Source: Oscillospiraceae bacterium (GTDB lineage: Bacteria > Bacillota > Clostridia > UMGS1840). Taken from it: a stretch of 64,000 nucleotides of DNA. The position numbers were made by a program, and so were the translations under genes. The notes beneath the pieces were generated by a model that was given only the letters and a program-made list of their open reading frames with translations, was not told where the DNA came from and did not search any database. The stretch spans positions 62,001-126,000 of the forward strand of contig SVKD01000005.1 of assembly GCA_015068645.1 (NCBI GenBank), given 5' to 3'. Positions 1 to 64,000 of this stretch are shown here, one piece after another. Within the stretch, counting starts at the first letter, position 1. Each line of letters opens with the position of its first letter.

Positions 1-2
1 CT

Positions 3-266
3 GAGGGCGATATGGTAGACGAATTCTATGAAGGTACCCTTCCCTTACAGGTTGGTGAAATCTCCGGCATTGTGGAATCCGAATTTGGATATCACATCAT
101 TTTAAAAGTTGCAGATTATGAAAACGGAGTTCCTCTGGAAGAAGTAAAAGACGAAGTCAAATCTGCCTACTTAGATGATGCTATCAGCGATCTGTTTGTG
201 CAACAAATGGCTGAAATCGACACTGTGTTAAACCACGAAGTAGTGGAAAAACTGAACGAAAAATAA
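3..266 (+). CDS. Peptidylprolyl isomerase (PpiC/PrsA type), C-terminal part only
   Basis: The gene enters from the left edge and its start is outside the window. The visible 87 residues end with the parvulin signature [19 protein letters not shown], in which the FGYHI segment forms the end of the PpiC rotamase fold. A charged helix rich in Glu, Asp and Lys follows, as in PrsA/SurA foldases. Such proteins catalyse prolyl cis-trans isomerisation and help exported proteins fold outside the membrane. Whether this one carries a lipoprotein signal cannot be seen. It ends 17 bp before proS and may share its transcript. Confidence 0.8.
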
Positions 267-283
267 GAAAGGAATATAAAAAG

Positions 284-1714
284 ATGCAAGACAAAAAATT
301 AGTAACAGAAATCACATCTATGGATGTGGATTTTGCAAAATGGTACACCGATATCGTTAAAAAAGCAGACTTGGTTGATTACTCCTCCGTGAGAGGTTGT
401 ATGATTATCCGTCCCTACGGCTACGCTATCTGGGAAAATATCCAGAAAGTATTAAATCAGAAATTTAAAGAAACTGGCCACGAAAACGTGTATATGCCTA
501 TGTTTATTCCCGAAGGTCTTTTAAATAAAGAAAAGGACCACGTGGAAGGTTTCGCACCCGAAGTTGCCTGGGTAACTCACGGCGGTAACGAAAAACTTTC
601 TGAACGCCTTTGTGTTCGTCCTACCAGTGAAACCTTATTCTGTGACCACTATGCAAATATTATTGAATCTTACAGAGATTTACCCAAATTATATAACCAG
701 TGGTGTTCCGTGGTAAGATGGGAAAAAACCACCCGTCCCTTCCTTCGTTCCTGCGAATTCTTATGGCAGGAAGGACACACCGCTCACGCTACTGCTGAAG
801 AAGCGCAGGAAGAAACCATCCGTATGCTGAATGTATACGCTGATTTCTGTGAAAAATACTTAGCTATCCCCGTGGTAAAAGGCCAGAAAACCGATAAAGA
901 AAAATTTGCAGGTGCCGTTGCAACCTACACCATCGAAAGCTTAATGCACGACGGGAAAGCACTGCAGAGCGGTACCTCTCATAACTTTGGTGACGGTTTT
1001 GCAAAAGCATTTGGCATTGAATTTACCGGTAAAGACAACAAATTAACCAACGTTCATCAGACTTCTTGGGGTGTTTCCACCCGTTTAATCGGTGCAATTA
1101 TTATGGTACACGGTGACGATTCCGGTCTGGTGTTACCTCCCAACATTGCTCCCATTCAGGTTGCTTTAATCCCCATCGCTCAACATAAAGAAGGGGTGCT
1201 CGATAAATGTCGCGAAGTAAAGGAAATGCTTTCCGACTTCACCGTGAAGATTGACGATAGTGACAAATCTCCCGGATGGAAATTTGCAGAGTACGAAATG
1301 AAAGGCGTACCGCTTAGAATCGAGTTAGGACCCAAGGATATTGAAAATAATCAAGCTGTTTTAGTTCGCCGTGATACCCGTGAAAAGAAAGTGGTATCTT
1401 TAGATAACATCGCAGAAGAAGTAAAAGAAATGCTGGCAATTATCCAGGATGCTCTGTTCCAGAAAGCATTAAAACACAGAGAAGAAACCACTTCCGTTGC
1501 AAAAGACTTTGACGAATTAAAAGATATTGCTCAGAACAAGCCCGGCTTTATCAAGGCGATGTGGTGCGGTGACGAAGAATGTGAACTGAAAATCAAAGAA
1601 GAAACCACCGTTACCAGTCGTTGTATCCCCTTTGAGCAGGAAGAAATCTCCGACAAATGCGTATGTTGCGGAAAACCTGCGAAAAAAATGTTATACTGGG
1701 GTAAAGCATATTGA
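284..1714 (+). CDS. proS: Prolyl-tRNA synthetase, archaeal/eukaryotic-type (ProS type 3)
   Basis: This class II aminoacyl-tRNA synthetase charges tRNA-Pro with proline in the cytoplasm. At 476 aa it is the short form without the editing domain that is inserted in the long bacterial type. Visible motifs include RPTSETLF near residue 112, [11 protein letters not shown] near 145 and GTSHNFG near 230. The last 75 residues hold paired cysteines (CGDEEC, then CVCCG) and end in an aromatic, tyrosine-terminated tail, which is the zinc-binding C-terminal domain typical of this type. The start is supported by an AGAAAGGA ribosome binding site about 10 bp upstream. Confidence 0.96.
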
Positions 1715-1730
1715 GAAACAATTTAATAAG

Positions 1731-1770
1731 AACCCGACCCGATGACGCAATCAAAGATTGCGGTCGGGTG
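1731..1770 (+). other. GC-rich hairpin after proS
   Basis: CCCGAC and CGCAATC at the left pair with GATTGCG and GTCGGG at the right around an AAA loop, with a six-base bulge in the left arm. No T-run follows, so it is probably part of the proS 3' end, perhaps protecting the RNA, rather than a terminator by itself. Confidence 0.5.
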
Positions 1771-1802
1771 CCCCGGAACCTTGTTGTATTCACAATCAAA
1801 CT

Positions 1803-1835
1803 AAAAAGAGTGTTGCATCAGCAACACTCTTTTTT
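1803..1835 (+). terminator. Rho-independent terminator of proS
   Basis: AGAGTGTTGC and GCAACACTCT form a perfect stem around ATCA, with A-tract on the left and TTTTTT on the right. Confidence 0.9.
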
Positions 1836-1840
1836 GATAA

Positions 1841-1872
1841 AAAAACTCCTGCTATTAGTAGCAGGAGTTTTT
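1841..1872 (-). terminator. Terminator of the DUF4234 gene (works in both orientations)
   Basis: ACTCCTGCTA and TAGTAGCAGGAGT pair, flanked by AAAAA and TTTTT. It lies between convergent genes and directly downstream of the minus-strand gene ending at 1892. Confidence 0.85.
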
Positions 1873-1891
1873 CATATTCATTTTTCAGGTA

Positions 1892-2464
1892 TTATCTGTT
1901 ATAGCAATATTTCATATTGTATGCAGTTGCAAGTTTGTTTGCGGTGGTAAGGATAATATTCATTGCAATAAAAGGACCAATACCGCAAAGCAGAGCCCCA
2001 AACAGATACCACATCAAAACGGTAGTACCATTTTCTGTAATCGGAACGCCATATCTCATACCCGCTGCCTGGAAACGATTCTGAACTTTGTATAACCAAT
2101 AGTAGGAATAGAAACCACAAGTCACAATGCTCAGTAAAAGATACATACCTAAACCGGCAGTTTTTTCCCCATCTTCAAAACACATGTCATTGGTGTCCTG
2201 TGCCAGCTTATAAATAAAGACATATCCATAAATACCGCAAGTAACAATTGTCAAAAGAATGTACATAAACAAAGAACGGTCGGTCTGAATCGGTCTGCGG
2301 GGCGCACCTGTAGAAGCATACGTCGGCTGATTATAAACAGGCTGACCATATCCGGGGTGACCGTAGGAAGTTGACGGACCGGGAGCATCCATTCTCGCAC
2401 CACAACCGCAACAAAATACTGCGTCAGGAGCATTTTGTGCACCACAATGTTGACAGAATTTCAT
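1892..2464 (-). CDS. Zinc-ribbon plus DUF4234 membrane protein
   Basis: The 190-aa protein begins with a zinc ribbon, C-x2-C at residues 4-7 and C-x2-C near 19-22 (CCGCG). A Gly/Tyr/Pro/Gln-rich linker of about 35 residues follows. Two similar hydrophobic segments, each with the phrase IVTCG followed by an aromatic cluster, are the pattern of the DUF4234 family. A third membrane segment closes the protein. The function of DUF4234 is not known; the zinc ribbon should face the cytoplasm. A GGAGG site lies 8-9 bp before the start. Three other membrane proteins in this window also carry zinc ribbons. Confidence 0.8.
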   Translation of the reverse strand: MKFCQHCGAQNAPDAVFCCGCGARMDAPGPSTSYGHPGYGQPVYNQPTYASTGAPRRPIQTDRSLFMYILLTIVTCGIYGYVFIYKLAQDTNDMCFEDGEKTAGLGMYLLLSIVTCGFYSYYWLYKVQNRFQAAGMRYGVPITENGTTVLMWYLFGALLCGIGPFIAMNIILTTANKLATAYNMKYCYNR

Positions 2465-2508
2465 AAAATTTTTCCTCCAAAAAATTTTTTTATTGAAAAA
2501 GAATCCCG

Positions 2509-2928
2509 TCAGCGAAGTAAGTACATCAACAATCTGACAAAAATTCCATTTTCCGGTGTAAAATGCAGTATCGGACTTTTTACGATGAATAGCCGATACA
2601 GATAAGTGGCAAGAAAAGCCACAACAAAGATAACAGTTAATCCCCTTCTCAATTTCTGCTTATTTTTTAAATGTGCAACCAACAAAATCGGAAAGAACAC
2701 AATGCAGAAAAAGATTAAAGGATGATAATACCATGCCATCTGAAAATCAAGGCACAATAGCGAAAATAACGCACGAGTCATGCCACAACCGGGGCAAGAT
2801 ATCCCCGTTATATAATCAATAGGACAGGGTAAATGAAAGAGATATACAAACACACAATAAATGAGAAGTACCAAAACTAACGAAAGCGGGCCTCGCACAT
2901 CCGATATTTTAGAAAATAACCGTTTCAT
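2509..2928 (-). CDS. DUF2752 family membrane protein
   Basis: The 139-aa protein has three or four hydrophobic segments. Between the first and second is CPIDYITGISCPGCGMTRA, the hallmark of DUF2752, with a C-P-G-C-G-M-T-R core. The role of the family is unknown, and the paired cysteines suggest metal or redox chemistry near the membrane surface. It lies 44 bp upstream of the DUF4234 gene on the same strand, so the two may be co-transcribed. The start codon has no strong ribosome binding site. Confidence 0.75.
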   Translation of the reverse strand: MKRLFSKISDVRGPLSLVLVLLIYCVFVYLFHLPCPIDYITGISCPGCGMTRALFSLLCLDFQMAWYYHPLIFFCIVFFPILLVAHLKNKQKLRRGLTVIFVVAFLATYLYRLFIVKSPILHFTPENGIFVRLLMYLLR

Positions 2929-3072
2929 TCCAAAAACCTCGAAATTTGTATACCATGGTCATATTTTATCATTTTTATGCACTAATGTCAAGAAAAATCT
3001 GTAAAAAAATACATTTGTTCACAAAACTGTCAAATATCACAAAAGTTGCCTTAATTTCCTATGAAAAGTGAA

Positions 3073-3102
3073 AGAAAAGCGTTGCATTTGCAACGCTTTT
3101 CT
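3073..3102 (-). terminator. Terminator of the 668-aa Cys-Gly tail protein gene
   Basis: AAAAGCGTTGC and GCAACGCTTTT pair around ATTT with flanking A and T runs. It lies 45 bp downstream of the stop at 3148. Confidence 0.85.
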
Positions 3103-3147
3103 TTTGTTTCGCTAATTTTTGAATCAATGCAATGATAGAGCAAGTCA

Positions 3148-5154
3148 CTAATCTCCGCAGCCACCGCAACCGCCACAGCCACCGCAGCCGCCGCAACCTC
3201 CACAACTACTGCAGCTGCTGCAACCGCCATCGCTGTTATTTTTTGTTTGTGTACTACTGAATCTGGCTTTTGCAATCAGCACTGCACTCAGAAGCTCAGT
3301 GGCAGACGACACATTCTGAAAGTTTTCATAGTTCACTTTTTCGGGAAAATCACACAACACATATGCCCTGAGCAGTTTCTCGGATTCCTCACGACTTTTT
3401 CGGGAAACTGTTGTCAAATCAAATAATAGCGGTATCGTTTGATTCCCGGATGCTTCCTGCAATTTTTGGGTTATGGGATTCATCAAATACTTTTGAACCA
3501 TTTTCTTTATATATTTATGATAAAAATATCCCATTGATGCTGTAACAATCGGCACAGCAACCATCCATACCAACAATAAGTGGGTGCAATCCTTACCGTT
3601 ACGAAGCCCCAGATAAGTTTTGGATAACAAACCCATATAGGATAAAAAAAGTGAACCAAATGAAATACCGTAAAACAAGGTCTTTGTGCTTCTGATAATC
3701 TTGGAAGCAACAAAACCGCCATCGGAAGCACACTTAGGTTCAACCGTATTGTAATAAATCACATCAGTAACCCGTATATCATTTTCTTCTGATTTACCAG
3801 ATTCTTTTTTAGCCTGACGCCGATAAATCCAGGAAAGCATTTCGTGACACAAAGGATTTTTTAATAAATATGTATTAAACTGTTCCTTTGAAACGGTATC
3901 CGGTATTTTTATGGTGCGAACCGTTTCCGCCTCATCCTGATTTTCGGATTGGTAAACCGCAACCGATGTTACAATCCCATTTAACATAGCATCGTACAGA
4001 TAATAGCCTGAAATCTGAAATCTGTCATATCCGCGAAGAAGCATCATATCTTCATTGGAATAGGATTGTTCTTTCGCTTTGTTCAAACCGCTACGTAATA
4101 TAAAACCGGCAGTTACAAATGCAAGCAAAGTCGTAATTGCCACAATCACCACTGAAGCAGTTCCCCACAAAGGAATAAAATTTACTCCCTTGATTCTACG
4201 AATGAACTCCGGCAAATTGAATACAGCAAGAAAGGCAACTGCCGTATTGCAAAGTTCCGAAATCAGTAGGCACCAAAACACAAACTGCTTCCCTTTTTTT
4301 CCGTACACTATCATCAGAGAAATAAAAACCGCCGATGTAACTAACCACAACCACAGATGAACAGCTGAATATTGGTGTAATAAGGAGCCTACCACCCCCA
4401 TAAGAAAGCCGAATAAAACCAGACCGATTTCAATTAAAAATATCAAAAACGACACAGCATAGGTCTTTGGTCTGTTTCTGCAAACGGTCCCAATAAGCCA
4501 TAAGGTAAACCAAAAAAGCACACCCACAATATAAACCACAATGAAATTGGACACAACGAAAAACACATCCGGACATTCCCGGAAATTCGTAATTCCAATC
4601 GTCTCCGCCATGATCAGAAACTGCGCCAGACATCCTAAAATAATGGTTGCAATCACCTGCAAGAAACGTCCGAAGCAACCGGGTTGTTTATTTTGAGAAG
4701 TGTGATGAAGGGCATCCTTAAATTTCCTCCAAAGGGATTTTTTTGTATTCGAATCCGAAGCTTGATTCCCCTGAACGTTTGAGGTCTTTTGGGAAGAAAT
4801 AGAGTATCTGCAATCACACTCGTTTTTGATATTATTCCAAGAATAGGTATCCCCCGGATAAATTTTTGCAATATGATAAGTACCGTTTAATTCATCATAC
4901 TCCAAAACGAGATAGGAAATTTTGAACGCATCACTACGACTGAGAAGAGAAAGGTATTCCCGTGGTGATTCACATTCGTAACGCAAGTCACCGATTTCCT
5001 CTCCGCAGGAGAAGGAAAAATAATGGCATACAGAACCGTCTGCCTTTTGTTCGCTTCCGTGTTCTCCGCCCGTCACCAACAACACAATGAAATGTTCACT
5101 TTTGGTAGCTTCCGTGCGAATCATTTCACGTGTAAGCTTAATTTTATCTACCAT
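3148..5154 (-). CDS. Polytopic membrane protein with Cys-Gly repeat tail
   Basis: I do not recognise a named family. The 668-aa protein starts with a soluble region of about 155 residues, followed by six or more hydrophobic segments (roughly residues 160-360 and two more near 490-550), then a soluble C-terminal part. It ends in a tail of about 26 residues made almost only of Cys and Gly, finishing GGCGGCGGCGGCGGCGD. The protein encoded at 59551-60858 has the same tail and shares a mid-region (here RGYDRFQISGYYLYDAML, there RGFQKYDKVGYYVLKGIL), so the two are paralogues. The DNA of the tail is a near-perfect triplet repeat that could vary in length by slippage. Such a tail could bind metal, form disulfides or be lipidated; none of this is shown. 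Confidence 0.7.
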   Translation of the reverse strand: MVDKIKLTREMIRTEATKSEHFIVLLVTGGEHGSEQKADGSVCHYFSFSCGEEIGDLRYECESPREYLSLLSRSDAFKISYLVLEYDELNGTYHIAKIYPGDTYSWNNIKNECDCRYSISSQKTSNVQGNQASDSNTKKSLWRKFKDALHHTSQNKQPGCFGRFLQVIATIILGCLAQFLIMAETIGITNFRECPDVFFVVSNFIVVYIVGVLFWFTLWLIGTVCRNRPKTYAVSFLIFLIEIGLVLFGFLMGVVGSLLHQYSAVHLWLWLVTSAVFISLMIVYGKKGKQFVFWCLLISELCNTAVAFLAVFNLPEFIRRIKGVNFIPLWGTASVVIVAITTLLAFVTAGFILRSGLNKAKEQSYSNEDMMLLRGYDRFQISGYYLYDAMLNGIVTSVAVYQSENQDEAETVRTIKIPDTVSKEQFNTYLLKNPLCHEMLSWIYRRQAKKESGKSEENDIRVTDVIYYNTVEPKCASDGGFVASKIIRSTKTLFYGISFGSLFLSYMGLLSKTYLGLRNGKDCTHLLLVWMVAVPIVTASMGYFYHKYIKKMVQKYLMNPITQKLQEASGNQTIPLLFDLTTVSRKSREESEKLLRAYVLCDFPEKVNYENFQNVSSATELLSAVLIAKARFSSTQTKNNSDGGCSSCSSCGGCGGCGGCGGCGGCGD

Positions 5155-5257
5155 ATTTTTCTCCTTTGTCAGTTAATCAATGAAAAATATTATATATTTG
5201 AAGGAAATCATTTGGATTATGAAAACCCAATTTGCTTCATATGATAATATAAATTTT

Positions 5258-6097
5258 TTATACTTTGCAAAAGCATTTCTCAAACGCCTGTAAATTTCTG
5301 CAAACGCTGAAGCTTCTTTTAATCGCAAATGTAACATTCTCAAAAGCGTTTCCATAACGTTCTTCTTTTAATACAGTTTTAAACGCTCTTGCAACGATTT
5401 CGGGTGGATTATTAAACACTCCGCATCCAAAAGCTCCTAATACAATTGCTTGCGTATCGTGTTCAATGGCAACTTCAAAAATATTTCTAATTCTTTTTTC
5501 GAATAAATGTTGCAAATCTTCGTCGTCAATGAAAGAATCACTATCAAAAAAGTATGGTGCTGCACATGACAAAATATCAATTTGTATCCAGTTTTCTGTA
5601 TAAACTTGCTGAAAAGGCAAATTGGTTCTTTGAACATAATTTACATCTTCTTTCAATACAACGACATCGGGGGTATATATAATTTTATCCGATGCCCAAA
5701 AACGTTCTTGAAGGCCTTCTTTTCCGATTAACGAATTATGATAATCATAATATGCGGCGGCACAGGTTGATTTCAGGCAATGATACAAATTACTTGCTCT
5801 GCAAATATATTCTTCCTGTGCATTTGCGCCTCTTAAAACTCCGCCACCGGGTTCAATCGGATTAGCAAAATTTAAAACTGCTGTCTTCTTTCCTTGATTA
5901 ACGTACTTTCTTGCAGTAAGCAATGTTAAATTCTCCTCAACTGTTAGGGTGCAGTCTTTATAATAAGGAGTCTTTTGAGAAACAAACTCTTCTTCATAAA
6001 TAATTGTTTTATGAATCGATTTTTCTGTTAATTCTCTCAATTTTTTGTCCCTATGTATTCTATCCTGAGTATCATTAAATACTTCTATATTATTCAT
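5258..6097 (-). CDS. TIGR02452 / microbial PARG-type macrodomain protein
   Basis: The 279-aa protein has the two signatures of the bacterial-type poly(ADP-ribose) glycohydrolase family. These are NFANPIEPGGGVLRGANAQE near residues 100-119, the ADP-ribose loop ending in the QE pair (the catalytic glutamate), and VLGAFGCGVFNNPPE near 225, the diphosphate loop. Enzymes of this fold remove or bind ADP-ribose on proteins or nucleic acids. It has its own GGGAG ribosome binding site. It is preceded on the minus strand by a rubrerythrin 3'-end remnant and the CAATACCTGC hairpin, so it sits as the last member of the patchwork at 5-12 kb. Family members occur near toxins and phage-defence genes, but none is recognisable beside it. 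Confidence 0.85.
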   Translation of the reverse strand: MNNIEVFNDTQDRIHRDKKLRELTEKSIHKTIIYEEEFVSQKTPYYKDCTLTVEENLTLLTARKYVNQGKKTAVLNFANPIEPGGGVLRGANAQEEYICRASNLYHCLKSTCAAAYYDYHNSLIGKEGLQERFWASDKIIYTPDVVVLKEDVNYVQRTNLPFQQVYTENWIQIDILSCAAPYFFDSDSFIDDEDLQHLFEKRIRNIFEVAIEHDTQAIVLGAFGCGVFNNPPEIVARAFKTVLKEERYGNAFENVTFAIKRSFSVCRNLQAFEKCFCKV

Positions 6098-6141
6098 TTA
6101 TACTCTCCCTAATTATTAGCGCTGATATAGCTATAATCCAA

Positions 6142-6172
6142 CAATACCTGCTGTCAAAAAAAGCAGGTATTG
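6142..6172 (-). terminator. Hairpin CAATACCTGCT...AGCAGGTATTG, copy 1
   Basis: An 11-bp perfect stem with an A/T-rich loop. Read on the minus strand it comes 12 bp after the stop of the rubrerythrin remnant and precedes the PARG gene. The same hairpin with the same left flank occurs at 7046-7075, and a close relative follows the intact rubrerythrin gene at 11381-11412. It is the common mark of the repeated module. Confidence 0.75.
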
Positions 6173-6183
6173 TAAAAATCATT

Positions 6184-6237
6184 TTATTTAATAAATCTTT
6201 TGAATAAACCTGCCAATTCTTTGCCATGACAAGCTTC
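6184..6237 (-). pseudogene. Rubrerythrin 3'-end remnant 2
   Basis: Reading the minus strand from 6237 gives EACHGKELAGLFKRFIK and a stop, matching the last codons of the intact rubrerythrin at 10781-11368 ([17 protein letters not shown]). The frame is not linked to a start codon. Upstream, the match continues as a non-coding block up to 6394 that is shared with 12160-12318. It is a copied gene end, not a gene. Confidence 0.8.
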
Positions 6238-6394
6238 ACAATGGGACTTGCTCACAGAAACCCGGTAAAATCAACGATTCTGCATTTTTCTCTCATTTTG
6301 CACACCAACTGCCAACCTTTTTCTTGCGCCCGCCACTTGAAGAAAACGGGCAAAAGATCAGCGGTTTTTAATAGTTTTAATTCCAAAATTAATA
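6184..6394 (-). repeat. 3'-flank repeat, copy A (pairs with 12160-12372)
   Basis: The sequence between the stop of the 197-aa gene and the remnant stop matches the 3' flank of the paralogous lipoprotein gene in the same order. Shared words include GCGCAAGAAAAAGGT, GGCAGTTGGTG, GCAAAATGAGA and GTGAGCAAGTCCCATT, followed by the rubrerythrin end. This block fills most of the 300-bp gap, and no other gene is visible there. Confidence 0.85.
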
Positions 6395-6988
6395 CTAATT
6401 ATTAATACATTCAATAAAATTGTTCATTAATTCAAATCCTCGCCCTTTAACAAAACCAATTTTTTCAATGCCAAGCATAGCCTTATTTTGTATTACATCA
6501 GAAAGTGTATTTTCGTCTTTGTTAAGCATGCAGTAATAGTATCTATCCCCGTCATTGCCCAAAACAATGCCGATAATTCTTGCTTCGTATACATCGTTGT
6601 TAACAGGCATAAAGCAAAGAGCAATCTTTTCTCCAGAAGAAAGTTTCATAATATCAGCATTCCACATTCCAGGATTTGTGTCATTTCTGCTTTTATCAAC
6701 TATAGATGGGGTAAATCCCACAATTTGAGGCTGGTTAATAAATGTAACATATGCATTTGCAAAAAAATTCATTAAAGCCCCTGCATCGGATGAATTAACA
6801 ATGTTTGTAAAGAGGTCATGGTTTTGACGAGTAATATCAAACACTGCTCCAGACACAAAATGTTCTGAAGGAGTTTTTTGACCCATACTTTGCAGTATCA
6901 TTCTATAAATTTCTTCTTTTTTTGAGTTGGATGTAATGTTACTTGCCATAGGTGATGACTTCTTCTTGAAAAAATCAAACAAACCCAT
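6395..6988 (-). CDS. Unknown protein, cytosolic paralogue of the lipoprotein encoded at 11461-12159
   Basis: I do not recognise the family. The 197-aa protein has no signal peptide and begins MGLFDFFKKK. From residue 30 on it is closely similar to the 233-aa lipoprotein on the other strand. Shared blocks include SGAVFDITRQNHD, VDKSRNDT, SSGEKIALCFMP (there SSGEMVALCFMP) and NKAMLGIEKIG. The paralogues therefore differ mainly in cellular location. An AAAGGAGGG site precedes the start by 7 bp. It has its own promoter at 7020-7048 and lies between two CAATACCTGC hairpins. The conserved core could be a binding domain, but nothing catalytic is evident. Confidence 0.75.
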   Translation of the reverse strand: MGLFDFFKKKSSPMASNITSNSKKEEIYRMILQSMGQKTPSEHFVSGAVFDITRQNHDLFTNIVNSSDAGALMNFFANAYVTFINQPQIVGFTPSIVDKSRNDTNPGMWNADIMKLSSGEKIALCFMPVNNDVYEARIIGIVLGNDGDRYYYCMLNKDENTLSDVIQNKAMLGIEKIGFVKGRGFELMNNFIECINN

Positions 6989-7019
6989 ACTATCCCTCCT
7001 TTAAATTTATGATGAGAAT

Positions 7020-7048
7020 ATTATATCACACCCATCATAAAAAAACAA
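7020..7048 (-). promoter_or_regulatory. Promoter of the 197-aa gene
   Basis: On the minus strand TTGTTT (7043-7048) and TATAAT (7020-7025) are 17 bp apart, with an extended -10 TGA. The -35 box begins inside the 3' arm of the terminator hairpin 7046-7075. Confidence 0.75.
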
Positions 7049-7075
7049 TACCTGCTGTCAAAAAAGCAGGTATTG
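7046..7075 (-). terminator. Hairpin CAATACCTGCT...AGCAGGTATTG, copy 2
   Basis: Follows the VWA gene by about 35 bp. The stem and about 20 bp of its flank are almost identical to copy 1 at 6142-6172. A T-run follows the 3' arm on the minus strand. Confidence 0.8.
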
Positions 7076-7110
7076 TAAAAATCATTTTATTTAAAAATTC
7101 TCAAAACATA

Positions 7111-8373
7111 TCAATCAAAGCCTAAAGCAACTTCCCCAAACAGTTCTTGATATGTGCTATCATCTTCTTTCACACCTTCGCCTGCTACAGATGGATAGCA
7201 TATGCCTTGAAGGTTATCAATTGCTGTATCCCAATGTTTTTCGTAAGGTGTCATAAACAAAATGGTATAGTTTTTGTCCATATAATTCCAGCGATTTATA
7301 AACTCTTCTGTAGATTTTGGAATTCCTTTACGATAATAAATCCTTACGTTGTCATCTCCGATTTGATTCGTGTTAGAATTTGAAAAAACCCAGATATATC
7401 TTCTTTTCTTGTAATTTTCACTCCATTTCGAATGTGCAGCATATGTCAATGCTTCTAAACCACATACATTTTCTGTAGTACCGGGTTGTATTTCAATACC
7501 GTTCAATGTTTTTAAAAAGAATTCTTTAGCATTTTTTAAATCAATAAAATCAGTTACTAATATTGTATCGTCTTTCTGTAACTCATAGCTATTAAAAATG
7601 ATCAATCGTGCTCTGTAATTACCGATTCCATATATGCTTAACGGAGAACTGTTGGTATAACGGGTGATGATTTCAGGAATCCATTCTTTTACTCTGTCAA
7701 GGTGATTCTTCATGTTTTCAGAATTATCAATACAAAAAACAAGATCAACATCATACCCTTTTTGGAGTGAGAATCCGGACTTTTTGCCCTTTATTAACTT
7801 ACCTTTTAAACTTGGATGTTTTGCTTTGATACCGTTGTCATATTTAAAGATACCCAACTCTTCATCTGTTTTCTGTTTCTCGCCTCCCAAACGTCCATAC
7901 ACTTCCTGTATTCTACGTCCATCAGAATCAAATACGGTAGAGATCACGGCTTTCGCTTTTTCTTTTTCTACCTCGTTTCCATTTCCGTCATGATAGAAAC
8001 TTAAAATATATCCACCGTCTTCTAAATCAATTCTGTATCCATTATCCGGACCGGGGACAGCTTTTTTGGTTGTTTTCTTTTCTTCCTCGATTTTCGAAGG
8101 CGTTTCAAAAGTTACGTTCAAGCCCTTTAGATGAAGTTTAAGACATGCAATCTCGGATTGTCTATCTATGTACATAGATGGCGATAAATGCCTTCTACAT
8201 ATCTCACGATAAAGATCTTCTACCGTATGCGACATAAAATAATCATCCGAAATCGTAAAATCTACCTCAGTGCCATATCCACCATCGTCAGGTGTAACAT
8301 GATGCCAAATTCTAATCCCTGAATTTCCATGTTTTGTAATTGAGTAATCCCAACCCTCGATCTTTACAAACAT
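7111..8373 (-). CDS. VWA-domain protein of unknown role
   Basis: The C-terminal half of this 420-aa protein begins YDVDLVFCIDNSENM near residue 213, a von Willebrand factor A strand with a MIDAS-like D-x-S-x-x-M (asparagine follows the aspartate). Residues that complete the MIDAS (the TT of PGTTENV near 297, and a later acidic site) are plausible. The first 90 residues are a distinct soluble domain, followed by a Lys-rich linker. No signal peptide or membrane segment is present. I chose ATG 8373, preceded by GGAGAGGTG, over the upstream GTG at 8382. The gene starts only 15 bp after the stop of rubrerythrin remnant 1, so it looks as if inserted behind it. VWA proteins usually work with an ATPase or effector; none is adjacent. 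Confidence 0.7.
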   Translation of the reverse strand: MFVKIEGWDYSITKHGNSGIRIWHHVTPDDGGYGTEVDFTISDDYFMSHTVEDLYREICRRHLSPSMYIDRQSEIACLKLHLKGLNVTFETPSKIEEEKKTTKKAVPGPDNGYRIDLEDGGYILSFYHDGNGNEVEKEKAKAVISTVFDSDGRRIQEVYGRLGGEKQKTDEELGIFKYDNGIKAKHPSLKGKLIKGKKSGFSLQKGYDVDLVFCIDNSENMKNHLDRVKEWIPEIITRYTNSSPLSIYGIGNYRARLIIFNSYELQKDDTILVTDFIDLKNAKEFFLKTLNGIEIQPGTTENVCGLEALTYAAHSKWSENYKKRRYIWVFSNSNTNQIGDDNVRIYYRKGIPKSTEEFINRWNYMDKNYTILFMTPYEKHWDTAIDNLQGICYPSVAGEGVKEDDSTYQELFGEVALGFD

Positions 8374-8388
8374 CAATAACACCTCTCC

Positions 8389-8466
8389 TTATCTCCGGGA
8401 TAAACCTGCCACTTCTTTGCCATGACGAGCTTCGTCTCGTGCCGTTTCGAGCACAATATCGTGGAT
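8389..8466 (-). pseudogene. Rubrerythrin 3'-end remnant 1
   Basis: Minus-strand translation gives [17 protein letters not shown] then EVAGLSRR and a stop. The intact rubrerythrin has [17 protein letters not shown] then [11 protein letters not shown]. The remnant starts exactly at the stop codon of the flippase gene (8466-8468) and has no start codon of its own. It is about 26 codons long. Confidence 0.85.
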
Positions 8467-10076
8467 TAAATCAAGTGGAATTTTTTCAGGATTTTTCCAA
8501 CCTTGTCGCCTTTGGGAAGCAATGCTACGTCATCTTCCTGCAGACCTTTTACCGCAAACAGACTTACCAGATAGAAAATACCGCCCACCACGATGGAAGC
8601 TGCCACTAAAACCAGACTGCTGCTGATATAATTTACCAGACACTGATAGCATAAAATGGCACCAATTGCTGTGGCAACCGCTGTGATAACAGGTTTTAAA
8701 ATAAAGCTGGAAAATTCTAATTTCATGCCGGTGATACGTTTTAAATCATAGATATTTAACGCCATAACCACTATATAGCAAATCAAAGTACCAATCGGCG
8801 CACCGTTGATATGGATTGCAGGATTGGACACCAATAATAAGTTTACAATAACCTTTGCCACGCCACCGATAAACATATTTTTTACAGGCAACCATACATG
8901 TCCCCAAGCCTGCAAAATTGCATTACAAACCTGAACCATTGTGACAAACACAACGGCAAGCCCCATAATATTTAAGAGAAAAGAATGATTTCCATCGTGA
9001 TATAAAAACTGTAAAATCGGTTTTGCTAAAGCAGAAATCCCTGCCGCACAAGGTACCGCAAATAAAATGGTAATTCTCAGAGCAGATTTCGCATTTTTGA
9101 TAGCAGTTTGATTATTTTTCAATGCCAATGCCGCCGCAATGCTTGGCACAATAGAGATGGCAATTGCAGCAATAATCGTGGGAGGCAGATTAAACAATGC
9201 AATCGCACGGTTTAAATAACCGAACATGGAAAGTCTTTGGCTTTCGATATAACCTAAGCCATCCAGCTGATTCATAACCATTGCAGTATCAATAACAGAG
9301 GTTAAAGTGAACACTGACACCCCGATGGTGACAGGAATGGCAATTTTAACCAGTTTACCAAGTAAATTCTTAGAAGACGGAACTGTAGCCGATGCGTTAT
9401 CTTTGGGGAATTTGCGGATGTTTACCATATTATAACACATCAGATATAAACAGCTGATTGCTGTACCGATGGTAACCCCTGCAATTGCGCCCGCAGAACC
9501 GACAGCATATTCACCGTAGGTCTGCATTGCGTAGTATGCCAGACTTAACCCCAATGCTAACTTAGAAACTGCTTCAATTACTTCGGAAACCGCGGTGGGA
9601 AGCATATTCTCCTGTCCCTGATAAAAACCGCGATAACTGCTTGCCAACGAAACAAAGAACAAGCTGGGTGCCATAAATTGCATCGTAAGACGTGCGCTGT
9701 CTGCACTGATCATAGCAGAAAAGCCTTTGGCAAAGAAAAACATTGCTCCTGCCGCTACCACCCCAACACAAAGGAGTAACCATTTGGAAATACGGAAGAT
9801 TTTTCGCGCTTCCACATAATTTCCCTGTGCGGATGCTTCTGCAACCATTTTAGAAATGGCAACAGGAAGCCCTGCCGTGGAGATTACAAACAACCAGTTA
9901 TAGATGGTGTATGATGAATTGTAAATCCCCATCCCCTCGGTTTTTAAAATATAAGTATCCAGCGGAATTTTATATAGAGCACCAATCACCTTAACCAAAA
10001 TGTGGGAAATGGCAATAATAAATGCACCTATCACAAAGTTCTTCTTGTTTTGTTTCAATTTGCTCATCCTTTCCAT
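8466..10076 (-). CDS. SpoVB/MurJ-like polysaccharide flippase (MOP superfamily)
   Basis: The 536-aa protein has about 14 hydrophobic segments from end to end. The N-terminal stretch GAFIIAISHILVKVIGALYK followed by IPL is the usual opening of the SpoVB/YtgP branch of the MVF family. GFYQGQENMLPTAVSEVIEA near residue 148 is the conserved second-helix-pair motif. Members flip lipid-linked peptidoglycan precursors or other wall intermediates, and SpoVB is needed for the spore cortex. It might therefore act in envelope or spore formation; the nearby genes do not decide which. The start lacks a clear ribosome binding site; ATG 10067 is an alternative. Its 3' end abuts rubrerythrin remnant 1. Confidence 0.85.
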   Translation of the reverse strand: MERMSKLKQNKKNFVIGAFIIAISHILVKVIGALYKIPLDTYILKTEGMGIYNSSYTIYNWLFVISTAGLPVAISKMVAEASAQGNYVEARKIFRISKWLLLCVGVVAAGAMFFFAKGFSAMISADSARLTMQFMAPSLFFVSLASSYRGFYQGQENMLPTAVSEVIEAVSKLALGLSLAYYAMQTYGEYAVGSAGAIAGVTIGTAISCLYLMCYNMVNIRKFPKDNASATVPSSKNLLGKLVKIAIPVTIGVSVFTLTSVIDTAMVMNQLDGLGYIESQRLSMFGYLNRAIALFNLPPTIIAAIAISIVPSIAAALALKNNQTAIKNAKSALRITILFAVPCAAGISALAKPILQFLYHDGNHSFLLNIMGLAVVFVTMVQVCNAILQAWGHVWLPVKNMFIGGVAKVIVNLLLVSNPAIHINGAPIGTLICYIVVMALNIYDLKRITGMKLEFSSFILKPVITAVATAIGAILCYQCLVNYISSSLVLVAASIVVGGIFYLVSLFAVKGLQEDDVALLPKGDKVGKILKKFHLI

Positions 10077-10256
10077 CTGTTCGGAATTTTTTACATATCA
10101 CTTAATTATACAATATTATAATAGGATTGGTCAAGTTAAAATGCAATTTTTATTATTTTTTCTTTGCATTTTTTCATATTTTTTAGATAAGTGCTCTATT
10201 TAGCTTAATTCTCTTAAAAAATTTTTTCAGATTTCGAATTTTTTTCAAAAAAAGTA

Positions 10257-10285
10257 TTGACATTTTAAAAAAAGTATGTTATCTT
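10257..10285 (+). promoter_or_regulatory. perR promoter with possible Per box
   Basis: TTGACA (10257-10262) and TATCTT (10280-10285) are 17 bp apart. TTATTAG and CGAATAA form an imperfect dyad overlapping and following the -10 box (10284-10306), the position expected for an autoregulatory PerR operator. Confidence 0.65.
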
Positions 10286-10327
10286 ATTAGTAACAATTCC
10301 GAATAAGAAATAATTGAGGTGATCAAA

Positions 10328-10708
10328 ATGGCAACACCCCGTCGAATGACCAAACAAAAAGCTGCCATCTTAGATTACCTGAAACACTCCACACATCATC
10401 CCGATGCAGAATGTGTATATCAGGAACTTAAGAAGCAGCAACCCGAATTAAGCCGAAGCACGGTATATCGGAATCTTGCCCAGTTATCGGAAGACAGGAT
10501 GATTGAAAAAATGGGACTCCAGGTTGAATCCGACCATTATGACGGCAACCGCTCCCCTCACAATCACTTCATTTGCAAAAAATGCGGAAAAATCTTTGAT
10601 TGCGGCAAGGAAAACATCTCCACCGAGCAAGTGGAAGAGTTGGGCACCATCGAAACCTTTACCGTTTATTTTTACGGTGTGTGCCACGAGTGTGAAAAAG
10701 ATGCGTAG
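10328..10708 (+). CDS. perR: Fur/PerR-family peroxide-type repressor
   Basis: The 126-aa protein has the Fur-family layout, with an N-terminal winged helix (residues 1-75, recognition helix SRSTVYRNL) and a C-terminal metal and dimerisation domain. HYDGNRSPHNHF near 67-78 carries the His/Asp ligands of the regulatory metal site. The structural zinc cysteines are C-x2-C in CKKC and again in CHEC. PerR senses peroxide by iron-catalysed histidine oxidation. The position directly before a rubrerythrin is the classic clostridial target arrangement and favours PerR over Fur or Zur. ATG 10328 is chosen because GAGGTGA ends 6 bp upstream; an in-frame GTG lies at 10319. Confidence 0.88.
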   Translation: MATPRRMTKQKAAILDYLKHSTHHPDAECVYQELKKQQPELSRSTVYRNLAQLSEDRMIEKMGLQVESDHYDGNRSPHNHFICKKCGKIFDCGKENISTEQVEELGTIETFTVYFYGVCHECEKDA

Positions 10709-10780
10709 CACTCTTTGTTATCAGTAAAAAAATACCCAATATAAGAAAAAAGCCAAAATGGCTTATAGGAGGAAAAAATT

Positions 10781-11368
10781 ATGAAAAAATTTGTATGTTC
10801 TGTTTGCGGTTATGTTCACGAAGGCGAAGCGGCTCCCGCTAACTGCCCCGTTTGTAAAGTTCCCGCTGAAAAATTCAACATTATGGAAGCAGATGCTCCT
10901 TTAGCTGCTGAACACGAATACGGCGTATATGCAAAAACCGTAAAAAACAATCCCGACATTTCCGAAGAAGATAAAAAATATATCTTTGAACAGTTAATGG
11001 CAAACTTCAATGGTGAATGTGCAGAAGTTGGCATGTATCTGTGTATGGCAAGAATCGCTCACCGTGAAGGTTATCCTGAAGTTGGTCTGTACTGGGAAAA
11101 AGCAGCTTACGAAGAAGCTGAACACGCTGCAAAATTTGCGGAACTCTTAGGTGAAGACTTAGAACCCAATATGAAAGCTACCACCAAAGATAACTTAAAA
11201 TGGAGAGTTGACTGTGAATACGGCGCAACCAAAGGTAAATTTGATTTAGCAAGCTGCGCTAAGAAAAACGGCTTAGATGCAATCCATGATACCGTTCATG
11301 AAATGGCAAGAGACGAAGCTCGTCACGGTAAAGGTTTAGAAGGTCTCTTAAGCAGATATTTTAAATAA
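10781..11368 (+). CDS. rbr: Reverse-order rubrerythrin (rubredoxin domain first)
   Basis: The 195-aa protein opens with a rubredoxin-like FeS4 domain (CSVCGY at residues 6-11 and CPVC near 23-26). The ferritin-like four-helix bundle with a di-iron site follows, with helices carrying [18 protein letters not shown] and DEARHGK. Rubredoxin before the bundle is the reverse rubrerythrin order, which in Clostridium acts as an NADH-linked hydrogen peroxide and oxygen reductase. It lies 72 bp after perR with an AGGAGG site; a small hairpin AAGCCA/TGGCTT sits just before that site. Its last 17 to 26 codons occur as three remnants elsewhere in the window (6184, 8389, 12319). Confidence 0.95.
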
Positions 11369-11380
11369 GATAATTTTTTA

Positions 11381-11412
11381 CAATACCTGCTGTTTTTGTG
11401 CGGCAGGTATTG
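11381..11412 (+). terminator. Rubrerythrin terminator hairpin CAATACCTGC...GCAGGTATTG
   Basis: A 10-bp stem followed by a T-rich tract, 12 bp after the rbr stop. The stem sequence matches the hairpins at 6142 and 7046. Confidence 0.85.
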
Positions 11413-11438
11413 ATTTTTTGCGGTGAGTGTGGTATAAT
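11410..11438 (+). promoter_or_regulatory. Promoter of the lipoprotein gene
   Basis: TTGATT (11410-11415) and TATAAT (11433-11438) are 17 bp apart with an extended -10 TGG. The -35 box is formed by the end of the terminator stem and its T-tract, so one element both ends rbr and starts the next gene. Confidence 0.8.
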
Positions 11439-11460
11439 GAGAAAAATTAAGAATGGAAAA

Positions 11461-12159
11461 ATGAAAAGAAATATGAAAAAGTTGGTATTAATTTTTATGG
11501 TGATAATGCTTGTTATCGGTGTTATAGGTTGTTCAGGTAATCATAATGTGTCTGACAATGGTCAAACAGTACAAACAACATCACAGGACGATGAAAATAT
11601 CAAACAAGATCAAAGTGAGACAGCGGACTCTAAAGAGGAAATCTATCAAGATATAATGCAGGATGTTAGCGAAAAATCTCCGTCTGAACTTTTTGCATCA
11701 GGAGCAGTATTTGACATTACTCGTCAAAATCATGATGAATTTGTAAAAATCGTCAATTTGAGCGATGCGTTGGCGTTACAGAAGTTTTTTACAAATGCAT
11801 ATACTACATTTTGTAATGACCCACAAGTTGTAGGCTTTGCCCCATCTATGGTTGATAAAAGTCGAAATGATACATCTCCTGCAACGTGGAATACTGATAT
11901 TATGACGCTTTCTTCGGGAGAGATGGTTGCGCTTTGTTTCATGCCAATTAACAATGATGTACATGAAGCGAGAATTATTGGTATTGTTTTGGGCGATAGT
12001 GGCGACGAATATTATTACTGTATGCTCGACAAAGATGAAGATGTATCTTCAGATGTAATGCAAAATAAGGCTATGCTCGGCATCGAAAAAATTGGTGAGG
12101 TTAAAGGACGAGGTTTTGAATTGATGAATAATTTTGTTGAATGTATTGACAACAATTAG
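11461..12159 (+). CDS. Unknown lipoprotein, paralogue of the protein encoded at 6395-6988
   Basis: The 233-aa protein has a lipoprotein signal with a hydrophobic run ending VIGVIGCSG, so the mature protein would be anchored by Cys24. A Gln/Asp/Ser/Thr-rich linker of about 35 residues follows. The rest matches the 197-aa cytosolic paralogue (SGAVFDITRQNHDEF, VDKSRNDT, NKAMLGIEKIG). The promoter at 11410-11438 ends at 11438, so starts before 11445 are excluded; ATG 11461 or ATG 11473 remain. The gene sits between the intact rubrerythrin and rubrerythrin remnant 3. No function is known for the family. Confidence 0.75.
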   Translation: MKRNMKKLVLIFMVIMLVIGVIGCSGNHNVSDNGQTVQTTSQDDENIKQDQSETADSKEEIYQDIMQDVSEKSPSELFASGAVFDITRQNHDEFVKIVNLSDALALQKFFTNAYTTFCNDPQVVGFAPSMVDKSRNDTSPATWNTDIMTLSSGEMVALCFMPINNDVHEARIIGIVLGDSGDEYYYCMLDKDEDVSSDVMQNKAMLGIEKIGEVKGRGFELMNNFVECIDNN

Positions 12160-12372
12160 TATTAAATTTTGAATTAAAATTATTAAAAGAAACTGATTTT
12201 ATTACAGCTACTCTCAAATGGTGAGCGCAAGAAAAAGGTGGGCAGTTGGTGGGCAAAATGAGATTGAAAATCACAGAACCCTTGATTTTACTGGGTTCCT
12301 GTGAGCAAGTCCCATTATGAAGCTCGTCACGGTAAAGGTTTAGAAGGTCTGTTAAAAAGATATTTTAAATAA
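12160..12372 (+). repeat. 3'-flank repeat, copy B, ending in rubrerythrin remnant 3
   Basis: Matches 6394-6184 of the other strand in order (see copy A). The last part, 12319-12372, reads [17 protein letters not shown] then stop. At the DNA level it differs from the end of the intact gene at 11315-11368 by only a few bases, all near the Leu-Ser-Arg codons. The 287-bp gap to the next gene holds this block, the hairpin at 12388 and no other feature. Confidence 0.85.
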
Positions 12373-12387
12373 GAACGAACAATCCAC

Positions 12388-12418
12388 GGGGATTTGGCCA
12401 TTAAAAAACCGAATCCCC
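12388..12418 (+). other. Hairpin GGGGATT...AATCCCC before the BFD-like gene
   Basis: Seven paired bases around a 17-base loop, followed by no T-run. It may be the original end of the rubrerythrin transcript or a leader structure of the next gene. Confidence 0.4.
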
Positions 12419-12446
12419 TCCCAATACATAGAAAGAGGTGTTTCCA

Positions 12447-12644
12447 ATGACTGAAAACTACACTATTTGCAATTGTAAACAAGTATCCTATTTTGACATT
12501 ATGGATGCATTAGAAAAAAACAACAAATTCAATGACGTACTGGAAGCATTTGAAGGCGTTCAGAAAGTGACCCACTGCTCTACCGGGTGCGGCGGTTGCT
12601 ACCAAAAAGTATTGGACGCAATCTCTCAGATTATGACCCCGTAA
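12447..12644 (+). CDS. BFD-like [2Fe-2S]-binding protein
   Basis: The 65-aa protein has C-x-C at residues 9-11 (CNC) and C-G-G-C near the middle of the C-terminal half (TGCGGC), the ligand pattern of bacterioferritin-associated ferredoxin-like domains. An extra Cys precedes them in HCSTGCGGC. Such domains carry electrons to ferritin-like proteins or nitrite reductase-type enzymes. Its place behind a rubrerythrin end suggests it originally followed rbr and may serve the same peroxide-reduction pathway. ATG 12447 is chosen for the AGAGGTG site 7 bp upstream, rather than the ATG at 12438. Confidence 0.75.
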   Translation: MTENYTICNCKQVSYFDIMDALEKNNKFNDVLEAFEGVQKVTHCSTGCGGCYQKVLDAISQIMTP

Positions 12645-12769
12645 TGAAACAATGATTATCTTACAATTAGTATGATAAAATAAGTAAAAAAAAGATGTCC
12701 TTGCGAAAAATCATCGACATTAGAAACAATCCTATTTTAATAACATTAGAATGATTGGAAGAAATACCA

Positions 12770-13168
12770 ATGAAATTAAAAACAATTGCATTGCTTTTGA
12801 TGATAATGATTACCTCTTCCCTGCTGTTTGGTTGCTCTCCCCAAGAAATTGAGCAAAAGCTGGAAGCTATGGAAGATTCCTTCGACCAACGCATTGATCA
12901 GATTGAACGTGACGCGGAAGAAAACATCCCGGCTAAAAACCAATACTCTGCAAATTACACTCCTGTCCTCACTCCTGAGGAAGCGCAGGACATTGCATTA
13001 AAGCATGCCGGTTTTACCGCTGATCAACTCACCAATTTATATTCCGATTTGGATTTTGATGAAGGCATCCACCATTACGATGTTCATTTCTACCGGGATA
13101 CTATGGAATATGAATACGAAATCAATGCAGATACCGGTGAAATCATATCCTTTGAAAAGGATAATTAA
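12770..13168 (+). CDS. Small lipoprotein with PepSY domain
   Basis: The 132-aa protein has a lipoprotein signal (hydrophobic run ending SSLLFGCS, lipid Cys near 22). A short coiled-coil-like helix rich in Glu, Gln and Asp follows. The C-terminal PepSY domain has EEAQDIALKHAGF and then DVHFYRDTMEYEYEINADTG. PepSY domains bind or inhibit peptidases at the cell surface. ATG 12770 is chosen over 12755 because the signal peptide begins there. It has no close partner gene; a terminator follows at 13219. Confidence 0.8.
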   Translation: MKLKTIALLLMIMITSSLLFGCSPQEIEQKLEAMEDSFDQRIDQIERDAEENIPAKNQYSANYTPVLTPEEAQDIALKHAGFTADQLTNLYSDLDFDEGIHHYDVHFYRDTMEYEYEINADTGEIISFEKDN

Positions 13169-13218
13169 TCAATGGTATTCTAGCAATAATATTTCATTTT
13201 ACTACCATAAAATTCTTG

Positions 13219-13258
13219 TCAACCTCCGCCTCCGTTTAGGGTGGGGGTTGATTTTTTT
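13219..13258 (+). terminator. Terminator after the PepSY lipoprotein gene
   Basis: TCAACCTCCGCC pairs with GGGTGGGGGTTGA around TCCGTTTA, followed by seven T. Confidence 0.85.
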
Positions 13259-13276
13259 GTAGAAATATGATATAAT
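13248..13276 (+). promoter_or_regulatory. Promoter of the amidase/stalk gene
   Basis: TTGATT (13248-13253) and TATAAT (13271-13276), 17 bp apart. As at 11410 the -35 box overlaps the terminator 3' arm and the T-tract forms part of the spacer. The 160-bp leader that follows shows no obvious structure. Confidence 0.8.
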
Positions 13277-13435
13277 GGTGTTTATTGTGATAAAAAAGAA
13301 TGAATCATTCTGCAGGAAACGTACCGAAAATCAACGATACAAAACGCTCTATGCACAGGTATCACAAAATGATTTCAGCGATCTCACAAACATACGTTAC
13401 ACAGTTTTCAACGACAGGAGGTTTTTTAGAAAAAT

Positions 13436-15013
13436 ATGAAGAAATTACTCTCATTACTTTTATCCGTATCCATTCTTTTATCAGCAATCTGCATCACATC
13501 CGTCAGTGCTTCCGGTGTGGAAGATGCAATCCGTTCCAGAATCGAAAAATTGTATGAATTGTTGGGTAATACATATTTTACCACTGACAGACAAAGTGCA
13601 GGAAATGCAGAAAGCCGTTGCTTGAACGCCAATATCATCAAACAGCCCTGGTTTCAGGAAATGTTTGGTGTCACAAATTTATCGGTTAGTCAGTTCCCGG
13701 GTTCCCCCAGAACGTACCCGGAAGCGTATTCCTGCTCCGGCTTTGCCTCATTCGCAGGGTGGTACATCTTTAAAAACTCCAACACCGATTTCATTAAAAT
13801 CAATAAATTGGACAAAATGGAATTAACTGCTGAAAATGTGTTAAACTATGCCAAGATCGGCGATATCATCAGTTTATCCGGTACCAAATCAAACGGTGGT
13901 ACTGCAGGCCATGAAGTGATTTTTATCAGTGCAGACGAAACCGGTATGGAAGTGTTGGATTCCAACTGGGGCAACAGCTGTAAAGTTACCATACATAGAA
14001 TTAACTTTTCCTATTGTTCTCACTTCCAGATTGGTCGTGTCACAACCTATAATGACGTTGCCTACGATGATATCTATGCCGGTATCACAAATGAGGATAT
14101 TTATATCGATGAATCCCATTATAATTCTGCAACAGACATTACCGATTCACAAAAGTGCGGTGACCAAGCAGTCTGGAGCTTCTCTGATGGTGTATTAACC
14201 ATCAGTGGTTACGGTATGATGTATGACTATGCAACTCCTTGGGATACCCCATGGTACAATTTCCAGTCTGCCATCCGACACATCATGATTGAAGAAGGTA
14301 TCACCTACATCGGAAACAACTCTTTCAGTTGGCACGGAGCCGCTTCTTATAACGCAATCAATATTGACGAAATTGTAATCCCATCTACCGTGGAAGGACT
14401 CGGAGAATATGCCTTCTCCTATATTTTCGGTGTAGATACCGTATACTATAATGCCAAAAATTGTTATTTTGACGGATACACATTAGATCCCGCCATCAAT
14501 AATTTCCCCAAAGGTAACAAACTGGTTTTAGGAGAAACCGTACAAAGCATCAACGCAAATGTTTGTTACGGCGGCGCCTTTGACGAAATTGTATATGTGG
14601 GAGGACGGGATTCCATTACAATCGACTTAACCGGAAACGAAATATTTGCTGAACCAACCGCCGAAATCACAGTAACCGTGAACGGACAAAAGCTGGTCTT
14701 TGACCAACCTCCGATTCTCCAGGATGGCAGAACCCTGGTTCCTGTGCGTGCAGCTTGTGATGCCATGGACGTTGGTATCCAATGGTTTGGCGTAGAACAA
14801 AGAATCATTTTAACGAAAAACGGTAAAAAATTCCATATGCAAATCGGAAAGAAAGAATATCTGATGAATCAAATCTCATATGGCGCTTTTGATGTGGCTC
14901 CTCAGATTATCAACGACAGAACACTTCTCCCCATCAGAGTCATTGCTGAATTCTTCGGCTATGATGTGGGATGGGATGCCAATACAAAAACCGTAATAAT
15001 CCAATCGAGATAA
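13436..15013 (+). CDS. Secreted amidase-like protein with BspA-like and stalk domains
   Basis: The 525-aa protein has a signal peptide (residues 1-26, cut after SVSA). Residues 80-195 resemble a CHAP/NlpC-type papain-fold amidase, with the candidate nucleophile Cys100 in YSCSGFASF and His159 in TAGHEVIFIS. Residues about 232-330 resemble the N-terminal part of BspA-like leucine-rich repeat proteins (WSFSDGVLTISGYG, IEEGITYIGNNSF). The last 115 residues form a copper-amine-oxidase-like N-terminal (stalk) domain, with GRTLVPVRA and DRTLLPIRVIAEFFGYDVGW. The set points to a surface enzyme acting on peptidoglycan or a peptide. It may form an operon with the SLH gene 31 bp downstream. Confidence 0.75.
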   Translation: MKKLLSLLLSVSILLSAICITSVSASGVEDAIRSRIEKLYELLGNTYFTTDRQSAGNAESRCLNANIIKQPWFQEMFGVTNLSVSQFPGSPRTYPEAYSCSGFASFAGWYIFKNSNTDFIKINKLDKMELTAENVLNYAKIGDIISLSGTKSNGGTAGHEVIFISADETGMEVLDSNWGNSCKVTIHRINFSYCSHFQIGRVTTYNDVAYDDIYAGITNEDIYIDESHYNSATDITDSQKCGDQAVWSFSDGVLTISGYGMMYDYATPWDTPWYNFQSAIRHIMIEEGITYIGNNSFSWHGAASYNAINIDEIVIPSTVEGLGEYAFSYIFGVDTVYYNAKNCYFDGYTLDPAINNFPKGNKLVLGETVQSINANVCYGGAFDEIVYVGGRDSITIDLTGNEIFAEPTAEITVTVNGQKLVFDQPPILQDGRTLVPVRAACDAMDVGIQWFGVEQRIILTKNGKKFHMQIGKKEYLMNQISYGAFDVAPQIINDRTLLPIRVIAEFFGYDVGWDANTKTVIIQSR

Positions 15014-15044
15014 CCGTAACTACACGATAAGAAAGGAAAATACT

Positions 15045-17069
15045 ATGAAACGATTTTTAATACTGATGCTGACTTTTTCTTTAATATTGACAAGCGTACC
15101 GACTACAAGTTTGGCTTCCGGCGTCTACTTTACAGATGTACCAACCGGTGCATGGTATTATCAGGATGTCCACAATGCAGTTGGCCAGGGATTAATTAAC
15201 GGTAAATCTGAAACAACCTATGCTCCGGAGGACAACTTAACTTGTGCAGAAGCAGTGAAATTAGCATCCTGCATGCATAAATTATCCACCGAAGGAAATG
15301 TCAATTTTGAACCGACTGTTCCTTGGTATACATCTTTTGTGAATTATGCAAAAGAAAATAATATCATCACCAAAGATTATAATTGGAATTCTGTCATAAC
15401 TCGTGCTGAATACATGGAAATTTTTTCAAAAGCACTTCCAGCTGAACAATTGCCTGATATCAACAATGTGGAAGACGATGCAATTCCTGATGTGCCGATG
15501 ACTCATCCCTTGTCATCTTCTATTTATAAGCTGTACCGGGCAGGTATTGTGCAAGGAAATGACAGTTTATACAGTTGCAATCCTGACGACAATATCAAAC
15601 GTTCTGAAGTGGCGGTAATTTTAACCCGTATGATGAATGTTGCTGCAAGAAGAACCTTTAGCGTTACCATTCCCGAATACAGAAAGTTATACCATACCGG
15701 TTATGCAGCATATGATGCGAAAATCTATGAATACTATCAGGCAATGGCTGCGGATGAAAACTTTTTTAACAGTTCGGATTGGAGTGCTATTAATGATTTA
15801 ATGGTTTATTATGCCAGACAAAACAACGGCACATTATACTATTCTCTTTGCGATATCAATACAAACGGCGTTCCGGAGTTAATTTTCTCCAACGGAACAG
15901 GTTTCATTGACATTTATACCTTAAATAATGGAAAACTTGTAACAATTTTTGAAAACTGCTATTTTGGAGAAAGAAGCAGACTTCATATTCTGGCAGACGG
16001 AACCTTGCTGAACGAAGGGTCTGACAGTGCTTTTGGCAGCTCCTGCTGTTTTTATCAACTGAATGCAGACAATACTTTAACGCAAACAGAAGCATACTAT
16101 TGCGATACAAATGGTCCTACTTATATGACACAAGTCGGATACACTTATATCAGCACAAATGAATATGTAGATAAAGTAAGTTATTACTTATCTTACTCCG
16201 TTTTTAATGCTTTAGACTGGAAGCCTTTTGCAGATAAACAAACCATTCTCAAAAAAAGCTATTATGATTCTGCTATGATTGCAATGGCAAACTCCAATTA
16301 TCTGCAAGCGGTGGAACAGCTCAAAAAAGCGGAAGGCTATCTGGATGCCGCTACAATGATACTGGAATGCTATTATCAATACGGCAAAAAACAGATGTCT
16401 TTAAACTATACCACAACCGGTATCGAGTATCTTTCTAAATGTAACGGTTATAAAGATGCCAATGAAATTCTGAAGGCTTATTACTACGAAGAAGGCGTGG
16501 ATGCTTTCGAAGACTACATTGCAATTTTCCCACAATATACATTCACACAAAATGTGACGAATGCTTACCAAAAAGTTTTGGATACTCTCACCTTATGTAA
16601 GGATTATAAAGACAGCAATCGTTTACTGCAGATTGCCGAAACGTTATACAGTGCATGGTATAATATGGATGCAGCATCTAACTTTAAAGCGTCCTTTGGC
16701 GGAATGAACGTATCTGTCACAAATGACGCTGTAACCATCACAAAAGACTGTTTCATTTCAGGCAGCGACAACTCCTTGGATTTAACATTTCATCCCGAAC
16801 AACCCGGTTTTACCGCAAAGCTGAAAGATATGTTTTCATATTCTATAAGAAGTTATAATGAAGTTCTTATCCTTTGCGCATTGGTTGATTTGTTTACCGA
16901 TGTGGAACAAACGGAAGATTTAGCCATCAAACTAAGTGATTCCGATGAGTGGTCTTCCAATGGAACAACCGAATCTTTCTCGATGAATTACGGAGGATAT
17001 CAGATTGAAATTGATGTTGACACAACTAACCGATACTCTTTAGATTGTGTCATCTCCGTAACAAAATAA
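15045..17069 (+). CDS. S-layer homology (SLH) domain surface protein
   Basis: The 674-aa protein has a signal peptide (1-25). Three SLH repeats occupy about residues 27-205; the first begins YFTDVPTGAWYYQDV and includes the GLINGKSETTYAPED phrase. SLH domains anchor proteins to pyruvylated wall polymers. The middle contains an acidic region (YSLCDINTNGVPELIF, calcium-binding-like). A helical region with repeated YLDAATMILECYYQYGKK- and YKDANEILKAYYYEEG-type phrases resembles tetratricopeptide-like repeats. The C-terminus is a beta-rich domain of unknown type. An AGAAAGGAAA site precedes the start. It probably acts with the preceding amidase at the cell surface. Confidence 0.8.
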   Translation: MKRFLILMLTFSLILTSVPTTSLASGVYFTDVPTGAWYYQDVHNAVGQGLINGKSETTYAPEDNLTCAEAVKLASCMHKLSTEGNVNFEPTVPWYTSFVNYAKENNIITKDYNWNSVITRAEYMEIFSKALPAEQLPDINNVEDDAIPDVPMTHPLSSSIYKLYRAGIVQGNDSLYSCNPDDNIKRSEVAVILTRMMNVAARRTFSVTIPEYRKLYHTGYAAYDAKIYEYYQAMAADENFFNSSDWSAINDLMVYYARQNNGTLYYSLCDINTNGVPELIFSNGTGFIDIYTLNNGKLVTIFENCYFGERSRLHILADGTLLNEGSDSAFGSSCCFYQLNADNTLTQTEAYYCDTNGPTYMTQVGYTYISTNEYVDKVSYYLSYSVFNALDWKPFADKQTILKKSYYDSAMIAMANSNYLQAVEQLKKAEGYLDAATMILECYYQYGKKQMSLNYTTTGIEYLSKCNGYKDANEILKAYYYEEGVDAFEDYIAIFPQYTFTQNVTNAYQKVLDTLTLCKDYKDSNRLLQIAETLYSAWYNMDAASNFKASFGGMNVSVTNDAVTITKDCFISGSDNSLDLTFHPEQPGFTAKLKDMFSYSIRSYNEVLILCALVDLFTDVEQTEDLAIKLSDSDEWSSNGTTESFSMNYGGYQIEIDVDTTNRYSLDCVISVTK

Positions 17070-17099
17070 CAGTCTAAAAAGTTCCTTATAAACACACTA

Positions 17100-17132
17100 A
17101 AAAAAGGTTGATGTAATCAACCTTTTTTTTCA
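17100..17132 (+). terminator. Terminator of the SLH gene
   Basis: AAAAAAGGTTGAT and ATCAACCTTTTTT pair around GTA; eight T follow. Confidence 0.9.
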
Positions 17133-17169
17133 TACTCCAAACATTTTTTCATTTTTTTCAAAAAAGTAT

Positions 17170-17198
17170 TGACAACTTATAATCATTGTGATATAATC
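17170..17198 (+). promoter_or_regulatory. Promoter of the NAD salvage operon
   Basis: TTGACA (17170-17175) and TATAAT (17193-17198) are 17 bp apart. TATAATCA occurs twice 14 bp apart (17179 and 17193), within and over the -10 region. This is a candidate operator for the NrtR repressor encoded by the first gene, though the match to a known NrtR site has not been tested. Confidence 0.8.
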
Positions 17199-17229
17199 AA
17201 TTTGAAAATAACAGAAAGGAGATATTCTT

Positions 17230-18108
17230 ATGGACCCAATTACAAAAGAAACAAATGGAATGAAATCCATTGTTCAAGAAACAAGTTCTCCCCTTCAAAC
17301 AGAAGAACAGTTTCTAGCTTCCTATCGGATTGAACAATATGACAGACCTTCTGTGGCGACTGATGTAACAGTATTTTCCATGTTTGCAAAAGAATCAGAC
17401 TGTCATAGAAAAGATTCAGAACCCGAACTTTCCATTCTGCTTGTAAAACGTGGAGAGCATCCGTTTTTCAATCAATGGGCATTACCGGGAGGTTTCCTGC
17501 GAGCTGACGAAACTGTAGAAGCCTGTGCAATAAGGGAAACGAAAGAAGAAACCAATCTTTCCCCTGTAGCAATGCTTCCGGTTGGCGTATTCAGCGAACC
17601 AAACAGAGATCCCAGAGGTAGAATCATCTCCCATGCTTTTGCAGCTATCATCAGTGAAAAAGAAGTGAAAATCTCAGGTGGCAGCGATACAAAAGATGCA
17701 AAATGGTTTTCCGTCTCATTTGAAGAATCAAGTGATGGTTGTTACACCCTAACCCTCTCTCAAGAAGAAGCCACATTAACAGCAGAATTAAAAGAATCGC
17801 AAAACACATTTGGCAAAAAAACTTTTGAAATCATCACAAACAACGGTCTTGCCTTTGACCACGCAAAAATCATTGCAACCGCTTTAACCGAACTTCGGAA
17901 AAAAGCAGATAACAGTGACCTGGCTTTTGATTTCTTACCGGAAACCTTCACCTTAGCAGCTCTGCAAAAAGTGCAGGAAACATTATTGGGCATCTCACTT
18001 CTCACCGCCAATTTCAGAAGAAAGGTAACCCCCTTACTGGAGGAAACCGAAGAATACACCGAAGGTGCAGGTCATAGACCGGCAAGACTGTTCAGACGCA
18101 AACAGTGA
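17230..18108 (+). CDS. nrtR: NrtR-type Nudix transcriptional regulator of NAD metabolism
   Basis: The 292-aa protein has a Nudix domain (about residues 45-165) fused to a C-terminal winged helix, the architecture of NrtR repressors that sense ADP-ribose. The Nudix box at 88-110 keeps G-x5-E-x7-RE but reads RETKEETNL, with Asn where Gly is usual, which fits a sensor rather than an active hydrolase. The C-terminal part has the family phrases LAFDHAKII, PETFTLAALQKVQE, NFRRKV and AGHRPARLFRRK. It is the first gene of an operon of NAD genes, as expected of its target. A GGAGAT site lies 8 bp upstream. Confidence 0.9.
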   Translation: MDPITKETNGMKSIVQETSSPLQTEEQFLASYRIEQYDRPSVATDVTVFSMFAKESDCHRKDSEPELSILLVKRGEHPFFNQWALPGGFLRADETVEACAIRETKEETNLSPVAMLPVGVFSEPNRDPRGRIISHAFAAIISEKEVKISGGSDTKDAKWFSVSFEESSDGCYTLTLSQEEATLTAELKESQNTFGKKTFEIITNNGLAFDHAKIIATALTELRKKADNSDLAFDFLPETFTLAALQKVQETLLGISLLTANFRRKVTPLLEETEEYTEGAGHRPARLFRRKQ

Positions 18109-18122
18109 TATTGGTGAAGCGT

Positions 18123-18809
18123 ATGAAAAACTTTTTAAAAACTGAATTAACCGGATGGAAAGTGTGGGAAGTGTGCTGGCTTGTTATCGCCATTGTCATC
18201 ATCTTAGCACTTTCCCTCTACTGGCAGGATACTCCAATGGGAATCATTTCAGCAACCACCGGAGTTGCCTGCGTGGTATGTACCGGAAAAGGAAAGCTTT
18301 CCGCATACATATTCGGTTTAGTAAACAGCATTCTGTATGCAATCATTGCTTATCAATCCACCTATTACGGCGAAACCATGCTGAATGCAATTTACTACGT
18401 ACCGATGCAATTTGTAGGCTTCTTCATCTGGGCAAAAAATATGAATCAAGAAACCAAGGAAGTAAAAAAACAACATATGAAAGTCACAGGCAGACTGTTG
18501 ACATTGGGAGCAATTATTCTATCGACTGTGTTATACGGATTAATTTTAAAAGCGATGGGTGATGCAATGCCATATGTTGACAGTTTCACCACAGTATCCT
18601 CTGTGATTGCAATGATTGTTTCTGTAAAAATGTATTCCGAACAATGGTGGATCTGGGTGGGAGTGAACATTTTTACCATCTATATGTGGTGGACAGAATT
18701 TGTCATCGGCGGTGATAATATTGCCACTCTCTTAATGTGGTGTGTTTACCTGATAAACTCTGTGATGATGCTTATCAAATGGGAAACGGAAGCAAGAAGG
18801 AAGGTGTAA
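18123..18809 (+). CDS. pnuC: Nicotinamide riboside transporter PnuC
   Basis: The 228-aa membrane protein has about seven transmembrane segments and the PnuC signatures GKGKLSAYIFGLVNSILYA and then YYGETMLNAIYYVPMQFVGF. The tryptophan-rich segment EQWWIWVGVNI is typical of the substrate site. PnuC moves nicotinamide riboside by facilitated diffusion, trapped by the ribosylnicotinamide kinase of NadR, the next gene. I chose ATG 18123, because the only purine-rich stretch (GGTGAAG) lies just before it. A GTG at 18105 would overlap nrtR by 4 bp and is an alternative. Confidence 0.92.
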   Translation: MKNFLKTELTGWKVWEVCWLVIAIVIILALSLYWQDTPMGIISATTGVACVVCTGKGKLSAYIFGLVNSILYAIIAYQSTYYGETMLNAIYYVPMQFVGFFIWAKNMNQETKEVKKQHMKVTGRLLTLGAIILSTVLYGLILKAMGDAMPYVDSFTTVSSVIAMIVSVKMYSEQWWIWVGVNIFTIYMWWTEFVIGGDNIATLLMWCVYLINSVMMLIKWETEARRKV

Positions 18810-18812
18810 TCC

Positions 18813-19856
18813 ATGCGCTATAAAGTGGGTATGTATGGCGGCTCCTTCGATCCCCTGCATATCGGACATATTCACGATATGATAAGAGCAGCTGCCATGT
18901 GTGAAGAACTCTATATTATGATCAGTTGGTGCCAAGGAAGAGAATCCACTTCAAAAGAACTTCGTTATCGTTGGATTTATAACAGCATCAAACATTTACG
19001 CAATGTCAAACTCATTATGATTGAAGACAAAGCAGTATCCAAAGAAGAATATAACACTGATTACTATTGGGAAAAAGGTGCAAAAGATATTAAAAATACG
19101 ATTGGAAAGCCCATTGATATCGTCTTCTGCGGAAGTGACTACAAAGGGACCAACCGTTTCGAAAGCTTATATGAGCCGGAAAGTGTTGTTCATTATTTCG
19201 ACAGAACGGAAGTTCCTATCAGCTCCACCGAAATCAGAACCTGGGCATTGGACCATTGGGATTATATTCCCGGGGTATGCAAATCACATTATGCAAAAAA
19301 GGTACTGATTGTTGGCGGAGAAAGCACCGGAAAATCCACGTTGGTTCAAAATCTGGCTTTGGCATATAACACAAATTATGTAACAGAAGTTGGCAGAGAA
19401 ACCTGCGAATACGCAGGTGGTGAAGATTTAATGCTTGCAGAAGATTTATACGAAAATTTTCTTCGGCAGAAGCTTAATACTATGGAAGCGGCAAAACATT
19501 GTAACAGAATCGTTTTTGTGGACACTGATGCTCTTACCACTCTGTTTTACAGCAACTTCCTACTGGAAGGCGAAAATGAAAACATTAAAATTTGTACAAA
19601 GTTTGCAGAAGCAATTTCAAAAACAAACATCTGGGATCTGGTGATCTTTTTAGAACCGGAAGGCACCGTTTTTATCCAGGATGGAACCAGAAACGAAAAC
19701 ATCAAACAGGAACGCAAAAAATTCAGTGACCAACTGAAAAGCTTTTTTCAAAAGTACCAAGTTCCTTTTGAAAGCATCAGTGGAGATTATTTAGAACGAT
19801 TTAACAAAACCAAAGAACTCATTGAAACAAAACTCAATCTAACAACAAAATGGTAA
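18813..19856 (+). CDS. nadR: NMN adenylyltransferase / ribosylnicotinamide kinase NadR
   Basis: The 347-aa protein has two domains. The N-terminal nucleotidyltransferase has GGSFDPLHIGHIH at residues 9-21 and the ISSTE motif near 134, and makes NAD from NMN and ATP. The C-terminal kinase has the P-loop GGESTGKST near 167 and phosphorylates nicotinamide riboside to NMN. The repressor HTH domain of enterobacterial NadR is absent, in keeping with regulation by NrtR. It starts 3 bp after pnuC with a GGAAGGTG site. PnuC and NadR together form the riboside salvage route. Confidence 0.93.
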   Translation: MRYKVGMYGGSFDPLHIGHIHDMIRAAAMCEELYIMISWCQGRESTSKELRYRWIYNSIKHLRNVKLIMIEDKAVSKEEYNTDYYWEKGAKDIKNTIGKPIDIVFCGSDYKGTNRFESLYEPESVVHYFDRTEVPISSTEIRTWALDHWDYIPGVCKSHYAKKVLIVGGESTGKSTLVQNLALAYNTNYVTEVGRETCEYAGGEDLMLAEDLYENFLRQKLNTMEAAKHCNRIVFVDTDALTTLFYSNFLLEGENENIKICTKFAEAISKTNIWDLVIFLEPEGTVFIQDGTRNENIKQERKKFSDQLKSFFQKYQVPFESISGDYLERFNKTKELIETKLNLTTKW

Positions 19857-19869
19857 AGGAGAAAACAAC

Positions 19870-20400
19870 ATGAAAAAATTATTAATCGTGGTAGACATGC
19901 AAAAAGATTTTGTGAACGGTGCATTAGGTTCTAAAGAAGCTGTTGCCATTGTAGACAATGTGGTAAACAAAATTGAGAACTTTGACGGCGATATTATCGT
20001 AACATACGACACACATCCCGAAAACTATATGGAAACTCAGGAAGGAAAAAATCTGCCCGTCCCCCACTGTATCAAAGGAACAGACGGCTGGAAACTGGAT
20101 GTCAAAGTGCAGGCAGCGGTTGACAAAAAAACTTACAAAGCCATTGAAAAACCCACTTTTGGTTCCACCGAACTTCCCGAATATATCAAAGCAAACTACA
20201 ATCCTGACGAATTAGAAATCCAGCTCATTGGTCTTTGCACTGATATCTGCGTGGTATCTAATGCCCTCTTAATGAAAGCGAACTTTTTAGAAACCAAAGT
20301 AACTGTGGATGCAAGCTGTTGCGCCGGAGTAACTCCCGATAGCCACAATGCAGCACTCACCACAATGAAAATGTGTCAGGTTCAAGTGATTGGAGAATAA
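19870..20400 (+). CDS. pncA: Nicotinamidase-type cysteine hydrolase
   Basis: The 176-aa protein belongs to the isochorismatase-like hydrolases. VVDMQKDFVNGALG carries the catalytic Asp9, GLCTDICVVSNAL the nucleophilic Cys near 124, and TYDTHPENY with PHCIKG the metal-binding and acid residues of nicotinamidases. It should deamidate nicotinamide to nicotinate. The operon has no nicotinate phosphoribosyltransferase of the PncB type, so the product would need an enzyme encoded elsewhere. The start has an AAAGGAG site 9 bp upstream. Other cysteine hydrolase substrates cannot be excluded. Confidence 0.85.
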   Translation: MKKLLIVVDMQKDFVNGALGSKEAVAIVDNVVNKIENFDGDIIVTYDTHPENYMETQEGKNLPVPHCIKGTDGWKLDVKVQAAVDKKTYKAIEKPTFGSTELPEYIKANYNPDELEIQLIGLCTDICVVSNALLMKANFLETKVTVDASCCAGVTPDSHNAALTTMKMCQVQVIGE

Positions 20401-20402
20401 TT

Positions 20403-21200
20403 ATGATTAAATTAAATGATACTGTTGTAAATATCGGACATTTTCCGGATGGAACAATGCTCTTAAAACAGGATATTCCGGAAGCGGAAAAAATAACAAT
20501 TTCCTGGTTTTACGAAAATGATACGGAAATGATGGCGCTGATTTACCTCACAAATCATCTGAAAGCGCACCAAAAAGAGCAAATTCATCTGTATCTGCCC
20601 TATATTCCAAATGCCCGTCAGGACAGAGTGAAAACCAGCGAAGATGTGTTCACCTTAAAATACTTTGCCGGAGTGATTAATTCTTTAGGATTCAAAACCA
20701 TAACGGTCTTAGACCCGCATTCCAGCGTCAGCGAAGCTCTCATAAACAATATTATTATTGAAAAACCCACCAAACTCATTGAAAATACCATTGCCAAAAT
20801 CACAGCAGCAGAAGGAGAAGCACCTTCTATGTTTTATCCCGATGAAGGAGCAGGAAAACGCTATTCCGGTATGATTCCCCTTCCCTATGCATTCGGTATC
20901 AAAAAACGTGATTGGGCAACCGGTCAGATCAAGGGACTGGACGTAGCAGGCGACGTAGATAATATTCAAGGTAAAAACATCCTGATTGTGGATGATATTT
21001 GTTCCAAAGGCGGCACTTTTTACTTCTCGGCGAAAAAATTAAAAGAACTGGGGGCAAAAAATATTTATCTGCATATCACCCATTGTGAAAACACCATCTT
21101 CGACGGTGACCTGCTAGAAAGTGGTCTGATTACAAAAATCTATACCACCAACAGTATTTTAACGAAAACACACGAAATGATAGAAATTGTAAACTTATAG
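20403..21200 (+). CDS. Short ribose-phosphate pyrophosphokinase-like enzyme
   Basis: The 265-aa protein has the PRPP-binding loop LIVDDICSKGGTF near 197-209 and the LYLPYIPNARQDR catalytic phrase near 62, both characteristic of PRPP synthetase. It is about 50 residues shorter than housekeeping Prs and resembles the compact forms found in phages and in nadV gene pairs. It should make PRPP for the next gene, a nicotinamide phosphoribosyltransferase. Compact relatives in phages instead pyrophosphorylate ADP-ribose, so the substrate should be regarded as open. ATG 20403 is 2 bp after the previous stop, with GGAGAA upstream. Confidence 0.85.
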   Translation: MIKLNDTVVNIGHFPDGTMLLKQDIPEAEKITISWFYENDTEMMALIYLTNHLKAHQKEQIHLYLPYIPNARQDRVKTSEDVFTLKYFAGVINSLGFKTITVLDPHSSVSEALINNIIIEKPTKLIENTIAKITAAEGEAPSMFYPDEGAGKRYSGMIPLPYAFGIKKRDWATGQIKGLDVAGDVDNIQGKNILIVDDICSKGGTFYFSAKKLKELGAKNIYLHITHCENTIFDGDLLESGLITKIYTTNSILTKTHEMIEIVNL

Positions 21201-21212
21201 GAGAAAAAGAAA

Positions 21213-22682
21213 ATGAGCAATGCAATTAACCCTATGTTGCTGTGCGACTTTTATAAAACTGTACACAGCGATATGATTAACCCCAAAATGACCAAATCCA
21301 TGTCCTATTACACGCCCAGAATGAGCCGTGTAAACAGATGGGACAAAGTGGTAATGTTCGGCGTGCAGATGTTCTGCAAAACCTGGCTGATTGATTATTT
21401 TAACCAATATTTCTTTGAGCTTAGCGAAGAAGAAGTGGTAGAAGAATACACCAGAGTGCTGGATGCAACTTTAGGAAAAGGGATCTACGGAACCGAAAAA
21501 ATCAGAAAACTGCATCAGTTAGGATATTTACCGATTGAAATCATTGCGCTTCCCGAAGGGACCATGGTTCCTGTGCACGTGCCTATGTTTGGCATCACCA
21601 ACACTCACGACGATTTCGCTTGGTTGCCTCAGGCGTTGGAAAGCTTGATTTCTGCAGAAATGTGGTATCCCCAAATTACTGCAACCGTAGGCAAAACCTA
21701 CAGAGATATTGTCAATAAATACTATGCGGAAACCGTAGACGACAATGTGCCCAGAGCAAAAGCGTTAGGTGCTTTTGACTTCCGAGGAGATATGTGTGTG
21801 GATGCAGCATTAAAAGCAGGTGCAGGCTGGTGCTTATCCTTTTTAAATACCGCTACGGTTCCTGCAATTCCCTACTTGGAAAATATGTTTAACTGCGATT
21901 GTACCAAAGAGCCGGTGGCATACGGAGCAGTTTCTACCGAACACTTTGTAATGTGCTCCAACTATGCAGTGGACGGCGACGAAATCACCTTCCTTCGCAA
22001 AATGCTCACCGAATTATATCCCAACACCAGCTTCTCCTGTGTGCTGGATAGCTATGATTACTGGAACGTAATTGATAACATTCTGCCTCAACTTCACGAT
22101 GAAATTTTAGCTCATAATGGCTGTATGCTGATGAGAGGTGATTCCGGAGACTGTGTAGAAGTAGTTACCAAAACCGTATTCAAGCTGTGGGACCAGTTCG
22201 GCGGAACTGTAAACTCCAAAGGATATAAAGTGTTGGATCCTCATGTAAAAGCTATTTATGGAGACAGCATTACCGTACAGCGTTGCGAAGAAATTTATGA
22301 AATCTTAATGAAGGAAGGTTTCGCTTGCTCTAACGTGGCTTTAGGTGTCGGCTCCTTCTCCATGCACTGTATTGAAGAAGACAATATGTTAAAACCTTTC
22401 ACCAGAGACACCTTCTCTTCCTGCATCAAGGCTTGTTATGCAGAAGTGGACGGAAAATGCTACCCCGTTTTCAAAAATCCCAAAGACGGTGGCTTTAAAA
22501 AGAGCCAGAAAGGTCTCTGCTATGTGTATGAAGAAAACGGCGAATTAAAATACAAAGATGAATACACTTCCAAAAACATTCCCGAAGGAAATCTGTTGGA
22601 AACCGTATTTAAAGACGGAAAAATGGTAAAAGATTATACATTGGACGAAATACGTCAAAAATTGAATGGTGGTGAATTTTAA
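21213..22682 (+). CDS. nadV: Nicotinamide phosphoribosyltransferase (NAMPT/NadV family)
   Basis: The 489-aa protein has the length and order of motifs of NAMPT. These are LLCDFYKTVHSDM at the N-terminus, VSTEHFVMCS near 240, SCVLDSYDYWNV near 270, LMRGDSGDCVEVV near 305, NSKGYKVLDPHVKAIYGDSI near 330 and FKNPKDGGFKKSQKG near 430. It should convert nicotinamide and PRPP to NMN, which NadR adenylates. Where vertebrate NAMPT has HDFGYRG (its Asp contacts the nicotinamide amide) this protein has GAFDFRG, so acceptor or donor preference may differ. It follows the PRPP-synthetase-like gene by 12 bp. Confidence 0.9.
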   Translation: MSNAINPMLLCDFYKTVHSDMINPKMTKSMSYYTPRMSRVNRWDKVVMFGVQMFCKTWLIDYFNQYFFELSEEEVVEEYTRVLDATLGKGIYGTEKIRKLHQLGYLPIEIIALPEGTMVPVHVPMFGITNTHDDFAWLPQALESLISAEMWYPQITATVGKTYRDIVNKYYAETVDDNVPRAKALGAFDFRGDMCVDAALKAGAGWCLSFLNTATVPAIPYLENMFNCDCTKEPVAYGAVSTEHFVMCSNYAVDGDEITFLRKMLTELYPNTSFSCVLDSYDYWNVIDNILPQLHDEILAHNGCMLMRGDSGDCVEVVTKTVFKLWDQFGGTVNSKGYKVLDPHVKAIYGDSITVQRCEEIYEILMKEGFACSNVALGVGSFSMHCIEEDNMLKPFTRDTFSSCIKACYAEVDGKCYPVFKNPKDGGFKKSQKGLCYVYEENGELKYKDEYTSKNIPEGNLLETVFKDGKMVKDYTLDEIRQKLNGGEF

Positions 22683-23413
22683 TGTTTGATGCAAAAAAAG
22701 TGAAAAATGACTGTGTAAAATGGATTCAGAATTTCTTTGAAGCAAACGGAAAAGATTGTAATGCGGTAGTTGGAATTTCCGGCGGAAAAGACAGCTCCAT
22801 TGCGGCAGCTTTGTGTGTGGAAGCTTTGGGAAAAGATAAAGTTGTGGGAGTGTTAATGCCTCAGGGTGAACAGCACGATATCGACAAGGCTTATGAACTT
22901 GTTAATCACTTGGGAATCCGTCATTATGAAATCAATATCAAGGATGCGGTTGACGGCATCTTAGAAAACTTTCCAAAAGATTTAGAACCCACTTCTCAAA
23001 CTGTTCAGAATATTCCTCCCAGAATCAGAATGTCTACCCTGTATGCAGTATCTCAGAGCGTAAACGGCAGAGTATGTAACACCTGTAATCTGTCGGAAGA
23101 CTGGGTTGGATATTCCACCAGATACGGCGATTCCGTGGGTGATTTTTCTCCGCTTTCCAATCTGACGGTAACCGAAGTAAAACAAATCGGATATGAATTA
23201 AACTTACCCAAAGATTTGGTAGATAAAATCCCTATTGACGGTCTTTGCGGAAAAACTGATGAAGAAAATTTAGGGTTCACTTATGCGGAACTGGATATTT
23301 ATATCAGAACCGGCAAAATTGAAGATCAGGCGAAAAAAGAACTGATTGACAGAAAACACAAAATGAATCTGTTTAAATTGGAACTGATGCCCTGCTTCAA
23401 ACCGGAGGTATAA
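22682..23413 (+). CDS. nadE: NAD synthetase, ammonia-dependent type
   Basis: The 243-aa protein lacks the glutaminase domain. The PP-loop GISGGKDSS at residues 31-39 binds ATP, and the phrases VLMPQGEQHDI, GRVCNTCNLSEDWVGYSTRYG and GDFSPLSNLT are typical of the NH3-type enzyme. It amidates nicotinate adenine dinucleotide to NAD. The start overlaps the stop of nadV by one base (TAATG), so translation is coupled. The deamido substrate is not made by the NadV-NadR route, so this enzyme links the operon to nicotinate or de novo synthesis. Confidence 0.93.
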   Translation: MFDAKKVKNDCVKWIQNFFEANGKDCNAVVGISGGKDSSIAAALCVEALGKDKVVGVLMPQGEQHDIDKAYELVNHLGIRHYEINIKDAVDGILENFPKDLEPTSQTVQNIPPRIRMSTLYAVSQSVNGRVCNTCNLSEDWVGYSTRYGDSVGDFSPLSNLTVTEVKQIGYELNLPKDLVDKIPIDGLCGKTDEENLGFTYAELDIYIRTGKIEDQAKKELIDRKHKMNLFKLELMPCFKPEV

Positions 23414-23417
23414 TCCT

Positions 23418-24296
23418 ATGAATATCCAAAGTTTATCTATCGTTGTTCCCAATCGCTCATGTATCAACAATTGCAAATTCTGTGTCAGCAGAATGCATTG
23501 TGAAGATATTCCCTATCATATTCACATTGATGATCCCGATTTTGAAACCCATCAGAGCGATTATTTAAAACGGCTTGCATTCGCAAGAGATAACGGCTGT
23601 AATACCGTGATGCTCACCGGTTCCAGCGAACCTCAGCAAAACAAGCAATTTCTGCAATATTTTGCCGAAATGAACAAACGGCTGGAAAAACCTTTCCGTT
23701 GGATTGAAATGCAAACCACCGGTGTACTTTTAGATGACGGTTACCTGAACTTTTTAAGGAAAAGTGTTGGAGTAAATACTATCAGTGTGTCCATCACCTC
23801 TTTTGATGATGAAGTCAACCGTTCCTACGTGCAGATGCCTGAAAAATATGCAGTAAATCTGCAGGAACTTACGAAAAAAATCAAATCTTTCGGATTCAAT
23901 TTAAGATTATCTGTCAACATGACTGATTATTTCAATAAATATCATCGGAATGCAGCCGAATTTTTTGAGGATGCGAAAAAATTATTCAATCCAGACCAGA
24001 TGACCATTCGTCTTCTATACAAAACCAATGACGCAAGTCCCCAGTCTGATTGGGTCAACGAACACGCCTGCAACGAAGATGTCACCAACGAAATCGTGGA
24101 CACTGTACGTTCTAACGGGATTCAACTGGAACGCCTCCCCTACGGCAGAATCAAATATTCCTATCTCGGAATGTCGTTAGTGGTTGATGATGACTGTATG
24201 AGTAAAACTGCTGTGGAAGATTATAAATACTTAATTCTGCAGCCAAACTGCAGATTATACAGTCGTTGGGATGATACTGCAAGTCTTATTTTTTAA
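23418..24296 (+). CDS. Radical SAM protein in the NAD operon, function unknown
   Basis: The 292-aa protein has the radical SAM cluster motif at Cys15, Cys19 and Cys22 (CINNCKFC). A glycine/serine-rich strand (VMLTGSSEPQ) follows near residue 72, and then QTTG and SVSITSFDDEV, as in SAM-binding half-barrels. It has no extra ferredoxin or SPASM-like cysteine cluster, and no known subfamily could be assigned by eye. It starts 4 bp after nadE and is the last gene of the operon, so its chemistry is probably connected to NAD or nicotinamide metabolism or repair, but this is inferred from position only. Confidence 0.8.
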   Translation: MNIQSLSIVVPNRSCINNCKFCVSRMHCEDIPYHIHIDDPDFETHQSDYLKRLAFARDNGCNTVMLTGSSEPQQNKQFLQYFAEMNKRLEKPFRWIEMQTTGVLLDDGYLNFLRKSVGVNTISVSITSFDDEVNRSYVQMPEKYAVNLQELTKKIKSFGFNLRLSVNMTDYFNKYHRNAAEFFEDAKKLFNPDQMTIRLLYKTNDASPQSDWVNEHACNEDVTNEIVDTVRSNGIQLERLPYGRIKYSYLGMSLVVDDDCMSKTAVEDYKYLILQPNCRLYSRWDDTASLIF

Positions 24297-24338
24297 AAGC
24301 AAACACCATTGTTTTACTACAAGATCACAAAAAAATAA

Positions 24339-24367
24339 TTGCAATATCCGAAAAGCTGTGCTATACT
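24339..24367 (+). promoter_or_regulatory. Promoter of the 236-aa membrane protein gene
   Basis: TTGCAA (24339-24344) and TATACT (24362-24367), 17 bp apart. No terminator hairpin separates it clearly from the NAD operon. Confidence 0.75.
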
Positions 24368-24405
24368 GAAGAATGAAAACAGAAATCATATAGGAGAAAA
24401 CAGCT

Positions 24406-25116
24406 ATGAATACAAAGAAAACAAGTGGAGCAAAAATAGTTACACTCATTTCCTTGCTTCTCATTATTTTAGTTGTGATTGGGCTGATTGTTTTAAACAT
24501 CACCAGAATGAACCAAACAGTAACAACTGAAACTTTATTCAGCTTTGGGGAAGAGTATGCCAACAGTATTGTTGAACTTTCAAAAAGCGGAAGTCCTACC
24601 ATAACCCGTCCCTTGGATAAACACGGCAATCTGATATTGGTAGATATCGATCCCGGAGAGTACAAAATGAAAATTATTGGAACCGGAAAAACGGGTACCG
24701 TTACCGTTGAAGATAATACTCAAAGCGAACCTACTGTCAATATCCGCGAACAGTGGAACCAACTTTCTGCTACTCTTTGGCGCGATTATAAGGCAGATAT
24801 CATTTTCATCGCAATTGGCAGTGCAGCACTTCTTGTTTTATTACATGTTCTCTTTAAAACAATTGCAAGGGGATCCAAAAAGAATGACGGTTATGCAGAA
24901 AATCCCTACCAAAAAGCCGGCATACCTGTCACAAATATTCCCCAACAAAGCATGAGATGCTCTGTATGCCACAGCGAAATTCCTCCGGGAAGTAATTTCT
25001 GCGTGCACTGTGGTGTTGCGTTTGCAAACCCGGGTTACCAAGCACAGAACCCGCAAGAAAATTATGCTGCTCAAAACAACCTTCCCAGCCATAATGCTGA
25101 CCAGACAATTATGTAA
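24406..25116 (+). CDS. Membrane protein with C-terminal zinc ribbon
   Basis: I do not recognise the family. The 236-aa protein has a membrane segment at residues 12-32, then an extracytoplasmic domain of about 90 residues with a beta-rich DIDPGEYKMKIIGTGKTGTV phrase. A second membrane segment lies at about 128-148. The cytosolic tail contains a zinc ribbon (C-x2-C in CSVC and again in CVHC) and ends in a Gln/Asn-rich stretch. A TAGGAGAA site precedes the start. It has its own promoter and terminator, so it is monocistronic. Confidence 0.7.
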   Translation: MNTKKTSGAKIVTLISLLLIILVVIGLIVLNITRMNQTVTTETLFSFGEEYANSIVELSKSGSPTITRPLDKHGNLILVDIDPGEYKMKIIGTGKTGTVTVEDNTQSEPTVNIREQWNQLSATLWRDYKADIIFIAIGSAALLVLLHVLFKTIARGSKKNDGYAENPYQKAGIPVTNIPQQSMRCSVCHSEIPPGSNFCVHCGVAFANPGYQAQNPQENYAAQNNLPSHNADQTIM

Positions 25117-25135
25117 AATCAGCTGGTTTCATACC

Positions 25136-25169
25136 AAAAAAGGTGTATCTTCCATGATACACCTTTTTT
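25136..25169 (+). terminator. Terminator of the 236-aa gene
   Basis: AAAAAGGTGTATC pairs with GATACACCTTTTTT around TTCCAT. Confidence 0.9.
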
Positions 25170-25216
25170 GTATTTATTCTCGGTAAGACTTCCCCAAAAA
25201 TCTTCCGGCGCAAGCC

Positions 25217-25245
25217 TTGATTTTCAAATGGTTTTATGCTATAAT
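25217..25245 (+). promoter_or_regulatory. Promoter of the eight-gene operon 25289-35267
   Basis: TTGATT (25217-25222) and TATAAT (25240-25245), 17 bp apart, 44 bp before the first start codon. No other promoter of this quality was seen before 35267. Confidence 0.8.
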
Positions 25246-25288
25246 AAATTTGTATTTTATGTCGAAAAATGTTGTTAGGTAGCAATCT

Positions 25289-26341
25289 ATGAAACAAAAA
25301 CAAACCCTCAAAAATATATTTCATAAAACACCGATATCATGGAATGTCACATCTCCTGCCGATAACCAGGGTATCAGCACACGGATACTTTCCAAAAAAG
25401 GCTCTGTTTTTCGGTACAACGTGGAATTTTCAGATGGTACCAAAACCACATTTATCGGAAAACGAAAGTCAGCAATCATTCTTGCCAAAGGTGCAAAAAT
25501 GCTTGCTGAACACAACATTCCGCTTTTTTTGGCTATTTGTATGCGAAACAAAACATTTGGATTTCAAAAAGGTTGGAAACGGGAAGCCTATATCTACCAA
25601 AAGATGCCAAAAAAATTGCGAAAACATTTACCGCTGCTGTACGGAGCTGATATTAGACCGCTTGGTAAAACCGGTTTTTTAGCGATGGAGGAATTCTCTT
25701 TCAGCACCCCCGTAAGCAAAGAAAACATTTATCAGATTATTGATGGGATTCTCCCAATTCATAATCATTTTTTTAATCAACCAAATGCAGTGAAAGACCT
25801 ATGTATCAACCGCTTTAGTGCCAAAGATTATAAAAAAGAAAAACGAATTTTAAAAAAGATTTTTGATCATTTAGGGGATAATGTCTTAAGCATTTTAGGA
25901 GAAAAGAAGGTGCAAACAATTCACCGTTTTGCAGATCGGCTGGATGAGGAAGCCAAACAAGTATCTTTTCACCAAACTCTGACGCACAACGATTTTTCCA
26001 ATCGAAATATTGCTGTTACTCCCAAGAAGGTTATCTTTTACGATTGGGAACTGGCTACCTTTCAAAATCCCGAACACGATATTGTGGAATTGGTTCTGTC
26101 TGTGATGGACGATATGTCGCCGGAAGAAATCAAAAATGTGTTTACTTATCACAAGGAGCACCTCCCCATCGCAATATCTGAAGAAACCTACAGAAAGTTA
26201 CTGCGATTTAATCTATTGGAATTTTGCATCATCAAATTAAGCTTAATCCGTGGCGCAGATATCCGATTACAGTTAAATTATGCGAATCGGATTGCGAAAA
26301 ACATCGCCACTTTAATGGATCTGTTAAATATCGAAAAATAG
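25289..26341 (+). CDS. Aminoglycoside-phosphotransferase-fold kinase
   Basis: The 350-aa protein has the kinase signature of the APH/choline kinase fold: THNDFSNRN with His233, Asp235 and Asn240 as the catalytic loop, and FYDWELA with Asp252 as the metal-binding residue (the equivalent of DFG). The N-terminal lobe has GKRKSAIILAKGAKML with a likely nucleotide lysine. Members phosphorylate hydroxyls of small molecules (aminoglycosides, choline, ethanolamine, homoserine, sugars). The substrate is unknown and it need not concern drug resistance. First gene of the operon. No strong ribosome binding site is visible; the start follows the promoter by 44 bp. Confidence 0.8.
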   Translation: MKQKQTLKNIFHKTPISWNVTSPADNQGISTRILSKKGSVFRYNVEFSDGTKTTFIGKRKSAIILAKGAKMLAEHNIPLFLAICMRNKTFGFQKGWKREAYIYQKMPKKLRKHLPLLYGADIRPLGKTGFLAMEEFSFSTPVSKENIYQIIDGILPIHNHFFNQPNAVKDLCINRFSAKDYKKEKRILKKIFDHLGDNVLSILGEKKVQTIHRFADRLDEEAKQVSFHQTLTHNDFSNRNIAVTPKKVIFYDWELATFQNPEHDIVELVLSVMDDMSPEEIKNVFTYHKEHLPIAISEETYRKLLRFNLLEFCIIKLSLIRGADIRLQLNYANRIAKNIATLMDLLNIEK

Positions 26342-26352
26342 AAGGAACTCTT

Positions 26353-27234
26353 ATGGAACGAGAACTGAAAATCTTAGAACTTGCCGATTACTATGAAAAA
26401 TTTGAAGTTGGAAACAGCAGCGCATACCTGATTATCAATAAAAAGCTGGAAGATTATCCGTGTATGTTTGGTTTTGTGAACTTATCGGAAAATCTGACGG
26501 ATGCCAAGAAGCTGTTTTGCAATTTGGAAAACCGCGCCAAAGAACTTGGCTACCAGAAGATTGTGGGTCCTATGAATTATTGCTCCTGGATGTCGTATCG
26601 CTGGACAACTGACAATTACGATTTAAAACTATTTCCCGATTGCAACAATCCGCCGTATTATAACGATATTGTAAAACAACTTGGATATTCTCCACTCTAT
26701 ACCTATCGCAGTGCGGTAATTGATATGAACAATCCTCTGTATGCTATGGGAGAAGCGATTTACAAAAAAAAGCTGGACGAAGGATTTTCCTTCCGTTTTT
26801 ATCATGGAGAAGAAGCTCTCAGTTTGGCTGAAGAAGTATTTGCCATCTCCAAAGATGCCTTCAGGGATGCTTATCTTTATTCCGATATTCCAGATGAATA
26901 TTTTACCAAAATCTATATGAGCTGGATAAAGCAGGTAGACGTGGCGATTTATGTGGCCTATTACAAAAACAAACCCGTTGGATACGCTATGGGCTATGCT
27001 AATCCCTACAGCAATCATTTCATCTCCAAAACGACTGCCGTGAAAAAAGCTTTTCAGAAAAACAAGCTGTATGTGGCACTCTTATACTTAGGCTATGACT
27101 ATGTTTCAAAAATGGGATACTCAGATATTATCTATCATTTTCAATGCGAACAAAAGGATATGTTCCGTCGTTTTGACTCGACTGTTGAATCCAATGAAAA
27201 AAGATATGCAGTCTATAAAAAGGAGCTTCTATGA
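26353..27234 (+). CDS. GNAT-type acyltransferase
   Basis: The 293-aa protein shows a GNAT layout over its C-terminal half. This includes a VAIYVAYYKNKPVGYAMGY strand pair near residues 197-215, as in the acceptor-binding strands of GNAT enzymes, and a C-terminal FRRFDSTVES phrase. The N-terminal half has RAKELGYQKIVGPMNYCSWM, resembling the first GNAT domain of proteins with a tandem fold. It should transfer an acyl group from a CoA or carrier to an amine. ATG 26353 starts 11 bp after the kinase stop with an AGAAGGA site; the longer frame upstream overlaps the kinase and is not needed. Confidence 0.75.
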   Translation: MERELKILELADYYEKFEVGNSSAYLIINKKLEDYPCMFGFVNLSENLTDAKKLFCNLENRAKELGYQKIVGPMNYCSWMSYRWTTDNYDLKLFPDCNNPPYYNDIVKQLGYSPLYTYRSAVIDMNNPLYAMGEAIYKKKLDEGFSFRFYHGEEALSLAEEVFAISKDAFRDAYLYSDIPDEYFTKIYMSWIKQVDVAIYVAYYKNKPVGYAMGYANPYSNHFISKTTAVKKAFQKNKLYVALLYLGYDYVSKMGYSDIIYHFQCEQKDMFRRFDSTVESNEKRYAVYKKELL

Positions 27235-28295
27235 AAAAACAATGTACCCGTTGCATCAATGATACCACGGTAAGAAGAATTCAATTTGATGAAAACGGCG
27301 TTTGCAATTACTGTAACCGCTATGATACCATCAAAAAACAGTTAAATGATTATCCGCATCTTGAACAGCTCTTTTCAGAAAGAATTGAGCGTATCAAAGG
27401 AAAATTTGATTACGATGTGGCTTTAGGAATCTCAGGCGGAAAAGACAGCGTATTTGTGTTGCATGAGCTGGTCAGAAAATATCAACTTAAGGTAAAAACC
27501 TTTACCTTAAACAATGGTTTTTTGAGTGATTCTGCCAGATACAACATTGATAAAATTGTAAAAGAATTCGACGTAGAACATGAATATATTGATTTCTCCC
27601 CCGAAATCTTAAAAAAATTCTACCGTTATTCAATGAAAAAATGGTTAGCCCCTTGCGTTGCCTGCTCGTACTTAGGCTATGCAACCATGATTAACTATAC
27701 CGCAAAAATCAATGCAGGACTTTGTATTCACGGAAGAAGTCCGCAACAAATGCTTCGCTATTACGGGGATGATGTGTTTACCGCACTGGTGGATGCAGGG
27801 TTACAGTCACCAACTACTTTTGATGTGAATGAATTATATACCGATTTACTGAAAAGCATTGAATGCAAAGTGGATAAAAGGCTGATGGCGGAAGTCAGAA
27901 GTTTTTTATTAAAAGACATCAAAAACAATTCATTCCGTGAGTTTGTATCCTATTTTTTGTATCATAAATACGATGAAAAAGAAATCGTGGAGTTTCTTTT
28001 AAAAAACACAAGCTGGACTCCCAAAAAAGACTACGACCACTACGATTGCAAAATTCACAATGCCGCGCATTATATTTACCAATGTGCAGAAGGTCGTCCC
28101 CACTGTCTGCCGGAAATCAGCTTTTTGGTAAGGAACGGTGATTCAGACAAGCAGACGGCAAAAGACGAAGTGAGAAAAAAGCATTACGAAAAAGCCCCCA
28201 AAAAAGAATTAAAATTATTATGTGATTTTGTAAACTTAAGCCCCTCTGTTTTACTGACCAAGGCTAAGATTTACCGAAAATTTTTGAAAAAATGA
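27231..28295 (+). CDS. PP-loop amidotransferase-like enzyme (WbpG/PseA type)
   Basis: The 354-aa protein begins with a four-cysteine site (Cys5, Cys8, Cys25, Cys28; CTRCINDTTVRRIQFDENGV opens it), then the ATP pyrophosphatase loop GISGGKDS at 66-73. This combination is seen in N-acetyl sugar amidotransferases of the WbpG/LegX/PseA group, which turn a carbonyl or acid group into an amidine or amide using ammonia from a partner. The C-terminal PHCLPEISFLVRNGD phrase belongs to the same group. No HisH/HisF-like ammonia partner is present in the operon, so the nitrogen or sulfur donor is open. The start overlaps the previous stop by 4 bp. Confidence 0.8.
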   Translation: MKKQCTRCINDTTVRRIQFDENGVCNYCNRYDTIKKQLNDYPHLEQLFSERIERIKGKFDYDVALGISGGKDSVFVLHELVRKYQLKVKTFTLNNGFLSDSARYNIDKIVKEFDVEHEYIDFSPEILKKFYRYSMKKWLAPCVACSYLGYATMINYTAKINAGLCIHGRSPQQMLRYYGDDVFTALVDAGLQSPTTFDVNELYTDLLKSIECKVDKRLMAEVRSFLLKDIKNNSFREFVSYFLYHKYDEKEIVEFLLKNTSWTPKKDYDHYDCKIHNAAHYIYQCAEGRPHCLPEISFLVRNGDSDKQTAKDEVRKKHYEKAPKKELKLLCDFVNLSPSVLLTKAKIYRKFLKK

Positions 28296-28795
28296 AACTG
28301 ATTCACTACCTTTTTAAAAACTGCAAATTCTTAATTTATCTGATTCTTGCAGTTTGCATTAGCTTCATATCGAATATCATGATGCAAAAAGCTTTTAGTA
28401 TACTCCCAAAGCTGGTTGCACCTGTATTTTTGATTCTTTTCATTCTTCGAACCAACGATGATATCAAAGATTATGAAAAAGACAAAGGCAACAAAACACA
28501 ATATCTTTCCAAAAAAGAACTGATTTCACTATACATATTCCTGAGTTTTTTACTGGTAGCAATCAATTTATGTATATATCCGATACACGGATTTCTCAGC
28601 ATTCTAATCATCGGGTATATGCCGCTTTTGGAAAAAGCGGCTCCCTTCAAGCTGTTTTTCGGTGCATTTCTGTTTATTTTGTATGCATGGCTAAACGAGG
28701 TGAGCTCTCTGAATCACTATGTGGTGGGAACGTCAGTTTTCTTGGTATTATCCACAATATTTTACGTTATGAAAACGAGGAAATCATATGATTGA
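28292..28795 (+). CDS. Short UbiA-like membrane protein
   Basis: The 167-aa protein has five or six hydrophobic segments. RTNDDIKDYEKDKGNK near residues 51-66 resembles the first Asp-rich (N/D-D-x2-D-x3-D) motif of UbiA prenyltransferases, which bind prenyl diphosphate through magnesium. Full UbiA proteins are about 290 aa with a second Asp motif; only the first half is present here, so it may be a reduced relative or a structural membrane partner. It overlaps both neighbours (4 bp upstream, 8 bp downstream), so it is translated with them and not a decayed fragment. Confidence 0.6.
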   Translation: MKLIHYLFKNCKFLIYLILAVCISFISNIMMQKAFSILPKLVAPVFLILFILRTNDDIKDYEKDKGNKTQYLSKKELISLYIFLSFLLVAINLCIYPIHGFLSILIIGYMPLLEKAAPFKLFFGAFLFILYAWLNEVSSLNHYVVGTSVFLVLSTIFYVMKTRKSYD

Positions 28796-31343
28796 ATATA
28801 TCGATTACGTAACATCGACAGAAAAAATCGGAGGAAAGGCATATCACCTTTCTCACCTTTTTGAAAATAAGTTTCCTGTTCCGAATTGGATTGTGTTATC
28901 TTCGGATGTTTTTTTTGAGTTTTTAGGAGAAGACAAAGTAACGTATACTTCCCTTTTAAATCATTACACAGAAGAAAACAGAGTACACCTTATTTCCTTA
29001 ATAAAACACAAACAGTTTTCTGATGAATGCAAACAGAAAATCTTAAACCAAGTGCAATCCGTCTTCTCACAAACGGATTTATTGGCTGTGCGTTCCAGTG
29101 CAACTGACGAAGACGGAGATCATCATTCCTTTGCCGGAATGATGGAATCCTTCTTAAACGTGACAATCGAAGACGATATTTTTGATGCAATAAAAGCATG
29201 TTACTTATCCTGCTTTTCGGAGCGAATTATGAAATACCGCGCTCAGAACGGACTGATTAACGCCAATATCAGTGTGGCTGTCATTCTTCAAAAAATGATA
29301 ACGCCCGATGTTTCAGGCGTAATGTTTACTTCTAATCCACGTACCAACAATCCCGAGGAATGTTTGATTTGCGTTGTAAAAGGATTGGGAGAACGGTTGG
29401 TATCGGGAGAAGCAGACAGTACCGACTATGTGGTGAACCAAAACGGAGAAATCACTGTCAAAAATATTGCGGATGAGCTTATCTTAAGCGATGAAATCAT
29501 CAAAAAAATTCACGCAACGGGAATCGCTATAGAAAAAAGCTATTCTCCCCGTGTGGCAAAAGATATTGAATTCTGTCTTAAAGATAACGAACTTTACATT
29601 CTTCAGGCAAGAACCATTGCAACCTACAGTTTTTGTGATAAAAACAAGCCCTTGACAATTCTGGATAATTCCAACATTATCGAAAGCTATTCAGGAGTCA
29701 CCACTCCCCTGACCTACACCTTTGCTAAAGATGTTTACACCAAAATATACAATCAGACTTTAAAAAGTTTTTTTGTGAAAGATTCGGCCATCAAATCCAT
29801 TCAAGACGATCTTGCCAATATGATTGTGTTCTACGAAAACAAAATCTATTACCGGTTAAACAGTTGGTATAAAATGACAGCCCTCTACCCCGGATATGAA
29901 AAAAACAAAAAATATATGGAAAACATGATGGGAGTCAAAGTGGAGCTGGTGGAAACCAAAAAAGCTGCCAAAATACGTGAAATCCGTATTTACACCAGTT
30001 TTATTAAGAAAATGCTTCTGATGAAACGGCACAGTAAAAAATTTATTGAAAAATTCAATGCCGTTACCAAACCTTACTACGGTTCTGATTTCAAAGGAGT
30101 TAAAAACACAGAACTACTATCTGTTTACAATTCCTTGGAAACAGAAATTTTAGACGATTTCATCACGCCCATCGCCAACGATATGGGCGCTATGATTTTC
30201 TATGGATTCTTAACAAATTTACTAAAAAAACAGAATATTCAAAATTATGAAGGGCTCATCAGCGCTGTAATCAGCAAACAAGGAAATGTGGAAAGCGCTC
30301 AACAAAGCGAAAAGCTTCTTTGGATTATAAAACAAATTAAAAACGACCAAGAGCTTTCCAATCTTTTTCTAACAAAATCAACAGAAACCATTATCCAAAA
30401 AATGGATTCAGATTCTCCTGTTTTCACAGCAATCAGAGAGTATATTTATCAATATGGTGCCAGAATGATGGATGAACTAAAGCTGGAAACCATAACACTT
30501 TTTGAAGATCCCACGTTTCTGATAGAAACCATAAAACATTATTTATGTTTAGAAAACTCAGTTACCGAAAATAAACAAGATTCCAAATCGGCACAAAAAG
30601 AGTTGCTCTCTCACTTTGGATTATTCCAAAAACCGATTGTCAGTCTTCTTGTGAATATTACCAAATTCTTTGTAAAAAATCGGGAATCCTTACGATTAAG
30701 AAGAACCTACATTTATTCCATTGTGCGGAGTATTTATCTGCGTGCAGGTCAAAACCTTTATGAAAAAGGAGTTCTGCTGGCACCAAGGGACGTGTTTTAT
30801 CTGACAAAAGAGGAACTCACAGATATGATGCAAGGTGCAGAATATGAGATTGCAGCAATCAGAAATTCTATCAATAACCGTAAAGCAGAATACACAAAAA
30901 ATAAAGATAAAATAACTTATGAAAGAATGCATTTTTACGGTGAAGTGTGTCCTGAGAATGCATTAGCTGTCTACTCCGAACAAGAATGTGTGGACACAGA
31001 CGTACTGCAAGGTGTAGCCGGCGGCGGAACCGTGGTAGAAGGAACCGTAAAACTGGTAGAAGATCCCGCCGGTTCCGACGTAACAGGTTATATTCTGATG
31101 GCCAAACGAACTGATCCCGGTTGGACTGTTCTGTTCCCCATGGCAAAAGCAATCATTATTGAGCGCGGCAGTATCCTCTCGCATTCTGCAGTGGTTGCCA
31201 GAGAAATGGGCTTGACCTTAGTGGCGGGAATCCGCGGACTGACAAATAAAGTGAAGGATGGTATGAGAGTGCGGGTTGACGGTATCAACGGCACTGTCGA
31301 AATCATAGACGATGAACAAAATGAAAAACAACAAAACGAATAA
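28788..31343 (+). CDS. PEP synthase-like phosphotransferase (rifampin phosphotransferase-like layout)
   Basis: The 851-aa protein starts with an ATP-grasp PPDK_N domain (AVRSSATDEDGDHHSFAGMM at 101-120, and the VMFTSNP and EFCLKDNELYILQAR phrases). A long helical middle region follows, and the mobile phosphohistidine domain closes it (GSILSHSAVVARE with His799, then VDGINGTVEI). The PEP/pyruvate-binding TIM barrel of PpsA and PPDK is missing. The same layout is found in rifampin phosphotransferase, where the beta-phosphate of ATP passes through the histidine to a small-molecule hydroxyl. Here the acceptor is unknown; a pathway intermediate is more likely than an antibiotic because of the operon context. 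Confidence 0.85.
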   Translation: MIEYIDYVTSTEKIGGKAYHLSHLFENKFPVPNWIVLSSDVFFEFLGEDKVTYTSLLNHYTEENRVHLISLIKHKQFSDECKQKILNQVQSVFSQTDLLAVRSSATDEDGDHHSFAGMMESFLNVTIEDDIFDAIKACYLSCFSERIMKYRAQNGLINANISVAVILQKMITPDVSGVMFTSNPRTNNPEECLICVVKGLGERLVSGEADSTDYVVNQNGEITVKNIADELILSDEIIKKIHATGIAIEKSYSPRVAKDIEFCLKDNELYILQARTIATYSFCDKNKPLTILDNSNIIESYSGVTTPLTYTFAKDVYTKIYNQTLKSFFVKDSAIKSIQDDLANMIVFYENKIYYRLNSWYKMTALYPGYEKNKKYMENMMGVKVELVETKKAAKIREIRIYTSFIKKMLLMKRHSKKFIEKFNAVTKPYYGSDFKGVKNTELLSVYNSLETEILDDFITPIANDMGAMIFYGFLTNLLKKQNIQNYEGLISAVISKQGNVESAQQSEKLLWIIKQIKNDQELSNLFLTKSTETIIQKMDSDSPVFTAIREYIYQYGARMMDELKLETITLFEDPTFLIETIKHYLCLENSVTENKQDSKSAQKELLSHFGLFQKPIVSLLVNITKFFVKNRESLRLRRTYIYSIVRSIYLRAGQNLYEKGVLLAPRDVFYLTKEELTDMMQGAEYEIAAIRNSINNRKAEYTKNKDKITYERMHFYGEVCPENALAVYSEQECVDTDVLQGVAGGGTVVEGTVKLVEDPAGSDVTGYILMAKRTDPGWTVLFPMAKAIIIERGSILSHSAVVAREMGLTLVAGIRGLTNKVKDGMRVRVDGINGTVEIIDDEQNEKQQNE

Positions 31344-32409
31344 AAAATTTTCATTTATCCGATATTCCAACTGTTGGGAAGATACCACTGTGCTTTTAGA
31401 AGCTCTTCAAATTAAATCGGATGATATCTGCTTATCCATCGCATCTGCCGGTGATAACACATTATCACTTCTTATCTCCCAGCCCAAAAAAGTGTATGCG
31501 CTGGACATCAACAAAACACAGCTATATTGTCTGGAACTGAAAATGGCTTGTTTTAAGGCACTTTCTTACGAAGAAATGTTGGCATTTTTGGGAATCGGCA
31601 CTTGTAACAGAGTTGCTGTTTTTGAAAAATTGATTCCCTATCTTAGCGAAGAAGCAAACAATTTCTTCCGAAAAAACTTGAAAATCATAAAAAAAGGTAT
31701 CATACACGTGGGAAAATTTGAGCGTTTCTTTCATTTATTTCGAAACGTGGTGATTCCTGTTGTGAGCAGTAAGAAAAAACTTGCCCGTTTATCGGAATTA
31801 TCTGACTATCAGGAACAAACAGACTATTATAATCGCTATATCCATACGAAAAGATTCCAATTTCTTTTCAGAATCGTTTTCGGTCATAAATTTTTGGGAA
31901 CTATGGGCAGAGACCGTGATTTTTACCAATATGTGGAAGAAAAAGAAGAAAGCGGAAACGACTTAAAAAAACGGTTTGAATTTGGTATTTCTCACACGAA
32001 AAACCGTACCAATCCCTACCTATGCTATATTGCCAATCAAACTTACCGAGAAAATGCTCTTCCTTTGTATTTGAAAAGAGAACATTTTAATACCATTAAA
32101 AAAAATCTTTTTAAAATCGAAATGATTCACGGAGACTTATCTTCAGTAAACCATCTTCATTTTGACTGTTTCAATTTATCAGATATTTTTGAATATATGA
32201 GCGAAGAAGAATTTTCAGATTGCGAAGAATTGCTTTCAAAAATTTCCAATCCCAATGCACGCCTCTGTTACTGGAATATGCAAAATAAACGGTATTTTAA
32301 GGATTCTTGCTTTCAATTAGAGGAAGAACCCTCTCATCAACTATTTCAAAAGAACCAGGCCTACTTTTACAGAGATTTTAGGCTATACAGAAAGGAATCC
32401 CATGAGTAA
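31312..32409 (+). CDS. DUF3419 / BtaA-like 3-amino-3-carboxypropyl transferase
   Basis: The 365-aa protein has the DUF3419 pattern: FIRYSNCWEDT at the N-terminus, then the SAM-binding loop LSIASAGDNTLSLL and VYALDINKTQLYCLELK (motif II with its acidic residue). GTMGRDRDF occurs in the middle and NLSDIFEYMSEEEF near the end. BtaA moves the 3-amino-3-carboxypropyl group of S-adenosylmethionine to diacylglycerol to make a homoserine lipid. The partner methyltransferase BtaB is absent, so a betaine lipid is not expected. The start overlaps the previous gene by 32 bp; ATG 31321 is an alternative. Confidence 0.8.
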   Translation: MNKMKNNKTNKKFSFIRYSNCWEDTTVLLEALQIKSDDICLSIASAGDNTLSLLISQPKKVYALDINKTQLYCLELKMACFKALSYEEMLAFLGIGTCNRVAVFEKLIPYLSEEANNFFRKNLKIIKKGIIHVGKFERFFHLFRNVVIPVVSSKKKLARLSELSDYQEQTDYYNRYIHTKRFQFLFRIVFGHKFLGTMGRDRDFYQYVEEKEESGNDLKKRFEFGISHTKNRTNPYLCYIANQTYRENALPLYLKREHFNTIKKNLFKIEMIHGDLSSVNHLHFDCFNLSDIFEYMSEEEFSDCEELLSKISNPNARLCYWNMQNKRYFKDSCFQLEEEPSHQLFQKNQAYFYRDFRLYRKESHE

Positions 32410-33859
32410 CATTGTGGACATCTTTTTAAACGCGTGTCAATTACATAGCAAAAAAACAGCAATCATCTATGAAAAAAAAGGAAAAATCATATCCCAAACC
32501 TTTTTGGAGCTACAACAAGATGTATTTGCCACCGTCTGTTATATGAGAAAAAATAAAATACGGCAAGGAGATAAAATCCTTGCCTTTTGTGCGTCCTCTT
32601 ATGAGCTATGCGTTTTTATGTGGGCATCTTTATTGGTGGGAGCCTCCATTATGTATGTAGATATTTTGGCAAAGCAAAAAAGTCTTCGGGAAATTTTCAA
32701 AGAATACACTCCCGATCGGATTTTAGTATGCAATAAAACCAAAGCTCTTCGTTTTTTCTTTCGGGAATTTTCAAAAATCAAGCAAGTAATCAATATTGAT
32801 AAAATCCCAATGAATTCTTTTGATTCCGATAAAATTGCCTTATCCCGAATATCAGAAGATACGTTGGCATTACTGACTATGACCACAGGCTCCACAGGAA
32901 TCCCGAAAGTAGCCTTAAGAAGCCATCAGGACCTGATGCAACAACTGCAATTAATCAAGGACAATACCGTGTTATCCTATCAGAATGAAATGGCTCTGAC
33001 CACTTCATATATTTATGTGTTTGCCAATATGCTCTGCGGCATCACCACCGTGTTACCCCAACTGAATTTAAAGAAACATGAAAAATCGATCAATCAAAGA
33101 TTGGCTCTGTTTTCTCATTTACCCGTTACAATGGCAATCACCACGCCCGATTTTTGTTTCAAAGCAGAAAACCACTTTCCCAACTTAAAACGTCTGTACG
33201 TCGGCGGAGCCATCTTAAATTTGCACGAAGCCAAACAGATTCAGAACAAGTTCCCTGATTCTGAAAATATTGTAATATACGGCTCCACAGAATGCAGTAT
33301 TATGTGCACAATCACACTGAAAGAATTTATTTCTCTGCTATCACAAACAGGACGATCTCCTTTAGGGTATCCCGTAAAAGGAGTAGATGTCCGTTTAACC
33401 GATGAAAACGAAATTATCGTCCATAGTGATGCCCTGCTGGCAGATTATCTTACCCAAGATAAATCCACTAAAACTAACGATGAAAACGGTTTCTTATGGC
33501 ATCATACCAACGATATGGCAATAAAACAAAACGGTGTTTTTTATTTTTTAGGAAAAAGCAAGTATTTTGTGAGCGTAAACAACCAAAAAATATATTCCAA
33601 TGAAATCGAACAGAGGATTATCACAACTCTGGAAGAAATATCCAAATGTGCAGTTTTGCAGCATCAAGAAAAAGTTTACGTGTTTTTAGAAGACTACACC
33701 AAAGAACTTGCCGAAAAAATCGCAAAAATCCTGCGAAAAACTTATCAAATTACAAATTCCGAAGTGGTGCCCATCAAAAAGATTCCGTGCGATGTGAAGC
33801 ACCACACGAAGATTCATTACGAAAAGTTAAAAAAGAGGTTCAAACATGACAGAATATAA
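32402..33859 (+). CDS. AMP-forming acyl/aryl ligase 1
   Basis: The 485-aa protein belongs to the ANL adenylating superfamily. The phosphate-binding loop is MTTGSTGIPKVALRSHQD near 160, IYGSTECSIM near 298 is the A5 motif, and the C-terminal hinge has LGKSKYFVSVNNQKIYSNEI. The last Lys-rich segment could carry the A10 lysine. It activates a carboxylic acid as AMP ester and usually loads it onto CoA or a carrier protein. No carrier protein gene was found in the operon. Overlaps the previous gene by 8 bp and the next by 14 bp. Confidence 0.88.
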   Translation: MSNIVDIFLNACQLHSKKTAIIYEKKGKIISQTFLELQQDVFATVCYMRKNKIRQGDKILAFCASSYELCVFMWASLLVGASIMYVDILAKQKSLREIFKEYTPDRILVCNKTKALRFFFREFSKIKQVINIDKIPMNSFDSDKIALSRISEDTLALLTMTTGSTGIPKVALRSHQDLMQQLQLIKDNTVLSYQNEMALTTSYIYVFANMLCGITTVLPQLNLKKHEKSINQRLALFSHLPVTMAITTPDFCFKAENHFPNLKRLYVGGAILNLHEAKQIQNKFPDSENIVIYGSTECSIMCTITLKEFISLLSQTGRSPLGYPVKGVDVRLTDENEIIVHSDALLADYLTQDKSTKTNDENGFLWHHTNDMAIKQNGVFYFLGKSKYFVSVNNQKIYSNEIEQRIITTLEEISKCAVLQHQEKVYVFLEDYTKELAEKIAKILRKTYQITNSEVVPIKKIPCDVKHHTKIHYEKLKKRFKHDRI

Positions 33860-35267
33860 TATTGATGCTCTTTTAAAACGAGGAAAAGAACAGTTTGGCA
33901 CCAGAAAATATATTTATGAAAAGCATCAGGGAAAATTTGTTGCAAAAAAATACGCCGACTTTGTTTTTGATGTTTATGCCTTTGCTTCCCTGCTCATGGA
34001 AAAAGGATTGTCAGATTGCAACATCGGTTTATACGGCCCCAATTCTTATCTCTATATGGTGGCAGATATTGCTGTGATGGGATATGTAGGTACCTGCGTT
34101 GCAATATCCAAGGAATGGAAATATTACGACTTGGAAAACACCGTTACCAAACTAAAGCTTTCTGCAATACTGTATGATTCTTCCAAAGAAGAAGAAATCC
34201 GTCCTTTAAAAGCTGTCTTTCCGACTGTTTTATTTATTTGTCTGAATGAAATCAAACATCTGAAAGAACAAAGACAATCCCCTGCTCCGAGAAATCCCCA
34301 AGAATGTTCCAAAATCGTCTTTTCTTCAGGTACAACCGGGATTCCCAAGGCAATTATGCTATCCCAACAGAATATGTTTGCCAATTGGGAAAATCTTTAT
34401 AAAAGAGCTCCCCTAAATTGCGAAGATACCTGTTACTTGTTTTTGCCGCTGCATCATGTATATGCGGGAATCAGCGTGTTTTTATATTCGCTCATTACCG
34501 GTATGCAGATATATCTGTGCAGCGATACCCAAAATATCTTCCAAGAAATTCAGCAAATTAGACCAACTGTGTTCTGTGCAGTTCCTTTGATTTATGAAAA
34601 AGCATACAGAATCTGTAAAAGCGAAAATATCCGACCGTCTGACTTATTTGGCGGACGGATGAAATTTTTATTTTCGGGCGGTGCATTTTTTAAGCCTGAA
34701 ATCAGAAAATTTTTAAAAGATGACGGAATCAATCAACTTCACTCCTACGGATTATCTGAAACTTCCTCCATTATTTGCGTGGAATATTCCAATCAGAACG
34801 ATTTTGAATCGGTTGGAACCATATTTGAAAATTTGGACGTAAAAATCAAACATCCTGATGAAAACGGTATTGGGGAAATAACAGTCCGTGGCGAAAATGT
34901 TTTTTTAGGATACTACAGAAAAAATCTCCAAGACACTTTCGATAAAGACGGCTATTTTCACACAGGAGATATCGGCTATATCCAAAACAATAAAATCTAT
35001 CTTTGCGGCAGAAAAAAACGAATGATTTTAATGTCCAACGGCGAAAATGTGTACCCCGATGAAATTGAGGAACTTCTGATGGAACACGAATCCATCAACA
35101 AAGCAAAAGTTTTTGAAAAGGACCATAAAATTGTGGCACAGCTATATGTGAATCAACAAATTAACTGTGAAACAGTAATTCAAACAATTAATCAAAAATT
35201 GCCAAAATACTCTATCATAACAGATTTTGAAATGATTTCCGACAACGTAGATGTAAGATTGAAATAA
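33846..35267 (+). CDS. AMP-forming acyl-CoA ligase 2
   Basis: The 473-aa protein shows the complete ANL motif set: VFSSGTTGIPKAIMLSQQNM near 157, HSYGLSETSS near 299 (A5), GYFHTGDIGYI near 373 (A7) and LCGRKKRMILMSNGENVYPDEI near 385-405 (A8 hinge, quoted in part elsewhere). The pattern SGTTGIPKA with HHVYAG is most like fatty acyl-CoA or long-chain ligases. It is clearly related to but divergent from the gene before it, so the two probably activate different acids. Last gene of the operon; a terminator follows at 35316. Confidence 0.9.
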   Translation: MTEYNIDALLKRGKEQFGTRKYIYEKHQGKFVAKKYADFVFDVYAFASLLMEKGLSDCNIGLYGPNSYLYMVADIAVMGYVGTCVAISKEWKYYDLENTVTKLKLSAILYDSSKEEEIRPLKAVFPTVLFICLNEIKHLKEQRQSPAPRNPQECSKIVFSSGTTGIPKAIMLSQQNMFANWENLYKRAPLNCEDTCYLFLPLHHVYAGISVFLYSLITGMQIYLCSDTQNIFQEIQQIRPTVFCAVPLIYEKAYRICKSENIRPSDLFGGRMKFLFSGGAFFKPEIRKFLKDDGINQLHSYGLSETSSIICVEYSNQNDFESVGTIFENLDVKIKHPDENGIGEITVRGENVFLGYYRKNLQDTFDKDGYFHTGDIGYIQNNKIYLCGRKKRMILMSNGENVYPDEIEELLMEHESINKAKVFEKDHKIVAQLYVNQQINCETVIQTINQKLPKYSIITDFEMISDNVDVRLK

Positions 35268-35315
35268 ACAATACTCTTTGTGAACCACGCGACTATCGCA
35301 TGGTTTTCATGATAC

Positions 35316-35349
35316 AAAAAAGGCACAGGAAACAAGTTCCTGTGCCTTT
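35316..35349 (+). terminator. Bidirectional terminator between operons
   Basis: AAAGGCACAGGAA pairs with TTCCTGTGCCTTT around CAAG. It ends both the plus-strand eight-gene operon and the minus-strand genes at 35371 onwards. Confidence 0.85.
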
Positions 35350-35370
35350 CGTTTGATAGAACAACTATCC

Positions 35371-35532
35371 CTAGATCTGAGAGCCTTCGTCTAAAAGAGC
35401 CATGTTGTAAGTGGTGGTGATTTTACCATTGGAAGTAGTTACAACTGCGGTTTCTAACGGATTTTCGTAAGCAATTGCTTCATTTGCTTCGATAGAAACG
35501 AATTCTAAAGAAGGGCAAGTATATTTTTTCAT
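35371..35532 (-). CDS. 53-aa peptide gene downstream of a secreted protein
   Basis: A short open frame starts at ATG 35532 with a strong AGGAGG site 10 bp upstream and reads MKKYTCPSLEFVSIEANEAI and 33 more residues, ending LLDEGSQI. It has no signal peptide or membrane segment. The N-terminal MKKY-x-x-P-x-L/M-E-x-V form is one I associate with short clostridial peptides of unknown function, some of them near peptide-modification genes. It lies 22 bp after the stop of the 603-aa secreted protein and before a shared terminator, so the two are probably one transcript. The C-terminal half, rich in Thr, Asn and Ser, could be a core region, but no modification enzyme is adjacent. Confidence 0.7.
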   Translation of the reverse strand: MKKYTCPSLEFVSIEANEAIAYENPLETAVVTTSNGKITTTYNMALLDEGSQI

Positions 35533-35554
35533 ATCTGGTTATCCTCCTTTAAAA

Positions 35555-37366
35555 TTATTCAACAGTTACAGTTGCTTCTTCGCTGTAGTTATCACCAACG
35601 AAGAATTTGTATTCTTTCACACCTGCGGAAACGCCTTCTAAAACGATTTCAAAGGTACCGTCCCATTCACCAAAGGTGAAGGTGGTGGTGCCGCCGTTAC
35701 CGTCAGAAACGATATCACCAGGTCTTGCACCATAGTATTTCTGTGCTCTGGTGCCGGTTTTATTGGTAGTAAATTCTACGCCGTATGCTAAATCCATCCA
35801 TTCAGCGCCGATTCTACCACCCATAGTGATGGTGTTGCCTACAGCTGTTGCAGCAACAACATCATTGAGGAAGGAATCAACAATGGGAGCAACGGGTTTT
35901 AAGTTTTCAACATTGAACTGCCAATTGTATGCAGGTAAAGATACTAAAGAACCGGTTTTTGCCATTTTGATTTTGGTAATCAAGGTATCGCCTGCACCGG
36001 TGTTTTTAAAGGTAATGGTATTTGCACCTGCTCTTAAGAAGATGATTTCCATATCCTGATTGCCAACACCGTGTTCACCCTGATGCAGTTCGTTCCAACC
36101 TACACGGCCAGCCTGCTGGTTAATAACGCCGTAGAAACCGGTATCACTTTCCACAGTCATCTGTGCCTGGGTATCATAAGAAAACTGAATCTGAGTTACA
36201 TATAAACCTGCTGCGGGAGCAGTTAAGGTAACATCAACAGATCCGTTAGGACCAATTGCAACACCAGATGCACCATAATCGGTGTAGGGATGCTGAGCAT
36301 TAGAATAATTACCAGACAGAGTCAGTTCGGAAATGCTGGAGGGAGCCAGCGGAATTTCAGCAGTTACCTGATCTAAGTAATCCAGACCATTATTTTCCAA
36401 AGCGGTAATGGTAAGGGTTGCAGTGTCATCGCTGATGTTTAAGGTGTTTGCACCTTTTAACAGATAGATGTAACCGGTTTCACCAGCTTCCAATTCTGCA
36501 ACAGAACCGATTTCGGAAGTTACAGTAACAGCTTTGTCAGAAGATACTTCATATACACCTGCTAAGTCAGCAGTGTAAGAGGTAGTTCCGGGAGTAGTGG
36601 TGGGAACATCAGGAGTCGGTTCAGGTTCTGCAACATAAGGAACTACTTTCAGCGCTTTCATTGCCATCTGAGGTAACCAAAGATCATTTGCAGTAAACGG
36701 ATAAGTAGTACCAAATCTGGTAGTCTGAACAATCGCATCGGAACTTCCGATATTTGTGAGGGTAATGGTCTGTTCGCCGGCTTTTAAATAAACGATTTCA
36801 GGATCTCCTTTGTTGGAACCATCAGCCCATGCAGAAGAAGATGAACCTCTAAGCAGAATATCTGCATAGAAACCGGTATCGGAAGTCACTCTGATAGTAC
36901 CGCCTTCTGTACCGGAAAGGTAGGGATAGTAGATACCTGCACCCTGATTCGCTGTATGGGTCAAGGTAACTGATTGACCGGGAGTCAAATAAATTGCATC
37001 ATTAGAGGTCACATCATGGGTATCTTTGGTTCCGCTGATCAGTACATTCGGAATGTTAACCTGATCATAGAATGCTTTACCGTTGTCTTCCAGAGCGGTA
37101 ATGGTTAAATTAGCACCGTTGCTAACCTGTACTTCGTTTGCGCCTTTTACCAGGAAGGTATAGCCGGTTACGCCTGCTGCTAATTCTGTAACAGAACCAG
37201 CTTCGGTAGTTACAGTAGTAGCTTTGTCAGCAGTTACCGCATACACACCTGCATAAGGAGCATTGTTTGAAGATACTGCTCCAGCTGCGCTTACTGCAAC
37301 AGTCTGAACCAGTACACAGCTTAACATCATAACGATTGCTAAGCCGAGGCTTAAAAGCTTTTTCAT
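35555..37366 (-). CDS. Secreted modular beta-sandwich protein (603 aa)
   Basis: The signal peptide (1-27, cut after VSA) is followed by two copies of a module of about 90 residues. It starts AGVYAVTADKATTVT in the first copy and AGVYEVSSDKAVTVT in the second, and continues with a GYxxLxKGAN strand and the LTITALENNG phrase. Each is followed by a carbohydrate-binding-like sandwich (YLTPGQSVTLTH; ADILLRGSSSS). The phrase TSDTGFYADI and its relatives recur. A C-terminal domain of about 100 residues follows. No catalytic motif is visible, so it is probably a surface adhesin or glycan-binding protein. It is a smaller relative of the protein encoded at 37755-42077, and the strong identity of the first 100 residues suggests recent duplication. 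Confidence 0.75.
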   Translation of the reverse strand: MKKLLSLGLAIVMMLSCVLVQTVAVSAAGAVSSNNAPYAGVYAVTADKATTVTTEAGSVTELAAGVTGYTFLVKGANEVQVSNGANLTITALEDNGKAFYDQVNIPNVLISGTKDTHDVTSNDAIYLTPGQSVTLTHTANQGAGIYYPYLSGTEGGTIRVTSDTGFYADILLRGSSSSAWADGSNKGDPEIVYLKAGEQTITLTNIGSSDAIVQTTRFGTTYPFTANDLWLPQMAMKALKVVPYVAEPEPTPDVPTTTPGTTSYTADLAGVYEVSSDKAVTVTSEIGSVAELEAGETGYIYLLKGANTLNISDDTATLTITALENNGLDYLDQVTAEIPLAPSSISELTLSGNYSNAQHPYTDYGASGVAIGPNGSVDVTLTAPAAGLYVTQIQFSYDTQAQMTVESDTGFYGVINQQAGRVGWNELHQGEHGVGNQDMEIIFLRAGANTITFKNTGAGDTLITKIKMAKTGSLVSLPAYNWQFNVENLKPVAPIVDSFLNDVVAATAVGNTITMGGRIGAEWMDLAYGVEFTTNKTGTRAQKYYGARPGDIVSDGNGGTTTFTFGEWDGTFEIVLEGVSAGVKEYKFFVGDNYSEEATVTVE

Positions 37367-37466
37367 TTTGCTTTCATCCTTTCTTTTTTTGTTTATATTT
37401 TTTGTTTTTTTTTTGCAAAATAACTATACTATTATATATAGATATGCGTATGGATATTCCAATGTT

Positions 37467-37495
37467 ATCTTATCATTTTTTTGAAAAAAAGTCAA
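37467..37495 (-). promoter_or_regulatory. Promoter of the 603-aa gene
   Basis: On the minus strand TTGACT (37490-37495) and TAAGAT (37467-37472), 17 bp apart. The rest of the 390-bp gap contains A/T-rich sequence and the terminator at 37692. Confidence 0.6.
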
Positions 37496-37691
37496 TTCAC
37501 AGTCAGGACATCTTCCTTTGTAAAAAGTCTTAATTTGAAAAATACAAACAATATCCCTATGCTCTTTCATTATAGATTACCAAATAAAAATCATATTTTA
37601 TCTGGTCTTATCACGAAGCCGATTTTAGTATTTGTTTATCGTAAAATGGTATATTTTAATTGTCAATGATAGTTGTTTGCCCTACTTCAAA

Positions 37692-37728
37692 AAAATATGG
37701 CAGAGAAGAAATTTCTCTGCCATATTTT
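37692..37728 (-). terminator. Terminator of the 1440-aa gene
   Basis: AAAATATGGCAGAG and CTCTGCCATATTTT pair around AAGAAATTT, 27 bp after the stop at 37755. Confidence 0.85.
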
Positions 37729-37754
37729 AAGGTATCCTAATTCAATGATACAGA

Positions 37755-40700
37755 TTAGAATACGGGTTTTAAGCCGTCAAAGCTATCCCAGATAAATACT
37801 TTAATCTGGTCGCCTGCTTCGGGGATGTAATCATATAAAGTAGCTTCAACAGGTACATAGGTACCAACAGCTTCTTCATATTCTAAGTATCCTTCGCCCA
37901 TCATGTATAACGGACCGGCTTCTGTGTAAACTGCAACTAATACAGTGGTGTCCACTTCGTTCCAGTCACCAACCTGAACGGTGTATACCAAGTTACCGGA
38001 ACCGTCATCAGATGCGGAAATCATATTTTTAGCGAAGTCGTATGCAAATTTAACGTCTTCGTAAGTTTCGTATGCACCGGATTCCAGCATAGCGCAGTTT
38101 AATAATGCGTTGTATGCATATTCAGGATAGATGAAGTCAGTTTCAGGAGTAACGGTGATGTCAGATGTTAACACATCGTTAAATTCTGCTAATGCTGCTT
38201 TGATATCTGCGGTAGTTTCTGCAGACTGCATAGCTGCTAAGAACATATCCTGACGGGTTAAGGTGGTGAATTCGAAGCTGTGAACATGAGTCATCATCTC
38301 GGTAGCGGTACCTGCATCTTCGTTTTCAGTCAGAGTAAAGGTCATGGTATAATCACCAGCCGGTAAGTATACTTTATCGGGAGTGATGGTTACACTTGCA
38401 GCTTCGTTTTCGTTTCCGAAGTAAGGCAGTTCGCCATCTAACATAACGATATCTTCATTTACGCCATCAGACAGAGTGATTACAACGCTAGGAGTCAGCG
38501 GTACAGTACCGGTCATAACAATACCATAGTAATCATCTGCAGGGATAGTTACATTGTACTGATAGGTGATGGTATCTGCAGTAGAATTGTTGGTGTTTGC
38601 TACATGAATACCCATGTAGTTATTTCTTGTGGTGTATTCAGAAATCTGGGTTAAATCATCGGATGCACCGATGTAGTCAAATGCCTGAATAAATGTGCCG
38701 GGTAACACTTTGGAAGTATCTTCCACATATTCTAAGGAAACACCTTTTAAATATACCCAGCCAGGACCGTCGTTACGAACCCAAACGGAGTTCACACCTT
38801 CTTTTAAGGTGATGTATCCGCCGGTAGAGTTAACGTAGTTATCGGGAGTCAGGGAATGTTCGGTAGTTCCTTTGGAATCAATGGTTTCCACGGAAATGGT
38901 GGTAGCCTCACCATAAGATGCTGCCAAAGTGGTAATCTGGTAAGTACCTGCTACTTTTGCAGTTACTTCAAATCTCTGCCATTCACCTTCCCGTAACTGA
39001 GTACCGTGACCGGAACCAATGGGGGGAGTAGTAGTGCTGTAGAAATGGAAGTCATAACCCATACCGCCTTCAGTTAAGGTGTCGGTATAAGGATTGATGG
39101 TAATCGGTCTGGGAGGAGTCAGCTTACAATCGTCAATGGTAACAGTAGCTTTTTCTTCCTCGGTTAACAGCTTGAATTCCACGCTACGTAATACATGGTG
39201 AGTATCACCTGCGGTGATTTCAATATGGTTGATACCTTCTTTTAAGTATACATACTGATAGTTTCCTTCAGCATCGGTTGCTCTCCAAGCACCTTCATCC
39301 TTAACAACATCGGTTGCCAGAGATGCACGGTAACCGTCATCAGCATCGGTATCGATGGTAACGATGGGGAGATTTGCAGGATCGGTAGTACCACCGATTT
39401 TCGCCTGTACTCTATAGATACCGGGATGATAAACCTGCAGTTCGTATTTTACAATAGAGCCTGCACCCTGAACGATGGTATCACCGTTGTTGTCATATTG
39501 GTACTGATACCAATAACCGGAAGAATCGGTCATATCTTTCATGGGGCTTAAGCTCATTTCGAAGGGATCTTCGGGAATGATATTCACGTTTTCTCTCTGG
39601 CTTAAGTAATCGTCAGAGTTGTTTAACTGATAGAAGGAAGCACTAACAAATTCAGTACCGGGTTCACCGGATGCAGTAATAATGTTATCGCCTTCTGCTA
39701 AATAGATATACTGTACGGGAGCTTTTTCTGCAGAGAACTCTACATAATCGCCGGTCGCAGTTTGTAAATGTAAAACGCCGGTATACTCAGCTTCCACTAA
39801 GTACATACCTGCTTCGGGAGCAGTAACGGTGTAGTTCACCCAAATACCGTCAGACAGGTTCATACCTGCATCGGTGTAGGGCGGATAATATCCGATAGAA
39901 GTGTAGGTATTCGCTTTAGTAACACCGTAAGTCCAGGGATTTGCTGCTTTATCCCAATCGGGCCAGCCAACAATAGAACCGGTCCAGCCTTCCGGCCAGG
40001 TGCTTTCGGTATCGTCAGCAGTACCAACATACTGGAAGTATTCTTCGTTGTTTTCTAAGGGTAAAATATCAAATTCGTTGAGTACAATACCGCCGGGCCC
40101 TGCATTATAAACAGTCAGCTCATTGTTACCTTCCTGCAGATAGATGAAATCATCATAGCCGTTGTTGTAGCTCCAATTAGCGGAATTCCATGCACCTTGA
40201 GGAGCGATATTGTACTGTGCATAATAGTCCACGCCATCAACCTGATTAATCAGCTGCAAGGAAGCGGTGGTGTTACTTGCCTGACCGTAACGAACCAGTG
40301 CAACATAGGTGCCATCAGCAGGAATATTATTTAAGGTATAGGTTGCAAAAGAACCTGCTGGGAGATAGATTGCATCGGCAACACCTTTGGTAATCACATT
40401 GCCGGTTTCATCTTTGGCACCCCAGTCGGTACCCAGTAATTCCATACCTTCATCGGAGCTCATGTTGGGAGCAAAGCCTTCGATAAATAAAGCTTCAGCA
40501 TCATAATTGTAGTCGGGATGATTTTCAACCACACCGTCCCAACCTTCAGGGAAGTAACCGTAGTCGATTACCGGAGCATCGCCAATGTATGGTTTTAAGT
40601 TTTCCAGATTGGTCTGAGATGCTAAGTTAGCATTACCCATAATTGCTGCGGTACTGTTAAAGTTAATGTTAGCTAAAATAGTGGGGTTTTCGCTGGTGTT

Positions 40701-42077
40701 TTCGATAGAAATAACGTTTTTACCTTTTCTTAAATACAGAATTTCAAAGTCGCTTCCGCCTGCTACAGTAGTGTACAGAGTGTTTGCAGAGCCGGATTTG
40801 GAAAGTTCTGCATAGAAACCGGTATCAGTCTTCACTTTAATAGAGGTTGCATTAGCATCACTTAAATAAATGTAGGGATATACTAAACCGTTCCAACCAC
40901 CATGTAAATTGGTGTCAAACACTAAAGTATAAACATCACCGGGCTCTAAAGTTACGCCCATACCGTGCTGATAAATGTTACCATCGCCTGGAGTAATAAC
41001 CTGCTGATCAACTACGATCTGATCAAGGTAATCTAAACCGTTGTTTTCTAAAGCAGTAAAGGTTACGTTTACATCTGCATCGGTGGTAGCAACAGTGTTG
41101 GTTCCTTTGATTAAGTAAATGTAGCCGATTTCGCCTGCAGACAGATCTGCTTTGGAGCCGGTTTCGTTTTCAATTACAACCTCAGCATCAGCAGTTACTT
41201 TATAAACGCCTGCTTCAGCTGCTCTGTAAGTGAAGGAATCGGTGTAAACGGAAGGAGTAGCTTCCGGAGTGGGAGTGGGTTCTGCAGTCGGTTCCGGAGT
41301 GGGTTCGGGAGTCGGTTCCGGAGTCGGTTCGGGATTTAACTGAGCCCAAGTCATGGGAACCAAATCAGCAACAGTGTGGAAATCCTGATATTCACCAACA
41401 CTGTGAATTTTGATAGTGTTCAAAATACCAGTGTTCACACCAATATTTTTAATGGTGATTTCCTGGGCACCGCCTCTGACATACAGAAGAGCAGTTTCAG
41501 CTCTTGCTGCATCCTGCCATGCTAAGGAGCTTGCATAGCCTGCATTTTTGTAAATCTTGGTCACAAAGCCGGTATCGGTAGTAACTTCATAAGTATTTTC
41601 TACCAGATCTGAAAAATAAAGATAAGGGTATACAATACCATTCATTCCCTGAGAAGGAGTGTAGGTGAAGGTGTAAGATTCGCCGGGAGCAAGGTATTTG
41701 TATAAATCTCTTGCAACCTCGTCCTCCTGACCAAATAAGATAGGTTGATTAGGAATGTTTACTTGATTAAAGTAATCCATACCATTGTTGTCTAAATCAG
41801 TAATGGTTAAAGCAGCACCATTTGTGATGTCTACTTCGTTTGCACCTTTTACCAGGTACATATAACCGGTTTCGCCTGCCACTAATTCGGTAACGGAACC
41901 GATTTCGGTGGTAATGGTGGTCGCTTTATCAGCGGTTACCGCATACACACCTGCGTAAGGAGCATCGTTGTAATCAACAACTGCATCTGCTGCACTTACG
42001 AAAACAGTCTGACTCAGCACACAGCTAAACAGCATAACGATTGCCAAACTGAAACTTAACAGTTTTTTCATTTTCAT
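37755..42077 (-). CDS. Large secreted modular glycan-binding-like protein (1440 aa)
   Basis: The signal peptide is at residues 1-29. Two modules of the AGVYAVTADKATTI type follow (first at about residue 37, second at about 285). They are separated by a Pro/Glu/Thr linker near 247-272 built of repeated PEPT units. Several sandwich domains resembling carbohydrate-binding modules 6/35 fill the rest (phrases such as GEWQRFEVTAKVAGTYQI, YLKEGINHIEI, and YVTLKEGVNSVW-like strands). The C-terminal 150 residues are helical with an ATTADIKAALAEFND phrase, then a beta domain. No glycosidase or protease motif was found. ATG 42077 has an AGGAGAT site 7 bp upstream and the promoter at 42169; the longer upstream frame is A/T-rich and is not used. 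Confidence 0.8.
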   Translation of the reverse strand: MKMKKLLSFSLAIVMLFSCVLSQTVFVSAADAVVDYNDAPYAGVYAVTADKATTITTEIGSVTELVAGETGYMYLVKGANEVDITNGAALTITDLDNNGMDYFNQVNIPNQPILFGQEDEVARDLYKYLAPGESYTFTYTPSQGMNGIVYPYLYFSDLVENTYEVTTDTGFVTKIYKNAGYASSLAWQDAARAETALLYVRGGAQEITIKNIGVNTGILNTIKIHSVGEYQDFHTVADLVPMTWAQLNPEPTPEPTPEPTPEPTAEPTPTPEATPSVYTDSFTYRAAEAGVYKVTADAEVVIENETGSKADLSAGEIGYIYLIKGTNTVATTDADVNVTFTALENNGLDYLDQIVVDQQVITPGDGNIYQHGMGVTLEPGDVYTLVFDTNLHGGWNGLVYPYIYLSDANATSIKVKTDTGFYAELSKSGSANTLYTTVAGGSDFEILYLRKGKNVISIENTSENPTILANINFNSTAAIMGNANLASQTNLENLKPYIGDAPVIDYGYFPEGWDGVVENHPDYNYDAEALFIEGFAPNMSSDEGMELLGTDWGAKDETGNVITKGVADAIYLPAGSFATYTLNNIPADGTYVALVRYGQASNTTASLQLINQVDGVDYYAQYNIAPQGAWNSANWSYNNGYDDFIYLQEGNNELTVYNAGPGGIVLNEFDILPLENNEEYFQYVGTADDTESTWPEGWTGSIVGWPDWDKAANPWTYGVTKANTYTSIGYYPPYTDAGMNLSDGIWVNYTVTAPEAGMYLVEAEYTGVLHLQTATGDYVEFSAEKAPVQYIYLAEGDNIITASGEPGTEFVSASFYQLNNSDDYLSQRENVNIIPEDPFEMSLSPMKDMTDSSGYWYQYQYDNNGDTIVQGAGSIVKYELQVYHPGIYRVQAKIGGTTDPANLPIVTIDTDADDGYRASLATDVVKDEGAWRATDAEGNYQYVYLKEGINHIEITAGDTHHVLRSVEFKLLTEEEKATVTIDDCKLTPPRPITINPYTDTLTEGGMGYDFHFYSTTTPPIGSGHGTQLREGEWQRFEVTAKVAGTYQITTLAASYGEATTISVETIDSKGTTEHSLTPDNYVNSTGGYITLKEGVNSVWVRNDGPGWVYLKGVSLEYVEDTSKVLPGTFIQAFDYIGASDDLTQISEYTTRNNYMGIHVANTNNSTADTITYQYNVTIPADDYYGIVMTGTVPLTPSVVITLSDGVNEDIVMLDGELPYFGNENEAASVTITPDKVYLPAGDYTMTFTLTENEDAGTATEMMTHVHSFEFTTLTRQDMFLAAMQSAETTADIKAALAEFNDVLTSDITVTPETDFIYPEYAYNALLNCAMLESGAYETYEDVKFAYDFAKNMISASDDGSGNLVYTVQVGDWNEVDTTVLVAVYTEAGPLYMMGEGYLEYEEAVGTYVPVEATLYDYIPEAGDQIKVFIWDSFDGLKPVF

Positions 42078-42168
42078 GTTGCCATCTCCTTTTGATGTAT
42101 ATTTTATTTTTTTTGCAAAATTGATATTGGGAGTTTTATACAAAAAGATATACTTCTCCCCTATTGTT

Positions 42169-42197
42169 ATTGTAACATTTATGTAACATTCTGTCAA
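42169..42197 (-). promoter_or_regulatory. Promoter of the 1440-aa gene
   Basis: On the minus strand TTGACA (42192-42197) and TACAAT (42169-42174), 17 bp apart. It is divergent from the T-box promoter 190 bp away. Confidence 0.75.
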
Positions 42198-42380
42198 TTT
42201 ACTATACAGGACGTATTTACACTCAAAAAGTCCCGTGTATACATTATATAGTATAATATATACCAAATCCATCGAATCCCCATATTCTTGTTTGAGATAT
42301 GGTACACACATTTTATTTTCTACTCCGGATTTGTTTTTGCAAAAATCAACTTATTTTTCTTGTTTTTTTCAAAAAAGGTA

Positions 42381-42409
42381 TTGACAATTGAATCTGAAAG
42401 TAGTATAAT
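42381..42409 (+). promoter_or_regulatory. Promoter of the T-box transcript
   Basis: TTGACA (42381-42386) and TATAAT (42404-42409), 17 bp apart. Confidence 0.85.
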
Positions 42410-42704
42410 TCTCTCAAATTTGAATATCACAAAAACGACTGTGACGAGGACGGTCGGACTTCTGAACCTTGAGAGAGTTGCCGGTTGGTGCGAGGCAATG
42501 GGGATGTTTTCCAATGACCCATCACCTCTGAGTCGAAGGACCGAAAGTTTTTATTTTTGATTACGAGTAGACTCCTTCCGTATTGCTGCGTTAAAGCAAA
42601 GGGCTTGTTAGAGCCCGGTGAGTGACGGATTTATCCGTAATTTGAGTGGTACCGCGGGTTGTTACAACTCGTCTCAAAGGGTTTCTTTTGAGACGGGTTT
42701 TTGT
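42410..42704 (+). promoter_or_regulatory. T-box riboswitch, probable isoleucine (AUC) specifier
   Basis: The leader has the canonical parts in order. The Stem I base is CGACT (42436-42440) with AGTCG (42531-42535), with the K-turn-type GTGACGAGGA. Then come the GAGAGAG/GGTTGGTG distal-loop region (42471-42490), and the specifier loop where helix GAGG (42446-42449) pairs with CCTC (42525-42528). The T-box antiterminator sequence is TGGTACCGCGG (42647-42657). The terminator has GTCTCAAA paired with TTTGAGAC (42671-42697) and a T-run. The three bases before the conserved purine (A42524) are ATC, an isoleucine codon. Uncharged tRNA-Ile would then switch on the following gene. The class is certain; the specifier assignment is likely but depends on the helix drawn. 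Confidence 0.93.
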
Positions 42705-42757
42705 TTTATTCAAATCTCTTTTTAAAAATTCAATCAGAATCGAGAGGAGACAGAACA

Positions 42758-45058
42758 ATGGATTACAATTTGAAAGAAGTTGCAGGCAGAATCAAAGACC
42801 TGCGCGAAGCAAAAGGATACACACCGGAAGAATTAGCAAAACTGACCGGCGTATCCAAAGAAGATTATCTGCTCTTAGAACAGGGCGAAACCGATTTTTC
42901 TTTTACCTTTATTTACAAATGTGCCAAAGCCTGCGGTGTTGAAGTGGTTGATCTTTTGGAAGGTACCTCCACTACCCTCACCTCCTTTGCCATCACCAGA
43001 AAAGGCGAAGGGTTAAAAATTATCAAAAAACAGGGCGTAGTTTATAACAACTTAGCGCCCAAATTTAAGGAAAAATTAGCAGAACCTTTCTTAGTAAAAT
43101 TCCCCTACCTTGCAGAAGAACAAAATGCTCCCATCAAATTAAATTCCCACAATGGTCAGGAATTTGACGTGATTGTAAAAGGTTCTTTAAAAGTGCAGGT
43201 GGGTAACCACATTGACGTTTTAAATGAAGGCGACTCTATTTTCTACAACAGTATTATCCCCCACGGTATGATTGCCGTTTCGGAAGGTGGATGTGAATTC
43301 CACGCAGTGGTATTAAATCCTCAGGACGGACACTTTTCGGAAGAATATCCCGAAGCACCTTTTATCGCTGCAAAAGCAGCAAAAGCAAAAGAAGCTGCGA
43401 AAAAGACGGTTGCAGATGATTTTATTGAATCCAGCTATGATGAAAACGGCGTATTTAACGGCATCACCTTTAAAAATGACGATAAATTCAACTTCGCATT
43501 TGACTGTGTGGATGCTATCGCAAAAAAAGATCCCGACAAAGTGGCAATGATGTGGGTTGCAAATGACAAAACCGACAGAAAATTCACCTTCTCCGATATG
43601 AAAAAATATTCTGCGAAGGTTGCCAACTATTTTGAATCACTGGGAATCAAACGCGGTGACACCGTTATGCTGGTGTTAAAACGTCACTATCAGTTTTGGT
43701 TTAGTATGTTGGCTCTTCATAAAATCGGTGCAATCGCAATTCCCGCAACCAATCAGTTAGTAGAACACGACTTCACATACCGTTACAAAGCAGCAAAAGT
43801 AAAAGCGATTGTTTGCACTGCAGACGGAGATGTTGCATGCGAAGCAGAAAAAGCTGCAGCAGAATTTCCCGATATGATTAAAGTAATGGTTGGCGGTTGC
43901 CGTGAAGGTTGGCACGATTTCAACGTGGAAGCAGAACGCTTTTCCACCCATTATTTCAGAAAAGAAGATACACCCTGCGGTAATGACCCGATGCTGATGT
44001 TATTCACTTCCGGTACCACAGGATATCCCAGAATTGCAACTCACTCGTATAAATATGCATTGGGACACTACCCTACTGCAAAGCATTGGCACAATGTAAA
44101 TCCCGACGGACTGCATTTCACCATTTCCGACACCGGTTGGGGAAAAGCTCTGTGGGGTAAATTATACGGTCAGTGGTTATGTGAAGCAGGTGTATTCACT
44201 TATGATTTCGACCGTTTCCATTCCGAAGATATTTTACCCTTATTCAAAAAATACAATATTACCACCTTCTGCGCACCTCCGACCATGTATCGCTTCTTCA
44301 TCAAAGAAGATTTATCCAAATATGATTTATCTTCCATTGAATATGCTACCACAGCGGGCGAAGCATTGAATCCGGAAGTATTCAACCAGTTCAAAAAAGC
44401 AACCGGTTTAACCATTATGGAAGGATTCGGGCAGACCGAAACCACCTTGTCCATCGCAAACTTCGTAGGTTCCACTCCTAAAATTGGTTCTATGGGACGT
44501 CCCAGTCCATTGTATGACGTGGTTCTCTTAGACGGAGAAGGAAAAGAATGCCCCATTGGGGATACGGGCGAAATCTGTATCCGCACCAAAGAAAATGTTC
44601 CTTGCGGATTGTTTACCGGCTACTATTTAGACGAAGAAAAAACAAAAGATGTTTGGTACGACGGCTACTATCACACCGGCGACCAGGCTACTATGGACGA
44701 AGACGGTTATCTCTGGTATGTGGGCAGAATTGACGACGTTATCAAATCTTCCGGTTACAGAATCGGACCCTTCGAAATTGAAAGTGTTATTATGGAACTT
44801 CCCTACGTGCTGGAATGTGCAATCACTGCAGTTCCCGACGAGGTAAGAGGTCAGATTGTAAAAGCCACCATTGTTCTGGTAAAAGGCACTGAAGGAACCG
44901 ATGCCCTCAAAAAAGAAATCCAGGAATACGTTAAAACTCATACCGCACCTTACAAATACCCCAGAATCGTTGATTTTGTGGATGAATTACCCAAAACCAT
45001 CAGCGGTAAAGTACGTCGTGTAGAAATCCGTAATAAAGACCTGGAAAAGAACAAATAA
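42758..45058 (+). CDS. XRE-cupin-acyl-CoA ligase fusion protein
   Basis: The 766-aa protein has three parts. Residues 1-65 form an XRE-type helix-turn-helix (GYTPEELAKLTGVSKEDYLL). Residues about 110-195 form a cupin (SHNGQEFDVIVKGSLKVQVG, then EGDSIFYNSIIPHGMIAV with a metal-type His). Residues about 235-766 form an ANL ligase with MLFTSGTTGYPRIATHSYK, the A5 phrase GFGQTET, the A7 phrase DGYYHTGDQATMDEDG and the A10 lysine region PKTISGKVRR. The ligase part is closest in style to medium- or branched-chain acyl-CoA synthetases. The N-terminal regions look like a sensor or DNA-binding control module fused to the enzyme. It sits under a T-box. GAGGAG lies 8 bp before ATG 42758; the longer frame would begin inside the terminator. 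Confidence 0.88.
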   Translation: MDYNLKEVAGRIKDLREAKGYTPEELAKLTGVSKEDYLLLEQGETDFSFTFIYKCAKACGVEVVDLLEGTSTTLTSFAITRKGEGLKIIKKQGVVYNNLAPKFKEKLAEPFLVKFPYLAEEQNAPIKLNSHNGQEFDVIVKGSLKVQVGNHIDVLNEGDSIFYNSIIPHGMIAVSEGGCEFHAVVLNPQDGHFSEEYPEAPFIAAKAAKAKEAAKKTVADDFIESSYDENGVFNGITFKNDDKFNFAFDCVDAIAKKDPDKVAMMWVANDKTDRKFTFSDMKKYSAKVANYFESLGIKRGDTVMLVLKRHYQFWFSMLALHKIGAIAIPATNQLVEHDFTYRYKAAKVKAIVCTADGDVACEAEKAAAEFPDMIKVMVGGCREGWHDFNVEAERFSTHYFRKEDTPCGNDPMLMLFTSGTTGYPRIATHSYKYALGHYPTAKHWHNVNPDGLHFTISDTGWGKALWGKLYGQWLCEAGVFTYDFDRFHSEDILPLFKKYNITTFCAPPTMYRFFIKEDLSKYDLSSIEYATTAGEALNPEVFNQFKKATGLTIMEGFGQTETTLSIANFVGSTPKIGSMGRPSPLYDVVLLDGEGKECPIGDTGEICIRTKENVPCGLFTGYYLDEEKTKDVWYDGYYHTGDQATMDEDGYLWYVGRIDDVIKSSGYRIGPFEIESVIMELPYVLECAITAVPDEVRGQIVKATIVLVKGTEGTDALKKEIQEYVKTHTAPYKYPRIVDFVDELPKTISGKVRRVEIRNKDLEKNK

Positions 45059-45073
45059 AGTTATCAAACACAA

Positions 45074-45102
45074 AAAATCCTCCGAAAAAATCGGAGGATT
45101 TT
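45074..45102 (+). terminator. Terminator of the XRE-cupin-ligase gene
   Basis: AAAATCCTCCGA and TCGGAGGATTTT pair around AAAAA. The remaining 230 bp up to the next promoter show nothing else I can support. Confidence 0.9.
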
Positions 45103-45333
45103 GTTCATAACAGGAAAAAACATTGTTACACCTTATGTTAAAATAAAAATGTTTTTACACCCAAGAATTTCCCAAAGGACCCAAATATTATGCAGTGTAA
45201 AACCCAATATGCAAATAAAAATACCCCCAACCATCTATAAAATGCAAATCCGAATAAACTATCACTTCTCCCCAAAAATCTGACACTGTTTTATTTGGTT
45301 AAGATAAAAGGATGAAAATTTTCCCGATAAAAC

Positions 45334-45362
45334 TTGCTTTTTTTTTAAAAACGTGGTACAAT
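45334..45362 (+). promoter_or_regulatory. Promoter of the 154-aa membrane protein gene
   Basis: TTGCTT (45334-45339) and TACAAT (45357-45362), 17 bp apart. It overlaps the upstream ATG 45361, which therefore cannot be the start. Confidence 0.7.
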
Positions 45363-45384
45363 GTCAAAAAAGGAGCGTGAAATA

Positions 45385-45849
45385 ATGCCTCAGGCGTTAG
45401 GAAATGAGATTGCAAAAGACTGCTGTCCCGAAAAATATTATTGCAAAAGAAGTTTATATCAAGATATTATACCAATTATTATTGCTGCTGTAATTGTTGC
45501 ATTTTTCTCTAATACACTCTTAGATTCCGCAGGGTTGGCTTGGTATTGGAATTTACTGATAGAGTTCCTTTTTGTGGCACTGTTGGGCATAGCTTTCTAT
45601 ATGGTATATAGCGGCATTAAAAAAAGATTGTCACAAACTTATCTTTGTATCTGTGAAAAAGGAATTTCCGGCGTTTGTGCCATAAGTGGCTACAAAAATG
45701 AAAAATTTTCGATTCGCTATGAAGATATTACCGGGGCGAGTTATCAAGGAGACACAGCAACCATTGAAACCAAAAAGGGAAAATTTACCTTTGTTTTGGA
45801 AAATGCTCCCAAAACGGTAGAATTGATTTACAAAAAAGCTAATATTTGA
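45385..45849 (+). CDS. Small membrane protein with C-terminal PH-like region
   Basis: I do not recognise a named family. The 154-aa protein has two hydrophobic segments (about residues 27-47 and 54-76). A soluble C-terminal part has alternating hydrophobic strands (SIRYEDITGASYQGDTATIE, FTFVLENAPKTVELIYKK) and resembles the PH-like domains (YcxB/DUF type) that follow two membrane helices in many small bacterial proteins. The start is ATG 45385, with AAGGAG 9 bp upstream and the promoter ending at 45362. Monocistronic. Confidence 0.65.
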   Translation: MPQALGNEIAKDCCPEKYYCKRSLYQDIIPIIIAAVIVAFFSNTLLDSAGLAWYWNLLIEFLFVALLGIAFYMVYSGIKKRLSQTYLCICEKGISGVCAISGYKNEKFSIRYEDITGASYQGDTATIETKKGKFTFVLENAPKTVELIYKKANI

Positions 45850-45868
45850 GAAAATATATCATGATCAG

Positions 45869-45904
45869 ATTCTGCTCAAGCATCCGTTTGAGCAGAATTT
45901 TTTT
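45869..45904 (+). terminator. Terminator of the 154-aa gene
   Basis: ATTCTGCTCAA and TTGAGCAGAAT pair, followed by TTTTTT. Confidence 0.9.
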
Positions 45905-45935
45905 AGGAAAAATCTGTTGATTATGCAAGAAAATT

Positions 45936-45965
45936 CTTGATTTTTGTATTTTGATGTGCTATAAT
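45936..45965 (+). promoter_or_regulatory. Promoter of the serine protease gene
   Basis: TTGATT (45936-45941) and TATAAT (45960-45965), 18 bp apart. Confidence 0.7.
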
Positions 45966-46001
45966 GATTCTGTCTAGTATTTAGAAAGGAGAAGTCTGCC
46001 T

Positions 46002-47828
46002 GTGAACCATATTTTCAAAAGAATTCTGACTGTTTCTGCGATTGTATGTATGTTGTTTTCTTATCAAACCGTGTTTTCGGAAAACAAAGCAAAACCAGAA
46101 ACCCAAAACACAGCAGCAATCGAAACACAAAGCGCCGAATCAAATGGAACGCAAAGCACAGCTGTCGCTGAAACGAAAAGTGTTGTAACAGAAGAACTTC
46201 CCCTATACGAAAAGCTCGGATACCAGGAGGATTTTGAATATGCAGATGAAATGATCGGTCACGCGTTAAAATCCACCGTAGTATATGTTACGCAAGAATG
46301 TGAATTCACCTTTACATATAAACCTTTGGTATTAAAAACAGATCAGGTAGCTACCTTAATAACAGCTTATCCCAATATTTCCAAAAAAACAATTGCTGCC
46401 TTTATTTTAAAAAATTACAAAGATTACTTTAAATATGGCACCGAGGAAACTGTTACCCAACAGTGTATCAGCCAGGGTAGCGGTGTAATTCTCGGAGATC
46501 ACGGCTATATCGCTACCAATGCTCACGTTGTGGAGGAACCTACTGACGCTATGTTAGAAGAATATGTTTCCGGCATCGTGCAGGAGTATTGGGATGCTGA
46601 TTTGGAAGACATCGTTCAGGATATGGCTGACAAAGGTCTTACCATCACCATGGATGATTTGGATTTTATTGAGGAAGACAGTGTAAGTTACCCATATGAC
46701 AGCAGTGATTTCACTTGTGAAATCACAAGCACAAATATGAAAATTTCAATCCCAACTTCAGATGGAAAAACCGATCTCAGAAGTGCCAACACATATGCGG
46801 CAGAAGTGATTAAACAAGGAATATCCAGTGGAGAAAACGCCGAAGGTCTCACCCAGGATATTGCAATTTTGAAAATTGAAGAAGATAATCTGGTAGGGCT
46901 TTCCCTGTCCAACACCTATCCCGAAGTAAACAGCAACATTGTATCAGGAGGATTCCCGGCTGCTGCCAATGAAATTTTTGAAGAAATCGGCTATGAATCC
47001 ACCTTGAGTGCAACCATCGGAACCGGTAAAGTTGCAAGACATATTGCCGTAAAAGGAACTGACTATAAAGCAATGGAAATCACCACCACGATTTCTCAGG
47101 GAAGCAGTGGCGGTCCTTCTGTGGACAATCATCTGCAAATCGAAGGATTAAACACCTATTCCAACAGCTCCGATACCCGATTTTCCTATATGGTTCCCGC
47201 GGAAGCAATTCTCGATATGGCTCAAGGTCTTGAGATTGAACAAGGTGAAATCTCAAAAACCTTTTTAACGGGCCTGCAAATGTTGCAGCAAGGATACGGC
47301 AAGGCTGCAAAGGATTGTTTTTGTGCCGTTCAGATGAAACGTCGCTCAATCCCCTATTTGGACAATTTAATCCAATTGGCTGAAGATGCTTCACAGGAAT
47401 CCCCTTCCCCGGAAGAAACGAACGACAACGCACTCCAACCCGTTCAACAATCTGTCAGCTTCCCCGTAATTTTGGGAATTGCATTACTAGTTATTGCACT
47501 AACTGTGATTGTATTTTGGGTATTGAAATCTAAAAAAGCAACCCAAAAGCCAACGGGTTCGGAAACAACGATTCCTGATACAGCAGTTTCGGATACAGCC
47601 GTTGCAGATACGATAGTTTCAGATACAAACGAAACACCCCTCGAACCGCCGGTGTACATTTCGCCTGAATCATATACTTCACCGGAAGATTACAGTAAAG
47701 CGAATGATACTGTAGCAGAAAATGATCCGACATTAAAATCTCTTTCAACTCCCCAACAGCCGGAAACCGAAAATTCCGCTTCTGACTTCGAATCCTTTTT
47801 CACACCCGGGACAGACCTGGATTTGTAA
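46002..47828 (+). CDS. Membrane-anchored trypsin-like serine protease
   Basis: The 608-aa protein starts at GTG 46002 with AAAGGAG 10 bp upstream. The signal peptide is at 1-26. A Gln/Thr/Ala-rich linker leads to an S1-family protease domain with His175 (ATNAHVV), Asp286 (QDIAILK) and Ser369 (GSSGGP). The gap of 111 residues between His and Asp is longer than in DegP-type proteases and holds an acidic helical insertion. Instead of PDZ domains the C-terminus has a helical region, one transmembrane helix near residues 487-507 and a cytosolic tail of repeated D-T-A-V-x-D-T units. It is probably a surface protease signalling through or held by the membrane; the substrate is unknown. Confidence 0.85.
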   Translation: MNHIFKRILTVSAIVCMLFSYQTVFSENKAKPETQNTAAIETQSAESNGTQSTAVAETKSVVTEELPLYEKLGYQEDFEYADEMIGHALKSTVVYVTQECEFTFTYKPLVLKTDQVATLITAYPNISKKTIAAFILKNYKDYFKYGTEETVTQQCISQGSGVILGDHGYIATNAHVVEEPTDAMLEEYVSGIVQEYWDADLEDIVQDMADKGLTITMDDLDFIEEDSVSYPYDSSDFTCEITSTNMKISIPTSDGKTDLRSANTYAAEVIKQGISSGENAEGLTQDIAILKIEEDNLVGLSLSNTYPEVNSNIVSGGFPAAANEIFEEIGYESTLSATIGTGKVARHIAVKGTDYKAMEITTTISQGSSGGPSVDNHLQIEGLNTYSNSSDTRFSYMVPAEAILDMAQGLEIEQGEISKTFLTGLQMLQQGYGKAAKDCFCAVQMKRRSIPYLDNLIQLAEDASQESPSPEETNDNALQPVQQSVSFPVILGIALLVIALTVIVFWVLKSKKATQKPTGSETTIPDTAVSDTAVADTIVSDTNETPLEPPVYISPESYTSPEDYSKANDTVAENDPTLKSLSTPQQPETENSASDFESFFTPGTDLDL

Positions 47829-47966
47829 ATCGCAACTGTATTGATCAAATTATCTGATAAAATACAAATAAAATACACAGAAAACTGATTGACAGAGTAA
47901 TTTTTTAATAACATATCAAGAATGTATTCTTAAAATTTATCGGGATACATTATGTGGAGGTAACTT

Positions 47967-48608
47967 ATGAAAAAAATCTTATCACTTTTATTGGCACTTC
48001 CTGTCTCCATGGCACTGATTACAGGATGCGGTTCTGACAATAGCTATCAGCCTCAGGCTGATATTCAAACTTCACCTCTTTCTAACGCTCCTACGCCTAC
48101 TCCCGCTTCTCCCTCCGAAGATGCATCCGAAGAAGCAAAGAAAGATGCAATTTACAAATACTTACAGGAAAAAAGCAACTATCAGGCTCTCGAAAAGATT
48201 CTATCAGTAGAAGAGCAAGAATACCAAGATGAGATTGTTGAATTTGTTGATGAATTATATCGCGAAATGATTACTTGCCAATTTCATCAATTTCTTCCAG
48301 TACAGAATGAAACCGATGCTTACACGGTAGAAGTGGAAATCACCCAAAAAAACTTCGATGACTTTAACATAAACAACGCTATCGAAAATGCATCAGAATT
48401 CATCAATGTGGATAGCGTCATCGAAAAGTTAGTGCTGACAGAAGATATGAGCGAAGATGAAGCTTATAAAGAACTGTTCCCTGCTATGCTGGATGAAATG
48501 AAAAACAATGCAAATGAATTTCTTAAAGATGCAAAACAGAATGATCCGATTTTCAAAACCTTTAAAGTAACAAAAGTGGATGAAAACTGGACTGCGCAGG
48601 AAATCTGA
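47967..48608 (+). CDS. Lipoprotein of unknown function (213 aa)
   Basis: The lipoprotein signal has the lipobox LITGC with Cys21, followed by a Pro/Ser/Thr-rich linker (TPTPASPSEDASEE). The mature domain is acidic and largely helical (EKILSVEEQEYQDEIVEFVD) and has the DMSEDEAYKELFPAMLDEMK phrase. No catalytic motif is visible, and I do not recognise the family. A GGAGGTAA site precedes the start by 5 bp. It lies 138 bp after the protease gene without an obvious terminator between them. Confidence 0.65.
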   Translation: MKKILSLLLALPVSMALITGCGSDNSYQPQADIQTSPLSNAPTPTPASPSEDASEEAKKDAIYKYLQEKSNYQALEKILSVEEQEYQDEIVEFVDELYREMITCQFHQFLPVQNETDAYTVEVEITQKNFDDFNINNAIENASEFINVDSVIEKLVLTEDMSEDEAYKELFPAMLDEMKNNANEFLKDAKQNDPIFKTFKVTKVDENWTAQEI

Positions 48609-48616
48609 TAACAACG

Positions 48617-48656
48617 AAAAAAAAGAACTATCTCAATTGAGATAGTTCTTTTTTCT
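48617..48656 (+). terminator. Terminator of the 213-aa lipoprotein gene
   Basis: AAGAACTATCTCAA and TTGAGATAGTTCTT form a near-continuous palindrome with A and T tracts. Confidence 0.9.
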
Positions 48657-48687
48657 TTTAGAATGCTTGTGTTTCAACCCATAAAAA

Positions 48688-48709
48688 GAAGGCTCTGAAC
48701 CGAGCCTTC
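48688..48709 (-). terminator. Terminator of the 312-aa lipoprotein gene
   Basis: GAAGGCTC and GAGCCTTC pair around TGAACC. On the minus strand TTTTT follows. Confidence 0.8.
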
Positions 48710-48722
48710 CGAATTTCATTGA

Positions 48723-49661
48723 TTAAACAGCGGGAGTAAACAGAAACTCTGTTACCGATGCCGCAGGATAGAACATTGTTCCGTTGATATAGGTTAAAAC
48801 CAGATTACCGTCTACTACATCCCAATAATAAATGCCGTCCACATCGGTGTGAAGACCTGTTACTTCCGGCATTTTAGAATCTACGGTCTCTCCGCCAAGT
48901 TCCAGACGCAATCTCTGATCAGACAATATTAACCAGTTTCCTGTGTAAGCACCACTCACAGTTTCAGAGGCAAAAGAAAGCTCGACACAACTGTCGGAAG
49001 AAACTGACAAATTCAACTGATAGGTTTCACCGTTAGCTTCCGCAACAGTAGCTGTCCAGTTTCCGCAAAAATCCCATTGAACAGAGGAATCTAATCCGTT
49101 GAATTGGGGCATCAGTTCATAAGGAGTAAATTCAAAAATCAATTGCTCGGAATTATCCAGTATGCCGTTCTCTAAAGAAAGACTGGGACTATATTCCACA
49201 GAAACATCACCTTTTTTAGCTACAACCATCAGGTTCGACATAATATCACTGATATTTCCGCGAATTAAAATGGGTTTCCCGTCATCTTTTGACAAAAGCT
49301 CTTCTGTTTTTTTCAATTGAGTTGCCTTCTCATTCATTTCCGCTTGATAAACGCTAATTGAAACATCACTGTTCGCCGGAACCACACAGTAAAGTTCTGA
49401 GCCTTCATTTTCAACAAAATGAGATTTTTTAATTTCTTTGATAAAGGAATATACCTTGATAAATTCTTGTGATTCAACGTAAGCTTTTACAGCTTTGAAA
49501 TCTCCATCCACAGCTCCAAGGTAAGCCACACCAAACAACTTATCAGTAGCTTGAACCTGTTCCTTGATATTGTCCAGAGAGGGATCTTCTTCAGTAGCAC
49601 CGCAGGATGTCAACAATAATAAGCTCAACAAGATGCAAAACAGTTTTTTCAAATTCTTCAT
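48723..49661 (-). CDS. Lipoprotein of unknown function (312 aa)
   Basis: The lipobox is LLLLTSCGA with Cys20. The first 150 mature residues are mixed helix and strand with a Lys-rich helix. The C-terminal 110 residues read as a small beta-barrel, with DFCGNWTATVAEANGETYQL, GAYTGNWLILSDQ and YYWDVVDGNLVLTY, resembling the lipocalin-like domains seen in clostridial lipoproteins. No active site is evident. AGGAG lies 9 bp before the start. It stands alone between two terminators. Confidence 0.65.
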   Translation of the reverse strand: MKNLKKLFCILLSLLLLTSCGATEEDPSLDNIKEQVQATDKLFGVAYLGAVDGDFKAVKAYVESQEFIKVYSFIKEIKKSHFVENEGSELYCVVPANSDVSISVYQAEMNEKATQLKKTEELLSKDDGKPILIRGNISDIMSNLMVVAKKGDVSVEYSPSLSLENGILDNSEQLIFEFTPYELMPQFNGLDSSVQWDFCGNWTATVAEANGETYQLNLSVSSDSCVELSFASETVSGAYTGNWLILSDQRLRLELGGETVDSKMPEVTGLHTDVDGIYYWDVVDGNLVLTYINGTMFYPAASVTEFLFTPAV

Positions 49662-49737
49662 AAGAAATTTCTCCTTTTTTCTTGTTCGTAAGACATTATA
49701 TCACAAAAGTTATCATTTGTAAAGATTTTCTTTCCAT

Positions 49738-49769
49738 AAAAAACGGTACCCTTTCGGATACCGTTTTTT
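49738..49769 (-). terminator. Terminator of the GH89 gene
   Basis: AAAAAACGGTA and TACCGTTTTTT pair around CCCTTTCGGA, 10 bp after the stop at 49779. Confidence 0.85.
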
Positions 49770-49778
49770 CCGTTACTC

Positions 49779-51962
49779 TTAATATTTTTTCCAGAATTTC
49801 ATAGACGCTTCACAAGCTTTTCTCAAATCACCGGAAGGTTTGGTCCGATAATTTTCGGTAGACAAGGTGAACACGTAATCCTGTTCGGTAAAGCTGATGT
49901 TGGGTTCTAATCCCTGATGTTCTCTACCGAAATGTAAGGATAACCAGGTGAAGTAAGCCATCCAACGTTTTTTATAGTAACCGGAGAGCATACCGTCATA
50001 TTCACGGAATGCATAGTCTCTCAAACGGAAACGTCCGGGTTTACCACACCAGAGTGTCATCATATTCTTCACGTTATATTCAAAAATTCTCTTTTCGGTA
50101 TCGTTTCTGCCGTAGTCTCTTGCACGCTGAATCCAAGCACCCAATAAGGTGTGTTCATTGGTACGAACAACTGCTTCCTGCAGGTCATAAAGTTTTAAGA
50201 AACGACGTGCTTCTTTTTCAAACTGTGCGCGTTTACCGCCTTTGTATGCGTTTTTCATTGCTTCAATGATGTCCCAACCATAGTCAGCATTTGCCTGACG
50301 GCACAGTTCCATCAAATCGAAACGATAACATTCGTTGTCTTTTAATTTGTCGTATTCTTTTAACATCAAAGCAGTTGCTTCCTGCAGAATTTCGATGGGA
50401 TACGGGCTTCCGCCACGGGATTCAAACCAACCAACAGTACGAACATTGATGTTGGGGCAAGTACACAAGGAAGAAGATTTACTTGCATTGTATGCAAATC
50501 CTTTCCACAGAGTGTAGATATTATCAATTACCAAATCGTATGCTTTTTTGATGTTTTCGTTGTAGTAACCGTATCTTGCCACAAAGAATTTTTCAACAAA
50601 ATCGTTCTGCTTCATGGGTTTTTCACGGATGGTGTTGGAAGCTAACACATCATAGATAATTTCGTCGGTTTCAATTCCTTCCATCGCCATACCGATACCA
50701 ACCATCATATCGTTTAAGGAACCGGGCTGCTGCAATTCAAAGGGCTGATTCAAAAATTCGGGAATGTTACCGGTGAAACGCTGAACACCACCGAAGTTAC
50801 CAATCTGCATATACATATACGGATAGTCGCCAAACAGCTCTTTTGCTGTGTTAACAACACGGTCACCGGACAGAAGACCAATTAACACTTCTTCGTGTTT
50901 TAACACGTTTAACAGTTCCTGTCTCGGATTACCAACCCAACCCTGATAGAACCAAACATTACCGTCGGAATATTTTTTCATAGTTTCGATATTGGTTTTG
51001 GAATATTCCGCAATATCAATACCATCAGTAATACCGCCTTCATGGAAGGGGTCACCGCCGAAGTAATGAATTTCGCCAAAATGTTCTTTGGATTTTCTGT
51101 AATAGATTTCCGCCATTCTGTCATATAAGGGGTCATGCACATCAATCAACGGAGGACGGTCTCCTTTTTGTGCCAGATTCCAGGTACCCTGTGCATAAAT
51201 TTTTGCTTCGGGATATTTATCGCAAATGTTGTTAGGCACTTTTCCGTAGAATGCGGGACGGATGACATCACCGCCAAAATCACGCAAACGTTCGGTCATT
51301 TTGTTTGCCAGCATTTTCTGGTCTTCATACCACCATTTGGGGATATCACCGCCAAATTCGCTGATGTTCCCCATAATCTGCCAGGGCAACATCCCTGCGC
51401 CACAGATATCGTCATTGGCTTCTGTTTCGGTATAGCCGATTTCCATCAGCATATCTCTCCACACGATTTCATGACCTAACTGGTTTAATACCAGGTTGAT
51501 CCCTGCCAAAAGCATCCAGTCAATCAATTTTTCATACTGTTCCCATTTCCAATAAATGCAGGTGTAAACATAGGTACAGTAGTTCATAAAGTAACGGTAT
51601 AAAAATACCGATTTATTTTCAATCACTTCTCCAACTACCGGAGGTTTTTTCGGTAAACCTTTCACATCCTGAGTAATAGGACCGTAAAACACGTGACATT
51701 TTTCTTTCAGATATGTATTGAACGCAACGGCAGCCGCAACCCCGGAGGTTGCTTCGATGACAACTTTGTCATCTTTATCGTACATTTTATATTGGTCCAT
51801 ACCGGTTTTTTCTTCTGCAATCTGTTTGATTACAAATGTATTGCGGTATGTTTTGGATCCGGTTACACGCTCAATTAAATCCAGCACTGCTTGTTCTTTC
51901 AAGGTAGTGCCGAGGTTTTGCTTTTTAACTTTTGCAATTTTGTCGAAAACTTTCTTATCCAT
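49779..51962 (-). CDS. Alpha-N-acetylglucosaminidase (GH89 family)
   Basis: The 727-aa protein has the NAGLU three-domain layout. The N-terminal domain has ATSGVAAAVAFNTYLKEKCH. The catalytic barrel has the phrases RYFMNYCTYVYTCIYWKWEQ, NLVLNQLGHEIVW, FGGDPFHEGG (catalytic acid region) and WFYQGWVGNPRQ. An all-helical C-terminal domain follows. GH89 enzymes release terminal alpha-linked GlcNAc, for instance from mucin O-glycans or heparan fragments. There is no signal peptide, so it would act in the cytoplasm on imported oligosaccharides, unlike secreted relatives in mucin degraders. No sugar transporter gene is in the window. An AGAGGTAC site precedes the start. Confidence 0.93.
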   Translation of the reverse strand: MDKKVFDKIAKVKKQNLGTTLKEQAVLDLIERVTGSKTYRNTFVIKQIAEEKTGMDQYKMYDKDDKVVIEATSGVAAAVAFNTYLKEKCHVFYGPITQDVKGLPKKPPVVGEVIENKSVFLYRYFMNYCTYVYTCIYWKWEQYEKLIDWMLLAGINLVLNQLGHEIVWRDMLMEIGYTETEANDDICGAGMLPWQIMGNISEFGGDIPKWWYEDQKMLANKMTERLRDFGGDVIRPAFYGKVPNNICDKYPEAKIYAQGTWNLAQKGDRPPLIDVHDPLYDRMAEIYYRKSKEHFGEIHYFGGDPFHEGGITDGIDIAEYSKTNIETMKKYSDGNVWFYQGWVGNPRQELLNVLKHEEVLIGLLSGDRVVNTAKELFGDYPYMYMQIGNFGGVQRFTGNIPEFLNQPFELQQPGSLNDMMVGIGMAMEGIETDEIIYDVLASNTIREKPMKQNDFVEKFFVARYGYYNENIKKAYDLVIDNIYTLWKGFAYNASKSSSLCTCPNINVRTVGWFESRGGSPYPIEILQEATALMLKEYDKLKDNECYRFDLMELCRQANADYGWDIIEAMKNAYKGGKRAQFEKEARRFLKLYDLQEAVVRTNEHTLLGAWIQRARDYGRNDTEKRIFEYNVKNMMTLWCGKPGRFRLRDYAFREYDGMLSGYYKKRWMAYFTWLSLHFGREHQGLEPNISFTEQDYVFTLSTENYRTKPSGDLRKACEASMKFWKKY

Positions 51963-52082
51963 AAAAAGTACCTCTCTTTGTCCTTTTTGTTTTTTGTAAA
52001 GGACATATTTTCCAGTAATAGTATAATATATTATTCGTGTTTTTTCAACCCGAAAATGTGCTTTTACAAGTCAAAATATCTG

Positions 52083-53009
52083 CTAAAATACCCCTGCTGA
52101 TAAATACCGTTCCCCCGTATCAGGAAAGAGCACAACAATATTTTTGCCACGATATTCTTCCCGCTTTGCAATTTGTACTGCACCACAGAGTGCCGCACCG
52201 GAAGAAATGCCTGCTAAAAAACCTTCTGTTTGTCCTAATTCTTTGGCAAACAAATAAGCATCCTCATTAGATATAGTGATGATTTCGTCGTAAATATCGG
52301 TATCCAATGCATCAGGAATAAAGCCTGCACCAATTCCCTGAATTTTATGAGCACCACTTTTACCACCTGATAACACGGGAGAAGATGCCGGTTCTACCCC
52401 AATGATTTTTACTTGGGGATTATTTTCACGCAAATACTTTCCTGCTCCGCTTAACGTACCACCTGTACCCACACCTGCCACAAACACATCTACCTTACCG
52501 TCTAAATCACGCCAAATTTCAGGACCTGTGGTTTCATAGTGAGCCAAAGGGTTTGATGGATTGGAAAATTGGTCGGGAATAAAACTATTCGGAAATTCAT
52601 TTGCAAGCTCCTTGGCTTTGGCAATGGAACCTGCCATACCAAGGGAACCGTCTGTCAACACCAATTCGCCTCCATAAGCTTTCATCAGCATTTTGCGTTC
52701 TTCCGACATGGTTTCGGGCATTACGATAATGGTGCGATAACCTTTTTGAGATGCAATCATGCAAAGACCGATTCCGGTATTTCCGCTGGTGGGTTCAATG
52801 ATTACGGAGCCTTGTTTCAGTTCCCCTGCTTTTTCGGCGTCTTCAATCATCTTTTTTGCCACACGGTCTTTGGCTGATCCGCCGGGATTAAAAGCTTCCA
52901 ACTTGGCATAAATAGAAGCACAAAGTCCTTTTGTGTATTCTATTTTTTGTAATCGTAAAAGAGGGGTATTCCCTACCAGTTCTACTACTGAATTATAAAT
53001 TTTGGGCAT
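52083..53009 (-). CDS. cysK: Cysteine synthase A
   Basis: The 308-aa PLP enzyme makes cysteine from O-acetylserine and sulfide. Visible motifs are ELVGNTPLLRL, LEAFNPGGSAKDRVAKKM (the lysine before DR is the PLP lysine), EPTSGNTGIGLCMIA, GVGTGGTLSGAGKYL (phosphate loop), and GISSGAAL at the C-terminus. The length fits CysK. ATG 53009 is chosen because AAGGAG lies 8 bp upstream; the GTG at 53015 is too close to that site. No cysE or regulator is adjacent. Confidence 0.96.
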   Translation of the reverse strand: MPKIYNSVVELVGNTPLLRLQKIEYTKGLCASIYAKLEAFNPGGSAKDRVAKKMIEDAEKAGELKQGSVIIEPTSGNTGIGLCMIASQKGYRTIIVMPETMSEERKMLMKAYGGELVLTDGSLGMAGSIAKAKELANEFPNSFIPDQFSNPSNPLAHYETTGPEIWRDLDGKVDVFVAGVGTGGTLSGAGKYLRENNPQVKIIGVEPASSPVLSGGKSGAHKIQGIGAGFIPDALDTDIYDEIITISNEDAYLFAKELGQTEGFLAGISSGAALCGAVQIAKREEYRGKNIVVLFPDTGERYLSAGVF

Positions 53010-53203
53010 AGACACTTCTCCTTTTTGAAAGGAATTTCAAATTCTTTTTTAGTATAGCATAGTCTTCCCAAAATTTCAATAAAAACATACAAATCCATTA
53101 ACCCAAAAATCATTTTTCAAATCAAAAATATACACAAAATAACAAAACATAATTGGTGTTTTGGATGAATTTGGGATTTTTCCGAGATTTTCCACAATAG
53201 ATA

Positions 53204-53233
53204 TTGACAAAATCTGTGGTTTGGTGCTACAAT
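53204..53233 (+). promoter_or_regulatory. fhs promoter
   Basis: TTGACA (53204-53209) and TACAAT (53228-53233), 18 bp apart. Confidence 0.8.
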
Positions 53234-53243
53234 AATATTTAAT

Positions 53244-53314
53244 ATGGGATTTATGTCCGAATAGCTTTATTCAGTTTAGTTTGACCTGTTAACAATCGGT
53301 CATCTTCGTCCCAT
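53244..53314 (+). promoter_or_regulatory. Structured leader of fhs (three-way junction)
   Basis: ATGGGA (53244-53249) pairs with TCCCAT (53309-53314). Inside it, GAATA/TATTC (53259-53272) and TGACC/GGTCA (53282-53302) form two hairpins. The structure starts about 10 bases after the promoter and ends about 30 bases before the start codon. It does not show the conserved parts of the ZTP or tetrahydrofolate riboswitches that I know. It could be a regulatory RNA or a chance fold. Confidence 0.45.
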
Positions 53315-53346
53315 CAATACATAAAAAAACAGGAAGGTGCATGAAA

Positions 53347-55014
53347 ATGTTAACAGACATCGAAATTGCTCAGAAAGCTACGATGAAACCCATTACCGAA
53401 ATTGCCAAACAACTCGGCATTACAGAAGACGATTTGGAATGTTACGGCAAATATAAAGCCAAAATTTCTTTCGATTTTATCGAAAAACAAAAAGATAAAA
53501 AAGACGGAAAACTGATTTTGGTAACCGCTATCAATCCCACTCCTGCGGGAGAAGGAAAAACCACTACTTCCGTTGGTCTTGGACAAGCATTTAAAAGATT
53601 AGAAAAAAATGCTATTATTGCTCTGCGTGAACCCTCTTTGGGACCCGTGTTCGGTGTAAAAGGCGGTGCTGCAGGAGGCGGCTATGCTCAGGTAGTTCCC
53701 ATGGAAGATATCAATATGCATTTTACCGGTGACTTCCACGCCATCGGTGCAGCAAATAACCTGCTGTGTGCAGCGGTGGACAACCACTTACATCAGGGAA
53801 ATGCTTTGGGAATCCATCCTAAGAAAATTCTCATTAAACGTGTGGTAGATATGAATGACCGTGCTCTTCGTAATACCGTCATCGGTTTAGGTGGCGAAGT
53901 GGATGGCGTAACCCGTGAAGATGGGTTCTCCATCACCGTTGCCAGCGAAATTATGGCAATTTTCTGTTTGGCTGAAGATATTACTGACTTAAAAAATAAA
54001 CTTTCCGAAATTGTAATCGGATACAACTATCAGAACCAGCCTGTAAAGGTAAAAGATCTGAAAGTAGAAGGTGCTTTAACCGCCCTGTTAAAAGATGCGA
54101 TTAAACCCAACCTGGTGCAGACTTTAGAAAACTCCCCCTGCCTGATTCACGGTGGACCTTTTGCTAATATTGCTCACGGTTGCAACAGTTTAATTGCCAC
54201 CAAATTAGCGTTAAAAATGGCTGATTACACCATTACCGAAGCAGGATTCGGTGCAGATTTGGGTGCTGAAAAATTCTTAGATATCAAATGCAGAAAAGCA
54301 GGATTAAAACCGGATTGTGTGGTAATCGTTGCTACTGTTCGTGCCTTAAAATATAATGGTGGCGTGGCAAAAGCAGACTTAAAAGCAGAAAACTTAGAAG
54401 CTTTGAAAAAAGGTATTGTAAACTTAGAACGTCATATTGCCAACATGAGAAAATTCGGTTTAAAAACCGTGGTTGCTATCAATTCCTTTGATACCGATAC
54501 TCCGGCAGAATTTGAAATTATCGAAGAATGTTGCAAAAAGTACGACACCAAATGTGTTCGCAGTGAAGTGTTTGCAAAAGGCGGCGAAGGCGGCATTGAC
54601 TTAGCAAATGCTGTAATCGAAACCTGCGAAGGGGAATCCTCCTTCCACCCCATTTATGATCTGGAGTTATCTGTGGAAGATAAAATCAGAACCATTGCTA
54701 AAGAAATCTATGGTGCAAAAGATATTATTATCACCAAACAGGCTGAAAAAGCCATCCAGACCTTAAAAGATAACGGATACGGCAATCTGCCCGTTTGTAT
54801 GGCGAAAACTCAGTATTCATTCTCAGACGACCCCACGCAGTTGGGTGCTCCCTCCGGTTTTGATTTAACTATTTCCGAAGTACGCTTATCTGCAGGGGCA
54901 GGATTTATCGTGGTATTAACCGGTAAAATTATGACGATGCCGGGGCTACCCAAAGTTCCTGCCTATGAAAAAATTGACGTGGACGAAAACGGCAATATCA
55001 CCGGTTTATTTTAA
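53347..55014 (+). CDS. fhs: Formate-tetrahydrofolate ligase
   Basis: The 555-aa enzyme joins formate to tetrahydrofolate with ATP, the entry of formate into one-carbon metabolism and the methyl branch of the acetyl-CoA pathway in acetogens. The P-loop [18 protein letters not shown] lies near 65-82. [20 protein letters not shown] near 97-116 and [14 protein letters not shown] near 268-281 are family hallmarks, and the length is typical. ATG 53347 is 9 bp after AGGAAGG and is preferred to ATG 53341, which is only 3 bp away. No other one-carbon gene is adjacent, so the role (purine synthesis or acetogenesis) is open. Confidence 0.97.
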
Positions 55015-55056
55015 TTTTTTTAATCTTCACTCATAAAAAGGAGAACTTTTGAAACG

Positions 55057-55476
55057 ATGCAGGTTTACACTCATTCCTATGAAGAAACTGTTCAGTTTGC
55101 AGCGGAATTTGCAAAAACTTTAAAACCCGGTCAGATTATTCTGTTAGAAGGTGATTTGGGTGCAGGAAAAACATCCTTTGTAAACGGGCTCCTTTTTGCA
55201 CTTGGATTTTCGTCGGGAGGTTGCAGTCCCACCTTTACGTTAGTGAATGAATATCCCACCAATCCGCCTATCAATCACTTTGATTTATATCGGATTTCCT
55301 CAGAAGATGAGCTATATGAGATGGGGTTTTCCGAATACTTAGAATCCGGCAGAGTGAATATTATTGAGTGGCCTCAGGTGGCGGCGGACATTTTAAAGGA
55401 TTATCCTGTAACACGCCTTACCATTCAACATACCGACCGGGAAGATGAGAGGATTATTACCATTGAAGAATTATAA
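55057..55476 (+). CDS. tsaE: tRNA threonylcarbamoyladenosine biosynthesis ATPase TsaE
   Basis: The 139-aa protein has the Walker A loop GDLGAGKTS at 32-40, and the phrases GCSPTFTLVNEYP, FDLYRI and VNIIEWPQVA that define TsaE. With TsaB, TsaC and TsaD it builds the t6A modification at position 37 of ANN-decoding tRNAs. An AAGGAG site lies 11 bp upstream. It overlaps tsaB by 32 bp. Confidence 0.95.
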   Translation: MQVYTHSYEETVQFAAEFAKTLKPGQIILLEGDLGAGKTSFVNGLLFALGFSSGGCSPTFTLVNEYPTNPPINHFDLYRISSEDELYEMGFSEYLESGRVNIIEWPQVAADILKDYPVTRLTIQHTDREDERIITIEEL

Positions 55477-56170
55477 ATTACTTGCGGCAGACACTTCTGC
55501 CAAAACTGCAACAGTTGCTCTTTTTGAAAACGAAGTAATGCTTGCAGAATACACTCAGAATATCGGTTTAACACATTCCGAAGGTTTTTTGCCGTTGGTG
55601 GAGGAAGTGCTTGTGGCAACCAAAAAAGATCTTTCCGAGATTGACTATTTTGCCATTACCAACGGGCCCGGTTCCTTTACAGGATTAAGAATCGGTGTTT
55701 CCACCGTAAAAGGTTTAGCACATGCTGTGAACAAGCCGTTGGTAGAAATATCCACACTGGATGCATTGGCAGAAAATATTCCGCATTTTTCCGGATATGT
55801 GTGCCCGATTTTAGATGCAAGACGTCAAGAAGTGTATGCAGCAGTCTATAAGAACGGAGAGAAAATCTTAGCAGATACTCCCCTGCCCTTAACGGAATTA
55901 TTTTCATTTTTAAAAGAGCGTCGGGGAAAAGTAATGTTTTTGGGAGATGCTGCAGTAAATTATCGGGATGTTATCCAAAAAGCGTTAAAAGATAAAGCTG
56001 TATTTGCACCTGCACATCTGACTTTGCAAAGAGCGTCCTCTGTTGGAATTGCGGCAGCAAAACAAATCAAAGCAGAAAACACAGTTTCTTATTCCGATAT
56101 TTCTATCCGTTATTTAAAAGCATCTCAACCCGAACAACAACTTTTCAATAAACAAAACAAAGAAAAATAA
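55445..56170 (+). CDS. tsaB: tRNA threonylcarbamoyladenosine biosynthesis protein TsaB
   Basis: The 241-aa ASKHA-fold protein has LAADTSAKTATVALFE at the N-terminus, GLTHSEGFLPLVEEVL near 37 and NGPGSFTGLRIGVSTVKGLA near 71-90, all typical of TsaB. It is the scaffold partner of TsaD. The ATG at 55445 overlaps tsaE by 32 bp; the TTG at 55463, preceded by GAGAGGA, is an equally possible start that would give MKNYKLLAADTS. A terminator follows; the usual third gene, rimI, is absent. Confidence 0.94.
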   Translation: MRGLLPLKNYKLLAADTSAKTATVALFENEVMLAEYTQNIGLTHSEGFLPLVEEVLVATKKDLSEIDYFAITNGPGSFTGLRIGVSTVKGLAHAVNKPLVEISTLDALAENIPHFSGYVCPILDARRQEVYAAVYKNGEKILADTPLPLTELFSFLKERRGKVMFLGDAAVNYRDVIQKALKDKAVFAPAHLTLQRASSVGIAAAKQIKAENTVSYSDISIRYLKASQPEQQLFNKQNKEK

Positions 56171-56176
56171 TTTACC

Positions 56177-56216
56177 AAAACACCTTTGCTTCCTCAGTGA
56201 AACAAAGGTGTTTTTT
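56177..56216 (+). terminator. Terminator of tsaE-tsaB
   Basis: AAAACACCTTTG and CAAAGGTGTTTT pair around CTTCCTCAGTGAAA, followed by T. Confidence 0.85.
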
Positions 56217-56296
56217 CGCATTTTGGCAAAAAACATCATTCAAAATTGAATTTTTTCATAAAAAAGAAATTTTTTCAAAATTTTATCAAAAAATAC

Positions 56297-56325
56297 TTGA
56301 CAATTTGTTTCATGTTTGCTATAAT
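56297..56325 (+). promoter_or_regulatory. Promoter of the tRNA operon
   Basis: TTGACA (56297-56302) and TATAAT (56320-56325), 17 bp apart, 35 bp before tRNA-Met. Confidence 0.9.
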
Positions 56326-56360
56326 ATCATCCGTTGACGATAAAAGTCAATCCACTATGT

Positions 56361-56437
56361 GGCGGTATAGCTCAGCTGGCTAGAGCATGCGGTTCATACC
56401 CGCAGTGTCGATGGTTCAAGTCCGTCTACCGCTACCA
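56361..56437 (+). tRNA. tRNA-Met (CAT), elongator
   Basis: Acceptor GGCGGTA pairs with TACCGCT, D-arm GCTC...GAGC, anticodon stem TGCGG/CCGCA with loop TTCATAC, T-arm with GGTTCAAGTCC, and an encoded CCA. The acceptor is fully paired and the anticodon stem lacks the three G-C pairs of initiator tRNA. A tRNA-Ile read by lysidine-modified CAT is the less likely alternative. Confidence 0.93.
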
Positions 56438-56440
56438 CAT

Positions 56441-56516
56441 GGGAGCATAGCTCAGCTGGGAGAGCATCTGCCTTACAAGCAGAGGGTCATAGGTTCGAGC
56501 CCTATTGTTCCCACCA
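56441..56516 (+). tRNA. tRNA-Val (TAC)
   Basis: Acceptor GGGAGCA pairs with TGTTCCC, anticodon stem TCTGC/GCAGA with loop CTTACAA (anticodon TAC), T-loop GGTTCGAGCC, encoded CCA. It is 3 bp from tRNA-Met and shares its promoter. Confidence 0.95.
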
Positions 56517-56551
56517 AAAAGCCGCACACGGATGTGTGTGGCTTTTTCTTT
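56516..56551 (+). terminator. Terminator of the tRNA operon
   Basis: AAAAGCCGCACAC and GTGTGTGGCTTTT pair around GGAT, followed by T. Confidence 0.9.
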
Positions 56552-56649
56552 TGCTCACCATAATGTTGTCTAATGTTCATTTTGATGAACCAATCCGGAA
56601 AAATTTATTTCTTTTTTCATAAAAAACTTGATTTTTTTAATAAAAACTC

Positions 56650-56678
56650 TTTACAAATAAGAATTTATATGTTATAAT
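56650..56678 (+). promoter_or_regulatory. rpsO promoter
   Basis: TTTACA (56650-56655) and TATAAT (56673-56678), 17 bp apart. Confidence 0.8.
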
Positions 56679-56685
56679 AGCAAAG

Positions 56686-56800
56686 CTGTTAACTGAGTTT
56701 TCGGGAAAACGCCAACGAAACGCTTGGCACATCCTTGGCCCATTACTCGGGAACAAGTAAATAAAAATGCCATAAAATTGGCGAAGAAAAGGAGATTTCA
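56686..56800 (+). promoter_or_regulatory. rpsO leader with hairpins, possible S15 autoregulation
   Basis: The 120-base leader contains GTTTT/AAAAC around CGGG (56697-56710) and GCCAA/TTGGC around CGAAACGC (56711-56728), then ribosome binding site AAAGGAG near 56788. S15 represses its own translation through leader structures in many bacteria, but these structures differ between groups and this one is not matched to a known class. Confidence 0.45.
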
Positions 56801-56802
56801 CC

Positions 56803-57066
56803 ATGTTAAAAGAAGTGAAACAGAATTTAATCACTACCTACAAAAACCACGAAACCGATACCGGTTCTCCGGAAGTTCAGATTGCTCTTCTGACCGAAAG
56901 AATCAATCACTTAAACGAACACTTAAAATTAAACCACAAAGACCATCATTCCAGAAGAGGTCTGTTGAAAATGGTTGGTAAAAGAAAAGGCTTACTGGCT
57001 TATTTAATGAAAAAAGACATCAACCGTTACAGAGCAATCATCGAAAAATTAGGTTTAAGAAAGTAA
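56803..57066 (+). CDS. rpsO: 30S ribosomal protein S15
   Basis: The 87-aa protein has the S15 pattern [20 protein letters not shown] near 23-42, then [20 protein letters not shown] near 44-64, and ends in the basic [11 protein letters not shown] tail. It binds 16S rRNA at the helix 20-22 junction early in 30S assembly. It stands before pnp, the usual rpsO-pnp order, but here a terminator lies between them. Confidence 0.98.
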
Positions 57067-57125
57067 TTTTCTCGGTAAAGTTCTTGCTTGCCGGAATTAC
57101 TTTTAAAGTCATTCTAAAAAACAAG

Positions 57126-57162
57126 CGGCAAGCTGATTATTTTTGTCAGCTTGCCGTTTTTT
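57126..57162 (+). terminator. Terminator between rpsO and pnp
   Basis: CGGCAAGCTGA and TCAGCTTGCCG pair around TTATTTTTG, followed by TTTTTT. The remaining 235 bp before pnp are A/T-rich; I found no confident promoter there. Confidence 0.9.
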
Positions 57163-57397
57163 CATTCTAAAAAACAAAATATTTATCATATAAAAAAGAG
57201 AGGACAAGCTAAGGTTATAGCAATTGAAAAGGTTTTTTTAATATTTAGATTTGTAAGGAATTTTGCTTTTAAAAAGTATTTTTTCAAAAAAAGTAAAAAA
57301 GAAAATCCGTATGATTTCGAATATTAAAAATATCTTTTCAAGTGCTAAAGCCAAAGCGACCCTTTCTCTAAAACAAAAGAAAAGGAGATTTAAAATT

Positions 57398-59470
57398 ATG
57401 TTCAGAACTTTTGAAACTACGTTCGCCGGCAGACCGTTAATCGTTGAAACCGGCAAAATGGCTCAGTTAGCAAACGGCTCTTGCTTAGTTCGTTGGGGTG
57501 AAACCGTTGTTATGGTTAATATCACCGCTTCCAAACAGCCCAGAGAAGGCATTGACTTCTTCCCCTTATCCGTTGATTACGAAGAAAAACTGTACTCTGT
57601 TGGTAAAATTCCCGGCGGCTTCTTAAAAAGAGAAGGCAAACCCACCGAAAAAGCTATCTTAGCTTCTCGTGCGATTGACAGACCTATCCGTCCCTTATTC
57701 CCCAAAGATTTAAGAAACGACGTTGTGGTTGTAGCAACCGTATTATCCGTGGAACAGGACAACCAGCCTGAAATCGCAGCATTCTTAGGTACTGCAATTT
57801 CTCTGGCAATTTCCGATATTCCCTTCAACGGTCCTATCGCTTCTGTTGGCGTTGGTTTGGTTGACGGTGAACTGATTGTTTGCCCCAACTCTGAACAGAG
57901 AGCTGCTTCCGATTTAGACTTAACCGTTGCAGGTTCCTTAGAAAAAATCGTTATGATTGAAGCCGGTGCAAACCAGGTTGACGAAAAAACCATGTTAGAC
58001 GCTATTAAATTAGGTCACGTGGAAATCAAAAGAATGTGCGAATTCATCAACGATATCGCAAAAGAAATCGGAAAAGAAAAATTCGGCTATCAGTCTTTTG
58101 AATTAGATAAAGATATTTATGAAACCGTTAGAGCATACGCTGAAGATAAAATCAAAGCAGCTATCATCTCCGACCAGAAAGAAGTGAGAGAAGGCGGCGT
58201 TGACGCTGTATGCAAAGAAGTAACCGAACATTTCCAGGACGAAATTGATCCTGCAATCTTAGGCGAATGCTTATACAAACTGCAGAAAATGATCGTTCGC
58301 GGCTGGTTAGTGGAAGGCAAACGTGTTGACGGAAGAGCAATGGATGAAATTCGTCCCTTAGCTGCAGAAGTTGGCTTACTTCCCAGAGTTCACGGTTCCG
58401 GTTTATTCACCAGAGGTCAGACTCAGGTTATGACCATTGCAACTTTAGGTGCAGTAAACGAAGCTCAGTTCTTAGACGGTATTGACGAAGAAGATACCAA
58501 ACGTTATATGCATCAGTATAATTTCCCCTCCTACTCTGTTGGTGACGCTCGTCCCTCCAGAGGTCCCGGACGTCGTGAAATCGGTCACGGTGCATTGGCT
58601 GAAAGAGCATTGGCTCCCGTAATTCCCTCCGTGGAAGAATTCCCCTACTCTTTCCGTTTAGTATCTGAAGTATTAAGCTCCAACGGTTCTACCTCTCAGG
58701 GTAGTATCTGTGGTTCCACCTTGGCATTGATGGATGCAGGTGTTCCCATTAAAGCTCCCGTTGCAGGTATTTCCACCGGCTTAGTAACCTACGAAGGCGG
58801 CAGAAAAGTATTCTTAGATATCCAGGGTATTGAAGACTTCTTCGGCGATATGGACTTTAAAGTGGGCGGTACTCATAAAGGTATCACCGCAATTCAGGTA
58901 GACATCAAAGTGGATGGCTTAACCTATGACATTATCGAAGAAGCATTCGAAATGACCAGAAAAGCAAGAATCCACATTTTAGATGATATTATGTTAAAAG
59001 CAATTCCCGCTCCCAGAGCAGAAGTTGCAAAATATGCTCCCAAAATGTTCTCCACCAAAGTTCCCGTGGATAAAATCCGTGAAGTGATCGGTGCAGGCGG
59101 TAAAGTGATTCAAAAAATCGTGGCTGATACCGGTGCAAAAATCGATATCGAAGATGACGGTTCCGTATTTATCTGTGCAGTGGATGCAGATGCAGCGAAA
59201 AAAGCATTGGCAATCGTGGAAGGTATCGTTTCAGAACCCGAAGTTGGTGCTGTATATCAGGGTAAAGTTACCAAACTGATGGCATTCGGTGCATTCGTGG
59301 AATATCTGCCCGGTAAAGAAGGTCTGGTTCACATTTCTCAGCTGGATACCAAACGTGTGGAAAAAGTGGAAGACGTTGTAACCGAAGGCGATGAAATTAT
59401 GGTAAAAATCATTGAAATCGACAGACAGGGTCGTGTAAACCTTTCCAGAAAAGAAGCTCTCTTGGGCTAA
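57398..59470 (+). CDS. pnp: Polyribonucleotide nucleotidyltransferase (PNPase)
   Basis: The 690-aa exoribonuclease degrades RNA 3' to 5' with phosphate. The protein has two RNase PH-like domains (first with FFPLSVDYEEKLYSVGKIPG, second with LPRVHGSGLFTRGQTQ and the FMDAG-equivalent LALMDAGVPI). A KH domain (IREVIGAGGKVIQKIVADTG) and an S1 domain (GAFVEYLPGKEGLVHISQLD) follow, in the usual order. ATG 57398 gives the standard MFRTFETTFAGR opening and has AAAGGAG 10 bp upstream. An in-frame extension of 45 Lys-rich codons upstream to 57263 looks untranslated. Confidence 0.98.
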   Translation: MFRTFETTFAGRPLIVETGKMAQLANGSCLVRWGETVVMVNITASKQPREGIDFFPLSVDYEEKLYSVGKIPGGFLKREGKPTEKAILASRAIDRPIRPLFPKDLRNDVVVVATVLSVEQDNQPEIAAFLGTAISLAISDIPFNGPIASVGVGLVDGELIVCPNSEQRAASDLDLTVAGSLEKIVMIEAGANQVDEKTMLDAIKLGHVEIKRMCEFINDIAKEIGKEKFGYQSFELDKDIYETVRAYAEDKIKAAIISDQKEVREGGVDAVCKEVTEHFQDEIDPAILGECLYKLQKMIVRGWLVEGKRVDGRAMDEIRPLAAEVGLLPRVHGSGLFTRGQTQVMTIATLGAVNEAQFLDGIDEEDTKRYMHQYNFPSYSVGDARPSRGPGRREIGHGALAERALAPVIPSVEEFPYSFRLVSEVLSSNGSTSQGSICGSTLALMDAGVPIKAPVAGISTGLVTYEGGRKVFLDIQGIEDFFGDMDFKVGGTHKGITAIQVDIKVDGLTYDIIEEAFEMTRKARIHILDDIMLKAIPAPRAEVAKYAPKMFSTKVPVDKIREVIGAGGKVIQKIVADTGAKIDIEDDGSVFICAVDADAAKKALAIVEGIVSEPEVGAVYQGKVTKLMAFGAFVEYLPGKEGLVHISQLDTKRVEKVEDVVTEGDEIMVKIIEIDRQGRVNLSRKEALLG

Positions 59471-59491
59471 TTTTCGAACGAATTTCATAAA

Positions 59492-59534
59492 TAAAAAGGA
59501 GATGGATGCTTTTTAACATCCATCTCTTTGTTTT
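59492..59534 (+). terminator. Terminator of pnp (bidirectional)
   Basis: GAGATGGATG and CATCCATCTC pair around CTTTTTAA, flanked by AAAAAG and TTTGTTTTT. It also follows the minus-strand gene ending at 59551. Confidence 0.85.
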
Positions 59535-59550
59535 TAATAAAAAATACATT

Positions 59551-60858
59551 TTAATCTCCACAACCGCCGCAGCCTCCGCATCCGCCACAGCCGCTACAAC
59601 CGCTACAACCGCCGCAACTACTGCAGCCGCCGCAACCGGTACTGCTATTGTTGCTTTCCATACGAGGATATTTTTTAGCTGTTTCTTTGGCTTGTTGGAC
59701 GGAGAAATTCCAAGCAGCATCAACTGCTGCAAAAATCTGCCATAAAAACGACTGATCATGCTGCTTTTGGATGTTTGCTCTCAGATTATAATACAAAAGA
59801 GCATAAGTGCGTAAAACAAAAGCAATCTCCTCCGGTTTCTGCGGCTTGGTTACATCCATCTTCACAAGATTTAAAATTATGGCATCATCCGGCGATTGTT
59901 GATGATACACGCCAGAATTAATCTTCTTTAAATATTTATCACTGTTTGCCGAAAAAAGCTTATATGCTCCGAACAATATGAAGGGATCAATAAATATCAT
60001 ATAATAAATTAATAATTTCACTGCTTTTCCGTGATGAATGCCCATAATCAATTTGGTACAGCAAAAATACATCACCACAGTTACCACAGCAGCAAAACAA
60101 ATTTGGCGGATTGAATCAAATTTTTTTAACTCCGACTGAAATTTTTTATAATCTTCACTGGTGGCAACATGATCCGGAAAAACATTTCGAATAACTTCAA
60201 ACAACGATTTTTTCTCATCATTTAAAAAGTGTATAATACGTTTAACGTTAGGATTTTTCTTGCAATATTGCTGAAGTTCTTCGTCGCTGATCTGCTGATT
60301 TTTCTGTAAATAATACTCTTTTTTTCCATCAATGATAGTAGTTTCTACTTGCAATATCCGGTGCAAAATACCTTTCAGAACATAGTAACCGACCTTATCG
60401 TATTTTTGAAAGCCACGCATCCAATCACTGTCATAAAACTTCATATCCTTTGTTTTTTTCAATAGATTTCTGATGAAAATTTTTTCTGAAATCACCAAAC
60501 AAATCCATCCGAAAAGAACTGTTAAACAGTCAACTAAGAATACAATTCCCAAAAAATCTTCTCCCGGAATTTTACGAATAAATTCCGGAATATCATGATA
60601 GGCTAAGATGAAGGTCAAAACAAATGCAACAACACCAAATCCGAAAAAAACTCCCGGTGCTATCAAAGGAGTATATAATTTTGATGCTTTTTTTACAGCT
60701 TTTTTAGATGCCTTTATCGCCGCTTTATCTGCTGTGTTCACTTTTTTTCGGGCAACACTTTTCTGATACGCCGCCGTACCGGTCAAATCCGCACTACAAT
60801 ACGGACAAGTGCTTTCAAAAGAATCTACAATATATTTTCCGCATTTTTCACATCGCAT
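59551..60858 (-). CDS. Zinc-ribbon membrane protein with Cys-Gly repeat tail
   Basis: I do not recognise a named family. The 435-aa protein starts with a zinc ribbon (C-x2-C at residues 3-6 and C-x2-C near 20-23). A Lys/Ala-rich helix follows, then two membrane segments (about residues 75-97 and 105-125), a soluble domain beginning RGFQKYDKVGYYVLKGIL, two more membrane segments near 250-300, and a C-terminal helical part. It ends with a Cys-Gly tail of about 28 residues finishing GGCGGCGGCGGCGD, identical at its end to that of the protein at 3148-5154. ATG 60858 is chosen for GAGGTG 6 bp upstream rather than the GTG at 60867. Confidence 0.75.
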   Translation of the reverse strand: MRCEKCGKYIVDSFESTCPYCSADLTGTAAYQKSVARKKVNTADKAAIKASKKAVKKASKLYTPLIAPGVFFGFGVVAFVLTFILAYHDIPEFIRKIPGEDFLGIVFLVDCLTVLFGWICLVISEKIFIRNLLKKTKDMKFYDSDWMRGFQKYDKVGYYVLKGILHRILQVETTIIDGKKEYYLQKNQQISDEELQQYCKKNPNVKRIIHFLNDEKKSLFEVIRNVFPDHVATSEDYKKFQSELKKFDSIRQICFAAVVTVVMYFCCTKLIMGIHHGKAVKLLIYYMIFIDPFILFGAYKLFSANSDKYLKKINSGVYHQQSPDDAIILNLVKMDVTKPQKPEEIAFVLRTYALLYYNLRANIQKQHDQSFLWQIFAAVDAAWNFSVQQAKETAKKYPRMESNNSSTGCGGCSSCGGCSGCSGCGGCGGCGGCGD

Positions 60859-60976
60859 CGTCTGCACCTCAACTTACTTTATTCTATAGTGTTTGAGTTT
60901 CACTGCATTTTACTATAACATAAGATACAAAATTTGTTTTTAAAATTAAAATACCGCCAAATGACAGCGGTGACTA

Positions 60977-61010
60977 CATCCTAAAAAGATTACATCACAA
61001 GGCTCATCAC
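60977..61010 (+). repeat. 34-bp direct repeat, unit 1
   Basis: Begins CATCCTAAAAAGATTACATC. It matches unit 2 at 61129-61162 in 28 of 34 positions by eye. It lies in a 570-bp spacer with no gene I can support. Confidence 0.7.
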
Positions 61011-61128
61011 CAGCGGTATGCGGAAATCTGATAAGTGCCTAATGATTGAATCTTTTGGCTCTACGTCCAAAACGAAGCTTATCTTACTATGATTTCCTAT
61101 CGGATTCTTTCTGTAACTGCGGCAGTTT

Positions 61129-61162
61129 CATCTTAAAAAGATTACGCTACAAGGCACATTAC
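61129..61162 (+). repeat. 34-bp direct repeat, unit 2
   Basis: Begins CATCTTAAAAAGATTACGCT, 152 bp after unit 1. A second word, ACGTCC then A/G-rich bases then AGCTT, also occurs twice in the spacer (61062 and 61285), which suggests a decayed tandem duplication of a larger unit. Confidence 0.7.
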
Positions 61163-61357
61163 AGAAGAAGTATTCGATTTCATAAGGAGCAGAGCAAGTG
61201 CCCAATAAATATACAATCTCCCCAAAACGTGATGCTACTGATGTACAACTAAAGATGTCTTTGACTGTGATGTCTGATGAGCTTACGTCCGAAGCGAGCT
61301 TGCCACTCATCGCTCCAAAATCATTTTAGCATATTCTTCCAAATTTGTCAAGATAAG

Positions 61358-61399
61358 AAAAACACCGCTGAAAACGACAGTTCTCAGACGGTGTTTTTC
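61358..61399 (-). terminator. Terminator of the beta-helix protein gene
   Basis: AAAAACACCG and CGGTGTTTTT pair, with an inner stem CTGA/TCAG. It lies 35 bp after the stop at 61433. Confidence 0.85.
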
Positions 61400-61432
61400 G
61401 TTAGTAAGGTGGTTTTTACTTCTTATTTTATA

Positions 61433-64000
61433 CTATTTCCCAAAGTTCTTCATCATGGTATCCTGGGTGATAATGGTGCCTTCATCGTAATCGGAAGAAT
61501 CGGGAAGAGCTGTTCCGTTATCAAACTTGAATCCACCAATCATCCAATCCAATCCCTGAACGGTGATACGGAAGGTGTGAGTGCCTGCATTAAGTTTGTA
61601 ACTACCTACAGTATAGTCCACCAGCGACCAACCGGTACGGGGGATGGAGAATGCGGATTGAATGGTGGTTCCATCCAGATCCAATTTTGCGGTACAAGCA
61701 GCACCGGAGGTGTTACCATCGCTGGCACGTAACGACAAGGTGTAAGTACCTGTAGTGGGAACATAGAAATCAAATTCCAGCCATTCACCGGGACGAGTGT
61801 CACCCACTTCCCCACCGGGATATACGGACGGTTTGGAATGACTGATTTCATTGAATCTGTCATATTCTTTTGCAATAATCCAACGGTTTACATCCACAAT
61901 TTCATCGCTTTCGAATGCAGCTTCGGGAGAACGTTCATATGCTAAAATTCTCCAGGTAGGATGTTCCGCTTCGTTCAGCAGATATTTATAGGCATCCTGC
62001 ACCCCTGCTTCATTCATAATAGCTACTGCAGCAGCAGGCCAATTGCCGTCGGTCACTCTGACAGTACCGGTTTCGGTACAAACAGAATCATCGCAGGAAT
62101 CGTTTGTGGTATCAGTATAGTTATTGGTTGCCACACATCCGCTGATATTAACGCCGCTTCTTGCATAAATCATCGCATCAGAGCCGGTTACAACGTTATT
62201 TGCCATGGTAATTGCTTCGGTACCTTCATCTAAATAAATACCGCCACGGTAATCCCCTGCATCTATTAAGTAGTTATTGGAAATATGCGTATTTTCCATA
62301 CGGCTTAAGGTGTAGATATGTGCACCGTCTTCGGTCTTATGGGTAACATTTTCGATACGGTTGTGCGTAATGGAAATATCTCTGCAATCTGACACATCAG
62401 CACCCCATCCCCAACCAACAGAGATACCGGTATAAGGCACATCTTTGATATCATTATGATGGGCATTGATTGCTTTTGCGTAATAAATGGAGATTGCCGG
62501 GCATCCCGTGTATTCATTGGCAACACGGCGAATTACATTGTTTGCTACTTCCACATTGGTAACACGACCCTGACCGCTCGTTAAAGTGTTGCCATGCAGG
62601 AAGTGACCTAATACCAACGCAGTACCGGAAATATCACGGAAAATATTACCTACTACAGAAGAATTGGTCACAGCGTTATCCATGCTGACACCGTTGGAAC
62701 CAAGACAAGCAAAATCACAGTTTTTAATAGTGATAGAATCTGCATAATTTACCGTAATCTGACCCGGGAATAAGCGATCTGCGTAGCCAACGGAAGATGT
62801 GCTGTAGCAATACCACTCGTTGTCTGCCTGATTGAATTTTGCTCCGTTTTCGGACATTTCGTTATAAGCGCTGTATTTGAAGGTTAAGTTGTTGAGTTCA
62901 ATATTGGATGCCTTATTGGAGGTGGAATCGCCGCCTAAATAGAGCATTTTTTCAGTGGTGCCTGCATATACCTCTGCAGTGGTCATATCCTCTTCTTTAT
63001 AAGGATAATAGTACATTTTTTTCGCAGTTTTATCGAAATAGAATTCGCCGGGTTCATCCAACAGCTCCAGTGCATTTTCAATGTAGAACTGTCTGCCGGT
63101 ACCAATCTTCAAGTGCTCGTACCCCTGAGTGGTATGGGTTGCCCACTGAGGCTGCTGCATATCAAATACAGTGGTCACTCTGCCCTTTGTGATATTATTG
63201 ACAGGAGTTCTGGATAAGGTCCAGAGAATGGGCCAACATACCATAACATCTCCTGGATTTGTTTTAATTTCCGGGAAATTGGTATTGGTAATTTTAAAGC
63301 CGTCAGATGCGTAAGAGCTACCTGTTTTATTATACAATGCAGTCGGCTGATATAAATAACGGCTTCTTGCTAAGGTTGCAGGATTGTCGTTTACATACAG
63401 CGTTCTGGTAGCGGTAATGTCAGATGCATCTGCCACCCAGATGGGAGAATCAGTCTGCTTGGTCCAACCTTCCACCTTGGTACCTGCATTAAATACCGGC
63501 GGATTACTGGTATCGTCACCTTTATAAATAACTTTGTAACCATTCTGACCGCTTACTGTTTCGTCAATGGTCATCATAGAGGTAACGGGATAATTTCCAC
63601 CTGCAAAATGGACCACAATGTCGTCGGTCATATCAGAAGTCAGTTCTGCAACCAATTCATTGGCTCTTGCAAGAGTTTTTACGGGAGCGTTTTTGCTACC
63701 GTCATGATTATCATTTCCGGTGGGAGAAACATAAATGTCGGAATATACGGAAAGTTCCGGATTTTCTGCTTCTAACGCAACACCGGTATAAGGAGTTAAA
63801 TTGGTATCTACAATAAAGGTTTTTAGGTTGGTATAGGAGCCCGGCAGAGAAACGGGATAGCTCCGTTTCACACCAACTGCCTGTGAAGTGGTATCAATGG
63901 TCGTCAGATTCAAAGCTGATATATGATTGGAAGAATCAAAATCTGCTAAAATCAACCAAAGCGTATCCACGCAATTTTCCAGTTTCAAAAAGTCCACAGT
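61433..64000 (-). CDS. Secreted right-handed beta-helix protein with CBM-like end (start outside window)
   Basis: At least 856 residues are visible and the frame stays open to the right edge, so the N-terminus, probably with a signal peptide, is missing. The phrase DIYVSPTGNDNHDGSKNAPV is the usual opening of parallel beta-helix polysaccharide enzymes. Helix turns follow (for example GISVGWGWGADVSDCRDISI, THNRIENV, ISNNYLIDAGDYRGGIYLDE). The last 150 residues form a CBM6/35-like sandwich (PGEWLEFDFYVPTTGTYTLS, LNAGTHTFRITVQGLDWMIG). Such proteins act on or bind plant or host polysaccharides; pectate lyase-like or glycosidase (GH141/GH110-like) activity is possible, but no catalytic residues can be named with safety. 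Confidence 0.8.
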   Translation of the reverse strand, partial: TVDFLKLENCVDTLWLILADFDSSNHISALNLTTIDTTSQAVGVKRSYPVSLPGSYTNLKTFIVDTNLTPYTGVALEAENPELSVYSDIYVSPTGNDNHDGSKNAPVKTLARANELVAELTSDMTDDIVVHFAGGNYPVTSMMTIDETVSGQNGYKVIYKGDDTSNPPVFNAGTKVEGWTKQTDSPIWVADASDITATRTLYVNDNPATLARSRYLYQPTALYNKTGSSYASDGFKITNTNFPEIKTNPGDVMVCWPILWTLSRTPVNNITKGRVTTVFDMQQPQWATHTTQGYEHLKIGTGRQFYIENALELLDEPGEFYFDKTAKKMYYYPYKEEDMTTAEVYAGTTEKMLYLGGDSTSNKASNIELNNLTFKYSAYNEMSENGAKFNQADNEWYCYSTSSVGYADRLFPGQITVNYADSITIKNCDFACLGSNGVSMDNAVTNSSVVGNIFRDISGTALVLGHFLHGNTLTSGQGRVTNVEVANNVIRRVANEYTGCPAISIYYAKAINAHHNDIKDVPYTGISVGWGWGADVSDCRDISITHNRIENVTHKTEDGAHIYTLSRMENTHISNNYLIDAGDYRGGIYLDEGTEAITMANNVVTGSDAMIYARSGVNISGCVATNNYTDTTNDSCDDSVCTETGTVRVTDGNWPAAAVAIMNEAGVQDAYKYLLNEAEHPTWRILAYERSPEAAFESDEIVDVNRWIIAKEYDRFNEISHSKPSVYPGGEVGDTRPGEWLEFDFYVPTTGTYTLSLRASDGNTSGAACTAKLDLDGTTIQSAFSIPRTGWSLVDYTVGSYKLNAGTHTFRITVQGLDWMIGGFKFDNGTALPDSSDYDEGTIITQDTMMKNFGK

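Follow-up and report, generated by a model that had tools for sequence, protein, structure and literature searches.

A BtaA-containing operon from an Oscillospiraceae bacterium belongs to a gene cassette found across phyla that may make an aminolipid

INTRODUCTION

In bacteria, BtaA is known for phosphorus-free betaine lipids. The BtaA/BtaB pathway to the betaine lipid DGTS uses a SAM 3-amino-3-carboxypropyltransferase of the same family (PF11899, DUF3419) as the operon described here and, to judge from the sequence of this key enzyme, is the nearest described pathway. Aminocarboxypropyl transferases as a class use non-lipid acceptors too (PMC10491745).

The other gene products of the operon resemble proteins from different systems. 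The prodiginine ligases RedH and PigC and the rifamycin phosphotransferase RPH share with its PEP-synthase-like enzyme (PEPS) the three-domain order (ATP-grasp, central and C-terminal phospho-His domains), the catalytic His and the absence of a barrel. The N-acetyl sugar amidotransferase WbuX/WbpG shares with its PP-loop enzyme the N-terminal Cys pairs and the SGGKDS PP-loop, and the match runs over full length. OleC/PRK09274 fatty acid CoA ligases are the best-scoring family for the first of its two ANL ligases (ANL1) and for the relatives of that protein. UbiA prenyltransferases share the first Asp-rich motif and a multi-pass membrane nature with its half-length UbiA-like protein (half-UbiA), and a full UbiA is found at the same position in one class of related loci (type A, below).

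We propose, with about even confidence, that the operon represents type B of a widespread cassette that is as yet undescribed and most likely makes a membrane-associated aminolipid.

RESULTS

A Single Operon of Eight Genes

The stretch of DNA analysed (the window) comprises 64,000 nucleotides from an Oscillospiraceae bacterium. Eight open, co-directional reading frames on its + strand (25289-35267) form one operon (Table 1). The GNAT ATG at 26353 lies 11 bp past the end of the K1 gene, and the subsequent junctions are overlaps of 4, 4, 8, 32, 8, and 14 bp; the 32-bp PEPS/BtaA overlap becomes 23 bp if BtaA begins at the second Met. The single eight-gene operon with seven tight junctions, six of them overlaps, that had been proposed in a sequence-only reading was thereby confirmed. 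Of the one promoter and one terminator claimed in the same reading, the terminator was upheld, its 113-nt region folding strongly (z = -5.2). The promoter is a consensus match and can be called only plausible, because sigma-70-like sites are no more common than in shuffles (35 found versus 34 ± 5.9 expected). The earlier family calls held for the APH, GNAT, PP-loop, PEP-synthase-like, BtaA, and both ANL proteins, whereas the supposed UbiA-like protein is half-size and has the first Asp motif only.

Table 1. Features of the operon and its boundaries (+ strand throughout)
Feature	Position	Strand	Length (aa)	Evidence
Terminator-like hairpin, end of preceding transcription unit	25135-25170	+		15-pair stem, T-rich tail
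Candidate sigma-70-type promoter	25217-25245	+		TTGATT-17-TATAAT, TG-extended, consensus match
K1, APH/EcKL-fold small-molecule or lipid-alcohol kinase	25289-26341	+	350	Pfam APH, 6.6e-7
Tandem GNAT acyltransferase	26353-27234	+	293	Weak Pfam GNAT, model and fold search
WbuX/WbpG-like PP-loop ATP-pyrophosphatase/amidotransferase	27231-28295	+		TIGR03573, 142.1 bits; SGGKDS
Half-length UbiA-like membrane protein (half-UbiA)	28292-28795	+	167	R..DD..D...D motif 1 only
PEPS, PEP-synthase-like phosphotransferase/ligase	28788-31343	+	851	PPDK_N, PEP-utilizers
BtaA-like (DUF3419) SAM 3-amino-3-carboxypropyltransferase	31312-32409	+	365	PF11899
ANL1, OleC/PRK09274-like AMP-forming acyl ligase	32402-33859	+	485	AMP-binding, 1.5e-29
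ANL2, AMP-forming ligase, MenE/long-chain-like	33846-35267	+	473	AMP-binding, 1.8e-48
Operon terminator hairpin	35319-35349	+		13-bp stem

Pfam and NCBIfam searches returned no carrier protein, condensation, or ketosynthase domain in the eight genes, in agreement with the earlier statement that PKS, NRPS, and carrier proteins are lacking, and no methyltransferase besides BtaA itself. The operon is also devoid of a transporter, a glycosyltransferase, a nucleotide-sugar enzyme, and a HisH/HisF-type partner. The operon is bounded upstream by the hairpin at 25135-25170, and the preceding NAD-salvage operon (17230-24296, + strand; NrtR-NUDIX, PnuC-like transporter, NadR-like, isochorismatase-fold nicotinamidase, PRPP-synthetase-like, NAPRTase, NAD synthase, and radical SAM genes) therefore forms a separate unit. 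Elsewhere, the window contains a 53-residue ORF, MKKYTCPSLEFVSIEANEAIAYENPLETAVVTTSNGKITTTYNMALLDEGSQI (35371-35532, - strand), which has a good ribosome-binding site and lies downstream of a large surface-protein-like gene, and a T-box leader (RF00230; 42432-42679, + strand) upstream of an ORF at 42701.

The Cassette Recurs in 23 Loci

BtaA homologues were gathered by class, phylum, order, genome-contig, and plasmid searches, and their surroundings were searched with profiles. A UbiA protein (full or half), PEPS, and BtaA are encoded on the same strand in 23 loci, the window included. These loci come from Bacillota and Bacteroidota, from an order of MAGs labelled 'Mollicutes', and from one alphaproteobacterial plasmid; co-conservation, the check set beforehand for the proposed operon, thus extends across three phyla. 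Two layouts account for 22 of the loci, and locus L068 is a further variant. Type A has the order [HMG-CoA-reductase-like]-UbiA-PEPS-BtaA-CTPK-GNAT-ANL and occurs in 13 loci of Bacteroidota, some Clostridia, and the Roseinatronobacter sp. S2 plasmid. Besides full UbiA, PEPS, BtaA, and CTPK, type A loci have GNAT and ANL with few exceptions, and nine of the 13 have the HMG-CoA-reductase (HMGR)-like gene. Type B, with the order GNAT-PP-loop-half-UbiA-PEPS-BtaA-ANL, comprises nine loci (the window, one other Clostridia MAG, and seven from the order of 'Mollicutes'-labelled MAGs); a search of 295 genomes from the order to which L013 belongs yielded no additional type B locus.

Six of the eight window genes are common to related loci, GNAT being present in 22 and ANL1 in 21 of the 23 (one of the two loci without ANL1 stops at a contig edge). 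K1 and ANL2 lie outside this shared set. A K1 homologue (E ∼1e-25) adjoins BtaA in two other genomes only (L021/L022), where it is fused to an HMGR-like reductase, and no ANL2 counterpart was detected in profile searches of the related loci. The single eight-gene pathway originally envisaged is therefore supported for the six shared genes; K1 recurs only as that fused relative, and ANL2 is window-specific.

Related Loci Contribute Lipid Genes

Acyl-CoA reductases, YegS/DAGK kinases, a phosphatidylserine-decarboxylase homologue, and a CDP-alcohol phosphotransferase are encoded in related loci, and these lipid genes support a lipid-linked or acylated amino-acid-type product, which stays the simplest inference, as it was from the sequence at the outset. 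L068 has a fatty-acyl-CoA reductase (NAD_binding_4), a YegS/DAGK kinase, and the phosphatidylserine-decarboxylase homologue beside UbiA-PEPS-BtaA, companions pointing to lipid substrates. The L069 BtaA is a fusion with a PEMT-type methyltransferase, and a DAGK is encoded beside it. Together with the HMGR-kinase fusions of L021/L022, these two loci suggest that a lipid alcohol is made by reduction and then phosphorylated, with the enzyme family at each step varying. CTPK of type A has no usable Pfam or NCBIfam match; from motif resemblance, we tentatively take it to be a dolichol/phytol-kinase-like kinase.

Of nine carrying genomes tested, seven have no HMGR other than the HMGR-like protein of the cassette, and HMG-CoA synthase was found in none of 16 genomes, in which positive controls were recovered. 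We therefore rejected a mevalonate role; the type A enzyme probably reduces another acyl-CoA and is a candidate for a non-mevalonate HMGR subfamily. HMGR-like proteins in a BtaA/UbiA context occur in L014, L061-L067, L079, L021, and L022, and the motif TGDA.GQNM is present in ten aligned sequences.

Several BtaA neighbourhoods have further genes of note. A decarboxylase gene lies near BtaA in L068 (phosphatidylserine decarboxylase) and in L069 (PLP-dependent Orn/DAP/Arg type), where decarboxylation may convert the aminocarboxypropyl group to aminopropyl. In L070 (7748-10660), the BtaA homologue comes immediately after a gene of the aldehyde-decarbonylase family and what may be an acyl-ACP-reductase-like gene. 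L081 (Rhizobium sp. plasmid pMK-2, 1817-8155) encodes a ketoacyl synthase III, an NAD-dependent oxidoreductase, an MBL hydrolase, a CoF-synthetase-like ligase, and DUF3419 in a single run, a different and possibly Ole-like BtaA cluster.

PEPS, Half-UbiA, and K1

PEPS consists of ATP-grasp, central, and phospho-His domains (PPDK_N (PF01326), 5.7e-55; PEP-utilizers (PF00391), 2.4e-19) and retains the conserved His799. No PEP-utilizers_C barrel was matched at E 0.1, and the mobile domain forms the end of the protein. Missing the PEP-binding TIM barrel, PEPS is therefore not a PEP synthase. Its relatives by sequence include RPH, RedH, and PigC, and the scores against the curated RedH, PigC, and RPH models are 264, 256, and 248 bits (cut-offs 1350, 1300, and 999).

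Half-UbiA precedes PEPS, is fused to its N terminus in six loci, and has no Pfam match. The first Asp-rich motif is present (RTNDDIKDYEKD; Asp-56, Asp-57, Asp-60, and Asp-64 are invariant), and the second is absent from the 167 residues. Alignment with the family of full UbiA proteins from type A loci covers motif 1 only (hhalign probability 79, E 1.6e-5, 34 columns), and an AlphaFold model from a three-row alignment reached a pLDDT of 52.5, too low to judge the fold by. The probable relationship to UbiA thus rests on one shared 34-column motif and on synteny and position; lacking motif 2, the protein may be non-catalytic. K1 keeps the catalytic motifs HNDFSNRN and YDWE.

These three proteins could also be read in terms of a natural product of amino-acid type that is soluble and secreted (like a metallophore, opine, or antibiotic), for which BtaA would extend a small-molecule amine or hydroxyl, the ligases would make amides, and the membrane protein would merely anchor PEPS. 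Such an anchor is compatible with the missing second motif, RedH and PigC are small-molecule ligases, small molecules are common APH kinase substrates, and the GNAT, PP-loop, and two ANL enzymes suit amide chemistry. The operon has, however, neither a transporter nor a carrier, and lipid enzymes are numerous in related loci (fatty-acyl-CoA reductase, YegS/DAGK, phosphatidylserine decarboxylase, CDP-alcohol phosphotransferase, UbiA). We regard a soluble product as unlikely, yet as an alternative to be taken seriously.

The BtaA Protein Belongs to a Separate Clade

The window BtaA matches PF11899 with 207.8 bits (E 3.8e-61), and the closest eight-sequence set of homologues is at 35-39% identity. 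Maximum-likelihood analysis of 43 BtaA proteins placed the PEPS-linked sequences and those of L021/L022 in one clade (96/89), outside of which the other BtaA proteins fall. The window protein belongs to a type B group (98/97), which itself branches from within the type A sequences. No PEPS was present in six loci, flanks included, whose BtaA falls outside the clade (L069-L072, L080, and L081). The window BtaA differs from other type B members by about two changes per site; at a divergence this large, the linkage has been kept by selection, by repeated transfer of the unit, or by both. None of the four congeneric genomes has BtaA, consistent with transfer or loss.

The clear homology to BtaA could mean that the operon follows the betaine-lipid (DGTS/DGHS) route, BtaA acting on diacylglycerol and the remaining genes only tuning the head group; the BtaA-methyltransferase fusion of L069 with its DAGK neighbour would agree with this. 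Against this stand the separate clade, the lack of a methyltransferase gene in an operon whose BtaA is tied instead to PEPS, GNAT, and ANL across 23 loci, and the contrasting arrangement in L080 (Rhizobium), where the DUF3419 gene adjoins a SAM methyltransferase. The route is improbable here.

GNAT, PP-loop, and ANL Enzymes

The AlphaFold model of the GNAT protein (pLDDT 75) retrieved tandem GNATs of the clavulanate pathway with Foldseek (E ∼1e-11). It resembles, less closely, FemX/MprF aminoacyl-tRNA transferases, and the donor could therefore be an aminoacyl-tRNA. Most other type B GNATs bear an additional N-terminal domain, a HAD phosphatase by Pfam in the two tested (L012 and L013). GNAT and PP-loop genes are adjacent in all nine type B loci, and across the 23 loci the PP-loop gene never occurs together with HMGR or CTPK. 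The PP-loop protein matches TIGR03573 (WbuX) over residues 3-337, and its N-terminal CxxC...CxxC and SGGKDS motifs are conserved in nine of nine type B loci. Two plasmid homologues of the PP-loop protein, H8 (Roseovarius pelagicus) and H18 (Streptomyces), coincide with genes annotated as encoding NRPS or condensation-domain proteins.

The full-length TIGR03573 match, together with several plasmid homologues annotated as N-acetyl sugar amidotransferases, raises the possibility of a cell-surface glycan or lipid-linked sugar, in which the WbuX-like enzyme would make an acetamidino sugar from a GNAT-acetylated N-acetyl sugar. We consider this very unlikely: the score of 142.1 bits lies under the cut-off of 203.2, the operon lacks a glycosyltransferase, a nucleotide-sugar enzyme, and a HisH/HisF-type partner, and BtaA, PEPS, and ANL would have no evident role.

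ANL1 retains the C-terminal lysine motif (CDVKHHTKIHY), which ANL2 apparently lacks. PRK09274 is the top NCBIfam model for ANL1 (162 bits) and the best for four relatives, OleC beta-lactone synthetase models ranking next in three; an OleC-type beta-lactone or olefin pathway is nevertheless extremely improbable, with ANL1 well below the OleC equivalog cut-offs and OleA-, OleB-, and OleD-type genes absent from the window operon by Pfam/NCBIfam.

DISCUSSION

We favor a lipid-linked aminocarboxypropyl product with moderate confidence, and hold each single step toward it with low confidence. Starting from gene content, synteny, family membership, conserved catalytic motifs, and the separate BtaA clade, the chemistry might run as follows. 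The acceptor would be a lipid or long-chain alcohol, arising in type A from acyl activation by the OleC-like ANL and reduction by the HMGR-like enzyme or a fatty-acyl-CoA reductase. The lipid alcohol would then be phosphorylated by CTPK or YegS/DAGK, or by K1 in the window. The type A-derived steps may not apply to type B, because no acyl-CoA reductase is found in type B loci and a kinase in the window only. PEPS, working at the membrane with its UbiA-like partner, could use its phospho-histidine to phosphorylate the lipid intermediate or to condense it. BtaA would move the 3-amino-3-carboxypropyl group from SAM, probably onto a hydroxyl, creating a homoserine-ether-type head with a free amine. 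That amine would be acylated by the tandem GNAT, with ANL1/ANL2 supplying the acyl groups. Type B would include a further step, in which the WbuX-like PP-loop enzyme activates the amide (or carboxyl) with ATP and adds nitrogen, giving an amidine or amide head.

A more specific version of the aminolipid proposal envisages a new class of membrane lipid, in which a long-chain (possibly 1,3-diol) alcohol, derived from an activated beta-hydroxy acid by the HMGR-like enzyme, would bear an N-acylated, SAM-derived aminocarboxypropyl ether head, with an amidine in type B as it occurs in gut-type bacteria. In all these particulars, it is distinctly doubtful.

That a separate BtaA clade is tied to PEPS, UbiA-like, GNAT, and AMP-ligase proteins in Bacillota and Bacteroidota as well as in an alphaproteobacterium implies a lipid or amphiphile that has yet to be described, and the cassette may be overlooked by cluster finders, as it bears no PKS/NRPS signature. 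One carrier, Roseinatronobacter sp. S2, has been isolated and sequenced; with its plasmid-borne copy of the cassette, it allows a direct approach by lipidomics.

In the open-licence literature and the family models searched, we found no described pathway that joins BtaA, PEPS, UbiA, GNAT, and an OleC-like ligase, and so no match of the operon to a known pathway, in keeping with its earlier description as uncharacterised. Among open-licence papers mentioning DUF3419, none is on such an operon by title or abstract. A paper on the lipocone superfamily names UbiA, HMGR, and an aminocarboxypropyl transferase but contains no description of this cassette.

In contrast to RedH, PigC, and RPH, PEPS scores far under the family cut-offs and is linked, in some loci by fusion, to a UbiA-like membrane protein. 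The PP-loop enzyme, below the WbuX/WbpG cut-off and with no HisH/HisF partner, neighbours a GNAT in an aminocarboxypropyl-transferase operon. ANL1 likewise falls below the OleC/PRK09274 cut-off, in an operon without OleA/B/D, and half-UbiA is half the length of UbiA prenyltransferases, with no second Asp motif. Compared with the BtaA/BtaB pathway, finally, the operon has no BtaB, and its BtaA belongs to a distinct clade that keeps the constant company of PEPS, UbiA-like, GNAT, and AMP-ligase proteins.

Follow-up and report, generated by a model that had tools for sequence, protein, structure and literature searches.

At positions 35371–35532 of the window (the whole 64,000-nucleotide stretch of an Oscillospiraceae contig analysed here), the minus strand carries a 53-aa open reading frame (ATG at 35532–35530, TAG stop at 35373–35371) that translates to MKKYTCPSLEFVSIEANEAIAYENPLETAVVTTSNGKITTTYNMALLDEGSQI, and the plus-strand reading of the same interval is interrupted. 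A Shine-Dalgarno site (AGGAGG, 35543–35548, minus strand) is present in the sequence 10 nt ahead of the ATG, and the ORF begins 22 nt after the end, at 35555, of a gene on the same strand for a 603-aa protein (35555–37366) with a Sec-type signal peptide recognised by eye, MKKLLSLGLAIVMMLSCVLVQTVAVSA. Frame, AGGAGG site, and position behind the secreted protein all agree with a preliminary description of the locus. Behind the ORF, where this description placed a shared terminator, lies a strong terminator-like hairpin in the RNA fold (about 35350–35317, minus strand; −25.8 kcal/mol, z −5.0), although a simple terminator scan gave no entry for it.

No Pfam or NCBIfam family was found for the 53-aa peptide, a PHROGs search returned only two matches (E 0.075 and 0.12), and tblastn against plasmids returned none; the AlphaFold model of the peptide was poor (pLDDT 47). 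Based on the consensus of 71 class-wide precursors described below, residues 1–21 (MKKYTCPSLEFVSIEANEAIA; 35470–35532, minus strand) are proposed to form a leader with a YxxPxL recognition motif, cleavage is predicted after the IA that ends at residue 21, and residues 22–53 (YENPLETAVVTTSNGKITTTYNMALLDEGSQI; 35374–35469, minus strand) would be the exported core.

A gene row at 28788–35267 converges on the row of the peptide and encodes, by eye, one protein resembling PEP synthase and two resembling AMP-binding enzymes, whose product might be a lipid or a conjugate. Farther away, an NAD salvage row occupies 18813–24293, with NAMPT and NAD synthase assigned by Pfam and with nicotinamidase and PRPP synthetase recognised by eye. 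Its last member, at 23418, is a solitary radical SAM gene that had been put forward as the only candidate modification enzyme in the window. Its place beside the NAD synthase and NAMPT genes makes that role unlikely, and other candidate machinery is present in the genome. The peptide shares a small leader–core layout with radical-SAM-modified peptides; it differs from them in that this gene belongs to an NAD row and that the contig of the window carries no PqqD gene. The earlier statement that no modification enzyme is adjacent is true of the window; taken to mean that there is no enzyme, it fails because the candidate maturation machinery is unlinked.

Conservation of the peptide and of its partner's C-terminal domain

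Full-length copies of the peptide were found in all five of the genomes examined from the family, eight in total, including a second copy in the window's own genome (contig C2, 77% identical); the seven other copies share 77–91% identity with that of the window. Public contigs matching the peptide are Clostridia MAGs from gut samples of water buffalo, water deer, and roe deer. Each of the eight copies has a GGAGG site and starts 22–23 nt after a gene, and residues 24–29, 38–47, and 49–53 are invariant among them. Over the 28 pairs of copies, dN/dS had a median of 0.22 and a maximum of 0.37. Relative to the window copy, the leader differs by 4–9 nonsynonymous codons, and the nearly invariant core by 1–4 nonsynonymous and 4–8 synonymous changed codons. 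The 53-aa ORF is therefore a real gene, far beyond chance, and a loss of conservation or of selection, which the preliminary description had named as grounds for dismissing it, was not what was found. The idea of a chance frame, or of a degraded remnant of the end of the 603-aa gene, which draws on the shortness of the ORF and its lack of a Pfam or NCBIfam family, is already refuted by the eight full-length copies, their own Shine-Dalgarno sites, and the dN/dS of 0.22. Additionally, the strong constraint on the second half is unlike that of a diversifying antibiotic core, so that the Thr/Asn/Ser-rich half pointed out earlier holds up as the core of a leader–core layout but not as a variable natural-product core, being nearly invariant in the genus.

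The gene upstream of the peptide ends in one conserved domain in all eight copies (35558–35902, minus strand, in the window). A profile search with this domain recovered the eight occurrences in the five family genomes, every one directly ahead of a peptide gene, and none in four sister-family genomes. The domain occurs in proteins whose N-terminal parts have no detectable similarity; the partner encoded on C2 (287 aa), for example, aligns to the 603-aa protein of the window over the last 100 residues only. Since domain and peptide are always paired, in proteins that differ elsewhere, they behave like a module of two genes within this genus. Pfam gave no family above cut-off for the 603-aa partner, and the AlphaFold model of its C-terminal domain was poor (pLDDT 39). 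The last 12 residues of the core have a higher strand propensity than shuffled cores (7 of 1000 shuffles reach the value); a donor-strand arrangement, with the end of the core as a beta strand, found little support, the AlphaFold models of the domain and of the peptide being too poor. Elsewhere in the window, a 1518-aa secreted-type protein (37755–42311) has repeats that resemble by eye those of the 603-aa partner, with neither the partner's C-terminal domain nor a peptide copy behind it, and two further proteins (3148–5154 and 59551–60867) end in Cys/Gly-rich tails of the CSSCGGCGGCGG type.

Within genomes, the similarity of the cores tracks that of the last 90 residues of the partners (r 0.87, a value reached in 0 of 2000 shuffles), part of which reflects recent duplication. 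A comparison of cores with partner sequences in 37 peptide–partner units with long context gave 666 pairs, which are not independent of one another. Among these, similar cores were found in 24 of 29 pairs in which both parts of the partners were similar and in 20 of 27 with similar C-termini and no detectable N-terminal similarity, against 0 of 17 in which the N-terminal part alone was similar and 6 of 590 in which neither was; the three pairs with similar C-termini and an N-terminal part too short for the test had none. The 27 pairs similar at the C-terminus only divide into 16 of 16 with similar cores in the window's genus and 4 of 11 outside it, so the rule is clear in the genus and suggestive elsewhere. 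In this genus, core type and partner C-terminal domain correspond one-to-one (8/8); linked inheritance of the 3′ end could also give rise to such a pattern.

Candidate maturation genes elsewhere in the genome and precursor-like ORFs across the class

The second copy of the peptide lies at the end of a gene row on C2 with PqqD, signal peptidase, and ABC exporter genes. The order of this row, which is complete and the same in all five family genomes, is Wzz, tyrosine autokinase, CpsB, PqqD, an S24/S26-type signal peptidase, the ABC exporter, two Cu_amine_oxidN1 proteins, two more secreted-type proteins, and the peptide. The labels "cohesin-like" and "dockerin-like", given by eye to proteins of C2, have no Pfam support and are not claimed. 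The PqqD-type protein matches Pfam PqqD over cut-off (63 bits), and its closest solved relatives are TbiB1 (2e-8) and LppB (9x8z, 5e-6). In LppB, N33 and D70 hold the P and Y of the YxxP leader, and these align with N33 and D70 of the PqqD proteins here, both invariant in 8/8, given a constant offset of 18 that we inferred for matching residues to the 9x8z chain. The signal peptidase is over cut-off for Pfam S24, with an archaeal-type model (TIGR02228) as its best NCBIfam match (37 bits, below cut-off) and with invariant Ser, His, and Asp; the best NCBIfam model for the exporter is MsbA (TIGR02203, 233 bits, below the equivalog cut-off). The window's genome has two PqqD genes, neither on the window's contig, and the second (C3) was rejected as a member of a peptide cassette, since it adjoins a 673-aa transporter-like gene (by eye) and no recognisable cassette.

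An HprK-like kinase with an invariant P-loop is encoded in all nine genomes of the order. Its resemblance to the ScmC and HprK-related kinase models stays under the cut-offs of both, and no Pfam family matches it above cut-off; in a sequence search against solved structures, kinase and peptidase gave weak matches only. The kinase gene lies on C15 in the window's genome, and within the genus it occupies a separate contig, next to a gene for an SLH protein. The HprK-like gene of the four sister-family genomes is followed directly by PqqD, peptidase, and exporter genes, and these cassettes lie near an SLH-looking protein (checked with Pfam in one, L035). An NTP transferase (PF14907, NTP_transf_5) is likewise over cut-off in 9/9 genomes of the order, and in the window's genome it lies on C6, not beside the cassette.

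Precursors were recruited with a pattern made of a Shine-Dalgarno site and MKxYxxP at the DNA level, with the reversed pattern as control. Matches occurred in eight of the nine genomes of the order (reversed control, 0) and, across the class, numbered 132 in 79 of 341 genomes (reversed control, 15 in 13 genomes). After three overlapping duplicates and two contig-edge matches of genome G024 were left out and two of G002 were added, 129 distinct matches were read; G002 (77% complete) contributes 2 of the 71 precursors below and stands outside the 341-genome table. Precursor counts leave out a 25-aa match in G007, others outside 30–120 aa, one off-motif ORF in G243, and five rubredoxin-like matches (four in kinase-bearing genomes, one not). 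The pattern undercounts precursors, as an ORF at L069:11480–11662 (MKYIKPEIKTV..., one residue fewer before the Y), between 972-aa and 469-aa ORFs, falls outside it.

Among the 341 genomes, the HprK-like kinase was found in 92 and the signal peptidase in 88, both together in 85, the kinase alone in 7, and the peptidase alone in 3. Precursor-like short ORFs numbered 71 in kinase-bearing genomes and 5 elsewhere, and were present in 34 of 92 genomes with the kinase vs 5 of 249 without it (Fisher 5e-17; 27/84 vs 5/249, P 1e-13, with the own order left out; both uncorrected for phylogeny). The narrow pattern finds precursors in only 34 of the 92; some of these kinases may belong to lasso systems, whose clusters are reported to carry HPr kinase in rumen bacteria (PMC7533575). 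A strict leader fit was seen in 59 of the 71 ORFs with the kinase and in 0 of 5 without it. The leader type is MKxYxxPxL...IA with the YxxP motif, and the ungapped consensus of the 71 precursors has [FLIM] at position 14 (71/71), [ILVM] at 20 (66/71), and [TAS] at 21 (63/71). Outside the order, 13 genomes have a precursor ORF 0.16–0.55 kb ahead of the kinase gene on the same strand, and up to seven precursors per genome were found in relatives. The leader–core organisation suggested in the preliminary description is thus upheld by the leader consensus, by the recognition protein, peptidase, and exporter genes at the paralogous locus, and by the class-wide co-occurrence.

An ORF ends close upstream of 64 of the 71 precursors and is absent from the other seven, and the gap is 10–30 nt for 55 of 71; outside the own order, the figures are 48/54 and 39/54, respectively. 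By a crude rule for signal peptides, 43 of these 64 upstream ORFs are flagged (34 of 48 outside the order); the background is 10/42 for ORFs of the window and 57/199 for those at other loci. Six of the 21 unflagged ORFs are fragments of genes whose full form starts like a signal peptide (the window protein and five G007 proteins), and other upstream genes, among them the one that precedes the precursor in G151 and one of those in G062, do not resemble genes for secreted proteins. Comparable pairs of a peptide and a secreted protein recur in many gut Clostridia. The upstream gene of G151 (L079) contains by eye a CxxxCxxC-like stretch, and four loci (L117, L123, L126, and L131) each have, close to an HprK-like gene, a pair of precursor-like ORFs whose cores contain Cys (for example CTGAC and VGSC), possibly a Cys-modified subtype.

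Relation to known peptide systems and proposed role

Linear polyphosphorylated peptides (LPPs) of Bacilli (Popov et al., 2026; PMC13381572) share several components with the system described here, specifically a discrete RRE of PqqD type in which the YxxP-binding residues are the same (binding being predicted here from sequence), an archaeal-type (SipW-like) Ser-His-Asp signal peptidase beside the RRE, an MsbA-like exporter, an HprK-like kinase, an NTP transferase, and a YxxP leader in which T/A occupies the proposed −1 position; the matches here are below cut-off for the kinase and peptidase models and below the equivalog cut-off for the exporter, and PF14907 is over cut-off away from the cassette. 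LPP clusters also occupy polysaccharide loci (PMC13381572), as does the C2 row. However, the LPP precursor motif YxxPxVLxHQxIxFET / Px9Fx[T/A] occurs in 0 of the 71 precursors, which have only the common part YxxPx[hydrophobic], and Ser3 of the core, phosphorylated in LPPs, has no counterpart in a core that, with the proposed cut, starts YENPLE and lacks Ser at position 3. These two differences make the system a related variant rather than a strict LPP. Additionally, the machinery genes are split over three places in the genome, the precursors are dispersed and usually lie behind another gene, and in this genus the core goes with the C-terminal domain of the partner, all unlike LPPs as presented in PMC13381572. 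In the literature searched, which covered few subscription papers or preprints, that paper appears to be the only one on signal-peptidase RiPPs, and the words "Clostridia" and "secreted" are both absent from its main text. Lasso peptides (paeninodin-like and others) have a similar [Y/W]xxPx[L/V/I] leader motif and a PqqD-type B1 protein, and rumen Butyrivibrio and Lachnospira lasso clusters carry HPr kinase, PqqD, or nucleotidyltransferase genes (PMC7533575); however, no B2 peptidase or macrolactam synthetase was recognised in the C2, C15, and window stretches, which were the ones read (Pfam on ten C2 proteins, the remainder by eye).

Most likely, the product of the small gene behind the secreted protein is a peptide whose trimming and export depend on enzymes encoded elsewhere in the genome. 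The reading preferred here, with a probability of roughly 0.7, is that the ORF encodes an LPP-related, RiPP-type precursor matured in trans, and that its core, once exported, pairs with the C-terminal domain of the protein encoded alongside it. The genes of the secreted partner and the peptide belong to the same row, with 22 nt between them. The 21-residue YxxP leader would be captured by the PqqD-type protein of C2, in which the leader-holding residues of LppB are conserved, and the HprK-like kinase, possibly together with the NTP transferase, would modify Ser/Thr residues of the core. The Ser-His-Asp signal peptidase is predicted to cut after ...EAIA-21, and the MsbA-like exporter to release a core of ∼32 residues. 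Action in trans is proposed because none of these enzymes is encoded in linkage with the copy in the window. Outside the cell, the core may act together with the C-terminal domain of its upstream neighbour's product, perhaps bound to it as a strand or serving for attachment to the cell surface or the surface polysaccharide; this is the least certain of the steps.

The main competing explanation, that the peptide is secreted as a signal or antimicrobial of LPP-like or lasso-like kind and that the shared gene row means co-expression only, the two products never coming into contact, is consistent with maturation components that are the same as those of LPPs and with a polysaccharide-locus setting that C2 shares with LPP clusters (PMC13381572). 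It is nonetheless unlikely, as the core is nearly invariant in the genus, unlike the variable cores of bacteriocin-type peptides, and its type follows the C-terminal domain of the partner there; moreover, no macrolactam cyclase was recognised beside the C2 cassette. Less probable still is a small protein that stays unmodified in the cytosol, for instance one that accompanies the secreted protein ahead of its export; the tight spacing behind genes of Sec-type proteins in many genomes would speak for this. The likeness of the leader and the cassette would then have to be coincidental, which is at odds with the restriction of leader-fitting ORFs to kinase-bearing genomes (59/71 vs 0/5), with the 13 genomes in which such an ORF lies just ahead of the kinase gene, and with the conserved YxxP-recognition residues.

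A wider form of the preferred reading is a class-wide "tail and tag" system, in which a single genomic enzyme set, comprising recognition protein, kinase, signal peptidase, and exporter, would mature many dispersed precursors, each encoded together with a secreted protein, and each exported core would be dedicated to the C-terminal domain of that protein, domain and peptide forming a portable two-gene module that would place or complete surface proteins; this extension is tentative and falls somewhat short of even odds. RiPPs are commonly viewed as secreted natural products from compact clusters. In many Clostridia, RiPP-type machinery seems instead to serve dispersed precursors within ordinary surface-protein gene rows, and such precursors are missed by mining around enzyme clusters. 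If the reading is correct, it would supply a candidate cellular role, that of partner to a surface protein, for HprK/signal-peptidase RiPPs, a role left open in the main text of PMC13381572.
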